Origin: Actinomycetes bacterium
Lineage (GTDB): Bacteria > Actinomycetota > Acidimicrobiia > Acidimicrobiales > Ilumatobacteraceae
DNA length: 64,000 nt
Assembly (NCBI GenBank): GCA_021414085.1
Contig: JAIOPC010000011.1
Coordinates: 62,001 to 126,000 of the forward strand
Reading direction: 5' to 3'
Shown here: one piece after another, positions 1 through 64,000 of the stretch
How positions within the stretch are numbered: position 1 is the stretch's first letter
Layout of the letters: the number at the start of each line of letters is the position of its first letter
Position numbers and translations under genes: made by a program
Notes under the pieces: model-generated
Databases searched by the model: none
Seen by the model: only the letters and a program-made list of their open reading frames with translations
What the model was told of the DNA's origin: nothing

Positions 1-3000
1 CAGCATCTGGAGTTGTTGAGGCGGATCCCGCTGCGAACGCGGCCAACGTCAGCCAGTCCACAACCGGTGCGCTCGCTGGTGGTTCCGTTCCCGACGGCAC
101 TTGTCGCGCGCACATCACAGCCACCGGCGGCGGCGGCGCGTCGGGCGGACTCGCCGCCGCCAACGGCGGTCGTGGTGGTGCTGCAGCAACCATCGACGCA
201 ACCGTTGCGGTGTTGCCCGGTCAGGCGTACTCGGGAAGCGTGGCTGGCGGGGGCCAGACGAACAGCACGGGTGGCGTCGGTGGCGGCGGTACCGGTGGAA
301 CGATCGTTAACTTGCACCGTGGCGCCGGTGGTGGTGGTCGCTCTGTTGTCGCGATCGGTGGGCTCACACAAGTCGTCGCCGGTGGTGGTGGCGGCGGTGG
401 CGCCGCACACAACGCGGGCACGCCGCTTCCCGGTAACGGTGGCGCAGCTGGTACCGCGGTCGGCGCGGGCACCGCTGGTGTTGGCGCGACCGGTACGAAC
501 GGTGTCGACAACCCGGCAGGCAACGTTGTCGGCGCGGGACAGGGTGGACAGGCGGCTGCCGGTGGCGCCGGTGGAACGAACTCCGCCGCGGGCACGTTCG
601 AAGACGGCCAGGCCGGTGGTGGCACAGCTACTGGTGTCGGTGGTAACGGCGGCCCGGATGCGAACTACGACTCCGCTGGCGGTGGTGGCGCTGGTTACAC
701 AGGTGGTGGCGGTGGCGCCTCGACTGTTGGCGACACAGTGACTGGTGCTGGCGGCGGCGGTGGCTCCAGCTGGGTCGCGGCGACGTCACCGGTTGCGGCG
801 GCCAACGTGCCGACCGGCATCGCCGGCGTCAACACTGCACAGACGGCGCAGAGCGCCAACGGCGCGAACGGATCGGTCACCATCGACTGGATTCCGTGCC
901 AGTACGACCTGGTGATGACAAAGACGGTCTCGCCGACAACGATCAATGCTGGCGACCGCGCAACGTGGACAGTTTCGATCACGAACAACGGCCCCGACGC
1001 AATGACTCGCGGCGACACGATCAGCCTCGCTGACACGCTGCCGACAGGTCCGAACGCGGCGACACCGGGGCCGAGCTTCAACGTCACCTCGATCAGCACG
1101 TCCGGTGGATCGAACGCAAACTTGCTGAGCGGTGCGGTGACCTGCACCGGCCTCAGCGTTGGCTCATCGATGCCAGCCTCAACGGTCTGCACCCGTCCGT
1201 ACGCTCCGGCTGTCGGAACACCGGGCACACCGCCCGCGGCGAGCGGCACGCGCGGCCTCAACGTCGGCGAGACGCTGACCATCGTGTATCAGCAGGTCAT
1301 CTCCAACACCGCTCCTTGCGCAACCATCACCAACACAGCTACAAGCACCGATCGTCCGACCCTGACCGGCACGACCGACGTCGTCGGTGTCCCGACCCTG
1401 AACACAGTCTCGACACCGTTGGTCATCAATTGCTACGACCTGGCCGTGGCCAAGACCGTCAGCCCGACGCCTTTCGTTCAGCTCGGCGGCACGATCACTT
1501 GGACGATCACCGTGACCAACAACGGGCCCGGATCGATGAACGGCCCGATCGCTACCGTGGCCAACCCGTTGGTCGTGACCGACGTGTTCCCATCGACGAA
1601 TCTCAGTGCAGCCACGCTGACGGGTTCGACTGGTCCCGCGGGCGCGTGCACGCTCGTTGTCAGCACTGTGACGTGCGCTACCGGTTTGCCCGCGAGCGGG
1701 CAGCAGGTCCTGACGTTCACCCAGACGGTGTCGGGCAGCGCCGTCGATAGCGCCGTCGTCGCAAACACGGCAACCGTGAGCGACCCCAAGACCGGCGACT
1801 CGAACGACTCAAGCAGCGCTTCGACCATCGTGCATCACCCGCGAATCACGTTGAACAAGACGATTGTCAGCCGCGTGAACCCAGCCGACCAGTTCACGGT
1901 CCGCGTGGTGAACGGGGTCACGACGGTGGGCACGGCAACTACTGCTGGCGCCGGGCTGACCGCCTCGACCGGCGTCGTGTTGGCCGCCGGCGGGACCTAC
2001 ACCTTGAGCGAGGTGATGGCTGCCGGCTCGGCAAGCACCATCGGGCAATACACGAACTTCATTTCCTGCACGAACTCGAATGCCACCTCGACAACGGTGT
2101 TGCCTTCTGGTGCGGGCACCAGCTTCACCGTCTCGCCGACCGGGCTCGACAACATCACGTGTACCTTCACCAACACACCGCGCCCGGCGCTGATCACCGT
2201 CTCCAACACCACCATTGGCGGTGTAGGGCCATTCAACTACGGCCTGACGAACCTGTCGTCACCGAGCACGTCGATCACCACCACGGTGGCCGGGACTCCC
2301 ACCAACTCGCCGCAGTTCACCGCGACAGCGGTCAACAGTGCTGTGTCGATCGCTGAGACGGTCCCGTCTGGGTGGGCCTTCACGTCCGTCTCGTGCACCG
2401 ATGCCAACAGCGCTGTCACCGGCAACGTCGGCACATTCGGCACCCTCGTTGGATCGACCGTCACCATTCCGGCCGCGAACGTCAAGGCCGGTTCGAACAT
2501 CACCTGTGCCTTCGTCAACACCAAGCAGGCGCGATTGACGATCACCAAGACGGGTGTCGGCGGCGGGGGAGCATTCGACTACACCACCACCGGCGGCCTG
2601 TCGCCGTCGACCTTCACGCTCAACCCGGCCCCACCGGTGTCTGACTCGCGCGTGTTCACCAGCGTCGCTCCGGGCACCTACACGGTCACCGAAGCAGCAC
2701 TCGCCGGTTTCCACCTTGCGGACATCACGTGCTCGAACCTGCCGGGCAGCGCTCCGGGCACAACCAACACAACGACGATTGGCAGCGGCCTGCTGTCGGT
2801 CACGTTGGTGCCGGGCGCCGACTACCAATGCACCTACACCAACATCGCCAACGCGAACGTGGCGATCATCAAGAGCACCGTCGGCGGCGACGAGACCTTC
2901 ACGTTCACCACGACTGGTACTGGTATCGGGCCCGACCCGACCCCTTCGATCACGACCGCTGGCGGCACGGGCTCGGCAGCCTTCGATGTGGCGTTCGATG

Positions 3001-6000
3001 TGGCGAACCCGACTCGCAATCTCACCATCACCGAGGACCCGTTGCCAGCGGGCTGGATCCTCACCGCGATTGCTTGCACCGACGGAGTGGGCGCTCCGGT
3101 TGGAACCCCCGACCTGCCGACGCGGTCCGTGGCGTTCACGGCGGCGCCGGGCCAGGACGTCTCGTGTCGCTTCACCAACGAGAAGCTTCCGGTGGTGACC
3201 GCAATTCGCAAGGTGTCGATCGGTGGCACCGGCACGTTCAACTTCGCTGGCGGCACTAACGGCCTGCCAGCAAACCTGGCGCTGGATACGGGTGCTGCTA
3301 ACCCAGCATCGTCCGGGCCGTACACGCTCACCGCGTTCAACACGCCCACGAGCATCACTGAAACCATCCCGACCAACTACACGTTGACCTCAGCGGTGTG
3401 CGTCGACGGCAGCAGTTCGCCGGTCGCGACCACACTCGTCGGCGGCGTCCTCACGATCGACCCGTCGGAAGTCGTCGGCGGTGTTGAGTTCACTTGCACG
3501 TTCACCAACACGCGCAAGAGCGCGCAGGTCAGCGTGGTCAAGCGCTGGATCAACGGCGAGGTCGGCAACCAGGTAACGATCAGCTCAACGGGCGGCACCA
3601 ACAACCCTGGCCTCGTCTCAGTTGCTGATACGACCAACGAGTCGGACCTCGGTACTCCGGTCACGGTGTACGCGGGCGAGACGCTGACGTTGTCGGAGAC
3701 GTTTAACACCGGCAGCCCGGCCAATTACTCGTCCGTCCTTACGTGTGTGAACGCCAGCGACGTAACGCCGACCAACGGCCTGTCGATAGCCGCCGCCGAC
3801 GACGGTGCCAACATCGTCTGCACCTACACCAACACGGGGCTTGCGGATGTCTACGCGGCCAAGACCGGTGGCGCAGTCGTTGGCCCAGATGCATCTGGCG
3901 CTTATCAGGTGTCGTACTCGGTCGTTGTGGCCAACGGCGGTATCGCCCCAACGACTTATGGCCCATTGGTTGACACGCCAAACTTCGCGCCGAACCTGAC
4001 CATCAGCGGAGCAGTCTGGACGACAAGTGGGCCTGGTGCCCCGGCGGGTGGATCGAGTAGCGGATCAGGTCCGTACACCTTGGCCGCCGCCGCGTCGACG
4101 ATCGGCGCCGGCACCATCCACACATTCAACGTCACGGTTACGTTCAAGTTCGCGACCTACACGCCCGCAGCGGCTTGCGCCGGCCCGGGCACCGGTTTGC
4201 ACAACTCGATCAACCTCGCCTCCGGTGACGCAACGGCAAACGACAACACCGCGTGCGTCCCGCCGCCGGCGCCGCCGGCCCCATCGATCGACATCGTGAA
4301 GTCGGCGCTGCCGTCGTCGGTGACGGCTGCCGGTCAGCTCGTGACCTACTCGTTTGTGGTCACCAACAACGGCAACGTGACGTTGACAAGCGTCGGCGTC
4401 ACCGATCCCTTGGTTGGCTTGTCGGTTGTGTCGTGCCCGGTGTCGACGTTGGCGCCTGCTGCGGCAACGACCTGCACCGCCACTTACACAGTGACGCAGA
4501 GCGACGTTGACGCTGGCTCGATCGCGAACACGGCGACTGCCCACGGCACGCCTCCCGTCGGGGCTCCGGTTACGGACGACGGCTCGGCCACAGTTCCGGC
4601 GACGGCAGATCCGTCGATCACGATCGTGAAGTCGGCGTTGCCGACGACCGTGACTGCAGCCGGTCAGACCGTCAACTATTCGTTCTTGCTGACCAACACC
4701 GGCAACGTGACGTTGCACGCGGTCGGCGTGACTGACCCGTTGCCTGGTTTGTCGGTTGTGTCCTGCCCGGCGACGACCCTCGCGCCGGCTGCGACCACGA
4801 CATGTACGGCTTCGTACACGGTGACGCTTGCCGACATGGATGCCGGCTCGATCGCCAACACCGCGACCGTGAGCGGCACCCCGCCGACTGGCCCCGCAGT
4901 GACCGACAGCGACTCGGCGACGGTGACTGCAACCAACTCTCCGGCAATCAGCGTGGTCAAGTCGGCGTTGCCGACGACGGTGACGGCTGCTGGCCAGACA
5001 GTGAACTATTCGTTCTTGGTGACCAACATCGGCAACGTGACGCTGACCTCTGTCGGCGTGACGGATCCGTTGCCCGGTTTGTCGGTGGTTTCGTGCCCGG
5101 TGTCGACGTTGGCCCCCTCGATCTCAACGACTTGCACGGCTTCGTACACGGTCACTCTCGCCAACATGAACGCCGGATCAATCGTGAACACTGCGACGGC
5201 TTCGGGCATCCCGCCGGGAGGCGCTCCCGATGATGCGGTCACCGATACCGATACGGCGACGGTGACCGCAACGCGGACGCCGTCAATCACCGTCGTGAAG
5301 TCGGCGTTGCCGACGGTCGTGACTGCTGCCGGCCAGACCGTCAACTACTCATTCTTGGTGACCAACACGGGCAACGTCACGCTGACGTCGGTTGCTGTCA
5401 CTGATCCGTTGCCCGGCTTGTCGGTTGTGTCGTGCCCGGTGTCGACGTTGGCGCCGGCTGCGACGACGACCTGCACGGCTTCGTACACAGTGACGCTTGC
5501 TGACATGAACGCGGGCTCGATTGTGAACACGGCGACGACGTCGGGAACGCCGCCGAGTGGCCCTCCGGTTACTGATACGGATACGGCGACAGTGACCGCA
5601 ACTCGGACACCGTCGATCCTGGTCGTGAAGTCGGCGTCGCCGACGACCGTGACGGCTGCTGGGCAGACCGTGAACTATTCGTTCTTGGTGACCAACACGG
5701 GCAACGTGACGTTGACCTCGGTCGGTGTCACCGACCCACTGCCGGGTCTGTCGGTTGTGTCGTGCCCGGTGTCGACGTTGGCGCCAGCTGCGACAACAAC
5801 CTGCACCGCGACCTACACGGTCACGCAGGCGAACGTAAACGCCGGTTCGATTGTGAACACGGCAACTGTGTCGGGCACGCCACCGAGCGGTCCTCCGGTT
5901 ACTGATACGGATACGGCGACGGTGACTGCGACGCGGACTCCGTCGATCCTGGTCGTGAAGTCGGCGTTGCCGACGACCGTATCTGCTGCGGGCCAAACAG

Positions 6001-8720
6001 TGAACTATTCGTTCTTGGTGACGAACACGGGCAACGTGACGTTGACCTCGGTCGGTGTCACTGACCCGCTGCCTGGTCTGTCGGTTGTGTCGTGCCCGGT
6101 GTCGACGTTGGCGCCGGCTGCGACGACGACGTGCACCGCTTCCTACACGACGACGCTTGCTGACATGAACGCCGGTTCGATTGTGAACACGGCGACGACG
6201 AGCGGCACTCCGCCGAGTGGCCCTCCCGTTACTGACACGGATACTGCGACGGTGACTGCAACCCGGACACCGTCGATCACGGTCGTGAAAGCGGCGGCGC
6301 CGACGACGGTGACTGCTGCCGGCCAGACCGTGAACTACTCATTCTTGGTGACGAACACGGGCAACGTCACGTTGACCTCGGTTGGTGTCGCCGACCCGTT
6401 GCCGGGTCTGTCGGTTGTGTCGTGCCCGGTGTCGACCTTGGCGCCAGCTGCGACAACTACTTGCACCGCGACCTACACGGTCACCCAGGCGAACATGAAC
6501 GCCGGTTCGATTGTGAACACGGCGACGACGAGCGGTACTCCGCCGAGTGGCCCTCCCGTTACTGACACGGATACTGCGACGGTGACTGCAACCCGGACAC
6601 CGTCGATCACGGTCGTGAAAGCGGCCTTGCCGACGACGGTGACTGCGGCGGGCCAGACCGTCAACTACTCATTCTTGGTGACCAACACGGGCAACGTCAC
6701 GTTGACCTCGGTTGCTGTCACTGACCCGTTGCCGGGGCTGTCGGTTGTGTCGTGCCCGGTGTCGACGTTGGCACCTGCTGCGACAACGACCTGCACCGCT
6801 ACGTACACGGTCACGCAGGCGAACGTAAACGCGGGTTCGATTGTGAACACGGCAACGGTCGCTGGCACACCGCCAAGTGGCGCGCCGGTTACCGATACCG
6901 ATACCGCGACGGTGACTGCAACGCGGACTCCGTCGATAACGGTGGTGAAGTCGGCGTTGCCGACAACCGTCACCGCCGCCGGCCAGACCGTTAACTATTC
7001 GTTCTTGGTGACCAACACCGGCAACGTCACGTTGACCTCGGTGGTTGTCACTGACCCCTTGCCGGGCCTGTCGGTTGTGTCGTGCCCGGTGTCGACGTTG
7101 GCGCCAGCTGCGACAACGACCTGCACCGCTTCGTACGCGGTCACCCAGGCCGATGTGAACGCGGGCACCATCGTGAACACGGCAACAGTGTCGGGAACGC
7201 CACCGAGTGGACCTCCCGTCACCGACACCGGCTCCACGACGGTGACAGCACCGCGGACTCCGTCGATCACGGTCGCGAAGTCGGCGGCGCCGACAACCGT
7301 CACCGCCGCCGGCCAGACCGTCAACTACTCATTCCTGGTGACCAACACCGGCAACGTCACGCTGACCTCGGTCGATGTCACTGACCCGCTGCCCGGATTG
7401 TCGGTTGTGTCGTGCCCGGTGTCGACCTTGGCGCCTGCTGCCACAACAACCTGCACCGCCTCGTACACAGTCACGCAGGCCGATGTGAACGCTGGCACGA
7501 TTCTGAACACGGCGACTGCCACAGGCACGCCGCCGAGCGGTCCTGCAGTTACTGATACGGACACGGCGACGGTGACTGCAACGCAGACTCCGTCGATCAC
7601 GGTGCTCAAGTCGGCGTTGCCGACAACGGTCACCGCTGCCGGTCAAGTCGTCACCTACTCGTTCTTGGTCACGAACACCGGCAACGTCACCCTGACCTCG
7701 GTTGCCGTCGTCGATCCGCTTCCCGGATTGTCGGTTGTGTCGTGCCCGGTGTCGACCTTGGCGCCAGCTGCCACTACAACCTGCACGGCGACCTACACGG
7801 TCACGCAAGCTGATGTGAATGCTGGCTCGATCGTGAACACGGCAACGGTGTCGGGTGATCCGCCGAGCGGACCTCCTGTCACTAACACCGGTTCCACCAC
7901 GGTCACCGCGCCTTCGAGCCCGGGCATCACAGTCGTGAAGAGCACCACCGAACCGCCGTACACGGCTGTTGGTCAGGTTCTCGACTTCACATTGACCGCG
8001 ACGAACACAGGCAACGTGACGCTGACGAACGTGACGATCACTGACGCAATGGCGGTGATCGGATCGTGCACACCTGCCGCGCCGGCCACGCTGCTTCCAG
8101 GTCAGACGCTCGTTTGTGCGGCAGCCCATGCGGTGACGCAGGCCGATCTCGATCACGGATCGTTCGACAACGTTGGTGCGGTCAGTGGTGTAACGCCGCA
8201 GGCCGCGACAGTCACCGACGACAGCAACGTGGTGACAATTCCTGCAACCAAGTCGCCTGCGGTCACGCTCTCGAAGGCGACCACGTCGACCAGCTTCAAC
8301 GCGGTTGGTCAACAGGTTCCCTACACGATTACGGCGCTGAACTCGGGCAACGTCACATTGACCAACGTGGTCATCACCGACCCGAACGCGGCTATCGGGA
8401 CTTGCACGCCTGCAGCACCCGCCACGCTGGCTCCCGGGCAGTCGATGAGTTGCGCCGCAGTTCATACAGTGACGCAGGCGGACCTGACTGCGCTCTCCAT
8501 CACTAACACCGCTCACGTTGCGGCTGATGCCGGAGTGCTCGACGTATCAGGATCTTCCAATGTCGTGCTCGTGCCAGGAACACCGACCATTCCGCGAACC
8601 GGCGGTGATATCGCCGGGTCGCTTAAGCTGGTCGGCATGTTCCTTGTTTCAGGCCTGCTGCTGCTGGTCGCATCGAAGCGTCGTCGTCAGTGCTACCTAG
8701 TGTTGCCTCCGCTGCGATGA
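1..8720 (+). CDS. Giant DUF11-repeat surface protein, 5'-truncated by window edge
   Basis: The frame is open from base 3, so the gene starts upstream of the window; the GTG near 210 is not its start. About 2,900 residues are visible. A glycine-rich stretch covers about the first 280 residues. Two DUF11-type domains follow (about 900-1830), then six prealbumin-like domains that mostly open with (I/V)TxxK-type strands and end in CTFTNT-like motifs (1840-3840), one more DUF11-like domain (3840-4270), eleven near-identical 110-residue DUF11 units (4281-7919) and two diverged units. The C-terminus has IPRTGG, a hydrophobic segment and a KRRRQ tail, which looks like a sortase sorting signal with I replacing L. 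Such proteins are usually wall-anchored stalks or adhesins; ligand and role are unknown. No sortase gene lies in the window. The stop overlaps the ATG of the next gene. Confidence 0.9.
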   Translation, partial: ASGVVEADPAANAANVSQSTTGALAGGSVPDGTCRAHITATGGGGASGGLAAANGGRGGAAATIDATVAVLPGQAYSGSVAGGGQTNSTGGVGGGGTGGTIVNLHRGAGGGGRSVVAIGGLTQVVAGGGGGGGAAHNAGTPLPGNGGAAGTAVGAGTAGVGATGTNGVDNPAGNVVGAGQGGQAAAGGAGGTNSAAGTFEDGQAGGGTATGVGGNGGPDANYDSAGGGGAGYTGGGGGASTVGDTVTGAGGGGGSSWVAATSPVAAANVPTGIAGVNTAQTAQSANGANGSVTIDWIPCQYDLVMTKTVSPTTINAGDRATWTVSITNNGPDAMTRGDTISLADTLPTGPNAATPGPSFNVTSISTSGGSNANLLSGAVTCTGLSVGSSMPASTVCTRPYAPAVGTPGTPPAASGTRGLNVGETLTIVYQQVISNTAPCATITNTATSTDRPTLTGTTDVVGVPTLNTVSTPLVINCYDLAVAKTVSPTPFVQLGGTITWTITVTNNGPGSMNGPIATVANPLVVTDVFPSTNLSAATLTGSTGPAGACTLVVSTVTCATGLPASGQQVLTFTQTVSGSAVDSAVVANTATVSDPKTGDSNDSSSASTIVHHPRITLNKTIVSRVNPADQFTVRVVNGVTTVGTATTAGAGLTASTGVVLAAGGTYTLSEVMAAGSASTIGQYTNFISCTNSNATSTTVLPSGAGTSFTVSPTGLDNITCTFTNTPRPALITVSNTTIGGVGPFNYGLTNLSSPSTSITTTVAGTPTNSPQFTATAVNSAVSIAETVPSGWAFTSVSCTDANSAVTGNVGTFGTLVGSTVTIPAANVKAGSNITCAFVNTKQARLTITKTGVGGGGAFDYTTTGGLSPSTFTLNPAPPVSDSRVFTSVAPGTYTVTEAALAGFHLADITCSNLPGSAPGTTNTTTIGSGLLSVTLVPGADYQCTYTNIANANVAIIKSTVGGDETFTFTTTGTGIGPDPTPSITTAGGTGSAAFDVAFDVANPTRNLTITEDPLPAGWILTAIACTDGVGAPVGTPDLPTRSVAFTAAPGQDVSCRFTNEKLPVVTAIRKVSIGGTGTFNFAGGTNGLPANLALDTGAANPASSGPYTLTAFNTPTSITETIPTNYTLTSAVCVDGSSSPVATTLVGGVLTIDPSEVVGGVEFTCTFTNTRKSAQVSVVKRWINGEVGNQVTISSTGGTNNPGLVSVADTTNESDLGTPVTVYAGETLTLSETFNTGSPANYSSVLTCVNASDVTPTNGLSIAAADDGANIVCTYTNTGLADVYAAKTGGAVVGPDASGAYQVSYSVVVANGGIAPTTYGPLVDTPNFAPNLTISGAVWTTSGPGAPAGGSSSGSGPYTLAAAASTIGAGTIHTFNVTVTFKFATYTPAAACAGPGTGLHNSINLASGDATANDNTACVPPPAPPAPSIDIVKSALPSSVTAAGQLVTYSFVVTNNGNVTLTSVGVTDPLVGLSVVSCPVSTLAPAAATTCTATYTVTQSDVDAGSIANTATAHGTPPVGAPVTDDGSATVPATADPSITIVKSALPTTVTAAGQTVNYSFLLTNTGNVTLHAVGVTDPLPGLSVVSCPATTLAPAATTTCTASYTVTLADMDAGSIANTATVSGTPPTGPAVTDSDSATVTATNSPAISVVKSALPTTVTAAGQTVNYSFLVTNIGNVTLTSVGVTDPLPGLSVVSCPVSTLAPSISTTCTASYTVTLANMNAGSIVNTATASGIPPGGAPDDAVTDTDTATVTATRTPSITVVKSALPTVVTAAGQTVNYSFLVTNTGNVTLTSVAVTDPLPGLSVVSCPVSTLAPAATTTCTASYTVTLADMNAGSIVNTATTSGTPPSGPPVTDTDTATVTATRTPSILVVKSASPTTVTAAGQTVNYSFLVTNTGNVTLTSVGVTDPLPGLSVVSCPVSTLAPAATTTCTATYTVTQANVNAGSIVNTATVSGTPPSGPPVTDTDTATVTATRTPSILVVKSALPTTVSAAGQTVNYSFLVTNTGNVTLTSVGVTDPLPGLSVVSCPVSTLAPAATTTCTASYTTTLADMNAGSIVNTATTSGTPPSGPPVTDTDTATVTATRTPSITVVKAAAPTTVTAAGQTVNYSFLVTNTGNVTLTSVGVADPLPGLSVVSCPVSTLAPAATTTCTATYTVTQANMNAGSIVNTATTSGTPPSGPPVTDTDTATVTATRTPSITVVKAALPTTVTAAGQTVNYSFLVTNTGNVTLTSVAVTDPLPGLSVVSCPVSTLAPAATTTCTATYTVTQANVNAGSIVNTATVAGTPPSGAPVTDTDTATVTATRTPSITVVKSALPTTVTAAGQTVNYSFLVTNTGNVTLTSVVVTDPLPGLSVVSCPVSTLAPAATTTCTASYAVTQADVNAGTIVNTATVSGTPPSGPPVTDTGSTTVTAPRTPSITVAKSAAPTTVTAAGQTVNYSFLVTNTGNVTLTSVDVTDPLPGLSVVSCPVSTLAPAATTTCTASYTVTQADVNAGTILNTATATGTPPSGPAVTDTDTATVTATQTPSITVLKSALPTTVTAAGQVVTYSFLVTNTGNVTLTSVAVVDPLPGLSVVSCPVSTLAPAATTTCTATYTVTQADVNAGSIVNTATVSGDPPSGPPVTNTGSTTVTAPSSPGITVVKSTTEPPYTAVGQVLDFTLTATNTGNVTLTNVTITDAMAVIGSCTPAAPATLLPGQTLVCAAAHAVTQADLDHGSFDNVGAVSGVTPQAATVTDDSNVVTIPATKSPAVTLSKATTSTSFNAVGQQVPYTITALNSGNVTLTNVVITDPNAAIGTCTPAAPATLAPGQSMSCAAVHTVTQADLTALSITNTAHVAADAGVLDVSGSSNVVLVPGTPTIPRTGGDIAGSLKLVGMFLVSGLLLLVASKRRRQCYLVLPPLR
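4281..7919 (+). repeat. Eleven tandem 330-bp DUF11-coding repeats
   Basis: Unit starts lie at 4281, 4611, 4941, 5280, 5610, 5940, 6270, 6600, 6930, 7260 and 7590. Every unit is 330 bp except the third, which is 339 bp because of a short in-frame insertion near 5215. Long blocks such as the one coding LSVVSCPVSTLAP are nearly identical in DNA, which suggests recent unequal exchange or gene conversion. Two further units (from 7920 and about 8256) are clearly diverged. The array is coding and in frame throughout. Confidence 0.95.
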
Positions 8721-9211
8721 AGTACGCACGTCGTGCGTGTTTCTTCGCGGTTGGGGCGCTGGCACTCGCTGCTTGTTCGGACGAGTCGTCGAACAAGGGC
8801 GAGCCGCAGAGCACTGACGTGGTGGTGACGACCGTCGCGGTGGCCGCCACCGATCCGACGGTCGTCGATGAGTCGACCACTACCACGGTCGCCGATGTCA
8901 CCGATGTCGTGCACAATCCTGCAACCGGCGAGTTTGTCGGGGCAGTGGAAGACGTGACCGCGCAGACGTGCGACAAGGAAGCGGACGGGTGGCGCGTCAC
9001 CGGAACGGCAACGAACCCGACTGGCGACGCCGTCGACTATCGCATCTACGTGAGCTTGTTGGACGGCGCTTCGGCTACCCGTGCACTCGTCGAGACCGAG
9101 GTGTTGGCCGTCGCGGCGAGCGCAGCCGGAACCTTCGATGTGCTGATCCCAATTCCCGATGACGACCTGCGCTGCGTGCTGCGCGTCGAGCGTCGCGCCC
9201 CCGGCACCTGA
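8717..9211 (+). CDS. Small secreted lipoprotein
   Basis: The protein has 164 residues. A signal peptide with arginines at positions 5-6, a hydrophobic core and the lipobox LAAC predict lipidation of Cys20. A Ser/Thr/Asp-rich linker (to about residue 70) leads to a compact C-terminal domain containing the phrase VTGTATNPTGDAVDYRIYV, reminiscent of FxLYD-type beta-sandwich domains. The chosen ATG overlaps the stop of the giant surface protein gene (ATGA); an upstream start near 8690 would add nine residues before the signal peptide and is less likely. Co-expression with the surface protein is likely. Function is unknown. Confidence 0.75.
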   Translation: MKYARRACFFAVGALALAACSDESSNKGEPQSTDVVVTTVAVAATDPTVVDESTTTTVADVTDVVHNPATGEFVGAVEDVTAQTCDKEADGWRVTGTATNPTGDAVDYRIYVSLLDGASATRALVETEVLAVAASAAGTFDVLIPIPDDDLRCVLRVERRAPGT

Positions 9212-9213
9212 AC

Positions 9214-9258
9214 CGTTTGTACGCTGCCGCGCGCTATGCGTGCATCAGCGTTCAAACG
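9214..9258. terminator. 45-bp palindromic element between convergent genes
   Basis: An imperfect inverted repeat, CGTTTGTAC-N27-GTTCAAACG, with a further inner GCTG/CAGC pair. It starts 2 bp after the stop of the lipoprotein gene and ends 6 bp before the stop of the oppositely oriented oxidoreductase gene. It probably acts as a bidirectional terminator. Its ends, length and centre (GCGCTATGCG) match the element at 15247-15291. Confidence 0.65.
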
Positions 9259-9264
9259 CAGCTC

Positions 9265-11130
9265 TCACAGGGTGAGGGCGACGCGGCGGGCTTCCAGTAT
9301 CGCTTCGTGAATCGTGCGCGGGGCGACGCAATCCCCGGCCTGCGCGACGGCACCCTTGATCGGGTCGGTCGGTAGGCGGAACCCGCAGTCCACCAGCGCC
9401 GAGCAGGCGATGGTGCGGCCCTCGCCGCTGAAGCGATCCTGCACCTCGATCTCGCCAGGGCGTGCTGCGCGCAGGACGCTGCGCCGCTCGATGCGCACGC
9501 CGAGTTGTGCGAGTCGCACGTTGGCGGGCGCCAGGTCGCCGCTGCGAGACAATTCGTTTCCCGCTATCTGATCTTGGGTGATGAGGATCGCGCGTGCGCC
9601 GAGTTGTTCGGCGAGCGCGATCGCGATCGGTCCGCCTACTGGGTCGAACAACGCAATCGACCCCTCCGGAAGCTGCGCTCCGCGGTGAACGTCCATCACG
9701 TCGAACACGATTGCGCCGTCGGCGATCTCGTAGACAGCGGCGCCCGGTTTGCTGCCCGTGCACTGCACGACTACCTCGTCCGCACGCGGACTGGCGTACT
9801 CCGTGTGCAGTTGCACCTCAACGCCGGCATCGTCGATCTCGCTGCGCAGCCACTCCACGAGCGCGGCACCTGGGCCAGCGAGTGCGGCAATTCCTCCGAC
9901 GTGATCGGCGCGATCAATGATGCGTACGCGGTGACCGCGTGCGGAAGCCACGCGCGCGGCCTCCATTCCTGCGATGCCGGCGCCGATCACCAGCACGTCG
10001 CGCGTTTGTGTCGCGGCGGCATACCAATCTGGGTCTTCGGTCTCGCGCCCGCTGCTCGGCTCGCCCACGCACGTCACTATCGGGCTGCGCGCGTCGCGCA
10101 CCTGACATGTCTGGTTGCACCGAATGCACGGCCGAACTCGCGATCCGTCGCGCACCTTGCGCACGAGGTCGGGGTCGGCGATCTGAGCGCGTGTCATCTC
10201 GACGCCATCGCAGACGCCTTCGTTGATGGCCCATTCGGCCTGTTGGTGGTCGACAACTGAACCTTGCAAGAAAACCGGCGTGGTGGCGGCCGACTCCTTC
10301 ACCCGGCGACAGAGGTCGATGTTGTAACCAGCAGGCACGTGGAAATCGGCGCGGGTCTTTTCGGCGGAGTAGATGCTGCCGCGCGTGACAACGAGGTAGT
10401 CGACCATCGGGGCTAACTGATGCGCGATGTCGGCTGCGATATCCGGTGTGATGCCCGCCCACGGCGCAAGCTCGTCGCAGGAGAGGCGCAGCCCCAGCAC
10501 GCGATCACCGACGCTGTTGCGCGCGGCGGTCAACACTTCGCGTGCGAACTGCATGCGGTCCTGGCCCCATTCGTCGCCGCGCTGGTTGGTCAGGCCGCTG
10601 AGGAACTGACGCACCAAGCTGTGCTGCCCGGCGTTGATCTCGACGCCGTCGCACCCGGCACCGATCGCCATCGCTGCCGCGCTCCCGAAACCGGCAATGA
10701 CCGCGGTGATGTCGTCGGCTTCCATCGACTTGGGCACCTCGCGGGTGTTCACCTCTGGAACGCGCGAAGGTGCCCACAGTTCTCGCTGGTTGTAGGCGCT
10801 GCTGCCCTGGCCACCGGCGTGATCGAGCGATGCGATGACGCCTGTGCCGTGCGGACGGCACGCCGCGACAATTGCGGCCCATCCGTCTGCACAGCGATCG
10901 GCCAGCGGTGCTCGCTCGTAGGGCCAATCGCTGTCGTGAACGCTGGCACCTTCCACAACAATGGCGCCGCACCCGCCGCGCGCGCGTCGCGCGTAATACG
11001 CAGTGTGGCGCGCCGTTAGTCGCCGGTCGAGGTCGCCGAGGTTGGTGACGTGCGGACCGAACATCACTCGATTGCCGAGAACAAGCGTCGAGTGGGGTGC
11101 GCCCAGCGAGAGTGACTGCAGCAGGTGCAT
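9265..11130 (-). CDS. Mycofactocin-associated FadH/OYE-family flavin oxidoreductase
   Basis: The protein has 621 residues. An N-terminal old-yellow-enzyme TIM barrel (residues about 1-330) would bind FMN. A 4Fe-4S motif CX2CX3CX11C follows (C335, C338, C342, C354), then an FAD/NAD(P) Rossmann segment VIGAGIAG near 381. This is the architecture of 2,4-dienoyl-CoA reductase (FadH) and trimethylamine dehydrogenase. Position at the end of an mftABC operon points to the FadH/OYE oxidoreductases known to co-occur with mycofactocin, which may use or regenerate the cofactor; the substrate is unknown. It lies 35 bp after the PlsY-like gene and is probably in the same transcript. It reads towards the palindrome at 9214-9258. 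Confidence 0.8.
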   Translation of the reverse strand: MHLLQSLSLGAPHSTLVLGNRVMFGPHVTNLGDLDRRLTARHTAYYARRARGGCGAIVVEGASVHDSDWPYERAPLADRCADGWAAIVAACRPHGTGVIASLDHAGGQGSSAYNQRELWAPSRVPEVNTREVPKSMEADDITAVIAGFGSAAAMAIGAGCDGVEINAGQHSLVRQFLSGLTNQRGDEWGQDRMQFAREVLTAARNSVGDRVLGLRLSCDELAPWAGITPDIAADIAHQLAPMVDYLVVTRGSIYSAEKTRADFHVPAGYNIDLCRRVKESAATTPVFLQGSVVDHQQAEWAINEGVCDGVEMTRAQIADPDLVRKVRDGSRVRPCIRCNQTCQVRDARSPIVTCVGEPSSGRETEDPDWYAAATQTRDVLVIGAGIAGMEAARVASARGHRVRIIDRADHVGGIAALAGPGAALVEWLRSEIDDAGVEVQLHTEYASPRADEVVVQCTGSKPGAAVYEIADGAIVFDVMDVHRGAQLPEGSIALFDPVGGPIAIALAEQLGARAILITQDQIAGNELSRSGDLAPANVRLAQLGVRIERRSVLRAARPGEIEVQDRFSGEGRTIACSALVDCGFRLPTDPIKGAVAQAGDCVAPRTIHEAILEARRVALTL

Positions 11131-11165
11131 TGCGGTTGAAGCTACTAGTCGACGCTACGCGTCGC

Positions 11166-11747
11166 TCAGGCCGTACGCGAAGCGGACAGCTCGCGACCCG
11201 CAAGCAGTCGTTTGATGTTGTCGACGTGGCGAACCAACACCAAAGCGTTGCAAGCAACGAGCGTGGCGATTTCCCATCCGGGAGCGCCCTTCACGGCCAC
11301 TGCTACCGGTAGCCCGATCATGATGGCCAGGGATGCAATCGAAGCTTTGCCCGACAACTTGCGCACGATCACCCACAACATGAGCATCGCCAGCGACAGG
11401 ATCGGTTGCAGCACCATGGCGCCGCCCCCCATCGTTGCGACACCCTTGCCGCCCTTGAACCGGCGGGTGATGGGAAACATATGGCCGAGCACCGCGGCTG
11501 CCAGCATGCCGTAGGCGGCCGCGCGATTGTCCAAGAGCACGCCCGCGGCCGCAGGTATCGCCCCCTTCAGTCCATCAAGGATGAAGACCACGACGCCCCA
11601 CTTGGTGCCCATCATGCGCGCGACGTTGGAAGCGCCTGGGTTGCCGGAGCCAACTTGCTGGATGTCGATGCCGCGGCTGCGCGCCACGATCGCGGCGTTT
11701 GGGAACGTGCCGACCAGATAGGCGGGCACCAGCAACAGCCAGATCAC
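11166..11747 (-). CDS. plsY: PlsY-like glycerol-3-phosphate acyltransferase
   Basis: A 193-residue polytopic membrane protein with the PlsY signatures GSGNPGASNVARMMG (about residues 33-47) and GHMFPITRRFKGGKGVA (about 87-103). PlsY moves an acyl group from acyl phosphate to glycerol-3-phosphate, the first step of phospholipid synthesis. Its ATG is 6 bp after the mftC stop, so it is translated within the mycofactocin operon. Whether it is the housekeeping enzyme placed here or a specialised paralogue cannot be told from this window. The family call is firm; the role in this locus is open. Confidence 0.85.
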   Translation of the reverse strand: MIWLLLVPAYLVGTFPNAAIVARSRGIDIQQVGSGNPGASNVARMMGTKWGVVVFILDGLKGAIPAAAGVLLDNRAAAYGMLAAAVLGHMFPITRRFKGGKGVATMGGGAMVLQPILSLAMLMLWVIVRKLSGKASIASLAIMIGLPVAVAVKGAPGWEIATLVACNALVLVRHVDNIKRLLAGRELSASRTA

Positions 11748-11753
11748 AGCGGG

Positions 11754-12896
11754 TTACTGTACGCGGCTCGTGGGCTTGCTGTGATCTGCAGCGGGTCGTG
11801 GCTTCAAGGCAATCGCCACTGGGGTCGTGCCACTATCAACGCCGTTGCCGATCACGCACTCGGGATCAGGGCCGTCGAGGGGCACGCCGGTGAAGAACTT
11901 CGCGGCCATGCAACCGCCCTGGCATGCATCGAAGGCACCGCAGCTCGCGCACGCGCCAGCCGATTGCGGTTCGCGCAACGACGTGAACAGGTCGCTCTCG
12001 CGCCAAATGCGGCTGAACCCGCCGCTGTCGCGCAGGTTGCCCGCGCGAAAGTCGCCGTGGATCACGAAGGGACAGGCGTAGACATCGCCGACCGGATCGA
12101 TCAGGCACACCACGCGACCGGCGCCGCACATGTTCAGGCCGGGCAACGCATCGCCGAGAGCATTGAGGTGAAAGAACGAGTCGCCGGTCAGCACGTTTTC
12201 TCCGTGCAACATCAACCAGTCGTAGATCTCGCGTTGCTGAGCCTGCGTCGGGTGCAAATCGTCCCACGTGTCGACGCCGCGACCGCTTGGGCGCAGGCGC
12301 GTCAGCCGCAGCTGCGCGCCGTAACTGTCGGCGAGAGCCTTGAACTGATCGAGCTGCGACACGTTGTGGCGAGTGGCGACGACGCTGATCTTGAATGGCC
12401 CGAAGTTCGCCGCCGACAGATTGTCCATCGCGCGGCGCGCCATCGCGTAGCTGCCGTTGCCGCGCACGGCGTCGTTGGTTGCAGCATCGACGCCATCGAT
12501 GCTGATCTGTATGTCGAGGTAATCCATTGCCGCCAGACGGCGTGCATTCGCTTCATCGATGAAGGCGCCGTTGGTGGAGAACTTGACGCCGATGCCGTCG
12601 GCCCCATCGCGCGGCGTTACGGCGTACTCGATCAGCTCGAAGAAATCGCGACGAACCATTGGTTCGCCACCGCCGATGTTGATGTAGAAGACCTGCATCC
12701 TGCGCAGTTCGTCCAGCACATGCTTGGCCTCGGCGGTGTTGAGTTCGCGCTCATCGCGCTGACCCGACGACGACAGGCAGTGCACGCACTGCAGATTGCA
12801 CGCGTAGGTGAGTTCCCAGGTCAGGCAGATCGGGGCATCGAGGCCCGACTTCAGTCGGGTTGTCAGTGATGGCTGCGCAAGGGCACTAGCGCTCAC
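11754..12896 (-). CDS. mftC: Mycofactocin radical SAM maturase MftC
   Basis: The protein has 380 residues. A radical-SAM CX3CX2C motif (C33, C37, C40, in TYACNLQCVHC) binds the 4Fe-4S cluster that cleaves S-adenosylmethionine. A cysteine-rich SPASM region near the C-terminus (CGAGRVVC, YACPF, CASCGAFDACQGGCMA) would hold auxiliary clusters. MftC decarboxylates and then crosslinks the C-terminal Val-Tyr of MftA. The GTG start at 12896 is preceded by GGAGG six bases upstream and overlaps the mftB stop; an upstream start at 12962 would overlap mftB far more and lacks such a site. It lies directly downstream of mftA and mftB, which settles the assignment. Confidence 0.95.
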   Translation of the reverse strand: MSASALAQPSLTTRLKSGLDAPICLTWELTYACNLQCVHCLSSSGQRDERELNTAEAKHVLDELRRMQVFYINIGGGEPMVRRDFFELIEYAVTPRDGADGIGVKFSTNGAFIDEANARRLAAMDYLDIQISIDGVDAATNDAVRGNGSYAMARRAMDNLSAANFGPFKISVVATRHNVSQLDQFKALADSYGAQLRLTRLRPSGRGVDTWDDLHPTQAQQREIYDWLMLHGENVLTGDSFFHLNALGDALPGLNMCGAGRVVCLIDPVGDVYACPFVIHGDFRAGNLRDSGGFSRIWRESDLFTSLREPQSAGACASCGAFDACQGGCMAAKFFTGVPLDGPDPECVIGNGVDSGTTPVAIALKPRPAADHSKPTSRVQ

Positions 12897-13191
12897 GAAC
12901 GACCTCCGATGCGCGCAGTGATTCGAACGCGACGGCGAACGATTGCCAGCGACTCGTATCAATCCCGGCGGCGGCGAGCGCCGCTTCCAACGACGGGTGC
13001 TCGGCGAGGCTGCGCGCGACCGTGACCATGTCGATGTGTTTCAGAAACACCAACCGGCGAGTGCCGTAGTGATAGGCGAGCGCTCCGAAGGGCTCGGGGC
13101 GCAACGCAACCTGCGGATGCAACTCCAGCGCCACAGCCAACAATGGGTGGGTGGCGCGGACGGTCAGTTCAGTAGACACCGCACATGCCAT
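12886..13191 (-). CDS. mftB: Mycofactocin precursor-binding chaperone MftB
   Basis: A PqqD-like RiPP recognition protein of 101 residues that binds the MftA leader and presents it to MftC. The core contains HPQVALRPEPFGALAYHY and RRLVFLK strands followed by helices, as in the family. The ATG at 13191 has GAGGAA ten bases upstream and lies inside mftA, so the genes overlap by about 23 bp; a GTG at 13179 is the alternative. The stop overlaps the mftC start. These overlaps suggest coupled translation. Confidence 0.9.
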   Translation of the reverse strand: MACAVSTELTVRATHPLLAVALELHPQVALRPEPFGALAYHYGTRRLVFLKHIDMVTVARSLAEHPSLEAALAAAGIDTSRWQSFAVAFESLRASEVVRER

Positions 13192-13276
13192 CGATGGAGA
13201 TTTCCTCAACCAACAACTCCTCGAGAAGCTCGCTGGCCGGCTCGTCAATCACCACTTCATCGACTGGGTTCTCCAT
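13169..13276 (-). CDS. mftA: Mycofactocin precursor peptide MftA
   Basis: A 35-residue peptide with a Glu/Asp/Leu-rich leader and the diagnostic C-terminus IDGMCGVY. The final Val-Tyr pair is the part converted by MftC into the redox-active pyrrolidinone core of mycofactocin. It begins the minus-strand mft operon, and the ATG is 7 nt after a TAGGGT hexamer, suggesting a leaderless mRNA. The terminal motif and the order with mftB and mftC make the call nearly certain. Confidence 0.96.
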   Translation of the reverse strand: MENPVDEVVIDEPASELLEELLVEEISIDGMCGVY

Positions 13277-13327
13277 GTGTAGAACCCTAGCGGGGGAGGA
13301 CGGCGGGCTAGATAGCGTGGCACGCCC
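13277..13327. promoter_or_regulatory. Divergent promoter region mftA / helD-like
   Basis: Only 51 bp separate the two start codons. On the minus strand TAGGGT (13284-13289) lies 7 nt before the mftA ATG. On the plus strand TAGCGT (13313-13318) lies 9 nt before the GTG of the HelD-like gene. Neither start has a convincing Shine-Dalgarno site, so both mRNAs are probably leaderless. No -35 element or operator is obvious. Confidence 0.45.
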
Positions 13328-15253
13328 GTGAACGCCGACTCTTTTCCTGAATTGGCTGCTGAACAGACCCAACTCGGGTTCGCGCGCGCCTGCCGAGATC
13401 GGATGATCGAGAGGTTCTCGCAGCTCGATCCCGATGCGTCCGCCGATGAGATCACCAAGGAGTACATCGAGGTCACCGTCGCCGAGGCACTGGAGGACTT
13501 GAATACCCCGGGCGCTGGTGACTTCTTTGGGCGTATCGAGGAGGCTCGTGGCGATCAAGCGCAGGCGCGGTGGTACATCGGCCGTCGTCATATCGAGAAC
13601 GATCAGCACGATCCGGTGGTGATCGATTGGCGAGCCCCTATCGCGGCGCCGTTCTATCGCGCAACGCACGCCGACCCATTCGGGCTCTCGCATCGCCGTC
13701 GCTTCACGATGGCCGATGGCGAGTTGACGGCTTACCTCGACGAACAACTCGACGACCCCGATCACGAGTCGGCGGGAAGTGGTATCCCCGATCCAGTGCT
13801 CGCCGAGATCGGCGCGGCGCGCACTGGCGCGATGCGCGAGATCGTGGCCACCATTCAGGCCGAGCAGGACGTGGTCATTCGTGCACCGCTCGATCAGTGC
13901 CTGGTCGTGCAGGGCGGTCCGGGCACGGGCAAGACGGCAGTCGGTCTGCACCGCGCGGCCTACCTGCTGTTCGAGCATCGTCGCCGACTGGTGCGCGATG
14001 GCGTATTGGTCGTGGGGCCGAACAGGGTGTTTCTCGATTACATCGGCAACGTGCTGCCATCGCTCGGTGAACGCAGTGTGCAGCAACGAACCGCGCTGGA
14101 ACTATGCGTGCCGAAGGTGGAGATCACCGCGGAGGACGACCGCGAGACCCGCGCTTGGAAGGGTGCGCCGGAGATGCTCGAACAGCTCGAGCAGGCAGCG
14201 ACGGCGCACATCGCGATTCCTGTCGACGATGTGCGCGTTCCGTTTGGCGCGCGCACGATCACGATCACGAGCGACGAGCTGGGTGCGTGGATCACGCAGG
14301 CGCTGAACGCCAACGCGCCGGTCAACAAACGGCGCGACTCGATGAAGGGCATCGTTCAGCGCGACATGCTGCGCCGCTTCGATCGCGACGATGTGTGGGA
14401 GAAGGCGCCGGCGTTGCGGGCGGCGATCACCAAGGCGTGGCCCACCCAACTGCCGATCAAGCTGGTCGACAAGTTGCTGCCTGGCCCGAGCGGTAAGAAG
14501 CGACAGTGGACGGTTGCCGATCAGTTCTTGGTGGACGAAGCGAACTCGCTGCTCAACGGCACACCATTCACCTACGGACACGTAGTGGTCGACGAGGCGC
14601 AAGATCACAGCGCCGTAGCGTTGCGCTGCATCGGTCGCCGCAGTCCCAGCAGTTCACTCACGATTCTCGGCGACCTCGCACAATCGACCACTCCCGCCGG
14701 CCAGCGCGATTGGGATGAAGCGCTCGGTCACCTCCGCGTTTCGGCCAGCGAGATCGCGCACCTCACCATCGGCTATCGCGTGCCCGCGCCAATCCTCGAC
14801 GTTGCCAATCGCCTGTTGCCGCACACGCAAGTCGCGACGGCAGCGAGTCGGAGCGTGCGCGCCGAAGGAGAAGCGCCATCTGTGCGGTCGGTCGGCGCAT
14901 CGGAGCTGGCCGACGCCGTCGCCGATGAAGTCCGTCTTGTGCGTCACCGGCATCGCAACACGGGAGTCGTGGCGCCCATCGCACTACATGCCGCGCTCGC
15001 GGAAGCGTTGGCCCGTGTTGGCTTCACTGCCTGCGATCGCGTCCACGACCTTGCGGCCAACGACGTGCCGGTCTTCCACGCCGAAGCGGTCAAGGGCCTC
15101 GAGTTCGACGGCGTGATTGTCGTCAACCCGCACCAAATCTTCGACGGCTCGGCCCTCGGCGCCCGCCTGCTGTACGTGGCGATGACCCGCGCCGTGCAAG
15201 TGCTGCACATCGTCACCGACGCCCCGCTACCCGCCGCCATCAACAGCGTTTGA
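13328..15253 (+). CDS. HelD/HelR-like RNA polymerase-associated UvrD-family ATPase
   Basis: A superfamily-1 helicase-like protein of 641 residues. Walker A GGPGTGKT is near residue 196, Walker B VVVDEAQDHS near 419, a GYRVP motif near 480 and a C-terminal block KGLEFDGVIVVNP typical of UvrD/HelD proteins. HelD proteins remove stalled RNA polymerase from DNA and in actinomycetes (HelR) help tolerate rifamycins. The N-terminal region with FFGRIEE and WYIGRRHI resembles the HelD N-terminal arm. The GTG start is preceded by a -10-like TAGCGT. The stop codon lies inside the palindrome at 15247-15291. Confidence 0.85.
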   Translation: MNADSFPELAAEQTQLGFARACRDRMIERFSQLDPDASADEITKEYIEVTVAEALEDLNTPGAGDFFGRIEEARGDQAQARWYIGRRHIENDQHDPVVIDWRAPIAAPFYRATHADPFGLSHRRRFTMADGELTAYLDEQLDDPDHESAGSGIPDPVLAEIGAARTGAMREIVATIQAEQDVVIRAPLDQCLVVQGGPGTGKTAVGLHRAAYLLFEHRRRLVRDGVLVVGPNRVFLDYIGNVLPSLGERSVQQRTALELCVPKVEITAEDDRETRAWKGAPEMLEQLEQAATAHIAIPVDDVRVPFGARTITITSDELGAWITQALNANAPVNKRRDSMKGIVQRDMLRRFDRDDVWEKAPALRAAITKAWPTQLPIKLVDKLLPGPSGKKRQWTVADQFLVDEANSLLNGTPFTYGHVVVDEAQDHSAVALRCIGRRSPSSSLTILGDLAQSTTPAGQRDWDEALGHLRVSASEIAHLTIGYRVPAPILDVANRLLPHTQVATAASRSVRAEGEAPSVRSVGASELADAVADEVRLVRHRHRNTGVVAPIALHAALAEALARVGFTACDRVHDLAANDVPVFHAEAVKGLEFDGVIVVNPHQIFDGSALGARLLYVAMTRAVQVLHIVTDAPLPAAINSV

Positions 15254-15291
15254 ACACTTTCGGGCGCTATACGCCCGAAAGTGTACAAACG
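15247..15291. terminator. 45-bp palindrome, second copy; likely terminator
   Basis: CGTTTGAAC-N27-GTACAAACG. The inner 13-bp arms (15254-15266 and 15272-15284) pair perfectly around the loop CTATA, and the outer arms extend 8 bp after a single A/A mismatch, giving about 21 pairs. The TGA of the HelD-like gene lies in the left arm. There is no T-run. End sequence, length and centre match the element at 9214-9258. Confidence 0.75.
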
Positions 15292-15356
15292 CTACGGGGT
15301 TCTGGGGTGGTCTCCGGCTGAGACCGGCCGCCCGGCTTGGGGCTAACGTGCTGCGC

Positions 15357-16484
15357 ATGCAGACCAAAGCAGCAATCCTGTGGGAACGGCACGCACCGTG
15401 GAGCGTCGAGACGATCGAACTCGACCCGCCCAAGCTCAATGAGGTGTTAGTGAAGATCGTCGCCAGTGGCATGTGCCGTAGCGACGAGCACTTGGTGACC
15501 GGCGACATGGCGGGCGTATCTCCCGAGCCGCCTTTGATCGGTGGCCACGAGGGTGCCGGTGTTGTGCTTGAGGTCGGCCCAGGGGTGTCGAGCCTGCAAG
15601 TCGGCGACCATGTCGTGTTCGGTTTCTTGCCCGCATGCGGTCGTTGCCCCAGTTGCGCGTCGGGCCACAGCAACGTTTGTGACATGGGTGCCGTTACGGC
15701 AACCGGTATGCAACTTGGCGACGGAACCTCCCGCCACCACGCACAGGGCAAAGACCTCGCGCTGGGCATTGGTGCACTTGGCACGTTCGCCCATCACACC
15801 GTTGTCAACGAAATGAGCTGTATCAAGATCGACAAAGAGTTGCCGCTCGAGAAGGCCTGCCTGCTGGGTTGCGGCGTCGTCACCGGTTGGGGTGCGGCAG
15901 TGTACGCGGCACAAGTCGAACCCGGCGACACCGTCGCGGTTGTCGGCGCTGGCGGTATCGGCTCGAACGCAATTCAGGGTGCGCGGCTTGCCGGTGCGCG
16001 CGTGATTGCCGCGATCGACCCGATCGAGTTCAAGCGCGAGAAGGCGATGGAGTTCGGTGCGACGGTTACTCATGCGTCGATCGATGAAGCAATCGCCGCA
16101 ATGCCCGAGACCACCTGGAACCGTGGTTTCGACAAGGTGATCATGACCTGCAGTGTCGGCAGTGGCGACGTGCTGGGGCAAGCGTTCTGGCTCGGTGGCA
16201 AGCGCAGCAAGATCGTTGTCGTCAACATCCACCCGACTTCGGAGGGCACCATCGCCATTCCAGCCGCGTTCCTGACGTTCTTCGAGAAGCAAATCATTGG
16301 TTCGCTGTTTGGCTCGGGCAACCAGCGTCGCGACATTCCGAAGCTGCTCGAGCTCTACACGCAGGGCCAAATCGATCTCGACGGCCTCGTCACCAAGACC
16401 TACACCCTCGACGAGATCAACCAGGGATACGCCGACATGGATGCCGGAAAGAACATCCGTGGCGTGATGGTGTACGAGCACTGA
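15357..16484 (+). CDS. NDMA-dependent, mycofactocin-linked alcohol dehydrogenase
   Basis: A zinc-dependent medium-chain dehydrogenase of 375 residues. Catalytic-zinc ligands fit C40 and H64-E65 (GHEGAG); structural-zinc cysteines are C94, C97, C100 and C108. A Rossmann motif GAGGIGSNA lies near residue 199. The sequence resembles the Rxyl_3153-type family whose NAD(H) stays bound and must be reoxidised by mycofactocin in vivo or by N,N-dimethyl-4-nitrosoaniline in assays. The mftABC operon 2 kb away supports this. The substrate is some alcohol; which one cannot be read from sequence. The ATG at 15357 is 7 nt after TAACGT, a leaderless arrangement. Confidence 0.88.
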   Translation: MQTKAAILWERHAPWSVETIELDPPKLNEVLVKIVASGMCRSDEHLVTGDMAGVSPEPPLIGGHEGAGVVLEVGPGVSSLQVGDHVVFGFLPACGRCPSCASGHSNVCDMGAVTATGMQLGDGTSRHHAQGKDLALGIGALGTFAHHTVVNEMSCIKIDKELPLEKACLLGCGVVTGWGAAVYAAQVEPGDTVAVVGAGGIGSNAIQGARLAGARVIAAIDPIEFKREKAMEFGATVTHASIDEAIAAMPETTWNRGFDKVIMTCSVGSGDVLGQAFWLGGKRSKIVVVNIHPTSEGTIAIPAAFLTFFEKQIIGSLFGSGNQRRDIPKLLELYTQGQIDLDGLVTKTYTLDEINQGYADMDAGKNIRGVMVYEH

Positions 16485-16489
16485 GCCTC

Positions 16490-17419
16490 GTGCCCAAGGA
16501 TTCGCTGCAACCACTGTTGCAACGCGTTGCGGGCCGTGTCGTCGGCCGCGCACGCGAGATCGAGTTGGTGGTCGCCGCGCTGGCTGCCGATCGCCACGTT
16601 TTGCTGGAGGGGCCGCCGGGTACGGGCAAGAGCACGTTGTTGCGCGCTGTGGCCGACGAACTCGGGCTTGGTTTCGAATTCGTGGAGGGGAACGCCGAGC
16701 TGACGCCGGCGCGGCTAGTCGGCCACTTCGATCCGGCGCGGGTGCTCTCCGATGGCTACGACCCCGATGTCTTCGTCGATGGCCCACTGATCACCGCCAT
16801 GCGCAGCGGATCGCTGCTCTACGTCGAAGAGATCAATCGCGTTCCGGAAGAGACGATCAACGTGCTCATCACGGTGATGAGCGAGCGCGAGCTACACGTG
16901 CCGCGGCTCGGGCGAGTGGTCGCGATCGATGGTTTCCGGCTCGTTGCGGCGATGAACCCGTTCGACGCGATTGGCACTGCGCGCATCAGCAGCGCGGTGT
17001 ACGACCGTGTGTGCCGATTGTCGCTGGGGTATCAGGAAGCGCTCGACGAGGTGTCGATTGTTCAACGCGAGTTGCTCGCGGGCGTCGAGCCCGACCTCGC
17101 ATGGCTCGCCAAAGTCGTCGAGCTAGTGCGGCGTACTCGCACACATGCCGACGTGCGCATCGGTTCGTCGGTGCGCGGCGCAATCGACGCCGTCGCGGTT
17201 GCCGGTTCACTTGCTGCGTTGCGCGATAGCACCGTCGCTGACCCCGCCGTCGGTCTTGATGCTGCGCTTGTAGCGCTCAGTGGCCGACTGCGCTTGCGCG
17301 AGGGCTGCGGCCGTACGGCCGACGACATCGTGAGCGAGCTGTGGCACGCGGTGTTCGACCCAGCCGTCGATTCGGGAAAAGCGAAGGCCCCGGAGGGGGC
17401 CGATCCGACGCCTCGCTGA
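16490..17419 (+). CDS. MoxR-family AAA+ ATPase
   Basis: The protein has 309 residues. Walker A GPPGTGKST is at 41-49, Walker B LLYVEEINR at about 109, and a sensor region AAMNPFDAIGTAR follows. MoxR ATPases usually work as chaperones with a VWA partner to mature or activate metalloenzymes or complexes. The GTG start is 5 bp after the alcohol dehydrogenase stop, so the three genes (dehydrogenase, MoxR, VWA) probably form an operon. That context hints at a role in assembling the dehydrogenase or a partner, which is inference. Confidence 0.88.
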   Translation: MPKDSLQPLLQRVAGRVVGRAREIELVVAALAADRHVLLEGPPGTGKSTLLRAVADELGLGFEFVEGNAELTPARLVGHFDPARVLSDGYDPDVFVDGPLITAMRSGSLLYVEEINRVPEETINVLITVMSERELHVPRLGRVVAIDGFRLVAAMNPFDAIGTARISSAVYDRVCRLSLGYQEALDEVSIVQRELLAGVEPDLAWLAKVVELVRRTRTHADVRIGSSVRGAIDAVAVAGSLAALRDSTVADPAVGLDAALVALSGRLRLREGCGRTADDIVSELWHAVFDPAVDSGKAKAPEGADPTPR

Positions 17420-18342
17420 CGCCAAACGTCAAAGAGGGCGCGGAAGCTGATGCCGAGCTCGCCCAGCAGCGGCAGCGCACAACATCGCGTCGTCAGTTCG
17501 CACGCGATCCGCGCTTCGAGCAGATTTCACCCGAGGTTGGTGAGCTCGACGAATCGGCGGTGGCTGACGGCATGCGCGAGTGTCCCGACGAAACGCTCGC
17601 GTTGCTGGCCGACTTGGTTGGTGCCACCGATCAAGGCTTGCGCGATCAAGCGAAGCGGATTGCGGGCAGCATCTTCGTCGATGTCGCCCGCCGCGGGCAG
17701 GCGCGCGCACGTGGGGTCGGCAAAGTGCGCACGTTGCCGTACCGACCCGATGGTGGCGACCTCGATTTCGACGCCAGCCTGGAAGCGGTCGTCGAAGGTG
17801 GACGCAGGGTCGACGCCGATCGGCTGCGGGTGCGCGGGTGGGTGCGTCCCGAGACAGCGATCTGTCTGCTCGTCGATCGCAGCGGGTCGATGGGCGGCAA
17901 GCCGCTGGCGACCGCCGCGTTGGCGGCTGCCGCCGTGGCCAGCTTGGCGCCGTCGGACTTCAGCGTGCTGGCGTTCGGTCACGAAGTCGTCGTCGCGAAG
18001 AGCCAGCAGAGTCTCAAGGCAAGCGACGTGCTCGTCAACGACGTGCTTTCACTGCGCGGTCACGGCACCACCGATCTTGCTGGCGCACTCACCGCGGCGA
18101 GTGTGCAACTCGGGCGCAGCCGCGCTGGTCGCAAGGTTGTCGTACTGCTCAGCGACTGTCGGGCGACGGTCGCCGGCGATGCCATCGGCGCGGCCGCAGC
18201 GTTGGACGAGCTAGTGATTGTCGCACCGGAGTCCGACTGCGCCGAGGCTGCAGCGTTCGCGACCAGCGTTGGTGCAAGGTGTCTGACGGTGAGCGGGCCA
18301 AGTGAAGTCGCGGCCGCAATGAGCCGCGCGTTCGAGCGCTAA
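17341..18342 (+). CDS. VWA-domain protein, MoxR partner
   Basis: Up to 333 residues. The C-terminal half is a von Willebrand A domain with MIDAS residues DRSGS (179-183), the downstream threonine in GHGTTDL and a later aspartate in LLSDCRA. The N-terminal half is charged and helical. A start at GTG 17341 overlaps the MoxR gene by 79 bp; the first 28 residues are low-complexity, so a later start is possible, but no good initiator with a Shine-Dalgarno site was found. It pairs with the preceding MoxR ATPase as in many MoxR-VWA modules. Confidence 0.8.
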   Translation: MARGVRPSRRFGKSEGPGGGRSDASLTPNVKEGAEADAELAQQRQRTTSRRQFARDPRFEQISPEVGELDESAVADGMRECPDETLALLADLVGATDQGLRDQAKRIAGSIFVDVARRGQARARGVGKVRTLPYRPDGGDLDFDASLEAVVEGGRRVDADRLRVRGWVRPETAICLLVDRSGSMGGKPLATAALAAAAVASLAPSDFSVLAFGHEVVVAKSQQSLKASDVLVNDVLSLRGHGTTDLAGALTAASVQLGRSRAGRKVVVLLSDCRATVAGDAIGAAAALDELVIVAPESDCAEAAAFATSVGARCLTVSGPSEVAAAMSRAFER

Positions 18343-18344
18343 CC

Positions 18345-18377
18345 CTGAAACGTCAGCACTGAAACGTCAGCACTGAA
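18345..18377. repeat. 14-bp tandem duplication at LCP gene 3' end
   Basis: CTGAAACGTCAGCA occurs twice in direct succession (18345-18358, 18359-18372), followed by a partial third copy. On the minus strand it duplicates the last codons (Gln-Cys-stop) of the LCP gene that ends at 18367. It looks like a slippage duplication and also fills the gap between the convergent VWA and LCP genes. Confidence 0.85.
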
Positions 18378-19809
18378 TCGTTTCGTCGGGCACGATGTCG
18401 CCCAGCACGTTCTCTTCCGGCTCCGCGGCCACAGTGGTGGTTGTTGTCGTGCTGGTGGTCGTGGTCGGCCTGGTGGTGGTGGTTGGCGCGACCGTCGTGG
18501 TGGTACCGGTTCCCGTGCCACCAGTAGTACCGCTTGTCGGCGTCGTGGCGACGGTCGTCGTGGGCTTGAGGGTGGTCGTCGTTGTCGATGTGGTCGACGT
18601 CGTCGTCGTTTCGAACACTTGGACGGGTGCGCCAGCCAGCGGTGCGACGCCCTGGAAGATGGCCAGGATCGCCTTCATGTTCTTGCCCTTCAGAGCTGGC
18701 TTTTGCACAGCGCTGTCGCCCACCCGCAGCGATGTGGATTCGACCTGATAAGTGCGGATGTCGGCAGGGTCGATGTCGCGCATCACGCCCGCGAAGCTGA
18801 GCACTTCATCGAGCGACAGCAAACCCGAATCGCGCACGATGTCTTCCTGCAGCGTCTCGATCAACGCCCGAGCAACTGTTGGGTTGTACAGGCCCTTCTC
18901 GAGCGCTGCTTGCAGCATTCGACGGAGAAAGTCCTGCTGGCGCGAAATGCGGCCGAAGTCGGCGGCGCGATCCTCGTGCTTGTCGCCGTCCTCATCGACC
19001 CACTTGAGGTGACGCGATCGCACGTATGCCAACGCTTCGTCGCCACTGAACGTGTGGCAACCAGCCCCGATGTAGAGACTGACGTTTGCATCGAGAATCG
19101 GGGTCTTGAATGGAACGGAGACACCGCCGACGGCATCGACAATCTTCTTGAACGCACAGAAGTCGATCTGCAGATAGTGATCGACGGTGATGCCGAAGGT
19201 GTCGAACAGCGTCTGCGCGAGCAGCGTGTAGTCGTTCTGGACAAATGCGCTGTTGATGCGCTTGTTACTGCCACCAACCTTCACCCACAGATCGCGCGGA
19301 AACGACAGCACGGCGGCCTGGTTGGTCGAAGGGTCGACGCGCATGACCATGATCGAATCGCTGCGACTGCCGATTGAGTCGCGGGCGGGATCGGCGGCGC
19401 TGGCCCATGGAGAGTCGGGGTCGACGCAGGGATTGCTATCGGACCCGGCGATCAGAAAGTTGACGGCATTCGGGTCGGCAGGCGGAAAGTCCTCCACAAC
19501 TGGGACGGTGTCGCCAGGGAGAGTGCTGCTGCTGCCAACGATCGTGGTCAGCGGCAATGCGCCCGTCGTCACGATCTCTACTTGCTCAACGGCTTGCGTG
19601 TTGTCGAGCTCGTGTTTGCCGTACAGCAGTGCGCCGGCGCCACCGAGGCAGGCGATGACAACGACGATGTTGACCGCCATGACGAGCTTCTGGGCGATGG
19701 TGTGGCGCGGCCGGAACGGCGCGCGTTCTGCGGGCTGCTCTGGCTCGGCCGACTCTGACATAGCAGGCTCTGGCTCCGACTGGTCTGGCGCGGGCTGCTC
19801 GTCGTCCAT
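18367..19809 (-). CDS. LytR-CpsA-Psr (LCP) family protein 2
   Basis: The protein has 480 residues. A cytoplasmic N-terminus (about 50 residues) is followed by one transmembrane helix, then an extracellular LCP domain with SDSIMVMRVDP, SFPRDLWVKV and ALAYVRSRHL blocks, including the arginines that bind polyprenyl pyrophosphate. A long Thr/Ser-rich linker of about 75 residues leads to the tail GDIVPDETIQC, ending in cysteine. LCP enzymes attach glycopolymers such as arabinogalactan or teichoic acids to peptidoglycan. The ATG at 19809 shares a base with the stop of the upstream paralogue (TGATG), so the two are an operon and surely arose by duplication. Confidence 0.92.
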   Translation of the reverse strand: MDDEQPAPDQSEPEPAMSESAEPEQPAERAPFRPRHTIAQKLVMAVNIVVVIACLGGAGALLYGKHELDNTQAVEQVEIVTTGALPLTTIVGSSSTLPGDTVPVVEDFPPADPNAVNFLIAGSDSNPCVDPDSPWASAADPARDSIGSRSDSIMVMRVDPSTNQAAVLSFPRDLWVKVGGSNKRINSAFVQNDYTLLAQTLFDTFGITVDHYLQIDFCAFKKIVDAVGGVSVPFKTPILDANVSLYIGAGCHTFSGDEALAYVRSRHLKWVDEDGDKHEDRAADFGRISRQQDFLRRMLQAALEKGLYNPTVARALIETLQEDIVRDSGLLSLDEVLSFAGVMRDIDPADIRTYQVESTSLRVGDSAVQKPALKGKNMKAILAIFQGVAPLAGAPVQVFETTTTSTTSTTTTTLKPTTTVATTPTSGTTGGTGTGTTTTVAPTTTTRPTTTTSTTTTTTVAAEPEENVLGDIVPDETIQC

Positions 19810-21101
19810 CAGCACTGAACCGTTTCATCGGGAACGATGTCGCCCTGCACATCCTCGTCGGGTTCAACAACAACTGTCCCGCCGGTGGCGACCGTCGTTG
19901 CCGGAGTGGTCGCGACGGTGGCGGGTGTTGGGCTGCCAGCGATAGTCGTCGTCGTGGTGGTCGGCGCAGCGGGTACGCCAGCCAGCGGAGCGGTGCCTTG
20001 GAAGATTGCCAGGATCGCCAGCATGTTGTCGGTCGTGAGTTTCGGAACCTGCACGGCAACTCCGCCGACCACCTTGCCGTAACTCTCGACTTGATAGGTG
20101 CGAATTGTCGTCGGGTTGATGTCGCGCATCACTCCCGCGAACTGAAGAATCTGGTCGATCGCGAGCAATCCTGAGTCGCGCACGACGTAGGTCTGCATCG
20201 ACTCGATCAGAGCCGTCGCGACAGCAGGGTTGTAGATGCCCTTGTTCACCGCGGCCTGCAGTACACGCCGCAGGAAGTCTTGCTGCCGCGAGATACGGCC
20301 CAGGTCGGCTGCGCGATCTTCGTTTTGATTGCCCGCGGCGTCGATCCACTTCAGGTGGCGCGAACGTACGTAGGCGAGGGCTTCATCGCCGGAGAAGACA
20401 TGGCAACCGGCGCCAATGTAAAGCCCGACGTGCGCATCGATGATTGGGGTTTTGAACGGAACCGCGACACCGCCGACGGCATCGACGATCAGCTTGAACG
20501 CGCAGAAGTCGACCTGCAGGTAGTGATCGATGACGATGCCGAAGTTGTCGTAGACGGTCTGCGCCAGCAGCGTGTAGTCGTCTTGCACGTAAGCGGTGTT
20601 GATGCGTCCGTTCGCGCCGTTGATCTTCACCCACAGGTCGCGTGGGAACGACAACACAGCGGCCGCGCGCGTCGCCGGATCGATGCGCATGATCATGATC
20701 GAGTCGCTGCGGCCTTGCGCATCGCGACCCGGGTCGGCAGCGTTGGCCCATGGCGAGCCGGGATCAACGCACGAGTTGGCGTCGCTGCCCGCGATCAGAA
20801 AGTTCTTGGCGGCTGGATCGATTGGCGGGAAGGTGGCCGGAGTGGTGCTGGGTACTGGAATCGTGGTTCCAACGACGGTTGTGGTTGGCGCCGGGACAGC
20901 CGTGGTGGTGACAACGTCGACCTGTTGCGTGGCCAGCGTGTTGTCGAGTTCGTTCTTGCCGTACAGCAATGCGCCAGCGCCAACAAGGCAGGCGATGACG
21001 ACGACGATGTTGAATGCCATGACGGCCCGCTGCGCACCCGTGTGGTGCGGTTTGAAACGCGTGGGCACATCAGCTTCGTCGTACGGGTCCATTGGGTGCA
21101 T
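19809..21101 (-). CDS. LytR-CpsA-Psr (LCP) family protein 1
   Basis: Paralogue of the downstream LCP gene, 430 residues. It has a short cytoplasmic N-terminus, one transmembrane helix (FNIVVVIACLVGAGALLYG), an extracellular LCP domain with SFPRDLWVKI and the RSRHLKW block, a shorter Thr-rich linker and the tail GDIVPDETVQC. The shared C-terminal motif with final cysteine is unusual. The ATG at 21101 lies 9 nt after TAGCCT, so it probably has its own leaderless promoter; ATG 21092 is an alternative. The gene lies 16 bp downstream of valS. Confidence 0.92.
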   Translation of the reverse strand: MHPMDPYDEADVPTRFKPHHTGAQRAVMAFNIVVVIACLVGAGALLYGKNELDNTLATQQVDVVTTTAVPAPTTTVVGTTIPVPSTTPATFPPIDPAAKNFLIAGSDANSCVDPGSPWANAADPGRDAQGRSDSIMIMRIDPATRAAAVLSFPRDLWVKINGANGRINTAYVQDDYTLLAQTVYDNFGIVIDHYLQVDFCAFKLIVDAVGGVAVPFKTPIIDAHVGLYIGAGCHVFSGDEALAYVRSRHLKWIDAAGNQNEDRAADLGRISRQQDFLRRVLQAAVNKGIYNPAVATALIESMQTYVVRDSGLLAIDQILQFAGVMRDINPTTIRTYQVESYGKVVGGVAVQVPKLTTDNMLAILAIFQGTAPLAGVPAAPTTTTTTIAGSPTPATVATTPATTVATGGTVVVEPDEDVQGDIVPDETVQC

Positions 21102-21117
21102 GGTCCGACCAGGCTAA

Positions 21118-23700
21118 CTACCTGGGGGTGGTGGTTGTCGGCGGGCCAGCCGTGACATCGGTGGCGGCTGGCGCCAGCACGACTTCGCAGGTCAATTCCT
21201 CGGCGATTTCGTAGCGCAATTCGGCGATTGAGCCAGCGTCGCGAAGCTCGCGTTCGGCGCTGGCGAGTGCTGTTTGTGCTTCCGCCGGGGCGTGGATCGT
21301 GAGCAGTGCGATGTCGGCCTTCTGGCTGGCCTTTGCCTCGGTTTTGGCCCTGCGCACCAACGCCAAGACCTCGCTGACGGGGCCGAGCAGCGCATCGTCG
21401 CCCCACGTGCCGGCGACCGTCGGCCAGGTCTGGGCGTGCACAGAACCCGTTTGCCACCAACTCCACACTTCGTCGCTGACGAAGGGCAGGAACGGCGCGA
21501 ACAGGCGGTGCAGCGTGCCGAGCGCCAGGCGCAGTGCCGCGAGCGCGCTCGTTGCGCTGGCTTCGCCGTGGGTTCCGTAGGCGCGACTCTTCACTAGCTC
21601 GACGTAGTCGTCGCAGAACCACCAGAAGAACGACTCGATGCGCTCGAGCGCGCCGGCATAGTCGTATGCGTCGAACGCCTTGGTTGCGCTGGCGATCACG
21701 TCGTCCAGCCGCGCCGCCATCGCGCAATCCAACGGTTCGGTCGGTGCTGCAGTGTCGGGTGGCGTGCCGAACGAGAGGACGAACTTGCTGGCGTTCAGCA
21801 ACTTGGTGCCCAGCTTGCGGCCGACCTTCATTTGCCCTTCGTCGAAGATGGTGTCGACACCAACGCGGCCGTTCGCGGCCCAATAGCGAACAGCGTCGGT
21901 GCCATGCTCTTCCAAGAGGTACAGCGGTGTCGTTGTCGCATTGCCCTTCGACTTCGCCAGCTTCTTGCGATCGGGGTCGAGGATGAAACCGTTGATCGAA
22001 GCGTTGCGCCACGGAGCACCGCCGAACTCGTGATGGCTACGCACCATCGTTGCGAACAACCACGTGCGGATGATGTCGTGGCCCTGCGGGCGTAGATCCA
22101 TCGGGAAGACGCGGCTGAACAAATCGTTGTCGCCTTCCCAGTCGCCAGCGATCTGTGGTGTCAGCGACGACGTCGCCCACGTATCCATCACGTCGGCTTC
22201 GCCGATGAAACCGCCAGGCTTGCCGCGCTGCGCTTCGGTGAAACCCTCGGGCACGTCGGTGGACGGATCGATCGGCAATCTGTCTTCGCTGGGCACGAGC
22301 ACGTCGTCGAAGTTCGGGTTTGCGTCGGCGTCGAGGCGGTACCACAGAGGAAGCGGCACACCGAAGTAGCGCTGGCGGCTGATCAACCAGTCGCCCTTCA
22401 AGCCGGCGACCCAATCGCTGTAGCGACTCTGCATGTACGCGGGGTGCCAGGCAAGTTCGTTGCCGCGCGCCACCAGCGCATCGCGCAACTTCTCGTCGCG
22501 GCCGCCGTTGCGGATGTACCACTGACGAGTCGCGACAATCTCTAGTGGGCGATTGCCGCGCTCGTAGAACTTCACCGGGTGCTTGATCTCGCGCGGCTCA
22601 CCAATCATCTCGCCCGACGCGGCGAGCATCTCGGCGACGGCGCGTTGCGCTTGCTTCGGGTTGAGGCCGGCGATCTTCTCGTAGGCGGCGCGCCCCGTGT
22701 CGCTGGTGATCCACGCCGGTGTCTCCGTTGCGAAGCGGCCGTCGAAGCCGATCAGCGCACGCGAGGGCAGGTCGAGTTCGCGCCACCAGGTCACGTCGGT
22801 GACGTCGCCGAACGTGCAGATCATCGCGATGCCCGTTCCTTTGTCGACTTCGGCCAGGTGATGGGCGACAACGGGAACCTCGACACCGAATAGCGGCGTC
22901 GTGACGGTCGTGCCAAACAATGACTGGTAACGCTCGTCGGACGGGTGGGCTACGATGGCCACGCACGATGGCAGCAACTCGGGTCGCGTCGTGTCGATGA
23001 GGATTGGTTCGCCGCCAGAACGACCGAACGCGATGCGGTGATAGCTGCCGGTGATCTCGCGGTCTTCCATCTCGGCTTGTGCAACGGCAGTTTGCTCGTC
23101 GATGTCCCAGAGCGTCGGGGCATCCTGCTGGTACGCCTGGCCGCCGGCCAGGTTGCGCAAGAAGGCGCGTTGGCTGGTGCGGCGTGCGCGTTCGCCGACC
23201 GTGGTGTAGAGCAGACTCCAGTCCACACTCAATCCGAGTCGACGAAACAGGTGCTCGAACGACTGCTCGTCGAGGTGGGTGATCTCGCCGCAGAGTTCAA
23301 CGAAGTTGGCGCGGCTGACGGGCACCGCGCGGTGATCCTTCGGCACATCGCCGCGGAACGGCGGCTGGTAGTTCGGTACGTACGGCAGTGACGGGTCGCA
23401 GCGCACGCCCGTCACGTTCTGTACGCGCCGCTCGGTGGCGAGACCGTTGTCGTCCCAGCCGATCGGGTAGAAGACGGCCTTGCCGCGCATGCGCTGATAG
23501 CGGGCGATCAGGTCGGCGTGCGTATAACTGAAAATGTGCCCGATGTGGAGGCTGCCACTTACGGTCGGTGGCGGGGTGTCGATTGAGTACACCTGGTCGC
23601 GCGTCGCTGCCCGATTGAAGCGGTACGTGCCGTCGGCTTCCCACTTCGCGACGAAGCGCTCTTCGACGCCGTCGAGCGAGGGTTTATCCGGGATAGCCAT
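21118..23700 (-). CDS. valS: Valyl-tRNA synthetase
   Basis: The enzyme has 860 residues and charges tRNA-Val. The class-I HIGH motif is at 52-55 (SGSLHIGH); the second signature reads KLAKSKGN instead of KMSKS. Blocks PIGWDDNGLATERRV and DVMDTWATSSLTPQ resemble the archaeal-type ValS found in some bacteria. The editing domain and C-terminal anticodon domain are in place. The ATG at 23700 was chosen because TAGCCT lies 8 nt upstream (leaderless pattern) and because a start at 23754 would leave almost no promoter space before the divergent cysS. Confidence 0.95.
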   Translation of the reverse strand: MAIPDKPSLDGVEERFVAKWEADGTYRFNRAATRDQVYSIDTPPPTVSGSLHIGHIFSYTHADLIARYQRMRGKAVFYPIGWDDNGLATERRVQNVTGVRCDPSLPYVPNYQPPFRGDVPKDHRAVPVSRANFVELCGEITHLDEQSFEHLFRRLGLSVDWSLLYTTVGERARRTSQRAFLRNLAGGQAYQQDAPTLWDIDEQTAVAQAEMEDREITGSYHRIAFGRSGGEPILIDTTRPELLPSCVAIVAHPSDERYQSLFGTTVTTPLFGVEVPVVAHHLAEVDKGTGIAMICTFGDVTDVTWWRELDLPSRALIGFDGRFATETPAWITSDTGRAAYEKIAGLNPKQAQRAVAEMLAASGEMIGEPREIKHPVKFYERGNRPLEIVATRQWYIRNGGRDEKLRDALVARGNELAWHPAYMQSRYSDWVAGLKGDWLISRQRYFGVPLPLWYRLDADANPNFDDVLVPSEDRLPIDPSTDVPEGFTEAQRGKPGGFIGEADVMDTWATSSLTPQIAGDWEGDNDLFSRVFPMDLRPQGHDIIRTWLFATMVRSHHEFGGAPWRNASINGFILDPDRKKLAKSKGNATTTPLYLLEEHGTDAVRYWAANGRVGVDTIFDEGQMKVGRKLGTKLLNASKFVLSFGTPPDTAAPTEPLDCAMAARLDDVIASATKAFDAYDYAGALERIESFFWWFCDDYVELVKSRAYGTHGEASATSALAALRLALGTLHRLFAPFLPFVSDEVWSWWQTGSVHAQTWPTVAGTWGDDALLGPVSEVLALVRRAKTEAKASQKADIALLTIHAPAEAQTALASAERELRDAGSIAELRYEIAEELTCEVVLAPAATDVTAGPPTTTTPR

Positions 23701-23771
23701 GGCTTGCCAGGCTACCCGGCGGTCGTAATCCGTCCCCGGCTGCGGGCTCGTCAACCGTAGGCTTGGCGACC
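23701..23771. promoter_or_regulatory. Divergent promoter region valS / cysS
   Basis: A 71-bp gap. On the minus strand TAGCCT (23709-23714) is 8 nt before the valS ATG. On the plus strand TAGGCT (23758-23763) is 8 nt before the cysS ATG. Both genes look leaderless. No T-box or other structured leader fits in this space. Confidence 0.5.
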
Positions 23772-25127
23772 ATGCTGCACCTCTACGACACCGCCACCCG
23801 GAAGGTACGTGAGCTCGCGTTGCGCGAGCCGGGCAAGGTCAGCATTTACCTGTGTGGCCCCACCGTGTACGGCCCACCGCACCTCGGCCACGGCCGCGCC
23901 ACGCTCGTGTACGACGTGCTGCGCCGCTACCTCGAGTGGAGCGGGTTGCAGGTGCGCTTGGCGAGCAACGTCACCGACATCGACGACAGCATCATCAACC
24001 GCGCCAACAAAGAGGGCCGGCCGTGGCAAGACATCACCACTAGTTGCGAGTCGGTGTGGTTCGAAGCGATGGCGAAGCTGGGCGTTGCACGGCCAACCGA
24101 TGTGCCCCACGCGACTGAGTACGTCGACGAGATGGTGGAGATGATCGGTCAGTTGGTCGACATCGGTCGCGCTTACGCCACCGAGGATGGCGTGTACCTC
24201 AACGTGTCGTCGGTGGAGGACTACGGCTTGCTCTCCAACCAGAAGCTCAGCGACATGCTGGAAGGTGGCGGCGATCGCGATGTGTTTGGCGCCGAGAACA
24301 AGCGCAGTCCAGCCGACTTCGTGCTGTGGAAATTGGCCAAGCCCGGCGAGCCATCGTGGCCGTCGAAGTGGGGCGATGGTCGACCCGGCTGGCACAGCGA
24401 GTGCGTGGTGATGAGCCTCGACTTGTTGGGCGAGGGTTTCGATCTGCACTGCGGTGGCATGGACCTGAAGTTTCCGCATCACGAGAACGAGCGCGCGCAG
24501 GCGGTCGCGCTCGGCAAGCGATTCGCCAATCACTGGATGCACAACGGCTTCGTTGTCGATGCCGAGGGCGAGAAGATGTCGAAGAGCCTGGGCAACGTCG
24601 ACAACCTGCTCGACCTGATGGAGCACTACGACCCGCGCGCCTATCGCATGCTGTTGTTGCAGTCGCACTACCGCGGTCCGGTCAGTGTCGGCAAGGACAA
24701 CATCGAAGCCGCCGAGAAGGTGCTGGCGGGTTTCGACTCGTTTGCCGCACGCACTGCTGGTGTCGCCGACGCGACTGCGGATGCCGAAGTGCTCACCAAG
24801 TTCCGCGAGCACATGGACAACGACCTCGACACGCCCGGCGCCACAGCGCTGTTGTTCGACACCGTGCGGCGCGCGAATGCGGCGCTGGATGCCAACGCGC
24901 CCGAGCTCGCTGGCCTAGTGGCAGCGGTGCGCGAGATGTGCACTGCCTTCGGGCTGGTGCTCGTGGCCGCGCAGGAAGTCCCAGCCGAGATCGCGGCGAA
25001 GGCGGCGGCGCTCGACGCAGCGCGCGCGGCCAAGGACTTTGCGGGTGCCGACGCGTTGCGCGACGAACTGAAAGCAGCCGGGTGGACCGTCGAGACCACC
25101 AAGGCCGGCACCACCGTCCGCCGATAG
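23772..25127 (+). CDS. cysS: Cysteinyl-tRNA synthetase
   Basis: The enzyme has 451 residues. A zinc/Cys site lies in YLCGPTVYGPPHLGH, which also holds the HIGH motif; KMSKSLGN is intact near residue 270; the second zinc region contains GWHSEC and GGMDLKFPHHENE. A C-terminal DALR-type domain is present. The mycothiol enzyme MshC is a related fold, but length, CGPTVYGPPH and the C-terminal domain favour CysS. The ATG at 23772 matches the usual family start (MLxLYDT); a TTG at 23763 is less likely. Confidence 0.95.
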   Translation: MLHLYDTATRKVRELALREPGKVSIYLCGPTVYGPPHLGHGRATLVYDVLRRYLEWSGLQVRLASNVTDIDDSIINRANKEGRPWQDITTSCESVWFEAMAKLGVARPTDVPHATEYVDEMVEMIGQLVDIGRAYATEDGVYLNVSSVEDYGLLSNQKLSDMLEGGGDRDVFGAENKRSPADFVLWKLAKPGEPSWPSKWGDGRPGWHSECVVMSLDLLGEGFDLHCGGMDLKFPHHENERAQAVALGKRFANHWMHNGFVVDAEGEKMSKSLGNVDNLLDLMEHYDPRAYRMLLLQSHYRGPVSVGKDNIEAAEKVLAGFDSFAARTAGVADATADAEVLTKFREHMDNDLDTPGATALLFDTVRRANAALDANAPELAGLVAAVREMCTAFGLVLVAAQEVPAEIAAKAAALDAARAAKDFAGADALRDELKAAGWTVETTKAGTTVRR

Positions 25128-25166
25128 CGCGCTGAACGCGGTCGAACTGAGATAGAACGATGCATC

Positions 25167-26393
25167 GTGTCGTCGCCTACTCGCCCTGCTCGCGCCCCAA
25201 TCCCTAAGGGGTTTTGGACGATCTGGACGACGGTCGCGCTCGACCTCGTTGGCTTCGGCATCGTCGTGCCGATTCTCGCCGTCTACGCCGAGCGCTTCGG
25301 CGCATCGGGTCTCACCGTCGGCTTACTGTTCGCCGCGTTCTCGGCCGCGCAGTTTGTATGTGCACCATTGCTCGGCCGCCTGTCGGATCGTGTTGGGCGC
25401 AAACCGGTGATCGTGATCTCGTTGCTTGGTACCGCTGTCGGCAGTTTTGTGTGCGGCGCGGCGGGCACGTTGTGGTTGCTCTTTGTCGGTCGCATCATCG
25501 ACGGCGGGTCGGGGGCCAGCCTTTCGGTCGCGCAGGCGGCCGTCGGCGATATGGCATCGCCAGCCGAGCGACCGCGCCTGATGGGTTTGCTCGGCGCCGC
25601 GTTCGGGGTCGGCTTCGTGATCGGGCCTGCTGTCGGCGGATTGTCCACGCTTGGCGGACCGCACGTTCCGTTCTACGTCGCGGGCACAATCGCACTGATC
25701 AACGCGGTCGCGGCGATGGTGCGCCTTCCGGAAACGCGCGCCGCCGTGGATGAGGCGGGCGCGGTCGAATCCGCCGCTGCGCCACGTCGCGGTCGCCGTC
25801 GTGCGATCACGCCGGCGCTGCGCCAGCTGGCGATCGTCGGGTTCGTCACGACGGTGGCGTTCACGGCATTCGAATCGACGTTCGGTTTGCTCGGCCGCCA
25901 TCGCTTTGGTTTCGGCGAGCGCGGCTCTGCGTTTGTGTTTCTCGGAATTGGCATCTTGCTGGTCGTCATCCAGGGCGTGCTGTATGGCCGGGCGGCTACT
26001 CGCTTCGGTGTGAATGCGTTGTACATCAGCGGCATCGCGCTGCTGGTCGTCGGGCTCACCACGATGGCGTTCGCATACGTGTGGCCGGTGCTGATCGTTG
26101 CCTGCGTGCTGCTGACATTCGGCCAAGGCGTCGCCTCGCCGTCGATCTCGTCGTTAGTCAGCGAGATTGCGCCACCGGCCCGGCGTGGCGAGGCAATGGG
26201 CTATCAACAGGCGTCGTACGCGGTGGGGCGGATTGTTGGCCCGCCCGTTGCCGGATTGATGTTCGACCACGCTGGAATCTGGACGCCGTATGCCGGTGCC
26301 GCCGGATTGTGCGTGATTGCGGTGATTCTGGTGCTGAAGTGGGGCGTTCATCACGGCCAGCTTGTGGCCGGGGTGCCAGCCGCGTCGGCGTAA
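25167..26393 (+). CDS. MFS drug exporter, TetA/Bmr-like
   Basis: The protein has 408 residues and about 12 hydrophobic segments. The MFS motif between helices 2 and 3 is GRLSDRVGRKP, and motif C-like GAAFGVGFVIGPAVGG is in helix 5, typical of proton-driven antiporters of the DHA1 group. Substrate unknown. The GTG start is 8 nt after TAGAAC; the third-base C departs from TAnnnT at the last position. The 3' end precedes the acyltransferase gene by 22 bp. Confidence 0.88.
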   Translation: MSSPTRPARAPIPKGFWTIWTTVALDLVGFGIVVPILAVYAERFGASGLTVGLLFAAFSAAQFVCAPLLGRLSDRVGRKPVIVISLLGTAVGSFVCGAAGTLWLLFVGRIIDGGSGASLSVAQAAVGDMASPAERPRLMGLLGAAFGVGFVIGPAVGGLSTLGGPHVPFYVAGTIALINAVAAMVRLPETRAAVDEAGAVESAAAPRRGRRRAITPALRQLAIVGFVTTVAFTAFESTFGLLGRHRFGFGERGSAFVFLGIGILLVVIQGVLYGRAATRFGVNALYISGIALLVVGLTTMAFAYVWPVLIVACVLLTFGQGVASPSISSLVSEIAPPARRGEAMGYQQASYAVGRIVGPPVAGLMFDHAGIWTPYAGAAGLCVIAVILVLKWGVHHGQLVAGVPAASA

Positions 26394-26415
26394 TTCCCTG
26401 CGAGACTTGACGCTC

Positions 26416-28566
26416 GTGTCCGACCTGCAAGATCACCCAGCGCTGACGCGCCTGTCGCGCTTCGAGCAGGGCAAGCCGATGCCGGTCAGGAAACCGGCGC
26501 TGATGGGCTATCAGCCGACGCTCGACGGTGTGCGCGCGGTCTCGGTGATCGCCGTCACCTTGTATCACGCCGGTTTCACGTGGATGCACGGTGGCTTCTT
26601 TGGTGTCGAGGTCTTCTTTGTCGTCTCCGGTTTCCTCATCACTTCGCTGCTGATCGAGGAGCGCGACGGAAGCGGCAAGGTCAGCTTGTGGCATTTCTGG
26701 TTGCGGCGCTGGCGGCGACTGTTGCCGGCGTTGTTCACGATGCTGATCGCGATTGGCGTGTGGGCCGTGTTCTGGGGGACTGCCGAGCAACACACGCAGG
26801 TGCGACGCGATTACCCGTGGGGCATCTTCTACCTCGCCAACTGGGGCCAGGTCTTCAGCAAGGTCGCCTACTTCTCCGGCACCCCCACCCTCTTTCGTCA
26901 CTTGTGGAGCTTGGCGGTGGAAGAGCAGTGGTACCTGCTGTGGCCGGTGGTGTTCATCGTCTTCTTCTCGCGCAAGTCGCGCGGCGCGATACCGGAGAGC
27001 GATAAGCGCCGCGGCACGACATTGGCGATGATCGCGCTGGGCCTGATGGCCGCAACCGCGGCAGCTCACGTGACGAAGTGGCCGACGAAGTGGCCGTTCT
27101 TCTTCTCGCTGGATCCATCGCAGTGGGGCATGCGTCCGGTCGAGACGACCAACTTCTTGTACCTCTCCACCTTCACTCGCTCGAGCGGCCTGTTGTTGGG
27201 TGCGGCGACGGCGTTCTTGTGGCGACCGTGGCGTGCACGGAAGCGAGCAGCGGCCAGCGCCGGGCAAGCGCTGAACATCGTTGCCTTCCTTGCGGTGGCC
27301 GTGTTGTTCACCGCCTTCGCAATCGGCAAGGTGGCCGATGCGGCGACGTACTTGTGGTTGTTGCCATCGGTGACGATTGCATCAGCCGCGTTGGTGGCGG
27401 TGTTGGTGCACCCTGCCGCGGGTGGTGCGCGTGCGGTGTTCGGTTCGCGCCCCTTGGTTGAGATCGGTAAGCGCTCGTACGGGTTGTATTTGTGGACGTG
27501 GCCGATTAGTCGCATCGTCAACGCGTACGACGGCTCGCCCGACAAGTTCCTACTGGCGATGGCGATCGCGATTCCGGTCAGCGAGGTTTGCTACCGCTAC
27601 ATCGAGACGCCGATCCGCAAGGGTGTACTCGGCCGTTGGTGGGAGCAGCGCCAGCGTCGCGATTGGAACTTGGTGACCGCGTGCGCGACGGTCAGTGCGG
27701 TTGCCGTCGCCGGCAGCATGTCGGTGTTCTTCCTCAACACCGATGCCGTGTTCGATGCGGCGAAGGACACCAGCAACACTGCCGTGTTCGACCCGTCGGC
27801 GATTGGCAGCACCGTGCCCGCGACAGTTCCGGAGTCGTCGCTGGTGCCGACCGAGACCACGATCGGTCCGCCGGTGACGGCGGCAACGCTGCCGCGGCGC
27901 GTTGTCATCCTCGGCGACTCAACGGCGCATTCGCTGGCGATCAACCTGCCCGTCGGCATCGAGTCGACGTTCTTGCTCACTGATGGTTCGCTCGAAGGGT
28001 GCACGGTGTACAGCGACGGGCAGGCCGTGTCGTCGCGCGACGGCTACACGCGCAAGTTCGCGGGCTGCAGTGGCTGGCAACAGGATTGGGTCGACGCCGC
28101 GCAAGCAGCGCAGGCGGAAGTGGCGTTGGTCGTGATCGGGCCGTGGGATGTCTTCGATCAGCAGGTGGCGGGCGTCGACATTCCGTTCGGTTCGCCTACC
28201 GCCGACGACCGCTTCATCGGCGGCGTGCTCTCGGGCATCAATGCACTCGCCAGCGTTGGGGTAGAGGCGGCGCTGCTGGAGGTGCCGTGCATGCGCCCCG
28301 TCGACATCCCAGGCGCTGGTGTGCCCGCGCTTCCCGAGCGGGGCGACGATGCGCGGGTGGCGCACGTCAACGACATGCTGCGCCAGGTGGCCGCCGACAA
28401 TCCGACGAAGGCGACGTTCATCGACGGACCCAAGGACTACTGCACCAGCGAGTTCTTGGCGACCAATTTGAACTATCGCTGGGACGGCGTGCACCCCTTG
28501 TCGTCGGGCACGAAATTGACGTTTCAAACGATCGCCAACGCGTTGCTCGCCATCCCGATCGGGTAG
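26416..28566 (+). CDS. OafA/YrhL-type membrane O-acyltransferase with SGNH domain
   Basis: The protein has 716 residues. The N-terminal Acyl_transf_3 domain (residues about 35-400) has LDGVRAVSVIAV, the GGFFGVEVFFVVSGFLI block and RHLWSLAVEEQWYLLWP. After a linker, the C-terminal extracytoplasmic SGNH-like domain starts with ILGDSTAHS and ends with a DGVHPLSSG Asp-His block. Such proteins O-acetylate surface polysaccharides or peptidoglycan. The GTG at 26416 avoids overlap with the MFS gene; the frame is open further upstream to 26362. A second, truncated member is at the right window edge. Confidence 0.88.
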   Translation: MSDLQDHPALTRLSRFEQGKPMPVRKPALMGYQPTLDGVRAVSVIAVTLYHAGFTWMHGGFFGVEVFFVVSGFLITSLLIEERDGSGKVSLWHFWLRRWRRLLPALFTMLIAIGVWAVFWGTAEQHTQVRRDYPWGIFYLANWGQVFSKVAYFSGTPTLFRHLWSLAVEEQWYLLWPVVFIVFFSRKSRGAIPESDKRRGTTLAMIALGLMAATAAAHVTKWPTKWPFFFSLDPSQWGMRPVETTNFLYLSTFTRSSGLLLGAATAFLWRPWRARKRAAASAGQALNIVAFLAVAVLFTAFAIGKVADAATYLWLLPSVTIASAALVAVLVHPAAGGARAVFGSRPLVEIGKRSYGLYLWTWPISRIVNAYDGSPDKFLLAMAIAIPVSEVCYRYIETPIRKGVLGRWWEQRQRRDWNLVTACATVSAVAVAGSMSVFFLNTDAVFDAAKDTSNTAVFDPSAIGSTVPATVPESSLVPTETTIGPPVTAATLPRRVVILGDSTAHSLAINLPVGIESTFLLTDGSLEGCTVYSDGQAVSSRDGYTRKFAGCSGWQQDWVDAAQAAQAEVALVVIGPWDVFDQQVAGVDIPFGSPTADDRFIGGVLSGINALASVGVEAALLEVPCMRPVDIPGAGVPALPERGDDARVAHVNDMLRQVAADNPTKATFIDGPKDYCTSEFLATNLNYRWDGVHPLSSGTKLTFQTIANALLAIPIG

Positions 28567-28591
28567 AGTTACCCACGAGTAACTTACCCGT
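28567..28591. promoter_or_regulatory. Inverted/direct repeat operator candidate upstream of acyl-CoA dehydrogenase
   Basis: GTTAC-N6-GTAAC (28568-28583) is a perfect short palindrome, and TTACCC recurs at 28569 and 28584 as a 15-bp-spaced direct repeat. It lies 43-58 bp before the ATG of the acyl-CoA dehydrogenase gene, right after the stop of the acyltransferase gene. It could bind a TetR- or GntR-type fatty-acid regulator; none is encoded nearby. Confidence 0.35.
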
Positions 28592-28625
28592 TTGACGCAA
28601 AGTCGTTCACTAAGAGGTGATCCCG

Positions 28626-29834
28626 ATGGCTGATTTCGCCCTCAACGAAGACCAGTTGCAGCTCCAGAAGTGGGTGCACGATTTCGCCGAGACGGTGATT
28701 CGCCCCGCCGCTCACGAATGGGATGAGCGCGAAGAGTTCCCGTATCCGATCGTGCAGCAGGCTGCCGAGATCGGCCTGTACGGCTGGGAGTTCCTGATGA
28801 ACTCGATCAGCGATACGTCGGGACTCACGCTGCCGGTATGCATTGAGGAGATCTTCTGGGGCGATGCTGGCATTGGCATGGCGATCATGGGCTCGGCGCT
28901 CGCGGCTGCGGGTATCTCTGGCAACGGCACACCCGAGCAGGTGATGGAGTGGGTGCCGCAGTGTTATGGCGATGCGAAGAAGATTCAGCTCGGCGCCTTC
29001 TGCGTGAGCGAGCCCGACGCCGGTTCCGACGTGTCGTCGCTGCGCACTCGTGCGGTGTACGACGAAGCCAAGGACGAGTGGGTGCTGAACGGCACGAAGG
29101 CATGGATCACCAACGGCGGCATTGCCGATGTGCACGTGGTGGTCGCCGCGGTCGAGCCCGAGTTGAAGGGCCGCGGTCACGCGTCGTTCATCGTGCCGCC
29201 GGGCACGAAGGGCATCAGCCAGGGCCAGAAGTATTTGAAGCACGGCATTCGTGCATCGCACACTGCGGAAGTCGTGCTCGACGATTGCCGCGTGCCGGGC
29301 AGTTGCTTGCTCGGTGGCAAAGCGAAGCTCGACGCCAAATTGGCGCGTGCGCGCGAGATGGGCCACAGCGGCGAGAAGCAGCCAGCAATGACGACGTTCG
29401 AAGCAACTCGTCCATCGGTTGGCGCGCAGGCGCTGGGTATTGCGCGTGCGGCCTACGAGTTTGCGCTCGAGTACGCGAAGGAGCGCAAGACGTTCGGAAA
29501 GCCGATCATCATGCACCAAGCGATCGCGTTCAAGCTGGCGAACATGGCCACCGAGATCGATGCCAGTCGTCTGCTGATCTGGCGTGCCGCGTGGCTCGCC
29601 CGCAACGGCGGCTTCAAGAACGGCGAAGGCTCGATGAGCAAGTACAAGGCCAGCGAGGTAGCGGTGCGTGTGACCGAGGATGCCATCCAGATTCTCGGCG
29701 GCTACGGCTACATCCGCGACTACCCAGTAGAGCGTTGGCACCGCGACGCGAAGATCCACACGATCTTCGAAGGCACCAGCGAAATCCAACAGCTAGTGAT
29801 CGCGCGAGCGATCAGCGGCCTGCGCGTCGAGTAG
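28626..29834 (+). CDS. Acyl-CoA dehydrogenase
   Basis: The protein has 402 residues. FAD-binding region LGAFCVSEPDAGSDVSS, a middle beta domain WVLNGTKAWITNGG and the C-terminal helical domain with the catalytic-glutamate block HTIFEGTSEIQQ are all present. It oxidises an acyl-CoA to the trans-2-enoyl-CoA, passing electrons to ETF. An insertion-like Lys-rich stretch (KAKLDAKLARAREMGHSGEK, near 240-260) replaces the usual short loop. The ATG at 28626 has AGAGGTG about 6 nt upstream. The stop is one base from that of the convergent accessory gene. Confidence 0.92.
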   Translation: MADFALNEDQLQLQKWVHDFAETVIRPAAHEWDEREEFPYPIVQQAAEIGLYGWEFLMNSISDTSGLTLPVCIEEIFWGDAGIGMAIMGSALAAAGISGNGTPEQVMEWVPQCYGDAKKIQLGAFCVSEPDAGSDVSSLRTRAVYDEAKDEWVLNGTKAWITNGGIADVHVVVAAVEPELKGRGHASFIVPPGTKGISQGQKYLKHGIRASHTAEVVLDDCRVPGSCLLGGKAKLDAKLARAREMGHSGEKQPAMTTFEATRPSVGAQALGIARAAYEFALEYAKERKTFGKPIIMHQAIAFKLANMATEIDASRLLIWRAAWLARNGGFKNGEGSMSKYKASEVAVRVTEDAIQILGGYGYIRDYPVERWHRDAKIHTIFEGTSEIQQLVIARAISGLRVE

Positions 29835-29835
29835 C

Positions 29836-31065
29836 TCAATCTCCTTGCCGATTCGACTCCACCCGACTCTCCTGAAGGATCCGGACGTACTTGAACACCT
29901 CAAGAAGTAGAAGAGGGACCTGGATGGCGTTCGCCACCTTCGCGACGAACTCGGGGTAGGTGAGGTCGAGCTTTGGGGCGACGATCCTGCCAGTGATGAG
30001 ATCGTGGTCTGCAGTACTGTGGGCAATCGCGTTGCGAAGGTGACGATCGAGTATCCCAACAATCTCTGGCCCCCAGCATTCATAGAGTCCGATCACTTTC
30101 TCGCGATCGACGCTCCTCATCGTTTGCATGCTCGATCGCGTGCGTACCGTGCGGTCCGGATACAAGTTCGGATCACCCAAGCGGAAAGAGTTGTCCAGCG
30201 ACATCAGCGCCGGTAGGTACTGGTGCGACCGTTCGAACGTGACTGCGAACAAGTCCCTGAGATCACGGAAGTCGTCTCGCGTGATGCGCCACGACGGGTC
30301 GAACCCCACGCCAAGCTCCTCGTAGAGGCCCACGACAAGCCCCGGGTACCAGTTCCAACGTTGCTGAACGAACTGGTCGAGGACACCGAACAGCTCAGCC
30401 TGAGCCTTGGCGACGTCGTCATCTGCCCATGCCCCGGCGAACGCGGCGGCCGCTTTCCAATTCGTATCCGGACGCGGCGCGACCAAGGCGAGCTTCCAGG
30501 CGACGAATCCGCGCTTCACCATCACCGGAGCAAATGTGACTTCGAGAGCGCGATGGATCGCATCGTGTCGATCGAGAGCCGTCGGGTTAGTCGGCCAGTC
30601 GTCGCGCCAGTACTTGCGAGCATGATGGTCGAAGCGGTTCCAGTCGCACTTCACGTAGAAGCCCCACCAGCGGCTCACGTCGCGCCAACTCTCGCGCACT
30701 AGGCCCTCGAAGGCCCCCCGGTTCGAGAGCCACGCATGGAACGGCTCTCCGAGGTGGTGCAGGTGCATCAGGAACGGAGAGCCGCCGGGCTGTTCCATCG
30801 ACAGCGCAGCGGGATCAATTGGCAGATCAGCGAAGACATTGACGACGGGTGATTCCACCCAGCCCAACTGAGTCGCTGGCCGATCATCGACCTCCAGGCC
30901 GAGTAGGACGCCAGTGTCAGCATCGGTCGTGAGCTGGCATCGAAGAGCTGAGTCGCATCGAGGACACACGACATAGAACCTTTGGACGCTCTCGTGTCCT
31001 ACGGCGATGCGCACTCGCACGCCGTCAGCGCACCCAGGGCAAATGATGCTGATGTTTGCGACCAT
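29836..31065 (-). CDS. Zinc-ribbon protein with HEPN-like RNxxxH motif, unknown function
   Basis: The protein has 409 residues and no recognised full-length family. It opens with two CxxC pairs (C9/C12 and C34/C37) fitting a zinc ribbon. Near residues 344-349 the phrase LRNAIAHS matches the R-N-x3-H signature of HEPN domains, often metal-independent RNases in toxin and anti-phage systems. The middle is rich in Trp and aromatic residues. ATG 31065 has GAGGA 7 nt upstream; the frame stays open to 31152. It faces away from the nuclease operon and ends one base from the acyl-CoA dehydrogenase stop. The HEPN reading rests on one motif and is tentative. Confidence 0.6.
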   Translation of the reverse strand: MVANISIICPGCADGVRVRIAVGHESVQRFYVVCPRCDSALRCQLTTDADTGVLLGLEVDDRPATQLGWVESPVVNVFADLPIDPAALSMEQPGGSPFLMHLHHLGEPFHAWLSNRGAFEGLVRESWRDVSRWWGFYVKCDWNRFDHHARKYWRDDWPTNPTALDRHDAIHRALEVTFAPVMVKRGFVAWKLALVAPRPDTNWKAAAAFAGAWADDDVAKAQAELFGVLDQFVQQRWNWYPGLVVGLYEELGVGFDPSWRITRDDFRDLRDLFAVTFERSHQYLPALMSLDNSFRLGDPNLYPDRTVRTRSSMQTMRSVDREKVIGLYECWGPEIVGILDRHLRNAIAHSTADHDLITGRIVAPKLDLTYPEFVAKVANAIQVPLLLLEVFKYVRILQESRVESNRQGD

Positions 31066-31637
31066 GATGGCGTCCTCAATAACTTCGCAGAAGTCGTTGC
31101 CGGGCTGACGGTTGAAACCAACGACGGGCGGACGAACGTCGCCCGAACTCAATCAATCTAAGGGGCGGCTACTCCTTGAACCGGGCCTACGCCGGACTTC
31201 GAAGCCTCAAAACGCCCTGGCGGAGCTGGCGCGCAGCCCATTCCGCCTTGTGACAGAGTCGAGTCACGTCTACCCGACGGCAACACAGATCTCAGTGACC
31301 GGCTTCCTTGGCGCAATGCCTTGGCTCGTTCCATGTATCGCGTCGAGCTAGTGCATATAGCGCGTCTCGCGTCCACGGCGCGGAACCTGCGGGGAAGTGC
31401 ACCGGCGACAGGAGCGATGCTCACCATCGCTTACGATCGAGCCTCCGCTAGGTTGCGGTTTGTCGCAGATGTGCGAGGTCGTCCGGGCCGAACGCCGTTA
31501 CAAACCAATCTCTAGCTTCGTTCCGTCGATGGCCGAATTCACAGTCGTTCATTGATTGCAATCGCGCTTTTCGTCTGTTGGGTGGGGGATGAGTCGTGAT
31601 CAACCAACTACACCGGCGGCCCACCTAATGTTCGCCT
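31066..31637. other. 572-bp non-coding gap with promoter of the nuclease operon
   Basis: No convincing gene or RNA was found. The region is locally richer in A+T than its flanks. Close to its right end TAATGT (31626-31631) lies 6 nt before the ATG of the nuclease gene, the same leaderless -10 pattern seen at host genes. The left part should hold the promoter of the minus-strand zinc-ribbon gene. Short plus-strand frames at 31112-31351 and 31321-31515 have no family features. Confidence 0.4.
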
Positions 31638-32717
31638 ATGGCGACCACGCGCAAGGTTACTCGGGCGCAGCGGAACTTTGGGTCTGATGAACTTGCCAAG
31701 TTGGGTCGCAACGACGTCCGCGAGATCTGTCACGCCCTCTTGATGGCGCAAGCATTCACGTTCGAGGGATTCAGATCCTTCCCCGACTATGACGAGTATG
31801 TGCTCGTGTCCAAACGAATGTGGCGAATGAGTCGAACAATTCTTCGGATCTACGACCGAGCCGTCGATCAGGCAGACGTCGATGAATTGCGGTCGCTACT
31901 CGAAGATGAGGCGGCAGGCGATGGCCTTATCTTGTGCCCTAGGGGAGTCGACGCTCGTGCCTTGAGCTATCCGAATGTTTCGCTAGTCAGCGCGACCGAC
32001 ATTGCTCGGGAGATCGAGCGGTCCACACTCGTGTATTGGACCGATGGCACGCCGTCGCTCGCGCGCTCACGCCTGCAACACCTACTTGCACTTCCCGAAA
32101 TGGCGCGACTCGTGGATCCGGCAGGCATTGCTTGGCTTCCCGCATTGGCTTTGAATGAATTGCCATCCGATCTCAATGATCTTGATGTCGAACCACAGGA
32201 TTTGCTTGAGCGGAAGACGTTTCGAATCCTCACGGGAATTGTCGGTTTTGGTGGTGTTCGGTACGGCGAGTCGCGTAGAGGGGAACGAGTGCCTGACGCT
32301 GTACTCACGTACCCTGCGGGGCCAGAGGCGGTCGTCATGCTGGACTGTAAGGCTGCATCGTCGGGCTATCACATGATTGCAGACCACTTGCTTCGCTTCG
32401 AGGAGTATCACGACTCGCTTTCGCCTGAGTGGGCGACCCAAGGACGATCCTTTACACACCTGCTGATTGTTTCTTCACATTTCTCTGACCCGAAGGACGA
32501 CCGACGCGCGTTTCTCGGCAGAAGCGCGGAGCTTCAGGAGCGAACGGGGATGAGGTTGACCTATCTCTGCGCGGCCGACCTCGCGTGGTTCGCGAACAGT
32601 CTTGAGTCGCGAGACGTGTCGTTAGACAAGAGGGCAGGAATCGATTGGTCGCAGGTCTTGGATCAAGGAATTGTCACGGCGGCAAGTTTGGACGAAGTTA
32701 TAGAGGGGGTCTCCTGA
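31638..32717 (+). CDS. PD-(D/E)xK-type nuclease, first gene of Qat-like operon
   Basis: The protein has 359 residues. The C-terminal half has the spacing of a restriction-type nuclease: Glu191 in a helix (LLERKTFRIL), Asp220 in VPD, and D236-x-K238 in VMLDCKA, followed by helical segments. The N-terminal 180 residues resemble no family I know and may recognise target or partner. It starts a four-gene operon and occupies the place that the ATPase QatA takes in canonical Qat loci. The gene has a leaderless-type start. Nuclease assignment rests on motif order and hydrophobic context; cleavage target unknown. Confidence 0.7.
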   Translation: MATTRKVTRAQRNFGSDELAKLGRNDVREICHALLMAQAFTFEGFRSFPDYDEYVLVSKRMWRMSRTILRIYDRAVDQADVDELRSLLEDEAAGDGLILCPRGVDARALSYPNVSLVSATDIAREIERSTLVYWTDGTPSLARSRLQHLLALPEMARLVDPAGIAWLPALALNELPSDLNDLDVEPQDLLERKTFRILTGIVGFGGVRYGESRRGERVPDAVLTYPAGPEAVVMLDCKAASSGYHMIADHLLRFEEYHDSLSPEWATQGRSFTHLLIVSSHFSDPKDDRRAFLGRSAELQERTGMRLTYLCAADLAWFANSLESRDVSLDKRAGIDWSQVLDQGIVTAASLDEVIEGVS

Positions 32718-32718
32718 G

Positions 32719-33405
32719 GTGGGCACTTCGCGTTCGTTTCGTGTACCTGCTACCCCTCGGTGGCAAGCCTTCGTCGCTGCACTGCTTGGTGAGTCGCCAG
32801 ACCGAGCTCGATCTGAGCTGTTCAATGCTTCGGAGGAGTGGGTTGACGCCCTTGCTTCACCGTCGGTTGCCTCATACGCGGACTCGCTCAGTCGCCTCTT
32901 CGACACGTTCTCGGACAAGCTGGCCGCTAGCGATCGACCAGCCGTTGCGATCGCCGAGGCGATTACTCAGGCGAAGTTGGAGAGTCGAGAACGGGGACTC
33001 AGCTCTGCGGATGTCTTTGCCGAGCGCGCGTTCGCTTCGGTTGTACTTGAAACCGTCGGAGGTGCAGCCGGTCAGGGACCCGATGTAGCGCAGTCCGCCG
33101 CTACCCGATGGACGGCCACGCGTGGGGACTTCAGCGACCAGTTGGTCGGACAGTTTGCTGGCGCGGTTTTTCGTGAGTTTGCAACGCATTTCGCCGATCG
33201 CGAAGCTGGCGCCCTTGTCGAGGCAGGAAAGTCGGCGAGAGCCACCGCGCGTGCGACAGTGGACCTCTCTGATCGCGTTGCTCACATCGCAGCCCGAGTC
33301 TGGACACGTGAGCGTCCGGCAACCGCACTGCCGGCGGAATCCTGGTCGCGCTTTGTCGCGGCGACGCTTGTCACCGGCGCGGCCTTGCCGGAGCGCGACC
33401 TATGA
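32719..33405 (+). CDS. QatB-like partner protein (MGTS N-terminus)
   Basis: The protein has 228 residues, largely helical and Ala-rich, with no enzyme motif. GTG start one base after the nuclease stop; the stop overlaps the ATG of the QueC-like gene. The N-terminus MGTSRSF recalls QatB proteins, which as I remember begin with a conserved MGTS and precede qatC. Removal of Met would expose Gly, of interest because QueC-like immune enzymes have been reported to attach a deazaguanine to the N-terminus of partner proteins. Overall similarity to QatB is not established by eye. Confidence 0.6.
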   Translation: MGTSRSFRVPATPRWQAFVAALLGESPDRARSELFNASEEWVDALASPSVASYADSLSRLFDTFSDKLAASDRPAVAIAEAITQAKLESRERGLSSADVFAERAFASVVLETVGGAAGQGPDVAQSAATRWTATRGDFSDQLVGQFAGAVFREFATHFADREAGALVEAGKSARATARATVDLSDRVAHIAARVWTRERPATALPAESWSRFVAATLVTGAALPERDL

Positions 33406-34700
33406 AGATCTACACCGTCGTAGTCAACGACTGCGCCACCGTCGGGGCTCCGGGAGGGCCGCGCCAAATCAGAACGAGGCAGACGAGTTACGGTCCGCAG
33501 AATTTCATGCTTGGATACGACAAGCTCGCGGCTGGATTAAGTCGAGCCCTCACTGAACGCGAGCTCGATTGGATCGAGTCGGCAGGACACATTTTTGCGG
33601 CGGACATGGCTTGCGAGCGAGACGGTGGCGATCTGGATTGGGCGCGTTCTATTGATCTCCATCTTCCGGTTCGGGATGTTGTCTACTGGAACGCGCTGAG
33701 TAAGCGGATCGCACACATCGTCTCCGACTTCACGGGAGATCGGATTACCATCTCGTTTCACCAGGAGACTGATCCGATGAAGGCGCCTCGTCAACGACGT
33801 GGACCGTTCGGCCAGCACGATTGCGTTGCGCTGCTCTCCGGCGGCGTCGACTCCTTTGTTGGTGCCGCGAGTCTGTTGGTCGGCGGTTCAGTTCCGCTTT
33901 TCCTCAGTCACACGGCTGCCGGATCCATTACCCATGCCCAAACTCAGGTGCACTCGGCCTTGAATGCGTTGGGAACGGTTACCGACCGTGTCGGATTGAC
34001 CGCTCAAAAGAGGGGGAACTTTCCGGGGTCAGAGCAGTCTCAGCGCACACGGAGCTTCTTCTTCCTGGCGGCGGCGACACTCGCTTCCTCTGTCGATGGT
34101 TGCGGGCCAGTTTTCATTAATGAGAACGGCGTGATGGCACTGCATCTTCCGCTGACGACTGCGCGCATAGGCAGCCTGTCGACCCACACGGCATCGCCAG
34201 ACATCCTGGAGAGGGTTGAAGCATTAGCTGGTGAGGTGTTGGGCCGCGATGTATCGATTTCCAACAATCTTGTGGGGTTAACGAAGCCCGAAGTCGTGGA
34301 GTTGGGGGTCCAATGCGGGCTCAGCAAAGCATTGCGTGAGACAGTTTCATGTTGGTCGATCGGGCGAACGTCTGAGCACTGCGGAGTCTGCGTTCCATGT
34401 CTTATTCGCCGCATCAGCTTCGATTCCCATAACGTGCCGGACTCGCCCTACACGATGGATATCTTCGGCGACCCCGATGCACTCACGGCAACCGGCGCGA
34501 GGGACAACCTTGCCCACATGATCCGACACGTCGATCACTTGGGCGGATTATCTGAACTCGACATGCAGATCGCGTTCCCCGAACTGCTCAACGGTGGCAG
34601 CGCATTACCGCTGGATCAAGCCATCGACCTTCAGCGTCGGTGGGCCACACAGGCGACGAAGATTCTGCTTAGCAATCCTGTCCCGAAGAGCATCTGGTGA
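33402..34700 (+). CDS. QueC/QatC-like PP-loop ATPase
   Basis: The protein has 432 residues. A PP-loop SGGVDS (146-151) binds ATP in an N-type ATP pyrophosphatase fold. A zinc site is formed by C317, C327, C330 and C333 (VSCW...HCGVCVPC), followed by the QueC-like LIRR. QueC makes 7-cyano-7-deazaguanine; the extra 130-residue N-terminal domain and the absence of queC/D/E neighbours point instead to the immune QatC branch. Overlaps with both neighbours (ATGA before, GTGA after) show a tightly coupled operon. Confidence 0.85.
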   Translation: MKIYTVVVNDCATVGAPGGPRQIRTRQTSYGPQNFMLGYDKLAAGLSRALTERELDWIESAGHIFAADMACERDGGDLDWARSIDLHLPVRDVVYWNALSKRIAHIVSDFTGDRITISFHQETDPMKAPRQRRGPFGQHDCVALLSGGVDSFVGAASLLVGGSVPLFLSHTAAGSITHAQTQVHSALNALGTVTDRVGLTAQKRGNFPGSEQSQRTRSFFFLAAATLASSVDGCGPVFINENGVMALHLPLTTARIGSLSTHTASPDILERVEALAGEVLGRDVSISNNLVGLTKPEVVELGVQCGLSKALRETVSCWSIGRTSEHCGVCVPCLIRRISFDSHNVPDSPYTMDIFGDPDALTATGARDNLAHMIRHVDHLGGLSELDMQIAFPELLNGGSALPLDQAIDLQRRWATQATKILLSNPVPKSIW

Positions 34701-35302
34701 CGCGCGTAACCCTGGGTCAATTCAAGGCGGCGCTCAGAGATCCGACCTTGCGAAGTGGAAGTCCCGGTACCTTTCCGACGCCCATGACGGTGGCGAACAG
34801 CGCAGTGCGAACGTTTCACAGGCGCGGTGCACTGGCGGCCCATCAGTATCTCAACAGCACGTTTGATCGAAGTAGTTACTGGGGGCCCACAGGTGGTGCG
34901 GGACCACGGTCGTGGGCGAACTCGATTCGGCAATGCCTTGATCTATACATGACGATGTCGTCGAGAGATCCACGGCGCTGGCTGCCGCTGACCGTCTCGG
35001 GCGACGTCGACATTGGCTCGCATACGGTCGGCGTTAAGCTAGATGTCGTGCTGCTCGACGGCGACGGGTACGTTGCACGCGTACCCCTGTGGGACAAGGA
35101 GCCGCTTTCAGGAGACGAGGCTCGAACGCTGGCCGATCCGATCGTCGCGACGCTCGAAGCGAAACTCGGCCCAGGGCGAGCGGTTGGCGTCGACTTTTGG
35201 CACATGCGATCGGGTGCTACTACGCACGTGAGTGCAGCCGAGGCAATGCGACGAGATAGGCACGTGGTCCGCATTATTGACGACTATTTGTCTGACGCGT
35301 AG
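34697..35302 (+). CDS. Unknown protein, fourth gene of Qat-like operon
   Basis: The protein has 201 residues. The GTG start overlaps the QueC-like stop (GTGA). Canonical Qat loci have a TatD-like DNase here, but the TatD metal-binding histidine and acid motifs are absent. The C-terminal half (VKLDVVLLDGDGYVARVPLWDK, helix, GVDFWHMRSG) has a strand-strand-helix run loosely like RecB/Cas4-type nucleases, but no clean (D/E)xK is present. I cannot assign a function; a dedicated effector or adaptor is a guess. Confidence 0.6.
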   Translation: MTRVTLGQFKAALRDPTLRSGSPGTFPTPMTVANSAVRTFHRRGALAAHQYLNSTFDRSSYWGPTGGAGPRSWANSIRQCLDLYMTMSSRDPRRWLPLTVSGDVDIGSHTVGVKLDVVLLDGDGYVARVPLWDKEPLSGDEARTLADPIVATLEAKLGPGRAVGVDFWHMRSGATTHVSAAEAMRRDRHVVRIIDDYLSDA

Positions 35303-35317
35303 GCGCTCGAGGCTTGG

Positions 35318-36082
35318 TTAAGACCCGCCTAATTCTTGTTCGCCGATGAGCTCGAGTACTTCGAGTCCGAGCGGTGTAACCCGGTACATCATTTCAGACC
35401 TCACCTCTGGGGAGCCGTCCATCGACCCATCCTGGAGGTCGATACTGACATCCAGATCGACTTCAACCGAGAGCTTCCCCACAACCAGTCCGCTACGAAT
35501 CAGGACTGCCATGATCGGTTGGAATGAGCCTGCGGGCAAGCCTTTGCGATCGCGGCGTCGGTCCTCAATGAGAGTGGCCTCCGCTATCGGCAAGTCGCTT
35601 GCAGCTCCGCCCGAAAGCCAGGCTTGTGCCTCTTCCTCCCTTCTGTTCTGTGCCGCTCTGACCTGGTGGAGAAGTCGCAGATGGATCGCTTCCATATCTT
35701 CAACCGCTTCAACTCGCGCCCAGGACATGTCCGGGGCTGCATCATCGGCGGTGTTGATAAAGTTGGCTAAGCATCGGGCGAGGTACCGCAGCTTGGGTTC
35801 GTGACGCGATTTGGCAGCGATCCCTACCACTCGTTCGAAGAACTCGGCAGCGCCATCGTCGTGTTCGATTTGATCAATCAGCGCATCGGTATCAACACCG
35901 ATAACCGTCGCGAAGTCGCTCAATTGGGCAACTCGCTTTGCGATTCGCGCAGCTCGCCGATTGTCGAGGTATTCGACTACGTACTCACCTCGGGTTCCAA
36001 AGGCGACCTTCAATCCCAACCGTACGAGGGCCCCGTCGGCGTTACTCTCCGCTTCGGGCCCGACAGAGTCATCAGAGTTCAT
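35318..36082 (-). CDS. Unknown protein flanking the Qat-like operon
   Basis: The protein has 254 residues, convergent to the Qat-like operon with a 15-bp gap. It is mostly helical, with charged segments (RRAARIAKRVAQ, EDRRRDRKG) and a C-terminal region resembling a winged-helix (MYRVTPLGLEVLELIG). That tail phrase is common in helix-turn-helix proteins, so a regulator is possible. No transmembrane helix. The ATG at 36082 was preferred to an upstream start at 36139 that adds a cysteine-rich, unconvincing N-terminus. Confidence 0.55.
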   Translation of the reverse strand: MNSDDSVGPEAESNADGALVRLGLKVAFGTRGEYVVEYLDNRRAARIAKRVAQLSDFATVIGVDTDALIDQIEHDDGAAEFFERVVGIAAKSRHEPKLRYLARCLANFINTADDAAPDMSWARVEAVEDMEAIHLRLLHQVRAAQNRREEEAQAWLSGGAASDLPIAEATLIEDRRRDRKGLPAGSFQPIMAVLIRSGLVVGKLSVEVDLDVSIDLQDGSMDGSPEVRSEMMYRVTPLGLEVLELIGEQELGGS

Positions 36083-36182
36083 CGGTACCACTACAGCACA
36101 GATCGCGAAGACGCATCGCGCCCGACTTGCAGACTTCAATCCACACGGTCTTGGCCATCCGGGTTACGGACAACTCGCTCTA

Positions 36183-36224
36183 CTTCCTCGCGAACGACCA
36201 AGCCTTCCTCGCGAACGACCAAGC
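36183..36224. repeat. Two tandem 21-bp repeats near island edge
   Basis: CTTCCTCGCGAACGACCAAGC is present twice without spacer (36183-36203 and 36204-36224), then a decayed third start. In one plus-strand frame it reads FLANDQA twice, but no credible gene surrounds it. The 270-bp stretch 36083-36353 shows nothing else that I can support. Confidence 0.85.
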
Positions 36225-36353
36225 CGACCTCGCGCAGCTTGTCGCGGATGCCCAAAACCGCCACGATCCCCGGCGGCGTTACGCACGCGTGACGACAACC
36301 CGGCGGTGCTAAAGCTCCCGGTCGTCTTGGGCCTTACCTCGACGTGTTTGTGG

Positions 36354-37100
36354 CTACGGCAACCCTCTGCGATCGGCGACGAAGAGCAGTGCTGGTGTCT
36401 CGAGCAGGGACTTGACGCGTTGCACGAACGTCGCCGCGTCCCAGCCGTCGACCATGCGGTGATCGAAGCTTGACGACAAGTTCATCATCTGGCGTGGCTC
36501 GAACCTGCCGCCGCGCCACACCGGGCGCATCTCGATCTTGTTGACACCTACGATCGCCACCTCGGGCGCGTTGATGATCGGCGAAGTTACTAACCCGCCG
36601 AGCGCGCCGAGTGAAGTGATGGTGATCGTCGAACCCGTCAACTCCTGTTGCGTGGCCTTGTTGTCGCGCGCCGCGGTCGTGACCCGAGCGATCTCCATCG
36701 CGAGGCCGCGGATGCTGCGCGTCTCGACGCTGCGCACGACGGGCACCATCAGCCCGCTGTCGGTCTGGGTGGCGATGCCGACGTCGACGGCAGCGAACGT
36801 CGTGAGCGTTTGTTCGGCGTGGTTGTAGTGGGCGTTCAGGCGCGGTTGCTCGCCGCACGCGATCGCGATCGCGCGCACGATAAATGGGAGGGTCGTCAAC
36901 CGGACGCCGCTGCCGCCATCCTCCTTGTTCAGCTCTGCGCGGAGCTGCTCGAGCTCGGTGACATCGACCGCGTCGACGTACGTGATGTGGGGGATCTCGG
37001 TCCACGCCGCCGTCAGTCGATCGGCATGCGTCGGCGTATGCCGCGCACTGGCTCCGTCCGCATCGCCGGAGTGTCGCCGGAAGCGTTCCCAGCGTTGGCG
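36354..37100 (-). pseudogene. Fragment of 2-oxoacid dehydrogenase E2 acyltransferase (catalytic domain only)
   Basis: The minus-strand frame is open from 37100 but offers no normal start for the conserved part. From about 37040 it reads as an E2 catalytic domain: TEIPHITYVDAVDVTELEQL, a GLMVPV block, SLGALGG, and the active-site block SFDHRMVDG. The lipoyl domain(s), linker and subunit-binding domain that should precede it are missing, and no E1 or E3 genes are near. A TTG at 36899 could start a 181-residue protein, but it would be useless as an E2. It is best read as a remnant left by rearrangement between the accessory segment and the catabolic block. Confidence 0.75.
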
Positions 37101-37140
37101 TCACTAGCTCTCATGGCGCTTGCGTGCAACAGCGCGCAGC
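37086..37140 (+). pseudogene. Remnant of a lipoprotein gene 5' end
   Basis: A plus-strand frame reads FPALASLALMALACNSAQ, a lipoprotein signal-peptide end with lipobox LMALAC, but it runs out within about 20 codons into the 3' end of the opposite VWA gene. Bases 37094-37140 match 51971-52017, inside the start of an intact lipoprotein gene, at 40 of 47 positions including the first 15. Confidence 0.55.
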
Positions 37141-37162
37141 GGTTCAACAACTCGGGTCCTTG

Positions 37163-38545
37163 TCAGATGAGTTGGGCAATCACGTCGGCGAGTTGACCAA
37201 CGGTGCGCACCTCGTGCACGGCAGTGCACCCGTGGCGGTACGAGTCGATGAGCGAATCTGTTGTTCCCCACAGGTCAGTCGGCTCAGGGTTCAGCCAGTA
37301 CACCCGGCGGGCGCGGGCGCTGATCCGCTCGAACGTGTCGACGCCGGCATCGCGGTAGTTGCCACGGGCGTCGCCGGAGATGATCACCGTCGTGCCTCCT
37401 CCCACGGCGTCCTCGAGGTGCTGTTTGGCGAACTGGGCGAAGACGGCGCCGTAGTCGCTGTGCCCGTCGAGGCCGACCACCCCGCGGCGCTCGACGAGGC
37501 GGTTCACCGCGATGTCGTGTTGCGCTTCCTGGAAGACATCGGTGACCTCGGCGACGCCGTCGACGAACGCGAAACTGCGCACCTTGCGCACCTCGTTGTG
37601 TAGAGCGTTCATCAGGCTGAACGTGAACTGCGCGAACTCCGCGACCGATCCGCTGACATCGCAGAGCACAACGACCTCCGGTCTGGTCGGGTGGCGGCGG
37701 CGTTGCACCACATCGATCGGCGTACCGCCGGTCTGCAACGAGCGGCGAACGGTTCGGCGAACGTCGAGCCTGCCCCTCGACTTCAGTTTGCGTTTCTGGC
37801 TGATCTTTGCCGCCATCTTCTTCAGCAAGGGTTGCAAGACGCGGCGCAACTCCTCGTAATCGGCGCGCGACAACTTGAGCAGGTCGATCTCATCGAGGCT
37901 CGCTCGCTCGGGTATCGGGGGTGCGTCGAGCGGCGAGCGGCCGTCGAGTTGACGTGCGATTTCCGCCGCCAGCCTGCGCCGGAACTCCTCGATCCGCTGC
38001 GAGAGTTCATTGCGTCGCAGGATCAGTTCCAATTCGTCGATCTCTCCATTTCGCCGCAACTGTTGCATCGCCGCGCTCAGCATTCGTGATAGATCGATCG
38101 CGCGCAGAACGCGATGCATCAACCTTCGTTCGCTTCCGTCGTCGTCCGCGCCTCCGTCATACATACTCACGGCCTGTTGCGCCAGCGCGGCGAGGGCGTC
38201 ATCATCACCGGACAGCAGCGCTTGCAGCACCGCATTGTCCAAACCTCCCGTTGGTCCGTACGACTCGTTGTTGGCTATAGGCGCCGAGGCGTTCGCCGCT
38301 CCGGAAGCGGCGGACTCGTCGGCAGAGTTTGCGCGATGGCGGAACACGGCGTCGAAGCAGCGATCGAACCGTCCGAGGGGGTCAGGTGCTTTCGCCATTG
38401 CGGCGCGAAGGCACTCGCGAACGAGGTTGCCGTTCTCGATCGGGATGAACTGGAGTGTCCGCGACGCATCGATCACCTCGCTGGTGCCGATGTCGAACCC
38501 GACAACACGGAGACGCTCGGCAAGAAGGATGACCCGATCGATCAT
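37163..38545 (-). CDS. CoxE-like VWA-domain protein
   Basis: The protein has 460 residues. A charged helical N-terminal region is followed by a C-terminal VWA domain with MIDAS CDVSGS (D296-S300), later GHSDYG and a GDARGNY aspartate block. This is the pattern of CoxE-type VWA proteins, which usually work with a MoxR/CoxD ATPase in metalloenzyme maturation; none is adjacent here. The ATG overlaps the IclR gene stop by 4 bp, so the two are co-transcribed, divergent from the hydroquinone operon. It might help load iron into the dioxygenase, which is inference. Confidence 0.85.
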   Translation of the reverse strand: MIDRVILLAERLRVVGFDIGTSEVIDASRTLQFIPIENGNLVRECLRAAMAKAPDPLGRFDRCFDAVFRHRANSADESAASGAANASAPIANNESYGPTGGLDNAVLQALLSGDDDALAALAQQAVSMYDGGADDDGSERRLMHRVLRAIDLSRMLSAAMQQLRRNGEIDELELILRRNELSQRIEEFRRRLAAEIARQLDGRSPLDAPPIPERASLDEIDLLKLSRADYEELRRVLQPLLKKMAAKISQKRKLKSRGRLDVRRTVRRSLQTGGTPIDVVQRRRHPTRPEVVVLCDVSGSVAEFAQFTFSLMNALHNEVRKVRSFAFVDGVAEVTDVFQEAQHDIAVNRLVERRGVVGLDGHSDYGAVFAQFAKQHLEDAVGGGTTVIISGDARGNYRDAGVDTFERISARARRVYWLNPEPTDLWGTTDSLIDSYRHGCTAVHEVRTVGQLADVIAQLI

Positions 38546-39312
38546 CGCTTCGCCAGGCGGCCACTGATCTCAGCCGCTGTCTCGAGGAGCAACGGCAGAA
38601 TCTCTCCACGAAGTTCCTTCAGCGTCACGCGGCCGGCGTGTGTGGAAACGTTCATGCCCGCCAACACTTTTCCGCTGCGGTCGCGCAGGGGGGCGGCGAC
38701 TGAACGAACGCCCTCCTCGAGTTCCTGATCCAGTAGCGCGTATCCCTGTTGGCGAATCGAGGCCAGCTCAGCGCGGAGTTCGCTTGGGGTGGCGAGTGCC
38801 TTCGGTGTCGGCGGTCGCAGCAGTTCGTCCGCCAGCAACGATTCCACTTCCTCGTCGGGCAGGTTGGCGACGATGACACGCCCCATCGAAGTCCACAGTG
38901 CTGGCAATCGTGATCCGATTGAGAGAGAGATCGTCATGATGCGTTGGGTGTTCACGCGTGCGACATACACCACCTGTGCGCCATCCAGCACGGCCGCGCT
39001 CACACTCTCGTGGACTTGCTCGGACAGCCGCTCCATGAATGGCTGCGCGATATCGCTGATCTGCAGCGATGACAAGTAGGCATAACCGAGGTCGAGCATC
39101 TTGGGGGTGAGCTCGAAGTACTTTCCGTCGGTTGAGACATAGCCCATCTCGACCAGCGTGTGCAGTAGTCGACGAGCTGTCGCTCGCGTGAGGCCGGTCG
39201 CCTTGGCCGCGTCAGCGAGTGTCATCGCCGGGCGTTGTTCGTCGAACGCGCGCAAGACAGCGATGCCCCGCTCGAGCGACTGGACGAACTCTCCCTTCCG
39301 TTCCTGAGCCAT
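38542..39312 (-). CDS. IclR-family transcriptional regulator
   Basis: The protein has 256 residues. An N-terminal winged helix-turn-helix (SLERGIAVLRAFD, TLADAAKATGLTRATARRLL) and the C-terminal IclR effector-binding domain (GKVLAGMNVSTHAGRVT) resemble the PcaR/PobR branch controlling aromatic catabolism. It is divergent from the hydroquinone operon, so it is the likely regulator, with an aromatic or 3-oxoadipate-type effector. ATG 39312 chosen; ATG 39336 adds eight residues and remains possible. Confidence 0.9.
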   Translation of the reverse strand: MAQERKGEFVQSLERGIAVLRAFDEQRPAMTLADAAKATGLTRATARRLLHTLVEMGYVSTDGKYFELTPKMLDLGYAYLSSLQISDIAQPFMERLSEQVHESVSAAVLDGAQVVYVARVNTQRIMTISLSIGSRLPALWTSMGRVIVANLPDEEVESLLADELLRPPTPKALATPSELRAELASIRQQGYALLDQELEEGVRSVAAPLRDRSGKVLAGMNVSTHAGRVTLKELRGEILPLLLETAAEISGRLAKR

Positions 39313-39329
39313 TCCCCCAACTCTTCCTC

Positions 39330-39394
39330 TTGACATGTCTCTCCATCAAGGTAGAGAATGTTCGTAGTACGCACAAGAGTACGCATAGCGAACA
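39330..39394 (+). promoter_or_regulatory. Promoter and IclR operator candidate for hydroquinone operon
   Basis: TTGACA (39330-39335) is followed 17 bp later by AGAGAAT as a possible -10. Overlapping and downstream is a perfect inverted repeat TGTTCG-N24-CGAACA (39359-39364, 39389-39394), inside which AGTACGCA is directly repeated at 39366 and 39378, one helical turn and a bit apart. Placement between the IclR gene and the operon it faces suggests the operator. The first gene follows at 39420 with a GGGGG site. Confidence 0.5.
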
Positions 39395-39419
39395 ATCTGG
39401 TCAAGCTCTAGGGGGCATC

Positions 39420-39917
39420 ATGACTACGAAGTACGTCACCAAGTTCGGGTCGCTTGAGAACTATGAGAAGGGCGGCATCGAGATCATTGATGACGACCCG
39501 AAGCATTTCGTCTTCTCCAATATCTTCGAGGTCGCGAACAGCTCGAAGCCGTGGGAGAAGGTCGCGGTTGCGAAGAACACCAAGTACGTCATTGAGGGCG
39601 TACGTGCCGAGGGCACCAGCGAGTGGCGCACCTGTGCGCACGACGAGTTCGTCACCGTGCTCGACGGCGAAGTCAAGGTCGAGTTCGTGAAGCTCGCCAC
39701 CCCCGCGGTGCCTGCCGACAAGGAAGGGTCGGTGGCGCTCGGCGGTGAGCCAACTGGCACGCCGATGGGTCACGTGGTGCTGCGCCGCGGACATCAGGCG
39801 CTGCTCCCGGCTAACGCCGCCTACCGCTTCACCGCCAACCGCACCGGGGTCCTGATCCAGCAAGCGATCCACGGCGACGACACAGTCGAGCGCTGGGCCG
39901 ACATCTGCCTCAGCTGA
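39420..39917 (+). CDS. hapC: Hydroquinone 1,2-dioxygenase, small subunit
   Basis: The protein has 165 residues and resembles the alpha (small) subunit of the two-component hydroquinone dioxygenase HapCD from 4-hydroxyacetophenone degraders. With the large subunit it opens hydroquinone at the 1,2 bond to 4-hydroxymuconic semialdehyde, using Fe(II) and O2. The central region (SEWRTCAHDEFVTVLDGEVKV) is cupin-like. It heads the operon and lies 43 bp before the large subunit gene. Recognition is from family memory and from the downstream genes that fit the pathway exactly. Confidence 0.78.
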   Translation: MTTKYVTKFGSLENYEKGGIEIIDDDPKHFVFSNIFEVANSSKPWEKVAVAKNTKYVIEGVRAEGTSEWRTCAHDEFVTVLDGEVKVEFVKLATPAVPADKEGSVALGGEPTGTPMGHVVLRRGHQALLPANAAYRFTANRTGVLIQQAIHGDDTVERWADICLS

Positions 39918-39960
39918 CCGAGCAACCGAGTAACCGACGAGAACGATCAGGAGTTTCGAC

Positions 39961-40938
39961 ATGACCATCACCGACATCCAGTCCACTCCGCCCAACGAGC
40001 AGGGGTACCGCGAGTACAGCCTCGGGGGCTTCCACTTCCGCCGTGACGAGTTCTTCGTGCACATCACCTGGCCCACGGGCAAACACGTCGCCAGCATCGA
40101 TGCGTTCCTGCGCGCGCTGCAGCGCGACGTCGCGTGGGACTTCTTCTACGGCACCGTCAACTTCGACCATGTCTTCGGCACGGTCAACCACTACGGCACT
40201 GTGGACATGTTCGCTGGCCGTTTCAACGATGCGTATCGCCGCGCGGAGCTCGACCACACCGAGAACTTCGAGACGCCCGTCATTCGTGAAACGTTCAAGG
40301 CAATATTGGCGGACTGGACGAATCAGTCGTTCGATCCCTTCGCCAGCCCGGCCGAGACCGCGAAGCCTTTCGGTGCCAAAGACGGTGACAACATCAGCGC
40401 AGTCACCCGTCGCCGCATCGCCGCGTCGCGCATGGTGGGTATTCCGGGCGACGAAGCGCTGCGCTCGGACGAGAGTGGATTCCCCGTGAACCGGATGTTC
40501 GCCGACGTGCCCCAGGACGAGCCCGACGTGCACCCGCTGCCTGGGTTCGAGAAGGACGTGGCGGCGTTCAACCTCTTCGCCTACCTCAGCCGCAGCGACG
40601 TCACGTGGAACCCCAGCGTCGTCAGCGTCTGCAAGGACAGCCTCTACTGTCCCACCACCGAGGAATACATCCTCCCCATCGTGCACGGCAACGACCGCGT
40701 CGAGTGGTTCGTACAATTGAGCGACGAGATCGTATGGGACGTCCAGGACCGCGACACCGGCGCACCCCGTGCGAAGGTGACCATGAAGGCGGGCGACGTC
40801 GCCGCCATGCCAGCCGATATCCGCCACCAGGGCTACAGCCCGAAGCGGTCGATGCTGCTGGTATGGGAGAACGGCGACACTGGCCTGCCCGAGCGCATTA
40901 GCAAGGGCCTCGAGAGCGTCTACCCAGTCGAATTCTGA
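39961..40938 (+). CDS. hapD: Hydroquinone 1,2-dioxygenase, large subunit
   Basis: The catalytic subunit, 325 residues, slightly shorter than HapD (about 340). It resembles the HapD/HqdB family: an N-terminal block HFRRDEFFVHITWP, a histidine-containing middle NFDHVFGTVNHYGTVDMF, and a C-terminal cupin-like region with KAGDVAAMPADIRHQGY. His residues in the middle and C-terminal blocks are probable Fe(II) ligands, but I cannot place them firmly. The ATG has AGGAG about 7 nt upstream. The next gene begins 3 bp after the stop. Confidence 0.82.
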   Translation: MTITDIQSTPPNEQGYREYSLGGFHFRRDEFFVHITWPTGKHVASIDAFLRALQRDVAWDFFYGTVNFDHVFGTVNHYGTVDMFAGRFNDAYRRAELDHTENFETPVIRETFKAILADWTNQSFDPFASPAETAKPFGAKDGDNISAVTRRRIAASRMVGIPGDEALRSDESGFPVNRMFADVPQDEPDVHPLPGFEKDVAAFNLFAYLSRSDVTWNPSVVSVCKDSLYCPTTEEYILPIVHGNDRVEWFVQLSDEIVWDVQDRDTGAPRAKVTMKAGDVAAMPADIRHQGYSPKRSMLLVWENGDTGLPERISKGLESVYPVEF

Positions 40939-40941
40939 CCA

Positions 40942-42405
40942 GTGCAGAACCGGCTATTCATCGGCGGCGAGTTCGTCGATTCCGTCGCCGGTGGGCGCAT
41001 CGAAGTAATCAACCCGCACGACTGCTCCGTGATCACCGAGATCGCGGAGGGTCGCGGGGAGGATGTCGACGTTGCGGTCGCCGCGGCTCACGCGGCCTTC
41101 CCTGCGTGGCGGCGCACGGCAGCAGCCGAGCGTGGTCGCTTGCTCCTCAAGCTGGCCGATGAGATCGAGGCACGACGCGAGGAGTTTGCGCAGCTCGAAA
41201 GCCTCGACACCGGGCACCCGATTAGGGATGCGCGGATGCTCGACGTTCCGCGCACTGCGGCGTGCTTTCGCTACTTCGGCGGTATCGCCGACAAGTTGCA
41301 AGGTGACGTGATCCCAGTCGACCCAGGGTTTCTCAACTACGTGCAACGCGAGCCACTCGGTGTTGTGGGTCAGATCGTTCCGTGGAACTTTCCGCTGATG
41401 TTCTGCTCGTGGAAGATGGGGCCGGCGCTCGCGGCTGGCAACACCGTCGTCTTGAAGCCCAGCGAACTCACTCCGCTCAGCACGCTGCGGCTCGCCGAGC
41501 TGATGCGTGAGGTCGGCTTTCCTGCTGGAACGGTGAACATCGTGCCCGGCTATGGGCACTCGGCTGGCGACCGGTTGGCGCGCCACCCAGATGTGAGCAA
41601 GATCGCGTTCACGGGTTCCACCGCTGTCGGCAGGCAGATCGTCGAGTCATCTGCGGGAAACCTGAAGCGCGTGCAACTCGAGTTGGGTGGCAAGGGCGCC
41701 AACATCGTCTTCGACGACGCTGTCATCCCGGCGGCCGTCAATGGCTCCGCGTTCGCGATCTTCCACAATCAGGGCCAAGCGTGCATCGCGGGCAGCCGTC
41801 TGATTCTCCACGAGAAGATCGCCGAGGAATTCCTGGAGAAGTTCATCGCGTTGGCACGCTCGATCCGAATCGGCAATCCACTCGATCCCGCCACCGAAAT
41901 GGGTCCGCTCACCTCTCCGCTCCACCGCGACCGGGTGCTGTCCTACGTCAAGGTCGCGATGGACGAGGGTGGCGAGGTGCTCCTTGGCGGCACCATCCCA
42001 GACGATTCGTCCCTCGCGAAGGGGTGCTACGTGACACCGACCGTGGTACGCGCGCACTCGGACGCTCGGGTGTGTAGGGAAGAGGTGTTCGGCCCGTTCG
42101 TCACGGTCGCGACCTTTGCCGACGACGACGAAGCGATCGCCATCGCCAACTCCACCGACTACGGCCTCGGGGGCGGTCTCTGGACGCAACACCTCGGGCG
42201 TGCGCACCGGGTGGCAGACGCAATTCGCAGCGGAATGGTGTGGGTCAACTCGTACAAGCGCGTTAGCCCGGGCTCCCCGTTCGGCGGAACCGGCATGTCC
42301 GGCTACGGCCGGGAGATGGGGTTCGAGGCGATGCGCGAGTACACCGAGGCCAAGAGCGTCTGGATCAACGTCGATGCACAACTGCCGGCTTGGTACCCGC
42401 GATGA
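40942..42405 (+). CDS. hapE: 4-Hydroxymuconic semialdehyde dehydrogenase
   Basis: An aldehyde dehydrogenase of 487 residues. Cofactor region PWNFPLMF, the glutamate block ELGGKGANIV and the catalytic cysteine in QGQACIAGSR are intact. Position right after the dioxygenase genes indicates that it oxidises 4-hydroxymuconic semialdehyde to maleylacetate with NAD(P)+. A general aldehyde dehydrogenase is the alternative if context is ignored. The GTG start is 3 bp after the large-subunit stop. Confidence 0.85.
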   Translation: MQNRLFIGGEFVDSVAGGRIEVINPHDCSVITEIAEGRGEDVDVAVAAAHAAFPAWRRTAAAERGRLLLKLADEIEARREEFAQLESLDTGHPIRDARMLDVPRTAACFRYFGGIADKLQGDVIPVDPGFLNYVQREPLGVVGQIVPWNFPLMFCSWKMGPALAAGNTVVLKPSELTPLSTLRLAELMREVGFPAGTVNIVPGYGHSAGDRLARHPDVSKIAFTGSTAVGRQIVESSAGNLKRVQLELGGKGANIVFDDAVIPAAVNGSAFAIFHNQGQACIAGSRLILHEKIAEEFLEKFIALARSIRIGNPLDPATEMGPLTSPLHRDRVLSYVKVAMDEGGEVLLGGTIPDDSSLAKGCYVTPTVVRAHSDARVCREEVFGPFVTVATFADDDEAIAIANSTDYGLGGGLWTQHLGRAHRVADAIRSGMVWVNSYKRVSPGSPFGGTGMSGYGREMGFEAMREYTEAKSVWINVDAQLPAWYPR

Positions 42406-43262
42406 CCACGATCTGCTCATTGCGCGAAGCGGTTGCCGAACTCATTCACGATGGCGATTCGATCGCGATGGAGGGGTTCACACACCTCATCCCGCACGCC
42501 GCCGGGCACGAGATCATCCGCCAGGGTCGGCGCAATCTGCACCTTGTGCGTATGACCCCTGATGTGATCTACGACCAGCTCATCGGCGCTGGCTGCGCAT
42601 CCCGCCTCACGTTCTCCTGGGGTGGCAATCCGGGTGTCGGGTCGTTGTATCGCCTCCGCGACGCAGTGGAAAACGCATGGCCACACGCGCTCGAAATCGA
42701 GGAGCACAGCCACGCCGGAATGGCCACGCGGTATGCCGCAGGGGCGGCCAACTTGCCCTTCGGCATCTTGCGCGGATATGTCGGCACGGGGCTCCCCGAG
42801 CACACGTCCGGCATTAAGCAGATCTCGTGTCCGTTCACGGGCGAATCGATCACCGCGGTACCTGCGCTGCGGCCCGATGTGGCGGTCGTGCACGCGCAAC
42901 GCGCGGATCGTGAAGGGACGGTGCAGATGTGGGGTCTCACCGGCGTCCAGAAAGAAGCTGTGCTCTCTGCGCAGCGATCGATCGTCACCGTCGAGGAGAT
43001 CGTCGACGAACTCACCCCGATGGCCAATTCCGTCGTGCTGCCCTCGTGGGTGCTCACGGCCGTGTGCCACGTGCCCCAGGGCGCGCACCCAAGTTTCGCG
43101 ATGGGCTACAGCACGCGCGACAACGCCTTCTACAAGGCGTGGGATCCGATCGCGAAGGACCGCGAGGTCTTCACCGCCTGGATCGATCGCCATGTGCGTG
43201 GCACGGCGGACCACGAAGAGTTCTGCCAATCGATCGGACTAGGGGTTCACGCCGGTGTCTGA
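42402..43262 (+). CDS. Family I CoA-transferase, subunit A (3-oxoadipate CoA-transferase)
   Basis: The protein has 286 residues, of the glutaconate CoA-transferase subunit A type (MEGFTHLIPHAAGHEI, SWGGNPGVGSL, TGLPEHTSG). In CatIJ-like enzymes of chloroaromatic degraders this type transfers CoA from succinyl-CoA to 3-oxoadipate. That step follows maleylacetate reductase, which is two genes downstream. The ATG overlaps the dehydrogenase stop (ATGA). The exact acid substrate is inferred from the pathway. Confidence 0.82.
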   Translation: MTTICSLREAVAELIHDGDSIAMEGFTHLIPHAAGHEIIRQGRRNLHLVRMTPDVIYDQLIGAGCASRLTFSWGGNPGVGSLYRLRDAVENAWPHALEIEEHSHAGMATRYAAGAANLPFGILRGYVGTGLPEHTSGIKQISCPFTGESITAVPALRPDVAVVHAQRADREGTVQMWGLTGVQKEAVLSAQRSIVTVEEIVDELTPMANSVVLPSWVLTAVCHVPQGAHPSFAMGYSTRDNAFYKAWDPIAKDREVFTAWIDRHVRGTADHEEFCQSIGLGVHAGV

Positions 43263-44022
43263 CGCGGCCTACACGACCGACGAGTTGATGATCGTCAACG
43301 CTGCGCGCCAACTCGGCTCGCTCGCCGCCTCGGGGCACCCGGTGTGTTTCGTCGGTATCGGACTTCCGTCCACCGCGGCAAACCTTGCGCGCCACCTGTA
43401 CCGGCCCAGCCCTGTCTTGGTGTACGAGTCCGGATGCATCGGCTCCAAGCCAACCCGCCTTCCACTCAGCATTGGTGACGGCGAACTGGCCGAGACCGCA
43501 GATGCGGTGGTCAGCGTGCCCGAGATCTTCGCCTATTGGTTGCAGGCCGGGCGGGTCGACGTGGGTTTCCTCGGCGGCGCCCAGCTCGACAAGTACGCGA
43601 ACATCAATTCCACTGTCATCGGTGAATACGAGCATCCACTCACTCGTCTGCCGGGCGCCGGCGGCGCACCCGAAATTGCCGCATCAGCCGGGACCGTGAT
43701 GGTGATCATGCGCCAGTCCAAGCGTGCATTCGTCGAGCGCTGCGATTTCCGTTCGTCTGTCGGATATGGCGACGGTCCTGGTGACCGCGAGCGTTTCGGC
43801 CTGCGCGGTGGCGGGCCCAAGTGGGTCATCACAGATCTCGGCGTGCTGGAACCCGACCCCACGAGCTGCGAGCTGTGCATGGTCGCGCTACATCCGGGGG
43901 TGACGCCGGAACAGGCGATTTCGGCGACGGGTTGGCCGCTGCGCTTCGCCGACGCCCTGCACACGACCGACATGCCCACGACGCTCGAACTTGAGACGCT
44001 GCGCGAGTTGCAGGCGGCGTGA
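43255..44022 (+). CDS. Family I CoA-transferase, subunit B (3-oxoadipate CoA-transferase)
   Basis: The catalytic subunit, 255 residues. The likely nucleophile glutamate lies in VYESGCIGS (about residue 60), which forms the CoA-thioester intermediate in this family. The GVGFLGGAQLDKYANINS-like block VDVGFLGGAQLDKYANINS is characteristic of the glutaconate/3-oxoadipate beta subunits. The GTG overlaps the subunit A stop by 8 bp; the two should form a heteromer. Confidence 0.83.
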   Translation: MSDAAYTTDELMIVNAARQLGSLAASGHPVCFVGIGLPSTAANLARHLYRPSPVLVYESGCIGSKPTRLPLSIGDGELAETADAVVSVPEIFAYWLQAGRVDVGFLGGAQLDKYANINSTVIGEYEHPLTRLPGAGGAPEIAASAGTVMVIMRQSKRAFVERCDFRSSVGYGDGPGDRERFGLRGGGPKWVITDLGVLEPDPTSCELCMVALHPGVTPEQAISATGWPLRFADALHTTDMPTTLELETLRELQAA

Positions 44023-45128
44023 TGGAACCGTTCGTCTTCACCCAACTCGCCGCCAGAATGGTGTTCGGGACTGGATCGCTGCAGCTCGTCGCCCAAGAGG
44101 CCGACCAGCTCGGCGGGACGCACGTCATGCTGGTGCACGATGCGATGGCGGCCACGGCTGCTGACACGGTCGCGACTCAACTCGGCTCGCGGCTCGCAGT
44201 TCGCTGGGATGAGGTCGCGCAACACGTTCCGATCGAACTCGCGGAGCGCGCTCGTCAGACAGCCACCGACGGCGCTGTCGATCTCGTGATCTGCATCGGC
44301 GGTGGTTCTTCCACCGGCCTCGCCAAGGCGATCGCGTTGACGCATCGCATTCCGATCCTTGCTGTGCCGACAACCTACGCGGGGAGCGAGCAGACCACGA
44401 TCTACGGGCTTACCGGCGAGCGGCACAAGCAGACGGGCAAGGACCACGCCGTGCTGCCGCGCACTGTGGTGTACGACCCGGCGCTGACGGTGGGCCTGCC
44501 GTGCCAGATCAGCGCCGCGTCGGCCTTCAATGCGCTCGCGCACTCGGTGGAAGCCCTGTGGGCCACCGGCTGCAACCCGGTGACCTCGGCGATCGCGCTC
44601 GAAGGAGTGCGCCTGATTGCCCACTCGCTGCCCATCGTCGTGGCCGCGCCGGGCGATCTCGCCGCGCGAGGCGACCTCCTGCTTGGCGCAGCATTCTCCG
44701 GTATGGCGCTCGGCGCGACAGCTGCGGGCCTCCATCACAAGATCTGCCACGTGCTCGGTGGGATGTTCAATCTCACCCACGCCGACGCCCACTCTGTGGT
44801 GCTCGCGCACGTGCTCGCGTTCAATGCTCCTGCGCTGCCGTCGGAAATGGATCGGCTCGCGCAGGCGCTCGGTGTGCCGCCCGGCGATGTTGCCGGCGCA
44901 CTATGGGACTTGGCTGTTGCCAGCCACGTCCCAATCAAGCTGTCCGACCTTGCCGGAACCGGCGGGCCGCTTCAGCGTGGGGACCTCTCGCTTGTGGCCG
45001 ACGCCGCAGCCGCAGAAGTGTCCACCAACCCGAGGCCGGTGACGGCAGCCGACATCTTCGGACTGCTCGAGCAGGCCTACGACGGATTGCGTCCGACTGC
45101 AAAGACGGTCGCAAGGTCCGGCCACTGA
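44022..45128 (+). CDS. hapF: Maleylacetate reductase
   Basis: An iron-type alcohol dehydrogenase of 368 residues. It has the maleylacetate reductase phrases CIGGGSSTGLAKAIAL for NAD(P)H binding and VPTTYAGSEQT, and His residues (HHKICHVLGG, THADAHSVVLAH) at metal-ligand positions. It reduces maleylacetate to 3-oxoadipate. It joins the hydroquinone and hydroxyquinol branches. The ATG shares a base with the upstream stop (TGATG); a GTG at 44019 adds one residue. Confidence 0.9.
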   Translation: MEPFVFTQLAARMVFGTGSLQLVAQEADQLGGTHVMLVHDAMAATAADTVATQLGSRLAVRWDEVAQHVPIELAERARQTATDGAVDLVICIGGGSSTGLAKAIALTHRIPILAVPTTYAGSEQTTIYGLTGERHKQTGKDHAVLPRTVVYDPALTVGLPCQISAASAFNALAHSVEALWATGCNPVTSAIALEGVRLIAHSLPIVVAAPGDLAARGDLLLGAAFSGMALGATAAGLHHKICHVLGGMFNLTHADAHSVVLAHVLAFNAPALPSEMDRLAQALGVPPGDVAGALWDLAVASHVPIKLSDLAGTGGPLQRGDLSLVADAAAAEVSTNPRPVTAADIFGLLEQAYDGLRPTAKTVARSGH

Positions 45129-45152
45129 CACCAACTCACTAGGGGGATTTCC

Positions 45153-46562
45153 ATGAACGAAAACATTCCTACACACCAACTCGGCTACAACATTGGCCGA
45201 CGGCGCTTCCTTGCGGTCGCTTCTGGTGGCATCGCCGCTGCCGCGCTCGCAGCCTGCAGCAAGGACGACAAGACGTCGACGACGACGGACGCTCCAGACA
45301 CCACCGAATCATCCGCCACCACTGAGGGCAACACTGCCACCACGATGGCGGGCATGACCGGCGGTGGCGGCGGTGACGGCACCATCAAGATCGGGTACGT
45401 CAGCCCGCAGACCGGCGCGCTGGCAGCATTCGGTGCTGCCGACGGCTATGTCATCGATGACATCAGGAACTTCGTCGCCGACGGCCTGCTTGTTGGTGGG
45501 AAGAGCTACACCATCGAGGTGCTCCTAGAGGACAGCGAGTCCAACCCGGACACGGCAGCGGCGAAGGCTGCCAAACTCATCGACGAGGATGGTGTCGACC
45601 TCGTGCTCGTTTCGAGCACCCCGGAGACCACCAACCCAGTCAGCGATACGTGCGAGGCCAGCGGAGTGCCGTGTATCAGCACCGTCGCCCCCTGGCAGCC
45701 GTGGTTGATGGGTCGCGGCGGAGCGCCCGGAGCTGATCCCTCGTTCGAGTGGACATACCACTTCTTCTGGGGCCTCGAGGACGTAATCGGCACGTTCCTG
45801 GCGATGTGGGGCCAGGTCGACACGAACAAGTCTGTCGGCGGTCTGTTCCCGAACGACGGCGATGGCAACGCGTGGGGCGACGCCGAGAACGGCTTCCCGA
45901 AGCCGCTCGACGAAGCGGGTTACACGCTTGTCGACCCGGGTCGTTACGAGAACCTGAACCAGGACTTCACGGCCCAGATCAACGCCTTCAAGGAGGGTGG
46001 CTGCGAGGTCATCACTGGCGTCATGATCCCGCCCGACTTCCCCACGTTCTGGAAGCAGGCCAAGCAGCAAGGCTTCGTGCCCAAGGTCGCCTCCATCGGC
46101 AAGGCGCTGCTGTTCCCCGAGAGCATCGAGGCACTCGGCGCGGACGGTGCCGGGCTGACCTCGGAGGTGTGGTGGAGCCCGAGTCACCCGTACTCGAGCT
46201 CGCTCGTGGGCCTCAGCGCGAAGGAGTTCACCGATGCCTACACGGAGAACACCGGCAGTCAGTGGACGCAGCCGCTCGGCTTCGCCCACGCCCTGTTCGA
46301 GGTTGCGTTCGCTGCTTTGGCGAGCGCCGGCAGTTCCGACAAGACGGCCGTCCGCGACGCGATCTCGACACTGTCGCTCGAGACCATCGTTGGCAACGTG
46401 ACGTGGGGCGATGGGCCGTCGCCGAACGTGGCAAAGACCAAGCTGGTTGGCGGGCAGTGGCGCTCGGCCGACAGCCCGACCGGTTTCGACCTCGTCATCG
46501 TCGACAACTCTGGTAACGCAGACGTTCCGACTGGCGGGTCAGTCGAAGCTATTGCCGGCTGA
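45153..46562 (+). CDS. ABC importer substrate-binding lipoprotein (branched-chain amino acid type)
   Basis: The protein has 469 residues. A twin-arginine signal (RRRFL, residues 16-20) is combined with a lipobox LAAC (Cys35), so it is probably exported folded via Tat and lipidated. A Ser/Thr/Asp linker leads to a Peripla_BP_6-type fold (IKIGYVSPQTGALAAFGAA). Many relatives bind aromatic acids or other carboxylates rather than amino acids. Its place inside the hydroquinone operon suggests an aromatic or dicarboxylate ligand. AGGGGG precedes the ATG. Confidence 0.88.
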   Translation: MNENIPTHQLGYNIGRRRFLAVASGGIAAAALAACSKDDKTSTTTDAPDTTESSATTEGNTATTMAGMTGGGGGDGTIKIGYVSPQTGALAAFGAADGYVIDDIRNFVADGLLVGGKSYTIEVLLEDSESNPDTAAAKAAKLIDEDGVDLVLVSSTPETTNPVSDTCEASGVPCISTVAPWQPWLMGRGGAPGADPSFEWTYHFFWGLEDVIGTFLAMWGQVDTNKSVGGLFPNDGDGNAWGDAENGFPKPLDEAGYTLVDPGRYENLNQDFTAQINAFKEGGCEVITGVMIPPDFPTFWKQAKQQGFVPKVASIGKALLFPESIEALGADGAGLTSEVWWSPSHPYSSSLVGLSAKEFTDAYTENTGSQWTQPLGFAHALFEVAFAALASAGSSDKTAVRDAISTLSLETIVGNVTWGDGPSPNVAKTKLVGGQWRSADSPTGFDLVIVDNSGNADVPTGGSVEAIAG

Positions 46563-47284
46563 TGGGAGCGGTCATCGAAGTCGATGCAGTCTCGAAGCGA
46601 TTCGGGGCGCTGGCCGTCATCGAGGAGCTGAGCTTCTCGCTTGAGGAGGGCGAAGCGCTCGGTGTCGTCGGACCGAACGGTGCAGGCAAGACCACCACGC
46701 TCAACATGATCGCGGGGGACTTCCGGCCGAGCGGTGGCAGCATTCGCTTCGATGGCCAAGACGTCACGGGCTTCTCGGCGTATCGCCGGTGCAAATTGGG
46801 CATCGGCCGTACGTCGCAGATCCCCCGTCCCTTCGAGGGACTGACGGTCTTCGAGAATGTGCTGGTGGGCGCCTCCTTCGGGGGCGCCCACCGCGGGCAC
46901 GTCGCTCGTGACCTTGCGGTCGACGCCTTGCGGCGCACTGGAATGATCTCGAAGGCAAATGTGCGAGCTGGGCAACTCACCCTGCTCGAACGAAAGCGGC
47001 TTGAGCTGTCTCGCGCACTCGCAGCAGAACCGAAGGTTCTGTTGCTGGACGAGATCGCCGGCGGGCTCACCGACGGCGAAGTGCAGGAGCTCGTCGAAAC
47101 GATCAAATCAATTCACGCTTCGGGCGTCTCGGTTATCTGGATCGAGCACATCGTGCATGCACTGCTCAAGGTTGTCGACCGGATGCTGGCGATGGATTGC
47201 GGACGCGTGCTCGTGCAGGGAGATCCGCACGAAGTCATGGCGAGTGACGAGGTCAAGAACGTCTATCTCGGGAGCGAGGACTGA
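46562..47284 (+). CDS. livG: ABC importer ATPase, LivG type
   Basis: The protein has 240 residues. Walker A GPNGAGKTT (about residue 38), Walker B VLLLDEIAGGL and a His-loop IEHIVHAL are clear. The ABC signature is QLTLLERKRLEL rather than LSGGQ, a variant also met in LivG relatives. The ATG overlaps the binding-protein stop (TGATG). Confidence 0.9.
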   Translation: MGAVIEVDAVSKRFGALAVIEELSFSLEEGEALGVVGPNGAGKTTTLNMIAGDFRPSGGSIRFDGQDVTGFSAYRRCKLGIGRTSQIPRPFEGLTVFENVLVGASFGGAHRGHVARDLAVDALRRTGMISKANVRAGQLTLLERKRLELSRALAAEPKVLLLDEIAGGLTDGEVQELVETIKSIHASGVSVIWIEHIVHALLKVVDRMLAMDCGRVLVQGDPHEVMASDEVKNVYLGSED

Positions 47285-47285
47285 C

Positions 47286-47996
47286 ATGGCACTGCTCGAC
47301 GTCGAGGTGGTGGATGCCTTCTACGGCGATTTCCAAGCGCTCTTCCAGCTCTCGCTCGCTGTCGATGAGGGGCAGGCCGTCGCGGTGATCGGCGCCAACG
47401 GGGCGGGTAAATCGACGCTGATGAAGGCGATCGCGGGGATCGTTCCCGCACGCGGCGGACGGATTTCATTCGACGGCATCGACCTCGGGCCTCGGTCGGT
47501 TCACCATCGCGTGGCCGACGGCATCTCGCTAGTACCCGAAGGCCGGCGGATCTTCCCGAGCCTCACCGTAGAAGAGAACCTGCTCGTCGGCGCCTACCGC
47601 GGCCGCCCGGGGCCATGGACGCTCACGAAGGTCCTCGAAACGTTTCCGCTGCTGCAGCGCCTCGCCACGCGTTCGGCAGCGCGTCTGTCGGGTGGCGAGC
47701 AACAGGCGCTCGCCATCGGGCGCGCGCTGATGAACAATCCGCGACTGCTGCTACTCGACGAGGTTTCACTCGGTCTGGCGCCGACGGTTGTGAAGGATCT
47801 CTACGCATCGCTGCCAGCCATTCGCGAACAAGGCACCACGCTGCTCATCGTCGAGCAGGACGTGACGCGAGCTCTCACCGCGGCAGACATTGCGTATTGC
47901 TTGCTTGAGGGCAGGGTCTCGCTGTCAGGTCGCCCCGCGGAGTTGTCGCGGCCCGCGATCGCGGCGGCCTACTTCGGTACGGAGGTATCGCAATGA
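47286..47996 (+). CDS. livF: ABC importer ATPase, LivF type
   Basis: The protein has 236 residues. Walker A GANGAGKST, a standard signature LSGGEQQALAIGRAL, Walker B LLLLDEVSLGL and switch IVEQDV are present. It forms the nucleotide-binding heterodimer with the LivG-type gene just before it. The ATG is 1 bp after that stop. Confidence 0.92.
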   Translation: MALLDVEVVDAFYGDFQALFQLSLAVDEGQAVAVIGANGAGKSTLMKAIAGIVPARGGRISFDGIDLGPRSVHHRVADGISLVPEGRRIFPSLTVEENLLVGAYRGRPGPWTLTKVLETFPLLQRLATRSAARLSGGEQQALAIGRALMNNPRLLLLDEVSLGLAPTVVKDLYASLPAIREQGTTLLIVEQDVTRALTAADIAYCLLEGRVSLSGRPAELSRPAIAAAYFGTEVSQ

Positions 47997-48859
47997 ACTG
48001 GCTCAATGCCGTCGTCGCCGGAGTACTCGTCGGCGGTCTGTACGCGCTCTATGCCACGGGCTTGTCGGTGAGCTTTGGCGTGATGCGCTTGGTGAACCTG
48101 GCGCATGGCGATCTTGCCGTAATGGCCGCCTTCCTCTCGAGCACGCTGGTACTCAGCGCTGGTGGATCGCCGTTCTGGACGATCCTCGTCCTGTTGCCCG
48201 TTGGCTTCCTGGTGGGTTTGGCGTTGCAGAGGGTGGTGTTCGACCGCCTTGTGGGTGTCGATCCGGCGTTCCAAATCGTGGCCACCTTCGGCCTCAGCAT
48301 TGTGATCCAGAACGCACTCCTGCGGGTGTACTCCGCGGACCGGCGGGCGCTCGATGTCGGAAAGCTCAAGGTGGATTCCGTTTCGATTGGGGATCTCAGC
48401 ATCGGTGTGTTCCCGCTGCTCCGCTTCCTTGTCGCGGTCGCGGTGCTGGTGTCGCTCTCGCTGTTCCTCGGCCGCACCAAGCTCGGTCGCGCGTTCAGAG
48501 CCACGAGCGATGATCCCGTTGCGGCCCGCCTGATGGGCATCAACAACCGCACCATCTACATGGTGGCGACCGGCATTGCGGTGAGCACCGTGTTCCTTGC
48601 GGGCGTGTTCAACGGAGCCCAGACGAACTTCGCTACCTCCGATGGACCCGGGTTACTTATCTTCGCCTTCGAGGCGGTGATCATCGGCGGCCTGGGGTCG
48701 CTATGGGGCACGCTTGCCGGAGGCATCGTGCTCGGACTCGCGCAGACGCTCGGCGCCGAACAGTTCACCGACTGGCCATCGCAACTGTTTGGTCACGTGT
48801 TGTTCCTAGTGGTGCTGGCCGTTCGGCCGAACGGCCTCTTCGGGAGGGTCGAAGCATGA
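47993..48859 (+). CDS. livH: ABC importer permease, LivH type
   Basis: The protein has 288 residues with about eight hydrophobic segments and the family phrase GRTKLGRAFRATSDDPVAARLMGI as the cytoplasmic coupling loop. It overlaps the LivF-type gene (ATGA), with GGAGG upstream of the ATG. Forms the membrane pore with the LivM-type subunit. Confidence 0.92.
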   Translation: MNWLNAVVAGVLVGGLYALYATGLSVSFGVMRLVNLAHGDLAVMAAFLSSTLVLSAGGSPFWTILVLLPVGFLVGLALQRVVFDRLVGVDPAFQIVATFGLSIVIQNALLRVYSADRRALDVGKLKVDSVSIGDLSIGVFPLLRFLVAVAVLVSLSLFLGRTKLGRAFRATSDDPVAARLMGINNRTIYMVATGIAVSTVFLAGVFNGAQTNFATSDGPGLLIFAFEAVIIGGLGSLWGTLAGGIVLGLAQTLGAEQFTDWPSQLFGHVLFLVVLAVRPNGLFGRVEA

Positions 48860-49926
48860 TTCGTACCCAGAACCACGTCCAGCGAGCGACGGGCACTAGC
48901 AAGTTGCTCGGTGGCCTGGCCGCACTACTGGTGGCGTGGCTGGCAGTGCTGGCCACCGGCGACGTCGCCTCCACGCAGACGAAGATCGTCGAGATGTGTG
49001 TGTTTGTCGTGCTCGCATCGATGTGGAACCTGCTGGCCGGATACACCGGCCTCGTCTCGATCGGGCAGCAGGCGTTTGTCGGCATCGGGACCTACGCGCT
49101 TGTCGTGTTCGCCAACGGGTACGACCAGGACATCTACTTCTCTGTCCTTCCCGCGGCGCTGATCGCGCTGGTTGCTGCCGTACCCATCGCACTACTCGCG
49201 TTCCGCCTGCGCGGCGGGTACTTCGCGATCGGAATGTGGGTAATCGCGGAAGTGGTCAGGTTGTTGGTGAAGCAGTACAAGGCCGACCCGATCAAGGGTG
49301 GCAGCGGCACCTCGCTGAACGTTCCCGTCTCGCTGTACCCAAAGGTCGACCGCTTCCAAACGACAGCGCTCATTGCTCTCGCGCTTGCGGTCGTCGCTGT
49401 GTCAGTAGTGGCGCTACTCCTTCGCTCGCGGGTTGGTCTCTCGCTGCAAGCCGTGCGTGACAACGAGGCGGGTGCTGCGGGCCTTGGCGTGAACGTGTAC
49501 CGCGAACGGTTCTTCGTGTTCATGATTGCGGCGCTCTTCACCGGTGCAGCAGGCGCGGTGTGGTATCTGCTCAAGATTCGCGTCCAGCCCGACACAGCCT
49601 TCAGCGTCGGTGATTGGACCGCACCGATCGTGGTCATGGTGGTCATCGGTGGGATCGGCACGGTCGAGGGTCCGGTCATCGGAGCGGTGTTGTGGTACCT
49701 CGTTCGCGACTACGTAACAAGCTCCGACAGCGTGATTCACTTCAGCGACGAGTGGTACCTCATCTACACCGGCCTGATCGCGTTGATAGTCGCCTTGTAC
49801 GCGCAACGCGGGTTGTGGGGGGCGCTGCAGGATCGGTTCCCTCGACTGCAGGTGTTCCCGATCCAACGTCGGCTTGTGGTGGGTGACGAGGTCGCTGTCC
49901 GCGGAGAGGACGAAGGCAATGGCTGA
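48856..49926 (+). CDS. livM: ABC importer permease, LivM type
   Basis: The protein has 356 residues and multiple transmembrane segments. The family block GYTGLVSIGQQAFVGIGTYA and the coupling loop LRSRVGLSLQAVRDNEAGAA are clear. The ATG overlaps the LivH-type stop, and the gene end overlaps the thiolase start by 8 bp, so transport and catabolism are translated from one message. Confidence 0.92.
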   Translation: MIRTQNHVQRATGTSKLLGGLAALLVAWLAVLATGDVASTQTKIVEMCVFVVLASMWNLLAGYTGLVSIGQQAFVGIGTYALVVFANGYDQDIYFSVLPAALIALVAAVPIALLAFRLRGGYFAIGMWVIAEVVRLLVKQYKADPIKGGSGTSLNVPVSLYPKVDRFQTTALIALALAVVAVSVVALLLRSRVGLSLQAVRDNEAGAAGLGVNVYRERFFVFMIAALFTGAAGAVWYLLKIRVQPDTAFSVGDWTAPIVVMVVIGGIGTVEGPVIGAVLWYLVRDYVTSSDSVIHFSDEWYLIYTGLIALIVALYAQRGLWGALQDRFPRLQVFPIQRRLVVGDEVAVRGEDEGNG

Positions 49927-51124
49927 GTCGTTCATTCTCGATGCGGTGCGAACCCCGATCGGCAAGTTGGGCGGCGCGTTGGCCAGTATCCGCCCGGACG
50001 ACTTGCTTGCCGAGACGTATCGAGCGTTGCTTGCCCGCAACCCCCGCCTCGACCCAGTCGCGATCGATGAGGTCTACGCGGGCGACGCGAACGGTGCCGG
50101 CGAAGACAATCGGAATGTCGCCCGCATGGCGGCGTTGCTCGCGGGCTTTCCCGTCACGGTGCCGGGTGCAACGGTCAATCGGCTGTGCGGCAGCGGGATG
50201 CAAGCGCTGATCGACGGCTCGCGTGCTGTGGAAGTAGGAGATGCGGATGTTGTGATCGCATCCGGCGTGGAGAGCATGACAAGGGCGCCATGGGTGTTGC
50301 TCAAGCCGGCGAAGGGATTCCCCACCTCACACGAGCAACTGTGGAACTCGGCGCTCGGGTGGCGAATGGTCAACCCACAAATGCCGACTGAGTGGACCGC
50401 CTCGCTTGGCGAAGCCACCGAGATGCTCGCCGATAAGTATTCGATCTCGCGCGAGGATCAGGACAAGTTCGCGGCGGTATCGCACCAACGCGCAGAGTCG
50501 GCATGGGCATCGGGTTGGTTCGCGAGCGAGATCGTCCCGGCTCCCTCCGTCGAGCTCTCCCGTGACGAGTGCATCCGCCCTGGCACCACTGTCGAGTCGC
50601 TCGCCGGGTTGAAACCGGTGTTTCGCGCGAACGGGTCGGTCACGGCTGGCAACTCTTCTCCTATGAACGACGGCGCTGCTGCGCTGTTGCTTGCTTCGGC
50701 GGCGGGGGCCGATCGCATGGGCACAGCACCGCTCGCCAGAGTCGTCAGCCGCGCCACCAGCGGGGTCGAGCCGCATCTGTTCGGAATCGGGCCCGTGCAA
50801 GCGTCGCGTACGGCGCTGAGTCGTGCGGGTCTCAACTGGGACGACATCGAGGCCGTCGAACTGAACGAGGCGTTCGCTGCGCAGTCGCTCGCCTGCTTGC
50901 GTGAACTTCCCGAACTCGACCCGGAAAAGGTGAATACGCAGGGAGGCGCTATCGCGATCGGTCACCCGCTGGGCTGCAGTGGTGCTCGCATCGTGACCAC
51001 GCTCGTTCACCGCCTTCGCCGCACAGGCGCCCGCTTCGGACTGGCCACCATGTGCATCGGCGTTGGCCAAGGAATCGCAATCGTCATCGAAAACCTGGCA
51101 TCAAACCCAATGGAGGCATCATGA
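49919..51124 (+). CDS. pcaF: 3-Oxoadipyl-CoA thiolase
   Basis: The protein has 401 residues. The nucleophilic cysteine lies in RLCGSGMQA (near 89), followed by NEAFAAQ and the C-terminal GGAIAIGHPLGCSGAR and CIGVGQG blocks, all intact. In this operon it should cleave 3-oxoadipyl-CoA to succinyl-CoA and acetyl-CoA, the last step of the route. A general acetyl-CoA acetyltransferase would look much the same; context decides. Confidence 0.88.
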   Translation: MAESFILDAVRTPIGKLGGALASIRPDDLLAETYRALLARNPRLDPVAIDEVYAGDANGAGEDNRNVARMAALLAGFPVTVPGATVNRLCGSGMQALIDGSRAVEVGDADVVIASGVESMTRAPWVLLKPAKGFPTSHEQLWNSALGWRMVNPQMPTEWTASLGEATEMLADKYSISREDQDKFAAVSHQRAESAWASGWFASEIVPAPSVELSRDECIRPGTTVESLAGLKPVFRANGSVTAGNSSPMNDGAAALLLASAAGADRMGTAPLARVVSRATSGVEPHLFGIGPVQASRTALSRAGLNWDDIEAVELNEAFAAQSLACLRELPELDPEKVNTQGGAIAIGHPLGCSGARIVTTLVHRLRRTGARFGLATMCIGVGQGIAIVIENLASNPMEAS

Positions 51125-51951
51125 ACCCGACTCACGCCGAGCTTCTCTCTCAGGTGCTCGCCCGCTATGACCATTCACCCAACCCTCGCCTCGCGGAGAT
51201 CAGCCGGGCAGCTATTCGTCATTTGCACGCGTTCGTCGACGAGGTCCGACTGCAGCACGACGAGTGGTTCGCCGGCGTTGAGTTCCTGACAGCGACCGGC
51301 AAGATCTGTGATGACGTGCGGCAGGAATTCATCCTGTTGAGCGACACCCTCGGTGTGAGCACGCTTGTCGAGTTCATCACTCACGACGGTGTGGAGGGGG
51401 GCACAGAGAACACCGTGCTCGGACCGTTCCACGTGCCCGGCTCGCCCGAGCGCGCCAACGGTGACTCGATGTTGGAGAATGACGACGCTGGCGATCGCGT
51501 TGTCATCCGCGGCTGCGTGCGGAACCTCCATGGTGAACCGCTCAGCGGCGTAAAGATCGATGCGTGGCAGAATGCCAGCACCGGCTTCTACGCCTGCCAG
51601 CAGCCGGGTGTGCAGCACACCAACAACTTGCGCGGCGTCTACCGCACAGACGCTGATGGCAACTTCGCCATCCGCACCATTCGACCGGTGCCATACCCCA
51701 TCCCCGATGATGGGCCTGCTGGCAAGCTGTTGAAGGACAACGGTCGCAATTGGTGGCGCCCCGGCCACACCCACCTGTGGTTCACTCTCGAGGGCCACAA
51801 GCAGCTCATCACTCACTTGTTCGACAGCGAGAGCGACTATCTGACCAACGACGCCGTGTTCGGCGTCCGCGAGAGCCTGATCCGCACCTTCACTAAGGAT
51901 GCCTCGGGCGAGTTGGCCACCACGTTCGACGTAGTGCTCGAGGACGCCTGA
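51121..51951 (+). CDS. Hydroxyquinol-type intradiol dioxygenase
   Basis: The protein has 276 residues with an N-terminal helical dimerisation domain and an intradiol core. Fe(III) ligands fit Y157 (GFYACQQPG), Y192 (PYPIPDDG), H216 and H218 (RPGHTHLWF). The sequence style fits hydroxyquinol 1,2-dioxygenases, which give maleylacetate; catechol or chlorocatechol dioxygenase is less likely because no muconate cycloisomerase is present. GGAGG precedes the ATG, which overlaps the thiolase stop. Confidence 0.87.
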   Translation: MNPTHAELLSQVLARYDHSPNPRLAEISRAAIRHLHAFVDEVRLQHDEWFAGVEFLTATGKICDDVRQEFILLSDTLGVSTLVEFITHDGVEGGTENTVLGPFHVPGSPERANGDSMLENDDAGDRVVIRGCVRNLHGEPLSGVKIDAWQNASTGFYACQQPGVQHTNNLRGVYRTDADGNFAIRTIRPVPYPIPDDGPAGKLLKDNGRNWWRPGHTHLWFTLEGHKQLITHLFDSESDYLTNDAVFGVRESLIRTFTKDASGELATTFDVVLEDA

Positions 51952-51956
51952 AACGA

Positions 51957-53027
51957 TTGGGCCGTCTGGCGTTGGCGTCACTAGCCCTGGTGGCGTTGGC
52001 GTGCAACAACGCCCAGCAATCGGACAGCCCTTCCTCCGACGCCTCGGTGTTCGACTCTGGACGCACGGCGTACGGGTTCTTCCCCGTCCCCCCAGAAGCG
52101 ACGCTCGACAGCGTGTTTCAGTTGTTCGACGACATGCGCGACCACGGCGACTTCGTTCTCATTCAGCACAACACCAACTGGCTCGACTTTGTGAATGGCG
52201 GCGAAGGTGAGTCGCAGACCCGCACCGATCTGGCCAATCAGGTGGAGCTCGCCAGAAGCAGGAATCTCGACTACATCTTCGTGGCCGACGCGCTGAACGG
52301 GTTGAATCGAACGGAATTCGTCGGCCTTCCCGATGGTTGGGAGGCGAGCTTCGCCAATCCAGATGTGCGTCGCGCGTATCGCAATCACGTGTTGTGGATC
52401 GTCGAGACGTTCGCGCCGCGGTACCTCGGCCTCGGTTCTGAGATCAACACGTACATGGACGCGCACCCGGAGGACGCGCCGAACTTCGTCAGTTTGTACA
52501 ACGAGATCTACGCGCTCGTGAAGGCGCAGTCACCGACAACGCAGGTCTTCGTCTCCTTTCAGTGGGAAGACCTCAACAACGTGGTGCCGCAACCAGGGGA
52601 GGGCGATCGCGAGAAGTTCGTCCCGAACTGGGATGAGGTTGAGGCGTTCGAACCGAATCTCGACCTGTGGGTGATCTCGACGTATCCGTACGTTGTCTTC
52701 GACGACGGCGCCGACATCCCGGCCGACTACTACACGCCGCTGCTTTCGCGCACCGACAAGCCGTTGGCGATCGCGGAGGGTGGGTTCTCGTCGCAACCAG
52801 TCGGCTCAACGCATTCCACCGCGGCCGGGCAGGCGGCGTACCTCGAAACGGTTCACGCACAGCTGGGATCTCGTCTTGCGTTTTGGACGAACACGTTGCT
52901 CAACGACTTCGCCGTGACCACCGACGACCCTGGTCTCGGCGTGTTCGCTCACAGCGGTCTACGAGAGTCCGACGGGTCTGCGAAACCGGCGCTTGCCATC
53001 TGGGATGCGTTCCGAACGGGTGGATAG
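51957..53027 (+). CDS. Secreted lipoprotein with glycosidase-like TIM barrel
   Basis: About 356 residues. A signal peptide ends at lipobox LVALAC (Cys16 from the TTG start). The mature part has a beta/alpha pattern with two glutamates at clan GH-A-like positions: GLGSEINTY (about 161) and IAEGGFSS (about 277). A glycan-degrading or glycan-binding role is likely but no family was pinned down. The start is uncertain: TTG 51957 or CTG 51948, the codon where an MKRLG-type ATG would be expected. It begins 5 bp after the dioxygenase stop. Confidence 0.7.
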   Translation: MGRLALASLALVALACNNAQQSDSPSSDASVFDSGRTAYGFFPVPPEATLDSVFQLFDDMRDHGDFVLIQHNTNWLDFVNGGEGESQTRTDLANQVELARSRNLDYIFVADALNGLNRTEFVGLPDGWEASFANPDVRRAYRNHVLWIVETFAPRYLGLGSEINTYMDAHPEDAPNFVSLYNEIYALVKAQSPTTQVFVSFQWEDLNNVVPQPGEGDREKFVPNWDEVEAFEPNLDLWVISTYPYVVFDDGADIPADYYTPLLSRTDKPLAIAEGGFSSQPVGSTHSTAAGQAAYLETVHAQLGSRLAFWTNTLLNDFAVTTDDPGLGVFAHSGLRESDGSAKPALAIWDAFRTGG

Positions 53028-53055
53028 GAAGTTCGGTCGAGCGTAGGATTCGAAG

Positions 53056-53613
53056 ATGACCAGCCTTAAAGATCGTCCGAACACCGCACTCCTGGTGATC
53101 GACGTGCAGAACGGTGTCGTTGCACAGGCACATCAGCGCGACGAAGTGATTGCCAACATCAACACGCTGGTCGACAAGGCCCGCGCCGAGAAGGTCCCGG
53201 TGATATGGGTGCAGCACAACAGTGACGAACTAGTGCCCGACACCGACGTTTGGCAATACGTGCCCGAGTTACAGCGCAAGGATTCTGAGCCGCTGATCCA
53301 GAAGCGGTACGGCGACTCATTCGAAGACACGACATTGGAAGCGGAACTCGCCAAGCGCGGAGTGGGTCGACTGGTTGTGGCCGGCGCGCAGACCGACGCA
53401 TGCATTCGCTCAACGATCCACGGTGGTTTCACGCGTGGTTACGACGTCGTGCTGGCAAGCGATGCGCACACCACCGACGACCTCACCGAGTACGGAATGC
53501 CGGCCCCCGACAAGGTGATCGCGCACATGAACGGCTACTGGAAGTGGCAGGACGGCCCTGGCCGTAAGGCCGACGTTGTCGAGACGGCAAAAGTCGACTT
53601 CGGCGCCGCCTAA
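53056..53613 (+). CDS. Isochorismatase-family cysteine hydrolase
   Basis: The protein has 185 residues. The catalytic triad fits D16 (LVIDVQNG), K83 (QKRYGDSF) and C116 (QTDACIRST). Relatives hydrolyse amides such as nicotinamide, ureidoacrylate or carbamoyl groups; the substrate cannot be told. A TAGGAT hexamer lies 6 nt before the ATG (leaderless). It ends in a 4-bp convergent overlap with the next gene. Confidence 0.88.
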   Translation: MTSLKDRPNTALLVIDVQNGVVAQAHQRDEVIANINTLVDKARAEKVPVIWVQHNSDELVPDTDVWQYVPELQRKDSEPLIQKRYGDSFEDTTLEAELAKRGVGRLVVAGAQTDACIRSTIHGGFTRGYDVVLASDAHTTDDLTEYGMPAPDKVIAHMNGYWKWQDGPGRKADVVETAKVDFGAA

Positions 53614-54098
53614 GACTTCGCTTTGGCCTTTGCTTTGGCGGGGGCCTTCTTTGCCGGTGCTTTCTTGGCGGGCGCCTTCTTCGTTGCGGGCTGAGTCGTA
53701 GCTTTCGGCTTCGGCTTCGGCTTTGCCTTCGACTTGTTCAGCTCAACCGCTGCGCGAATCAACGCCTTGAACGCCTTCTCGTTGATCTTCGCGCCCTCAC
53801 CGAAATCGATGGCCCGGCGCATGTTGCCTTCGAGACTGGAGTTGAACAGCTTGGCGGGGTCTGCAAGCGATGCGCCCTTGGCGAACGTCAACTTGACGAC
53901 CGCCTTGTAGCTCTCGCCGGTGCAGATGATGCCGTCGTGCTCCCACACTGGAACACCGCGCCACTTCCACTCTTCAACGACCTCGGGGTCGGCTTCCTTG
54001 ATCAGCTTGCGCAGCTGAGCGAGCGTCTTGCCGCGCCAATCGTTGAGCTCTTTGATACGTCCGTCGATCAGTTTTGAGGGCGACTCAGTCTTCTCCAT
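53610..54098 (-). CDS. DUF1801-like protein with Lys/Ala/Pro histone H1-like tail
   Basis: The protein has 162 residues. Residues 1-120 resemble DUF1801/YdhG-type small domains (EVVEEWKWRGVPVWEHDGIICT, then KAVVKLTFAKGASL). The last 40 residues are a basic tail of AKPKPK and repeated KKAPA units, as in actinobacterial nucleoid proteins. The tail may bind DNA or RNA. TAGAGT lies 6 nt before the ATG. Confidence 0.75.
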   Translation of the reverse strand: MEKTESPSKLIDGRIKELNDWRGKTLAQLRKLIKEADPEVVEEWKWRGVPVWEHDGIICTGESYKAVVKLTFAKGASLADPAKLFNSSLEGNMRRAIDFGEGAKINEKAFKALIRAAVELNKSKAKPKPKPKATTQPATKKAPAKKAPAKKAPAKAKAKAKS

Positions 54099-54121
54099 GC
54101 CGCGACTCTAGATTCGTAGTC
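54099..54121. promoter_or_regulatory. Overlapping divergent leaderless promoters
   Basis: Only 23 bp separate two divergent start codons. TAGAGT on the minus strand (54105-54110) is 6 nt before the DUF1801 ATG; TAGATT on the plus strand (54109-54114) is 7 nt before the DUF2071 GTG. The two hexamers overlap by two bases, so both genes may not initiate at once. Confidence 0.55.
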
Positions 54122-54859
54122 GTGACCGTTCACGTACCGACGTGCGATGTGCCGGTGCGGCACGCCGCGATGGTGCATTGGTGGGAGCAGCTCACCTTCG
54201 TTCACTGGCGCTTCGACCCTGCGGACGTGCAACGCCTGCTGCCGCCCGGGCTGACCGTGGAAACGTTCGACGGCGACGCCTGGGTGGGTCTCGTGCCCTT
54301 CTACCTGCGCGTTGGTGTGCCGCATGTTCGGTCGATCCCGTGGTTCTCGCAGTTCCCTGAGACCAACGTGCGCACTTACGTGCGTAGTGAGGACGGCACA
54401 AGCGGTGTCTGGTTCTTCTCGCTCGACGCGGCGCGACTCGGTGCGGTGATCGTGGCGCGGGCGACTTACCGACTGCCGTACTTCTGGTCGAAGATGCGCA
54501 TTGAGCATTCAGGGTCAACGATTTCGTATCGCTCGACTCGTCGCTGGCCGCGACCGCAGGCGGGGAGTGCGACAACCATTGAGATCGGCGAGCAGTACGC
54601 CGCCGACGAGTTGACCGAGCTGGACCACTACCTGACCGCGAGGTGGGCGTTGTTCAGCGCGCCACGCAGTGGGCTGCACCAGGCACGCGCGTTTCACGAC
54701 CCGTGGCCGCTGTATCGCGCGCAGCTCGTCGAACTCGACGACACGTTGGTTACAGCGGCGGGCTTGCCGCCACCGCAAGGCGAGCCGTTGGTGCACTACG
54801 CACCGTCGGTGAAGGTGCGCATCGGTTGGCCGACGCGAACGCGTACGACAGCTAGATAG
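54122..54859 (+). CDS. DUF2071 (YqjF-like) protein
   Basis: The protein has 245 residues. It shows the family opening MVHWWEQLTFVHWRFDPADVQ and PPGLTVETFDGDAWVGLVPF, with later GVWFFSLDA and RATYRLPYFW blocks. The family belongs to an acetoacetate decarboxylase-like fold, but its function is unknown. GTG 54122 was taken because of the -10-like hexamer 7 nt upstream. The 3' end overlaps the convergent membrane-protein gene by 8 bp. Confidence 0.82.
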   Translation: MTVHVPTCDVPVRHAAMVHWWEQLTFVHWRFDPADVQRLLPPGLTVETFDGDAWVGLVPFYLRVGVPHVRSIPWFSQFPETNVRTYVRSEDGTSGVWFFSLDAARLGAVIVARATYRLPYFWSKMRIEHSGSTISYRSTRRWPRPQAGSATTIEIGEQYAADELTELDHYLTARWALFSAPRSGLHQARAFHDPWPLYRAQLVELDDTLVTAAGLPPPQGEPLVHYAPSVKVRIGWPTRTRTTAR

Positions 54860-56015
54860 CCGCCACGCGTAGTGCGGCTGTCGCTATCCACACCGTGGCT
54901 GTTGCGACGAACAGCAGAAGCGGGATTTGTCGGCGAGACGCGACTATGACGAGCCAGGCGATCGTCGACAACACGACGAACTGGCGCAGCTCTGCTGGCC
55001 CAACCCAGATCGCATTCGACAACGAGACCGCCAGCGCTGTTGCGGCAATCAACGCCCAGCGCAGCCAACGGTCGTCGGTTGCGAGGCTCGCGGCACTGCG
55101 GAAAGCAACAACGATGAGCACGATCAACAAGGCGAGCTGCGGGATTACCAGCACCTGTTGGCGCTCCAGTCCGTGCTCGACCCAATGCCTCGCTTGCTGC
55201 ACGAGCCCACGAAATGGAATGTCGAGAGTGGCGCTACCCGACTCGGTCATCGGGAAGCCGCCGATGACGCTGCGGCACACGATTTGCCACACACCGAACG
55301 CAGTGCCCGCAGCGATCCACGGCAGATCGGCAGCAACCAACTTCCACGATCGTTCTCGAAGCAACTGAACGATGCGATAGGCGGCGTAGGGGATCGCGAT
55401 CAACAACGCCTGCTCGTGCGTGACGCACGCGAATGCCCAGCACGCGCCCGCCCATGCGTACCGTAGGCGCGACATCAGCGCGAGGCCGGCAAGCAGCGCC
55501 GCGATCGTGACCACTTCGCACAGATTGCGGCTGAGCGACATGACCAATCCGGAAGACGATGCGATGGCGAGGCCGACGTAGGCCGGATGCCCGCGCTTGC
55601 GCGCGACCTGTGCGGCGGCAAAGGCGAGCGCAGCAAACCCAACCACGTTCGTGAGCACGAGCGACCACTTCACCCACGCTGCGTGCCCCAGCGACAGCGC
55701 CCAGGCGATGGTTGGGTAACCGATTCGCGACACTCTGATCGACGAGTCGAGCTGCACGCCCCGATAGCGCGAGAGATCCAGCTCCGCCGGATTCGTGGCT
55801 AGTCGCCAATAGAACTGTCCGTCGTAGCCGAACGAGTCGAAGACGTGAATCGCGGGCTGCACCTGGGTTGCGTCGGTTACTCCATTGCCGGCGACGATGA
55901 ATCGGCTGATGTCGCCATCAGCGGCAACCAACAGTCGCAGTGTGACGAACACAACCGCCAGCACTCCGGCGATGAATCCGATCGAGGCCGGAGAATCCAG
56001 ACGTCGTCTGATCAC
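54852..56015 (-). CDS. Polytopic membrane protein, unknown function
   Basis: The protein has 387 residues with about nine or ten hydrophobic segments and a short extracytoplasmic loop carrying DSFGYDGQFYWRLATNP after the first helix. That loop is common in GT-C-like membrane proteins linked to surface polymers, so a glycosyltransferase-type role is possible. The GTG at 56015 overlaps the stop of the ABC permease (GTGA), placing it last in the exporter operon. Confidence 0.72.
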   Translation of the reverse strand: MIRRRLDSPASIGFIAGVLAVVFVTLRLLVAADGDISRFIVAGNGVTDATQVQPAIHVFDSFGYDGQFYWRLATNPAELDLSRYRGVQLDSSIRVSRIGYPTIAWALSLGHAAWVKWSLVLTNVVGFAALAFAAAQVARKRGHPAYVGLAIASSSGLVMSLSRNLCEVVTIAALLAGLALMSRLRYAWAGACWAFACVTHEQALLIAIPYAAYRIVQLLRERSWKLVAADLPWIAAGTAFGVWQIVCRSVIGGFPMTESGSATLDIPFRGLVQQARHWVEHGLERQQVLVIPQLALLIVLIVVAFRSAASLATDDRWLRWALIAATALAVSLSNAIWVGPAELRQFVVLSTIAWLVIVASRRQIPLLLFVATATVWIATAALRVAAI

Positions 56016-56800
56016 TTGCGTAGAAGGATGTCGAGGCGCCGGGATGCAATCACGATCGCCACGGCCGCCAGCGCCAGCAACACGGCGATGTGGCCGAGCA
56101 GCGAGACATCCCACACACCGGCGTTGGCAGCGCGCACAAGCACCACGCCGTGATACAGCGGTGAGATCTGCACCAGCCAGGCCCACGAGCCATAGCTCGA
56201 GATTGGGAAGAACGTCGCCGAGAACAAAGCCAACGGCATCATCGCCGTGGTGACGATTTCCATGTCGGTCCAGCCGCGCATGAACGTCGTGCCCGCAAAC
56301 CCGATGCTGGCAAACGTCAGCCCAACAAGCGCGCACGCGGGCAGGGCCAGCAGGCTCCACCACGAATCGACCAAACCGAGCGCGGCCATCACGCCCAAGA
56401 AACTGCACGCGTACAACTGGCCGCGAATCAACGCCCAGCCAATCTCGCCAACGGCAACGTCGGCCGGGCTCATCGGCGTAGCTAGCGCCGCGTCGTAGAT
56501 GCGTGCGTACTTCATGCGGTGCAGCACGTTGCCGGTGGAATCGAAGATGGCGCCGTTCATTGCGGAGGATGCCATCAGCGCAGGGGCGACGAACGCTTCG
56601 TACGACACCTGCTTGCCAGCCATCGAGACCTTGCCCACCAGATCGCTCAACCCGGCGCGCATGCTGATCAGGTAGAACAGCGGCTCGAAGAAACCACTTA
56701 CAACGATCAGCCACTGGCGGCGATACGCGACCATGTGGCGCTCGATCATGCGATGCGGTCGGCGAACCACCATCGATGCGGGAATGATGCGCAGCAACAT
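56012..56800 (-). CDS. ABC-2 type exporter permease (second)
   Basis: The protein has 262 residues with six hydrophobic segments. EPLFYLISM in the first helix region and the SPLYHGVVLVR phrase before the last helix are typical of ABC-2 (NodJ/DrrB-like) permeases. The ATG shares a base with the stop of the preceding permease (TGATG). The two permeases probably form a heterodimer driven by the ATPase upstream. Confidence 0.87.
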   Translation of the reverse strand: MLLRIIPASMVVRRPHRMIERHMVAYRRQWLIVVSGFFEPLFYLISMRAGLSDLVGKVSMAGKQVSYEAFVAPALMASSAMNGAIFDSTGNVLHRMKYARIYDAALATPMSPADVAVGEIGWALIRGQLYACSFLGVMAALGLVDSWWSLLALPACALVGLTFASIGFAGTTFMRGWTDMEIVTTAMMPLALFSATFFPISSYGSWAWLVQISPLYHGVVLVRAANAGVWDVSLLGHIAVLLALAAVAIVIASRRLDILLRK

Positions 56801-57582
56801 CAGGGGTACAGCTTTCCGCGCAGCCGAACAGTGGCGACCCAAATGCCAGCGGCGATCCACACGCTGATGTATGCGAGGTGACCGGCGACTCCGGGCCAAT
56901 CCACTGTGCCCAGCGAGAAGTCGCGCGCGACTACTACGCCATGCCACAGCGGGAAGAACTTGGCGATCCACTGCACAAGCGTCGGGAGTTGCGTCAGCGG
57001 ATAGAACGCGCCGCCGAACAGAAACAGCGGGATGATGAGAAAGCGCTGCACGCCGGCGAACGCCCCATCAAGCTTCACGCCGATCGAGAACGCCATGATC
57101 GGCATCGCGAACGAAAGCCCAACGAGGATCGCAACCAACACGCCAGGGATCAGCCCCCACGAGCGCGTCTCGCCAAAACACGCCAGCGCAAGTGCGACTG
57201 CCGCCGCGGCGATGCCGCACCGAACCGCCATCCACGTCGCGTGTCCCAACACAATGTCGCGCGCTTCCAGCTCGGTTGCCGCGATGCCGTGATAGCCGCG
57301 CTGCCATGTCAGCCCACCCATCACCGGCCACATGCTTTCGCCGGCACCGAGTGCCATCGCGGTCGTGATCAGTAGCCCGGGCGCGACGAACGCGACGTAT
57401 GAGACAGATCCGAGCACGTCGCCCGAGCCCACGTTGCGGTCGACCAGCGAGCCGACGCCAACACCAAGGCCAAGCAAGTACAGCATCGGCTGCACGAGCG
57501 ACGACAACAGGTTCAAGCGCCAGAAGCGGCGATACGCCGTCAGGCTCCAACTCGCCACCCTGAAAGCACCGGGAGTTGTCAT
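56800..57582 (-). CDS. ABC-2 type exporter permease (first)
   Basis: The protein has 260 residues with six hydrophobic segments. QPMLYLLGLGVGVGSLV and FPLWHGVVVARD match the ABC-2 permease family. It lies 16 bp after the ATPase stop. ATG 57582 was chosen; the open frame upstream to 57720 overlaps the ATPase gene. Exported substrate unknown. Confidence 0.87.
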   Translation of the reverse strand: MTTPGAFRVASWSLTAYRRFWRLNLLSSLVQPMLYLLGLGVGVGSLVDRNVGSGDVLGSVSYVAFVAPGLLITTAMALGAGESMWPVMGGLTWQRGYHGIAATELEARDIVLGHATWMAVRCGIAAAAVALALACFGETRSWGLIPGVLVAILVGLSFAMPIMAFSIGVKLDGAFAGVQRFLIIPLFLFGGAFYPLTQLPTLVQWIAKFFPLWHGVVVARDFSLGTVDWPGVAGHLAYISVWIAAGIWVATVRLRGKLYP

Positions 57583-57598
57583 GATGCTGCCGCCACCG

Positions 57599-58525
57599 TC
57601 AGTCCACCAGGCTGCGACCGGTAAGCAGCAAGAAGACGTCTTCCAAACTCGCGCGACGCACGAGCGCGCTCTCGGGTTCCAGCCCACGGCGATGCGCCTC
57701 GGCAAGCGCGTGTTCGCCATCGTCGGCGTACACCAACACGCGGTCGGGCAACAGTTCTTGGCGATCGCCGATTCCTTCGAGCTTCGGGAAGGCTGCCTCG
57801 TTGCCGTCGGCCGCGAAGCGCAACTCGAGCACCTCGCGCGTGGCGTACTGCTCGATCAGGCTGCGTGGCGAACCCTCGGCGACGATCTTGCCCTGATCCA
57901 TCACCACCAACCGGTCGCACAACTGCTCGGCCTCGTCCATGTAGTGCGTGGTCAGCACCAACGTGACGCCTTGTTGCTTCAACCGATACAGGCGATCCCA
58001 CAACACGTGGCGAGCCTGTGGGTCGAGGCCTGTGGTCGGTTCATCGAGCAGCAGCAACTCGGGTTCGTTGATCAGCGAGCGTGCAATCGACAAGCGCCGC
58101 TTCATGCCGCCGCTCAGCGTTTCCACGACGCTCTTGGCGCGCTCGGTGAGCTGCGCAAACTCCAGCAACTCGGCCGCCCGCCGCTTGGCCTCGGCGCGCG
58201 GCAAGTCGAAGAAGCGGCCGTACAGCCAGAGGTTCTCTTGAACGCTCAGTTCAACGTCGAGCGTGTCGAGCTGCGGGACGACACCGATGCGCCGACGAAT
58301 GGCGGCACCGTGTGTTGCCGGGTCGAGGCCAAACACGCGTAGGTGACCGGAGGTCACGGGGGAGACGCACGCGATCATGCGCATCGTGCTGCTCTTGCCC
58401 GCCCCGTTCGGACCGAGGAAGCCGAACGCTTCACCTTTCTGCACCTGCACATCGATTCCGTCGACGGCAGTGAACTCGCCGAAACGCTTGCGGAGATTTT
58501 CGGCGACGATCAAAGGCTCAGTCAT
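57599..58525 (-). CDS. ABC-2 exporter ATPase (NodI/DrrA-like)
   Basis: The protein has 308 residues. Walker A GPNGAGKSS, Q-loop VVPQLDTLD, signature LSGGMKRRLSIARSL, Walker B LLLLDEPTTGLDP and an H-loop TTHYMDE are present. A C-terminal 80-residue extension ends in LEDVFLLLTGRSL, typical of lipid, antibiotic or polysaccharide exporters. TACTAT is 9 nt before the ATG (leaderless). First gene of a four-gene unit with two permeases and a membrane protein. Confidence 0.92.
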   Translation of the reverse strand: MTEPLIVAENLRKRFGEFTAVDGIDVQVQKGEAFGFLGPNGAGKSSTMRMIACVSPVTSGHLRVFGLDPATHGAAIRRRIGVVPQLDTLDVELSVQENLWLYGRFFDLPRAEAKRRAAELLEFAQLTERAKSVVETLSGGMKRRLSIARSLINEPELLLLDEPTTGLDPQARHVLWDRLYRLKQQGVTLVLTTHYMDEAEQLCDRLVVMDQGKIVAEGSPRSLIEQYATREVLELRFAADGNEAAFPKLEGIGDRQELLPDRVLVYADDGEHALAEAHRRGLEPESALVRRASLEDVFLLLTGRSLVD

Positions 58526-58587
58526 GCTCGGGCGATAGTACTTGCGACGAGTCGCGCGCCCGCTGTAATTACGCCGCCAGACGCGCA

Positions 58588-58615
58588 ACGACCCCGCCCC
58601 GAAGGGCGGGGTCGT
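58588..58615 (-). terminator. Strong GC-rich hairpin
   Basis: ACGACCCCGCCC (58588-58599) pairs perfectly with 58604-58615 around a CGAA loop, a 12-bp stem. It lies 28 bp past the stop of the minus-strand membrane protein gene ending at 58643 and upstream of the ABC ATPase promoter. No T-run follows, so it may be an actinobacterial-style terminator. Confidence 0.75.
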
Positions 58616-58642
58616 GCAACAAGTTGGAATACCCGAGTTAGC

Positions 58643-59197
58643 TCAACGCGGCGGGGGCGGCGGCGGCATGCCCGGCGGCGGCGGAGGCGTGCTGCCCCCA
58701 CCCTTGCCAAACTGCGACTTCACCTTGTTCATGTCCTTCAGGTCGCTGAGGTTGCCACCGGATTCGGTGTAACCCATGACCGAGCCGGCGAATGCCAGGC
58801 AACCACCGATGGCAGAACCGATCATGCCGATTCCACGACCGACTTCAAAGCCGGCGGCCTCGACGAGATCTTTGTTCTCGAGTGGGTTGAAGATGACGCG
58901 GATCAGCAGCAACAGGGCGGCGAGACCCGTGGCGCCGAGCATGATCAGCGGCCAAGGCAGACCGCCAGCCTTCACCGTGCCGTTGATGACCAGGAACGTG
59001 ATGACGGCGGTGCCAAGGACGAGGATCCACGGAAGTGTGCCGGTCCAGAAGAAATCGAACACGTTTCCTGTATCGGCGCCGGGTACGTCCTTACCTTCGA
59101 AGGTGGTCGTTATCCAGCTCATGAAGCCGAAGATGAGGAAGACAACGCCTCCACCAATCTTCAGCCAATCGGATGTTTTAAACTTACTGAAATCCAC
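58643..59197 (-). CDS. Small membrane protein with Gly/Pro-rich tail
   Basis: The protein has 184 residues with about four transmembrane segments, starting with GGGVVFLIFGFMSWI, and a C-terminal cytoplasmic tail ending in runs of proline (GMPPPPPPR). No family function known. The GTG start has GGAGG six bases upstream. Proline-rich tails of this type often mediate protein contacts. It may be co-transcribed with the DUF2510 gene 96 bp upstream. Confidence 0.75.
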   Translation of the reverse strand: MDFSKFKTSDWLKIGGGVVFLIFGFMSWITTTFEGKDVPGADTGNVFDFFWTGTLPWILVLGTAVITFLVINGTVKAGGLPWPLIMLGATGLAALLLLIRVIFNPLENKDLVEAAGFEVGRGIGMIGSAIGGCLAFAGSVMGYTESGGNLSDLKDMNKVKSQFGKGGGSTPPPPPGMPPPPPPR

Positions 59198-59293
59198 GGA
59201 TTGCCTCCAGGTGTGTGCTCAAAAGTTGAATACTCAGGTGACGCGAACGGTACACCTTGCCGAACCACTCATCGCGCACCAACTCGACCAGCG

Positions 59294-60520
59294 TTACGTC
59301 GCGGGTGTTGTCGGCGGCGGTAGGCCGGGAGTTGCGTCCTTGTCTTTTCCTGCTTTCAGCGCCGCTCGAATCGGGTCGTCAACGAGCGGAATGGCGACAA
59401 GTGCGATGCCCGCGACGATCAGCACACCACCGATCGCAACAATGGTGCCCGGCTCCCACTGCACGGCTACGAACCACACGGTCGCGATGGCCGTGAGAGC
59501 GGCACCCCACCACGTGGTCGCACGGCGCTCACCTTGTGAACCCACGAACGCGACGACGAGCCCAACCGCGAGCACAAACAGAGGTGCCCACTGCTCGCCG
59601 AACTTGTCGACGAGCATGCCGGTGCCCACCAAGGTCGACACCAGTCCTGCGCCAGCGAAAGCGGTGCCGGTGCCGCGATGGCCGCGACGATCGAGCAACA
59701 AGGTGAGACCTAGATACAGCGCGCCGCCGACCAAGTAGATGATCCCTTGATCGCCGGCGTTGTCGGTGAACGTCGCCGGCAGAATGTTGTCGGCGGCCGG
59801 TTCGTCTAACAAGTAGACGCCTTCGCATTCCGAGTCGAGCGCGTCGAAGTTGGCGTCTTCCAGATACTGACGGCAACGCTCGGTGCGGTTTTGATCGGTG
59901 CTGGTGAGCGAACCAAACGCGAAGACGAGTGCGATTGCACCGAATGCCAGCAGCAGGTTTCGGCTCTTGAACCCCGGTAGCGCCCAGGCTGCGATGAACA
60001 GCGCCGCCAACACGAAGCCGGTCGCGGTTCCACCCGTGCCCTTATCGACGGTCGCGGTAATCGCGAATGTTGGGATGGCCACAACCGCCATACCGACTGC
60101 AGCCGACTGCACTTCCTTGAGCTTCACGACCATGCGCAGCGCCCACGCCGCCGCCAGGACGACGAGGGAGAAGATGATCACCTTGCTCTTGCTGGGGTCG
60201 TCGCCGACAGCGACCGTCAGAGCGCCAATCCCCACAGCGGCGCCACCTAGCCCAGCTACAGCCGAGCGCAGGCTCGGCTGCGGTCGCTCGCGTGAGTCGG
60301 GCCCAGCGGTGTCGAGGAACTTGAACACGCCCGCTGCTTTACCGCCTTTGGCAAACGCGGTCGGAGGAGTGGCGATGGGTATCACCGAACTGGCGCCAAG
60401 CGGGTCGATCTTCTGCTCGCCGCCGGTGGCGACGTGCTCGGTCCACTCTGTGCCGTTGAAGTACCGCTGCTGATAACGACCGTATGGATCGAGATACCAG
60501 GCTGCTTCTTTCTCTGCCAT
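59294..60520 (-). CDS. DUF2510-domain polytopic membrane protein
   Basis: The protein has 408 residues. The N-terminal DUF2510 motif (AAWYLDPYGRYQQRYFNGTE, then WTEHV, about residues 6-30) is a small domain typical of actinobacterial membrane proteins. About ten hydrophobic segments follow, with one soluble loop (TSTDQNRTERCRQYLEDANF, then DALDSEC, with two cysteines). Function unknown. The ATG 60520 has GAGGGGG upstream; longer frames to 61027 run into the opposite metF gene and are not credible. Confidence 0.82.
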   Translation of the reverse strand: MAEKEAAWYLDPYGRYQQRYFNGTEWTEHVATGGEQKIDPLGASSVIPIATPPTAFAKGGKAAGVFKFLDTAGPDSRERPQPSLRSAVAGLGGAAVGIGALTVAVGDDPSKSKVIIFSLVVLAAAWALRMVVKLKEVQSAAVGMAVVAIPTFAITATVDKGTGGTATGFVLAALFIAAWALPGFKSRNLLLAFGAIALVFAFGSLTSTDQNRTERCRQYLEDANFDALDSECEGVYLLDEPAADNILPATFTDNAGDQGIIYLVGGALYLGLTLLLDRRGHRGTGTAFAGAGLVSTLVGTGMLVDKFGEQWAPLFVLAVGLVVAFVGSQGERRATTWWGAALTAIATVWFVAVQWEPGTIVAIGGVLIVAGIALVAIPLVDDPIRAALKAGKDKDATPGLPPPTTPAT

Positions 60521-60592
60521 GTTGCCCCCTCCGCTGTGAATTTTGTCCAGGTTGCCACGTGGGCGTGCCTCGAATGCGCAACGCTGTACGCA

Positions 60593-61468
60593 ATGGCCCA
60601 CATTGCGCAACTTCTGGCTCGCGGGCGAACCTATTCCTGCGAGTTCTTTCCGCCCAAGAACGAGGCGGGCTGGCTCAGCCTCGGCCGCACAATCGCCGAG
60701 CTGGAACCGCTGCACCCCGACTTCGTCAGTGTGACGTACGGCGCTGGCGGCAGCACGCGCACTCGCACCGCCGACCTGGTCAGCTGGGTTCGGCGCCAAA
60801 CGCCGATCGCGCCGATGGCGCACATGACATGCACCGGTCACACCCGCGCTGAGGTACGCGCCATGCTCACCGACTATCAGGCGGAGGGTGTCGAGAACAT
60901 CCTTGCTCTCGGCGGCGATCCGCCAGCTCACGGCGAGCCAGCACCGGAGGGCGACTACCGCTTCAGCGCGGAGTTGGTCGACGACTTGCGTTCGTTCGGC
61001 GGCTTCTCGATAGGCGTCGCCGCGCATCCGGAGTTACATCCGCGTTCGCCCGACAGGGACAGTGACCGTCACCACCTCGCGGCCAAGTTGCGGGCCGCCG
61101 ACTTCGCGATCACGCAGTTCTTCTTCGACATCGATCACTACGTCGCGATGGTCGACGACCTTGCCGCCCTCGGCGTCACCAAACCGATCGTCGCGGGCAT
61201 CATGCCGATCAGCAACCTGGGCCAGGTCACGCGCATGGCGCACATGAGCGGCGCCGAGGTTCCCGATTGGGTCGTGAAGGCGATGTCGAAAGCTGGCGAC
61301 GACCTCGATGCGGCGGAGCGGATCGGTATCGAGTTGGCCACTGAGCTCTGCGCCCGCCTGATTGAAGCTGGTGCGCCGGGGCTGCACTTCTACACGCTGA
61401 ATCGCAGCTCGGCCACCCGCGAGATCTTCCGGAACCTTGGATTGAACGACCGCTTACGGGAATCGTGA
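60593..61468 (+). CDS. metF: 5,10-Methylenetetrahydrofolate reductase
   Basis: The protein has 291 residues, full length for bacterial MetF. Blocks [21 protein letters not shown], the HMTCTGH region, [10 protein letters not shown] and FAITQFFFD for FAD and folate binding are intact. It reduces methylene-THF to methyl-THF for methionine synthesis. ATG 60593 was chosen because residues before it in the open frame look unrelated. Confidence 0.95.
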
Positions 61469-61490
61469 TAGCGCGGCGTATCGTCGCTGT

Positions 61491-62909
61491 ATGCACGCCT
61501 ACGAAACGCTCTACATCAACGGCAAGTGGGTTCCCAGCACTGGCACCAAGTCGCTCTCGGTGACCGACGCCACGACCGAGGAAATCATTGCCACTATCCC
61601 CGAGGGCACGGCCGCCGATGTCGACGCTGCCGTCACCGCGGCTCGCGCCGCCTTCCCCGCATGGAGCGAGCTCCCCAAGGAAGACCGTGCCGCCTATCTG
61701 ACAAAGATCGGTGCCGTTCTGGAAGCGCGCACCGACGAAATCGCCGAGGCCATCACCAAGGAACTCGGCATGCCGATCTTCCTCAGCAAGATGGTCCAGG
61801 TCGGCTTGCCCAAAGGCAACTTCGCGGTTGCAGCGCAGTTGTTGGGTAGCTACAAATTCGAAGAGCAGGTCGGCAACTCGCTGGTCATCCGCGAGGCAAT
61901 TGGCGTTGTCGGGTGCATCACTCCGTGGAACTACCCGTTGCACCAGATCGCGCTAAAGGTGGCGCCGGCGCTAGCCGCGGGTAACACCGTCGTGCTGAAG
62001 CCCAGCGAAGTCGCGCCTATCAACGCGTTCATCCTGGCGGCCGCGATGCAAGAGGCAGGCTTGCCCGCTGGTGTGTTCAACCTCGTCACCGGCGTGGGTC
62101 CTGTGGTAGGCGAAGCGATCGCATCGCACCCCGGCATCGACATGGTCAGCTTCACCGGTAGCACGCGTGCGGGTAAGCGGGTCGCTGAACTCGCCAGCCA
62201 AACCGTGAAGAAGGTTGCGCTGGAGCTGGGTGGCAAGAGCGCAAACATCATTCTCGACGACGCCGACTTCAATAAGGCCGTCGCCGATGGTGTCGGCAAG
62301 TGCTTCTTCAACTCGGGGCAAACCTGCACCGCGCTCACGCGCATGCTCGTGCCCCGCGAGCGGCTGGCCGAGGCGGAGAAGATCGCAACAGCGACAGCCG
62401 AAGGGTTCACGCCCGGCAATCCGTTCGAAGCGACCACTCGCCTCGGGCCGCTGATCTCGGAGACTCAGCGCGATCGCGTGCGCGGTTTCATCCAGCAGGG
62501 CATCGACGAAGGCGCCACCCTGCTGACGGGCGGCACTGCCGCTCCGGAAGGACTCGACCACGGGTACTTCGTGCAGCCCACCGTGTTCAGCAATGTCACC
62601 CGCGACATGACGATTGCCCGTGAGGAAATCTTTGGGCCCGTGCTCTCAATCATCCCGTACGACACCGAGGCGGAAGCCGTCGAGATTGCCAACGACAGCA
62701 TCTACGGCCTCGCTGGCGGCGTGTGGAGCGGCGATCCCGAGCGTGCCAAGCGTGTTGCTCGGCAAATTCGCGCCGGTCAGGTGGAGGTCAACGGCGGTTC
62801 CTTCAACATCATGGCCCCGTTCGGTGGCTACAAGCAGAGCGGCATCGGCCGCGAAGCGGGCACCTTTGGGCTCGAAGAGTTCCTCGAGGTCAAGTCGCTG
62901 CAGCTGTAA
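61491..62909 (+). CDS. Aldehyde dehydrogenase family protein
   Basis: The protein has 472 residues. Cofactor block PWNYPLHQ, glutamate in [10 protein letters not shown] and catalytic cysteine in [10 protein letters not shown] are intact. The sequence groups with broad-range NAD-dependent dehydrogenases; substrate unknown. TATCGT lies 6 nt before the ATG (leaderless). It stands between metF and an acyltransferase without an operon partner that would inform its role. Confidence 0.92.
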
Positions 62910-62941
62910 AGCCCGTTTGTTGGGCGATACTTGACGGACAA

Positions 62942-64000
62942 ATGGCTGCGTCACCCCCCTCTGCTGCCGCGCCGCTGACTGCTCCGGCGGTCGGCGAGCA
63001 GCTCAGCCGCGTCCCGTACCTGCCAGGCCTCGACGGCCTGCGTGCGGTCGCGGTCGCGGCTGTGATGGTGTACCACGCAAACTCGACATGGCTGTCGGGT
63101 GGCTTCCTCGGCGTCGAGGTGTTCTTCGTGATCAGTGGCTACCTGATCACGCTGTTGCTGATCGCCGAGAAGGAACGCACCGGCCAGGTGCGGCTCACCC
63201 AGTTCTGGTTCCGTCGCGCGCGGCGCCTGTTGCCGGCGCTGTTCTTGATGATGGGCGGCCTTGTCGTCTACATGGCGCTGTTCGAGCGTCGGCCGATGGG
63301 CCAGACGCGGGGCGACTTGCTGGCTGGCACGTTCTACGTCAGCAACTGGTTCCAGGTGTGGGTCGGCCACAGCTACACCGCCGCCGAAGCGTTCGCGCCT
63401 CTGCGTCACTTGTGGTCGCTGGCGGTCGAGGAGCAGTTCTACCTGTTGTGGCCGTTGATCATGTTGCTGATTCTGCGCTACCGCAGCGATCGGCTGCCAC
63501 GGGTTGCGATGTGGTTGGTTGCGATCAGCGTTGGGCTGGCGGCGATGGTCGGCGCGATGTACATCAGCGGCACGGTCTACATCGGTGCCGATGCTGTCAC
63601 CGGGGCGCTCTCGTGCCAGCCCGGCGAGAGTCACGGCTTTCTCAAAGTGTTCGGACGGTGCATCAACGTCAACGAAACGATGTACGTCGGAACGGTGACG
63701 CGCGCGGGCGGCCTGATGCTGGGTGCTGCGATGGCGATGGTGTGGCGTCCCGTCGCAATCATGCGCGGCCGGTTGCGCCGCAGGGGTCGCACCATTGATT
63801 TGCTCGCGCTGGGCAGCCTCGTCGGTTTGGCATGGCTGATGAGCACGCTGTGGCTGCTCGACAAGCGCGACCTGTCGTACAACGAATGGCTGTTCCGCGG
63901 CGGCTTCCTCGCGACGGGCTTGTTTTCGCTCGGACTCATCGCCGCCGCGACCCACCGCCGTTCGCTGGTTGGTCGGCTGATGGGCATCGCCCCGTTGCGT
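62942..64000 (+). CDS. OafA/YrhL-type acyltransferase, 3' end beyond window
   Basis: 353 codons are visible with no stop. LPGLDGLRAVAVAAVMVYH, GGFLGVEVFFVISGYLI and RHLWSLAVEEQFYLLWP closely parallel the acyltransferase at 26416-28566, so they are paralogues. About eight transmembrane segments are seen before the edge; an SGNH domain probably follows outside the window. The start ATG 62942 is 32 bp after the aldehyde dehydrogenase stop. Confidence 0.9.
   Translation, partial: MAASPPSAAAPLTAPAVGEQLSRVPYLPGLDGLRAVAVAAVMVYHANSTWLSGGFLGVEVFFVISGYLITLLLIAEKERTGQVRLTQFWFRRARRLLPALFLMMGGLVVYMALFERRPMGQTRGDLLAGTFYVSNWFQVWVGHSYTAAEAFAPLRHLWSLAVEEQFYLLWPLIMLLILRYRSDRLPRVAMWLVAISVGLAAMVGAMYISGTVYIGADAVTGALSCQPGESHGFLKVFGRCINVNETMYVGTVTRAGGLMLGAAMAMVWRPVAIMRGRLRRRGRTIDLLALGSLVGLAWLMSTLWLLDKRDLSYNEWLFRGGFLATGLFSLGLIAAATHRRSLVGRLMGIAPLR

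Follow-up and report, generated by a model that had tools for sequence, protein, structure and literature searches.

The window analysed here, a 64,000-nucleotide stretch of an Ilumatobacteraceae genome, holds two similar 45-bp palindromes at the 3' ends of genes, which raises the question of what kind of element they are and what might disperse them. The palindromes and the genes around them are as follows.

9214..9258, no strand assigned: palindrome copy 1, 45 bp, CGTTTGTAC...GTTCAAACG, 16/20 arm pairs
8717..9211, plus strand: gene whose 3' end adjoins copy 1, no Pfam match
9265..11130, minus strand: FMN/FAD oxidoreductase gene (Oxidored_FMN), convergent, adjoining copy 1
15247..15291, no strand assigned: palindrome copy 2, 45 bp, CGTTTGAAC...GTACAAACG, 19/20 arm pairs
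13328..15253, plus strand: UvrD-like helicase gene, its stop codon TGA (15251-15253) within copy 2
15357..16484, plus strand: zinc alcohol dehydrogenase gene, 3' of copy 2

A dispersed family of 45-bp palindromes

The initial annotation had placed two 45-bp elements here, one between convergent stops and the other containing a stop codon, and the coordinates, the length and the gene layout all agree with that description. Copy 1 is 2 nt from the plus-strand TGA (9209-9211) and 6 nt from the end of the minus-strand gene at 9265, and copy 2 provides the upstream helicase gene with its stop codon. The pattern CGTTTGWAC-N20..34-GTWCAAACG matched twice in the window, compared with no match in 100 dinucleotide shuffles. 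As RNA, copy 1 folds at -25.7 kcal/mol (z -4.7) and copy 2 at -30.3 kcal/mol (z -9.6); position 7/39 is mismatched in both (T-T and A-A). An Rfam scan of the window gave no match. In the congener G011, the site orthologous to copy 1 lacks the element and the stop ends of the two genes overlap by 6 nt, while the 3' end orthologous to copy 2 carries an element with a different arm sequence, 23 nt further on.

The elements recur well beyond these two sites. In the 3.2 Mb genome from which the window comes (G000), a covariance model found 19 sites and the motif of the initial annotation has 9 exact places, so that its proviso of no further copies does not describe this genome. The ends-only pattern CGTTTG-N33-CAAACG occurs at 17 places in G000, relative to 0 for a reversed-pattern control, and with a pattern permitting 19 lengths in five genomes, 65 of 68 matches were exactly 45 bp. 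Relatives have versions with arm sequences of their own and mostly common ends (CGTTTG...CAAACG). Counted by exact ends, the eight genomes of the genus with any copy have 2 to 20 each; in G005, 32 palindrome sites were read. The first covariance model detected elements in 5/15 genus genomes, with weak matches in 4/46 others, and missed those in G003, G009, G010 and G014 that were found through orthologous 3' ends and the ends-only pattern; no elements were detected in six of the 15. Against a collection of genomes from 84,980 species, a strict pattern gave no match and a looser one gave 44 stretches, all from four congeners; this looser pattern is tied to the arm sequences of this genus.

Within the family, the ends CGTTTG/CAAACG are paired, the flanks have the consensus CCG...CGG, and each arm contains two conserved blocks. 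Palindromes in G005 share recurrent mismatches, e.g., at position 7, and perfect palindromes occur in G003 and G009. Sister species differ in which sites hold an element, and comparison of relatives revealed gain or loss of elements between them. Among 15 orthologous copies in G003 and G009 there are five compensatory double changes in 17 changed stem pairs, three of the five falling in one pair. When the pairing of an element's own arms was compared with that of arms swapped between elements, it was worse in four of eight species, about equal in G007 and better in three; given this comparison, we do not claim covariation as proof of RNA function.

The position of the elements relative to stop codons was assessed at 148 sites, a count that leaves out two spurious and two duplicate rows. 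Of these, 41 lie between convergent genes, 73 between codirectional and 16 between divergent genes, with 10 inside called genes and 8 at contig edges; convergent gaps make up 176 of the 3236 intergenic bases of the window. For the first 90 sites, the stop-to-element distance was 31 nt or less in 71/98 cases. Copies favour gene 3' ends, notably convergent gaps. With many extragenic copies, this 3'-end bias, a fixed length and species-specific sequence, the proposal of a dispersed structured repeat of REP-like character was well founded: 9214-9258 and 15247-15291 are members of a dispersed, fixed-length, species-specific palindrome family.

A nuclease-like gene flanked by cognate palindromes

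One gene family keeps company with these elements. Nine orthologues were found among 221 genomes of the family at 245 bits or more, with the next match at 103 bits, and CGNTTG..CAAACG palindromes flank all nine, including that of G172 in a different gene neighbourhood (the palindromes of G172 and G233 were read by eye). The palindrome behind the gene often includes that gene's own stop codon. The orthologue of G000, at 17597-18505 of contig C3 and outside the window, is flanked by the same palindromes and interrupted by an in-frame TAG; its paralogues L431 and L432 in that genome have no matching flanks. Across the genus, elements are present in 6/6 genomes with the orthologue, and the orthologue is absent from 6/6 genomes without detected elements. 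Three further genomes have elements and no orthologue: in G001 (three elements found) the usual neighbours have no such gene between them, in G009 the contigs end at the locus, and the G011 genome is 63% complete. The palindromes flanking the orthologues of G172 and G233 had no dispersed copies in the 99 kb and 317 kb examined, respectively. A nuclease-like gene is constantly associated with flanking palindromes.

The encoded protein combines an N-terminal AbiEi-like helix-turn-helix with a C-terminal PDDEXK (MTES_1575/DUF559)-like domain. AbiEi_4 scored 29.4 bits in the G007 copy and 28.3 bits in that of G172 (cut-off 25), PADLOC returned AbiEi matches, and MTES_1575 was sub-threshold in every orthologue scanned. 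Residues E202, D233 and E244 (numbering of the alignment's first row) are invariant in eight sequences, and the predicted order of helices and strands fits a PDDEXK core, with a structural model of pLDDT 36 that is too poor to prove the fold. Searches of PDB, NCBIfam and PHROGs gave no useful match, the best PDB sequence match being an unrelated protein at E 0.15. By eye, the neighbours of the orthologue in the genus look like aspS and NUDIX genes, and no toxin-like partner gene was seen in the gene layout of these loci.

The pairing of gene and repeat extends to most homologues examined and to another class of Actinomycetota. Matching repeats stood on both sides of 54/65 homologous genes, compared with 5/460 control genes; 11 of the 65 homologues lacked flanking repeats. 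One of the five flanked controls is a homologue itself (L456, in stretch L430), and the remaining ones are the window gene 18367-19815, two in G013 (L392, L399) and one in L466. Strict palindromes were present on both sides of 9/65 homologues versus 0/80 and 0/584 controls, and on any side of 29/65 versus 1/80 and 32/584. The cognate repeat of homologue L443 in G013 occurs at 8 places (6 non-overlapping) in 238 kb, and that of L456 in G233 at 10 places outside its own locus in 317 kb, these latter copies not being close to gene ends; in stretches from other genomes, the same two repeats have 0-1 places.

In Tsukamurella tyrosinosolvens, both genes examined were flanked, relative to 0/38 control genes, and the two proteins matched DUF559 at 43.3 and 23.8 bits (cut-off 20.6). 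One Tsukamurella repeat was found at 20 places in 8 records, all from T. tyrosinosolvens, a count in which a palindrome may score once per strand; one copy of the second sits between two convergent stops, at a distance of 8 nt from either. Three stand-alone DUF559 genes of Bacillota had no flanking repeats (0/3), phage records contained no homologue, and plasmid records gave a full-length match only to the Tsukamurella gene.

What the palindromes are and what could move them

We consider it probable, at roughly 0.7, that the palindromes are REP-like non-autonomous dispersed elements and that their cognate enzyme, acting in trans and encoded elsewhere, is the AbiEi-like/PDDEXK-type nuclease. 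The protein would bind, cut and move them: the helix-turn-helix may recognize the conserved ends and inner blocks, and the nuclease may cut at or within the palindrome, perhaps as a hairpin or cruciform. Repair from other copies would then establish the element at further 3' ends, and the same repair could homogenize it, giving mosaic halves, a flipped copy or the exchange of one palindrome for another. Once transcribed, the element would form a strong hairpin behind stop codons, either tolerated or useful as a bidirectional barrier at mRNA 3' ends.

That hairpin invites the reading of bidirectional intrinsic terminators shared by convergent genes, with the RNA structure under selection; the initial annotation had named a terminator module as an option. 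Strong G+C-rich hairpins, the 3'-end and convergent bias with copies exactly between two stops, and the compensatory changes in G003 and G009 speak for it. However, a terminator module as primary identity is unsupported because the T-run is absent (T at +1 to +6 in 8, 32, 9, 30, 34 and 26 of 151 sites), there are only 19 sites per 3.2 Mb, and six of the 15 genus genomes have no detected elements. In addition, the copies are alike in sequence beyond a common fold, arms pair worse than swapped arms in half of the species compared, and the flanking of one gene family is not expected of terminators. We regard this explanation as unlikely.

AbiEi domains are DNA-binding autoregulators, and the palindromes might be operators of such a protein and its regulon, with the nuclease domain irrelevant. 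A gene flanked by its sites and two conserved blocks per arm would suit this, whereas the location at 3' ends and convergent gaps rather than promoters, the frequent inclusion of the gene's own stop codon in the copy behind it, the turnover between sister species and the second, nuclease-like domain of the protein would not, which makes operators distinctly improbable.

Very unlikely, in turn, is that these are classical REP or REPIN elements dating from a RAYT (Y1/HUH tyrosine transposase) that the genome no longer has. Their architecture and habits are those described for REPs (PMC3733652, PMC2817692, PMC3116915), yet the unpaired GTAG or CGTC tag is absent and the gene flanked here is a different one. 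The initial annotation had suggested a search for a REP-associated transposase; its domain PF01797 was found in none of the 15 genus genomes, compared with 5/14 in the control rings and 7/61 of all genomes searched, and we rejected the RAYT hypothesis on its absence from the genus.

It is scarcely credible that template-switch correction of quasi-palindromes keeps the arms paired and that the nuclease-like gene is a passenger tolerating or preferring palindromes: the compensatory changes and perfect palindromes of G003 and G009 agree with it, but the fixed 45-bp length, the recurrent mismatches, the dispersal and the own-repeat flanking of most homologues are left unexplained. A target site duplication, as for a MITE of a DDE insertion sequence, was rejected, with identical 4-nt flanks at 1/151 sites and 5-nt flanks at 0/151.

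A proposed counterpart of REP systems

Set beside known systems, the proposed partnership of palindromes and nuclease resembles that of REP repeats with their transposase, to which it appears unrelated. The palindrome here differs in length from REPINs, being shorter, and is not made of two REPs, nor is there a RAYT. It shares with REPINs an inverted-repeat structure whose ends are conserved, together with presumed mobilization in trans (for REPINs, PMC3116915). REPs are described as short extragenic palindromes found chiefly downstream of genes and in convergent gaps, and the REPtron as a RAYT (TnpA-REP) gene flanked by cognate repeats with apparent co-evolution (PMC2817692, PMC3733652). Our elements resemble REP/BIME with RAYT, as those accounts present them, in 3'-end location, occurrence in pairs, species-specific sequence, a dedicated enzyme gene flanked by repeats and apparent co-evolution. 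They differ in that the enzyme is AbiEi-like and PDDEXK-like instead of a Y1/HUH transposase, in that the palindromes are 45 bp with paired ends and no unpaired GTAG tag, and in number, with 2 to ~32 copies in genomes that have any versus the usual figure of >100 per genome given for REPs (PMC2817692). REPs tagged with CGTC, which PMC3733652 describes as without any known dedicated transposase, are similar in being REP-like with no such transposase known; they have an unpaired tag on stems of 8-9 bp, whereas the present palindromes have paired CG ends and a stem of ~20 bp. The term "Actinobacteria" is absent from the main text of PMC3733652.

The protein shares with AbiEi antitoxins of type IV toxin-antitoxin systems the N-terminal AbiEi_4 domain and the PADLOC matches, and is set apart from them by its nuclease-like C-terminus, the flanking palindromes and the lack of a visible toxin-like partner. 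With DUF559/MTES_1575 proteins (PDDEXK, Vsr-like) it shares the C-terminal domain, above the DUF559 cut-off in Tsukamurella and below the MTES_1575 threshold in the orthologues; we found no published role for these with dispersed palindromes. Likewise, searches of open-access PMC articles, preprints excluded, turned up no publication that connects dispersed palindromes with AbiEi, DUF559 or PDDEXK proteins.

Until now these genes have carried no name beyond "DUF559 domain-containing" or "AbiEi". Flanking by cognate palindromes is far more frequent for them than for controls in the bacterial family studied, and was present at both genes examined in a second class of Actinomycetota. If the protein moves these palindromes, it would do so by a chemistry new among small dispersed DNA repeats, and a function could be proposed for many orphan AbiEi/DUF559 genes; the repeats beside each gene offer a way to read off the likely target of its enzyme. 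Although REP-like palindromes are found widely, PMC3733652 reports no associated transposase gene for the CGTC type. It is an evenly balanced prospect that selfish or domesticated palindrome systems form a large class in Actinomycetota that has so far gone undescribed, with very many different palindromes of ~40-65 bp, each dispersed by a cognate AbiEi-PDDEXK nuclease through cutting and repair-copying, where RAYTs use single-strand tyrosine chemistry; such a class would be a second, independent partnership of the REP/transposase type and would explain how REP-like repeats without a RAYT are moved in the phylum.

A dispersed palindrome family of fixed length

The initial annotation had described two 45-bp palindromes with ends of the form CGTTTGWAC...GTWCAAACG, and a check of the window sequence bore out both, at the coordinates claimed.

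Features of the window around the two elements
3-8720, + strand: gene for a very large repetitive surface protein with DUF7507, SpaA-like and DUF11 domains, a short way upstream of the first element
9214-9258: first 45-bp palindromic element
15247-15291: second 45-bp palindromic element

The window holds two occurrences of the motif against none in 100 shuffles, and folding predicts a strong hairpin for both elements (z of -4.7 and -9.6). One element fills 45 of the 53 bp separating two convergent stop codons; the other provides the stop codon of the preceding gene. The further copies that had been anticipated were found by a genome-wide search: in the window's own genome (G000, a draft of 3.2 Mb in 18 contigs) the motif matches exactly nine times, the looser exact-end pattern CGTTTG-N33-CAAACG matches 17 times against none for a reversed control pattern, and a covariance model trained on the first nine copies returned 19 sites.

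Exact-end matches in the 15 genomes of the genus
G003: 20
G000: 17
G011: 16
G009: 14
G007: 13
G010: 6
G014: 3
G001: 2
G002, G004, G005, G006, G008, G012, G013: 0

In G005, 32 sites were read (one perhaps doubled at overlapping contig ends), with ends mostly of the CGTCTG- or CGTGTG-type. Among the other 206 genomes of the family, G234 has eight exact-end matches and 35 genomes have one or two, as the control pattern likewise gives in 23; the listed matches of the 35 are, by eye, non-palindromic. A pattern scan of 84,980 species genomes, from which G000 itself is possibly absent, returned 44 stretches, all from MAGs labelled Ilumatobacteraceae or Actinomycetota that are the congeners G001, G005, G007 and G011. 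The arm sequence is particular to each species (e.g., CGTTTGGACACTTCTGCGCGC in G007, CGTTTGTTCGCTGCCGCACG in G011, CGTCTGAGCACTTYCGCYCG in G005, CGTTTGAAGGCGTAACCGCAC in G003 and G009). A pattern whose spacer could take any of 19 lengths matched 68 times in five genomes, 65 times at exactly 45 bp; the length is therefore fixed, with the arms drifting between species.

Across 148 sites (145 distinct), the inner five and outer nine positions, except 4 and 7, are conserved and for the most part paired. Positions 10-15 are variable and show less pairing, and recurrent mismatches exist, e.g., position 7 in G005. Whether within-element arms pair better than arms swapped among elements of one species depends on the species: they do in G000, G003 and G009, are roughly on a par in G007, and pair more poorly in G005, G010, G011 and G234. 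These comparisons therefore do not establish that the arms are simply selected to pair perfectly. The conserved unit reaches slightly past the ends (CCG[45]CGG). At 151 sites, no T-run lies beside the element and target duplication is absent, identical 4-nt flanks occurring once. In G005 and G234, elements often occur as tandem pairs, at a period of 61-73 bp.

With genes called by a simple codon-usage caller, the 148 sites (leaving out two non-family and two duplicate rows) comprise 41 in convergent, 73 in codirectional and 16 in divergent contexts, 10 within called genes and 8 at contig edges; convergent gaps hold 176 of the 3236 intergenic bases of the window. Among the 90 sites of the first set, the distance from stop codon to element was 31 nt or less in 71 of 98 cases; in nine of these it was -7, the TGA at the element's end then serving as the stop.

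Other palindrome families were seen in relatives. A second family, TTCTGGG...CCCAGAA, often with GATTCGTCCC, lies behind genes in G014, G003 and G009 (L174, L179, L187, L191, L340, L433), and by eye its G003 copy in L179 is similar to the repeats on either side of the paralogue that G003 carries in L433. The family genome G233 has three more dispersed families of 44, 48 and 45 bp (ACGTGGAGGCACGTG.., GACCTTTGGCGTTGGGCTG.., GCTTTGGTCGTGAGATGTC..; seen in L412, L415, L420, L422, L423, L426, L428 and L429). The 238 kb read of G013 has no copy of the CGTTTG...CAAACG family; unrelated strong hairpins occur there (L394, L398, L399), some bearing A and T runs in the manner of ordinary terminators.

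The gene bracketed by the palindromes

The Y1 transposase (PF01797) was not found in the 15 genus genomes, in a search whose control rang in 5 of 14 genomes. In six genus genomes, one and the same gene lies between elements; measured start to start, the nearest on either side are 950-1000 bp apart. Its product of ~300 residues has an N-terminal AbiEi_4 match in the G007 copy (29.4 bits, cut-off 25) and a C-terminal match to REase MTES_1575 that scores under its cut-off; E202, D233 and E244 recur unchanged in all eight sequences compared. The orthologues stand clearly apart in a search of 221 family genomes, nine of which score at least 245 bits and the next 103, and CGNTTG...CAAACG palindromes flank all nine copies, six of them in the genus.

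Flanks, assessed by eye, of the orthologues outside the genus
G234: 45-bp palindromes; the downstream one is cut off after its start by the contig end
G233: 46-bp palindromes
G172: 46-bp palindromes, two per side, in a different gene neighbourhood

Dispersed copies of the orthologue's palindrome were not found in the stretches examined of G233 and G172. Within the genus, elements are present in 6/6 genomes with the orthologue, which is missing from 6/6 without detected elements (Fisher's one-sided p = 84/5005 = 0.017, by hand). Three genomes have elements and no detected orthologue: G001, where the usual neighbours are present with the gene missing between them, and which has 3 elements; G009, whose contigs end at the locus; and G011, which is 63% complete. 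Since the G000 copy (contig C3:17597-18505; L010/L343) carries an in-frame TAG, the G000 elements may be a decaying population.

Matching flanks around a wider set of homologues

We examined 70 homologue loci at any distance, 30 chosen by a tool and 40 by hand from the matches of the family-genome search, flanks not being a criterion; 68 gave a match, and for 65 the sequence extended 200 bp to either side. At a score of at least 16, a repeat upstream matched one downstream in 54/65 homologues against 5/460 control genes, and at a score of at least 25 in 34/65 against 2/460. A recheck with slightly different gene calls (463 control genes) again gave five, one of them the homologue L456, so that the true background is about 4. 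Strict palindromes lay on both sides in 9/65 homologues against 0/80 and 0/584 controls, and on any side in 29/65 against 1/80 and 32/584. Matching flanks are missing in 11/65, including both G000 paralogues (L431 and L432), and the loci are not fully independent because their source genomes are related.

Two control genes, not homologues, with matching sequences on both sides
18367-19815, - strand of the window: score 22.5
L399:1042-1944 (G013): score 37.5

The flanking repeats vary from one homologue gene to the next. That of the paralogue L443 occurs at 8 places (6 non-overlapping) in 238 kb of G013, and that of L456 at 10 places outside its locus in 317 kb of G233, not near gene ends; each has 0-1 places in other genomes' stretches. 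A scan of 72,556 plasmid records yielded one homologue, a DUF559 protein of Tsukamurella tyrosinosolvens NCTC13231, from a different class of Actinomycetota, whose gene lies between inverted copies of a 42-bp palindrome. Further copies lie on two other NCTC13231 records; one copy sits between convergent genes, 8 nt from either stop codon as the record annotates them, and another lies between divergent genes. The two weak matches in Sinorhizobium (E 0.6) appear to be fortuitous. A second DUF559 gene on the same record, encountered by chance, is flanked by a different 65-bp repeat, against 0/38 flanked among the other genes of that stretch. The 65-bp repeat occurs at 20 places in 8 records, all T. 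tyrosinosolvens (a tool count in which a palindrome can count once per strand); 6/8 of the best places are free of annotation. Both Tsukamurella proteins score above the cut-off for DUF559, and one of them above that for AbiEi_4. Of three stand-alone DUF559 genes in Bacillota, none was flanked.

Turnover and a possible mechanism

G011 has an orthologous gene for eight of the G000 sites; four of these sites are occupied in both genomes and four, including 9214, only in G000, emptiness being judged from the 18 G011 sites found by the first covariance model. At 9214 the ends of the flanking proteins are alike in both genomes; the stops are 53 nt apart in G000 and the genes overlap by 6 nt in G011. 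Conversely, 4 of 15 G011 loci traced into G000 are occupied in both. In the close pair G003/G009, most compared sites are common to both. Stem changes between 15 orthologous copies are one-sided in 12 cases and compensatory in 5, with a single pair accounting for three of the latter. At one site with flanks 95-98% identical, G003 has the element and G009 an unrelated palindrome-bearing sequence; at another, a tandem pair in G009 faces a single mosaic copy in G003. In this pair, L272 and L292 become homologous at the element, which places a rearrangement breakpoint there. In G011, exact reverse-complement elements (L083:990-1034 and 2653-2697) lie directly behind the stops of two tandem paralogous genes. 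Occupancy differences, mosaics, swaps and reverse-complement copies speak for copying, conversion or exchange of elements. The L083 pair looks as if an element had flipped.

REPtrons follow a closely parallel logic (PMC2817692, PMC3733652, PMC3116915, PMC8266576); they differ in enzyme class, in tag and in copy number, and the 45-bp palindrome system is therefore not classed as a member. According to PMC3733652, CGTC REPs have no association with transposase genes. A search of the open-access literature turned up no account of a nuclease-like gene paired with such palindromes.

The palindromes form a dispersed, length-fixed family tied to a specific gene, and most homologues examined have the same tie. 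In the proposed mechanism, the helix-turn-helix of the encoded protein would read the outer and inner blocks of the palindrome, its putative nuclease domain would cut, and repair from other copies would spread and homogenise the palindromes.
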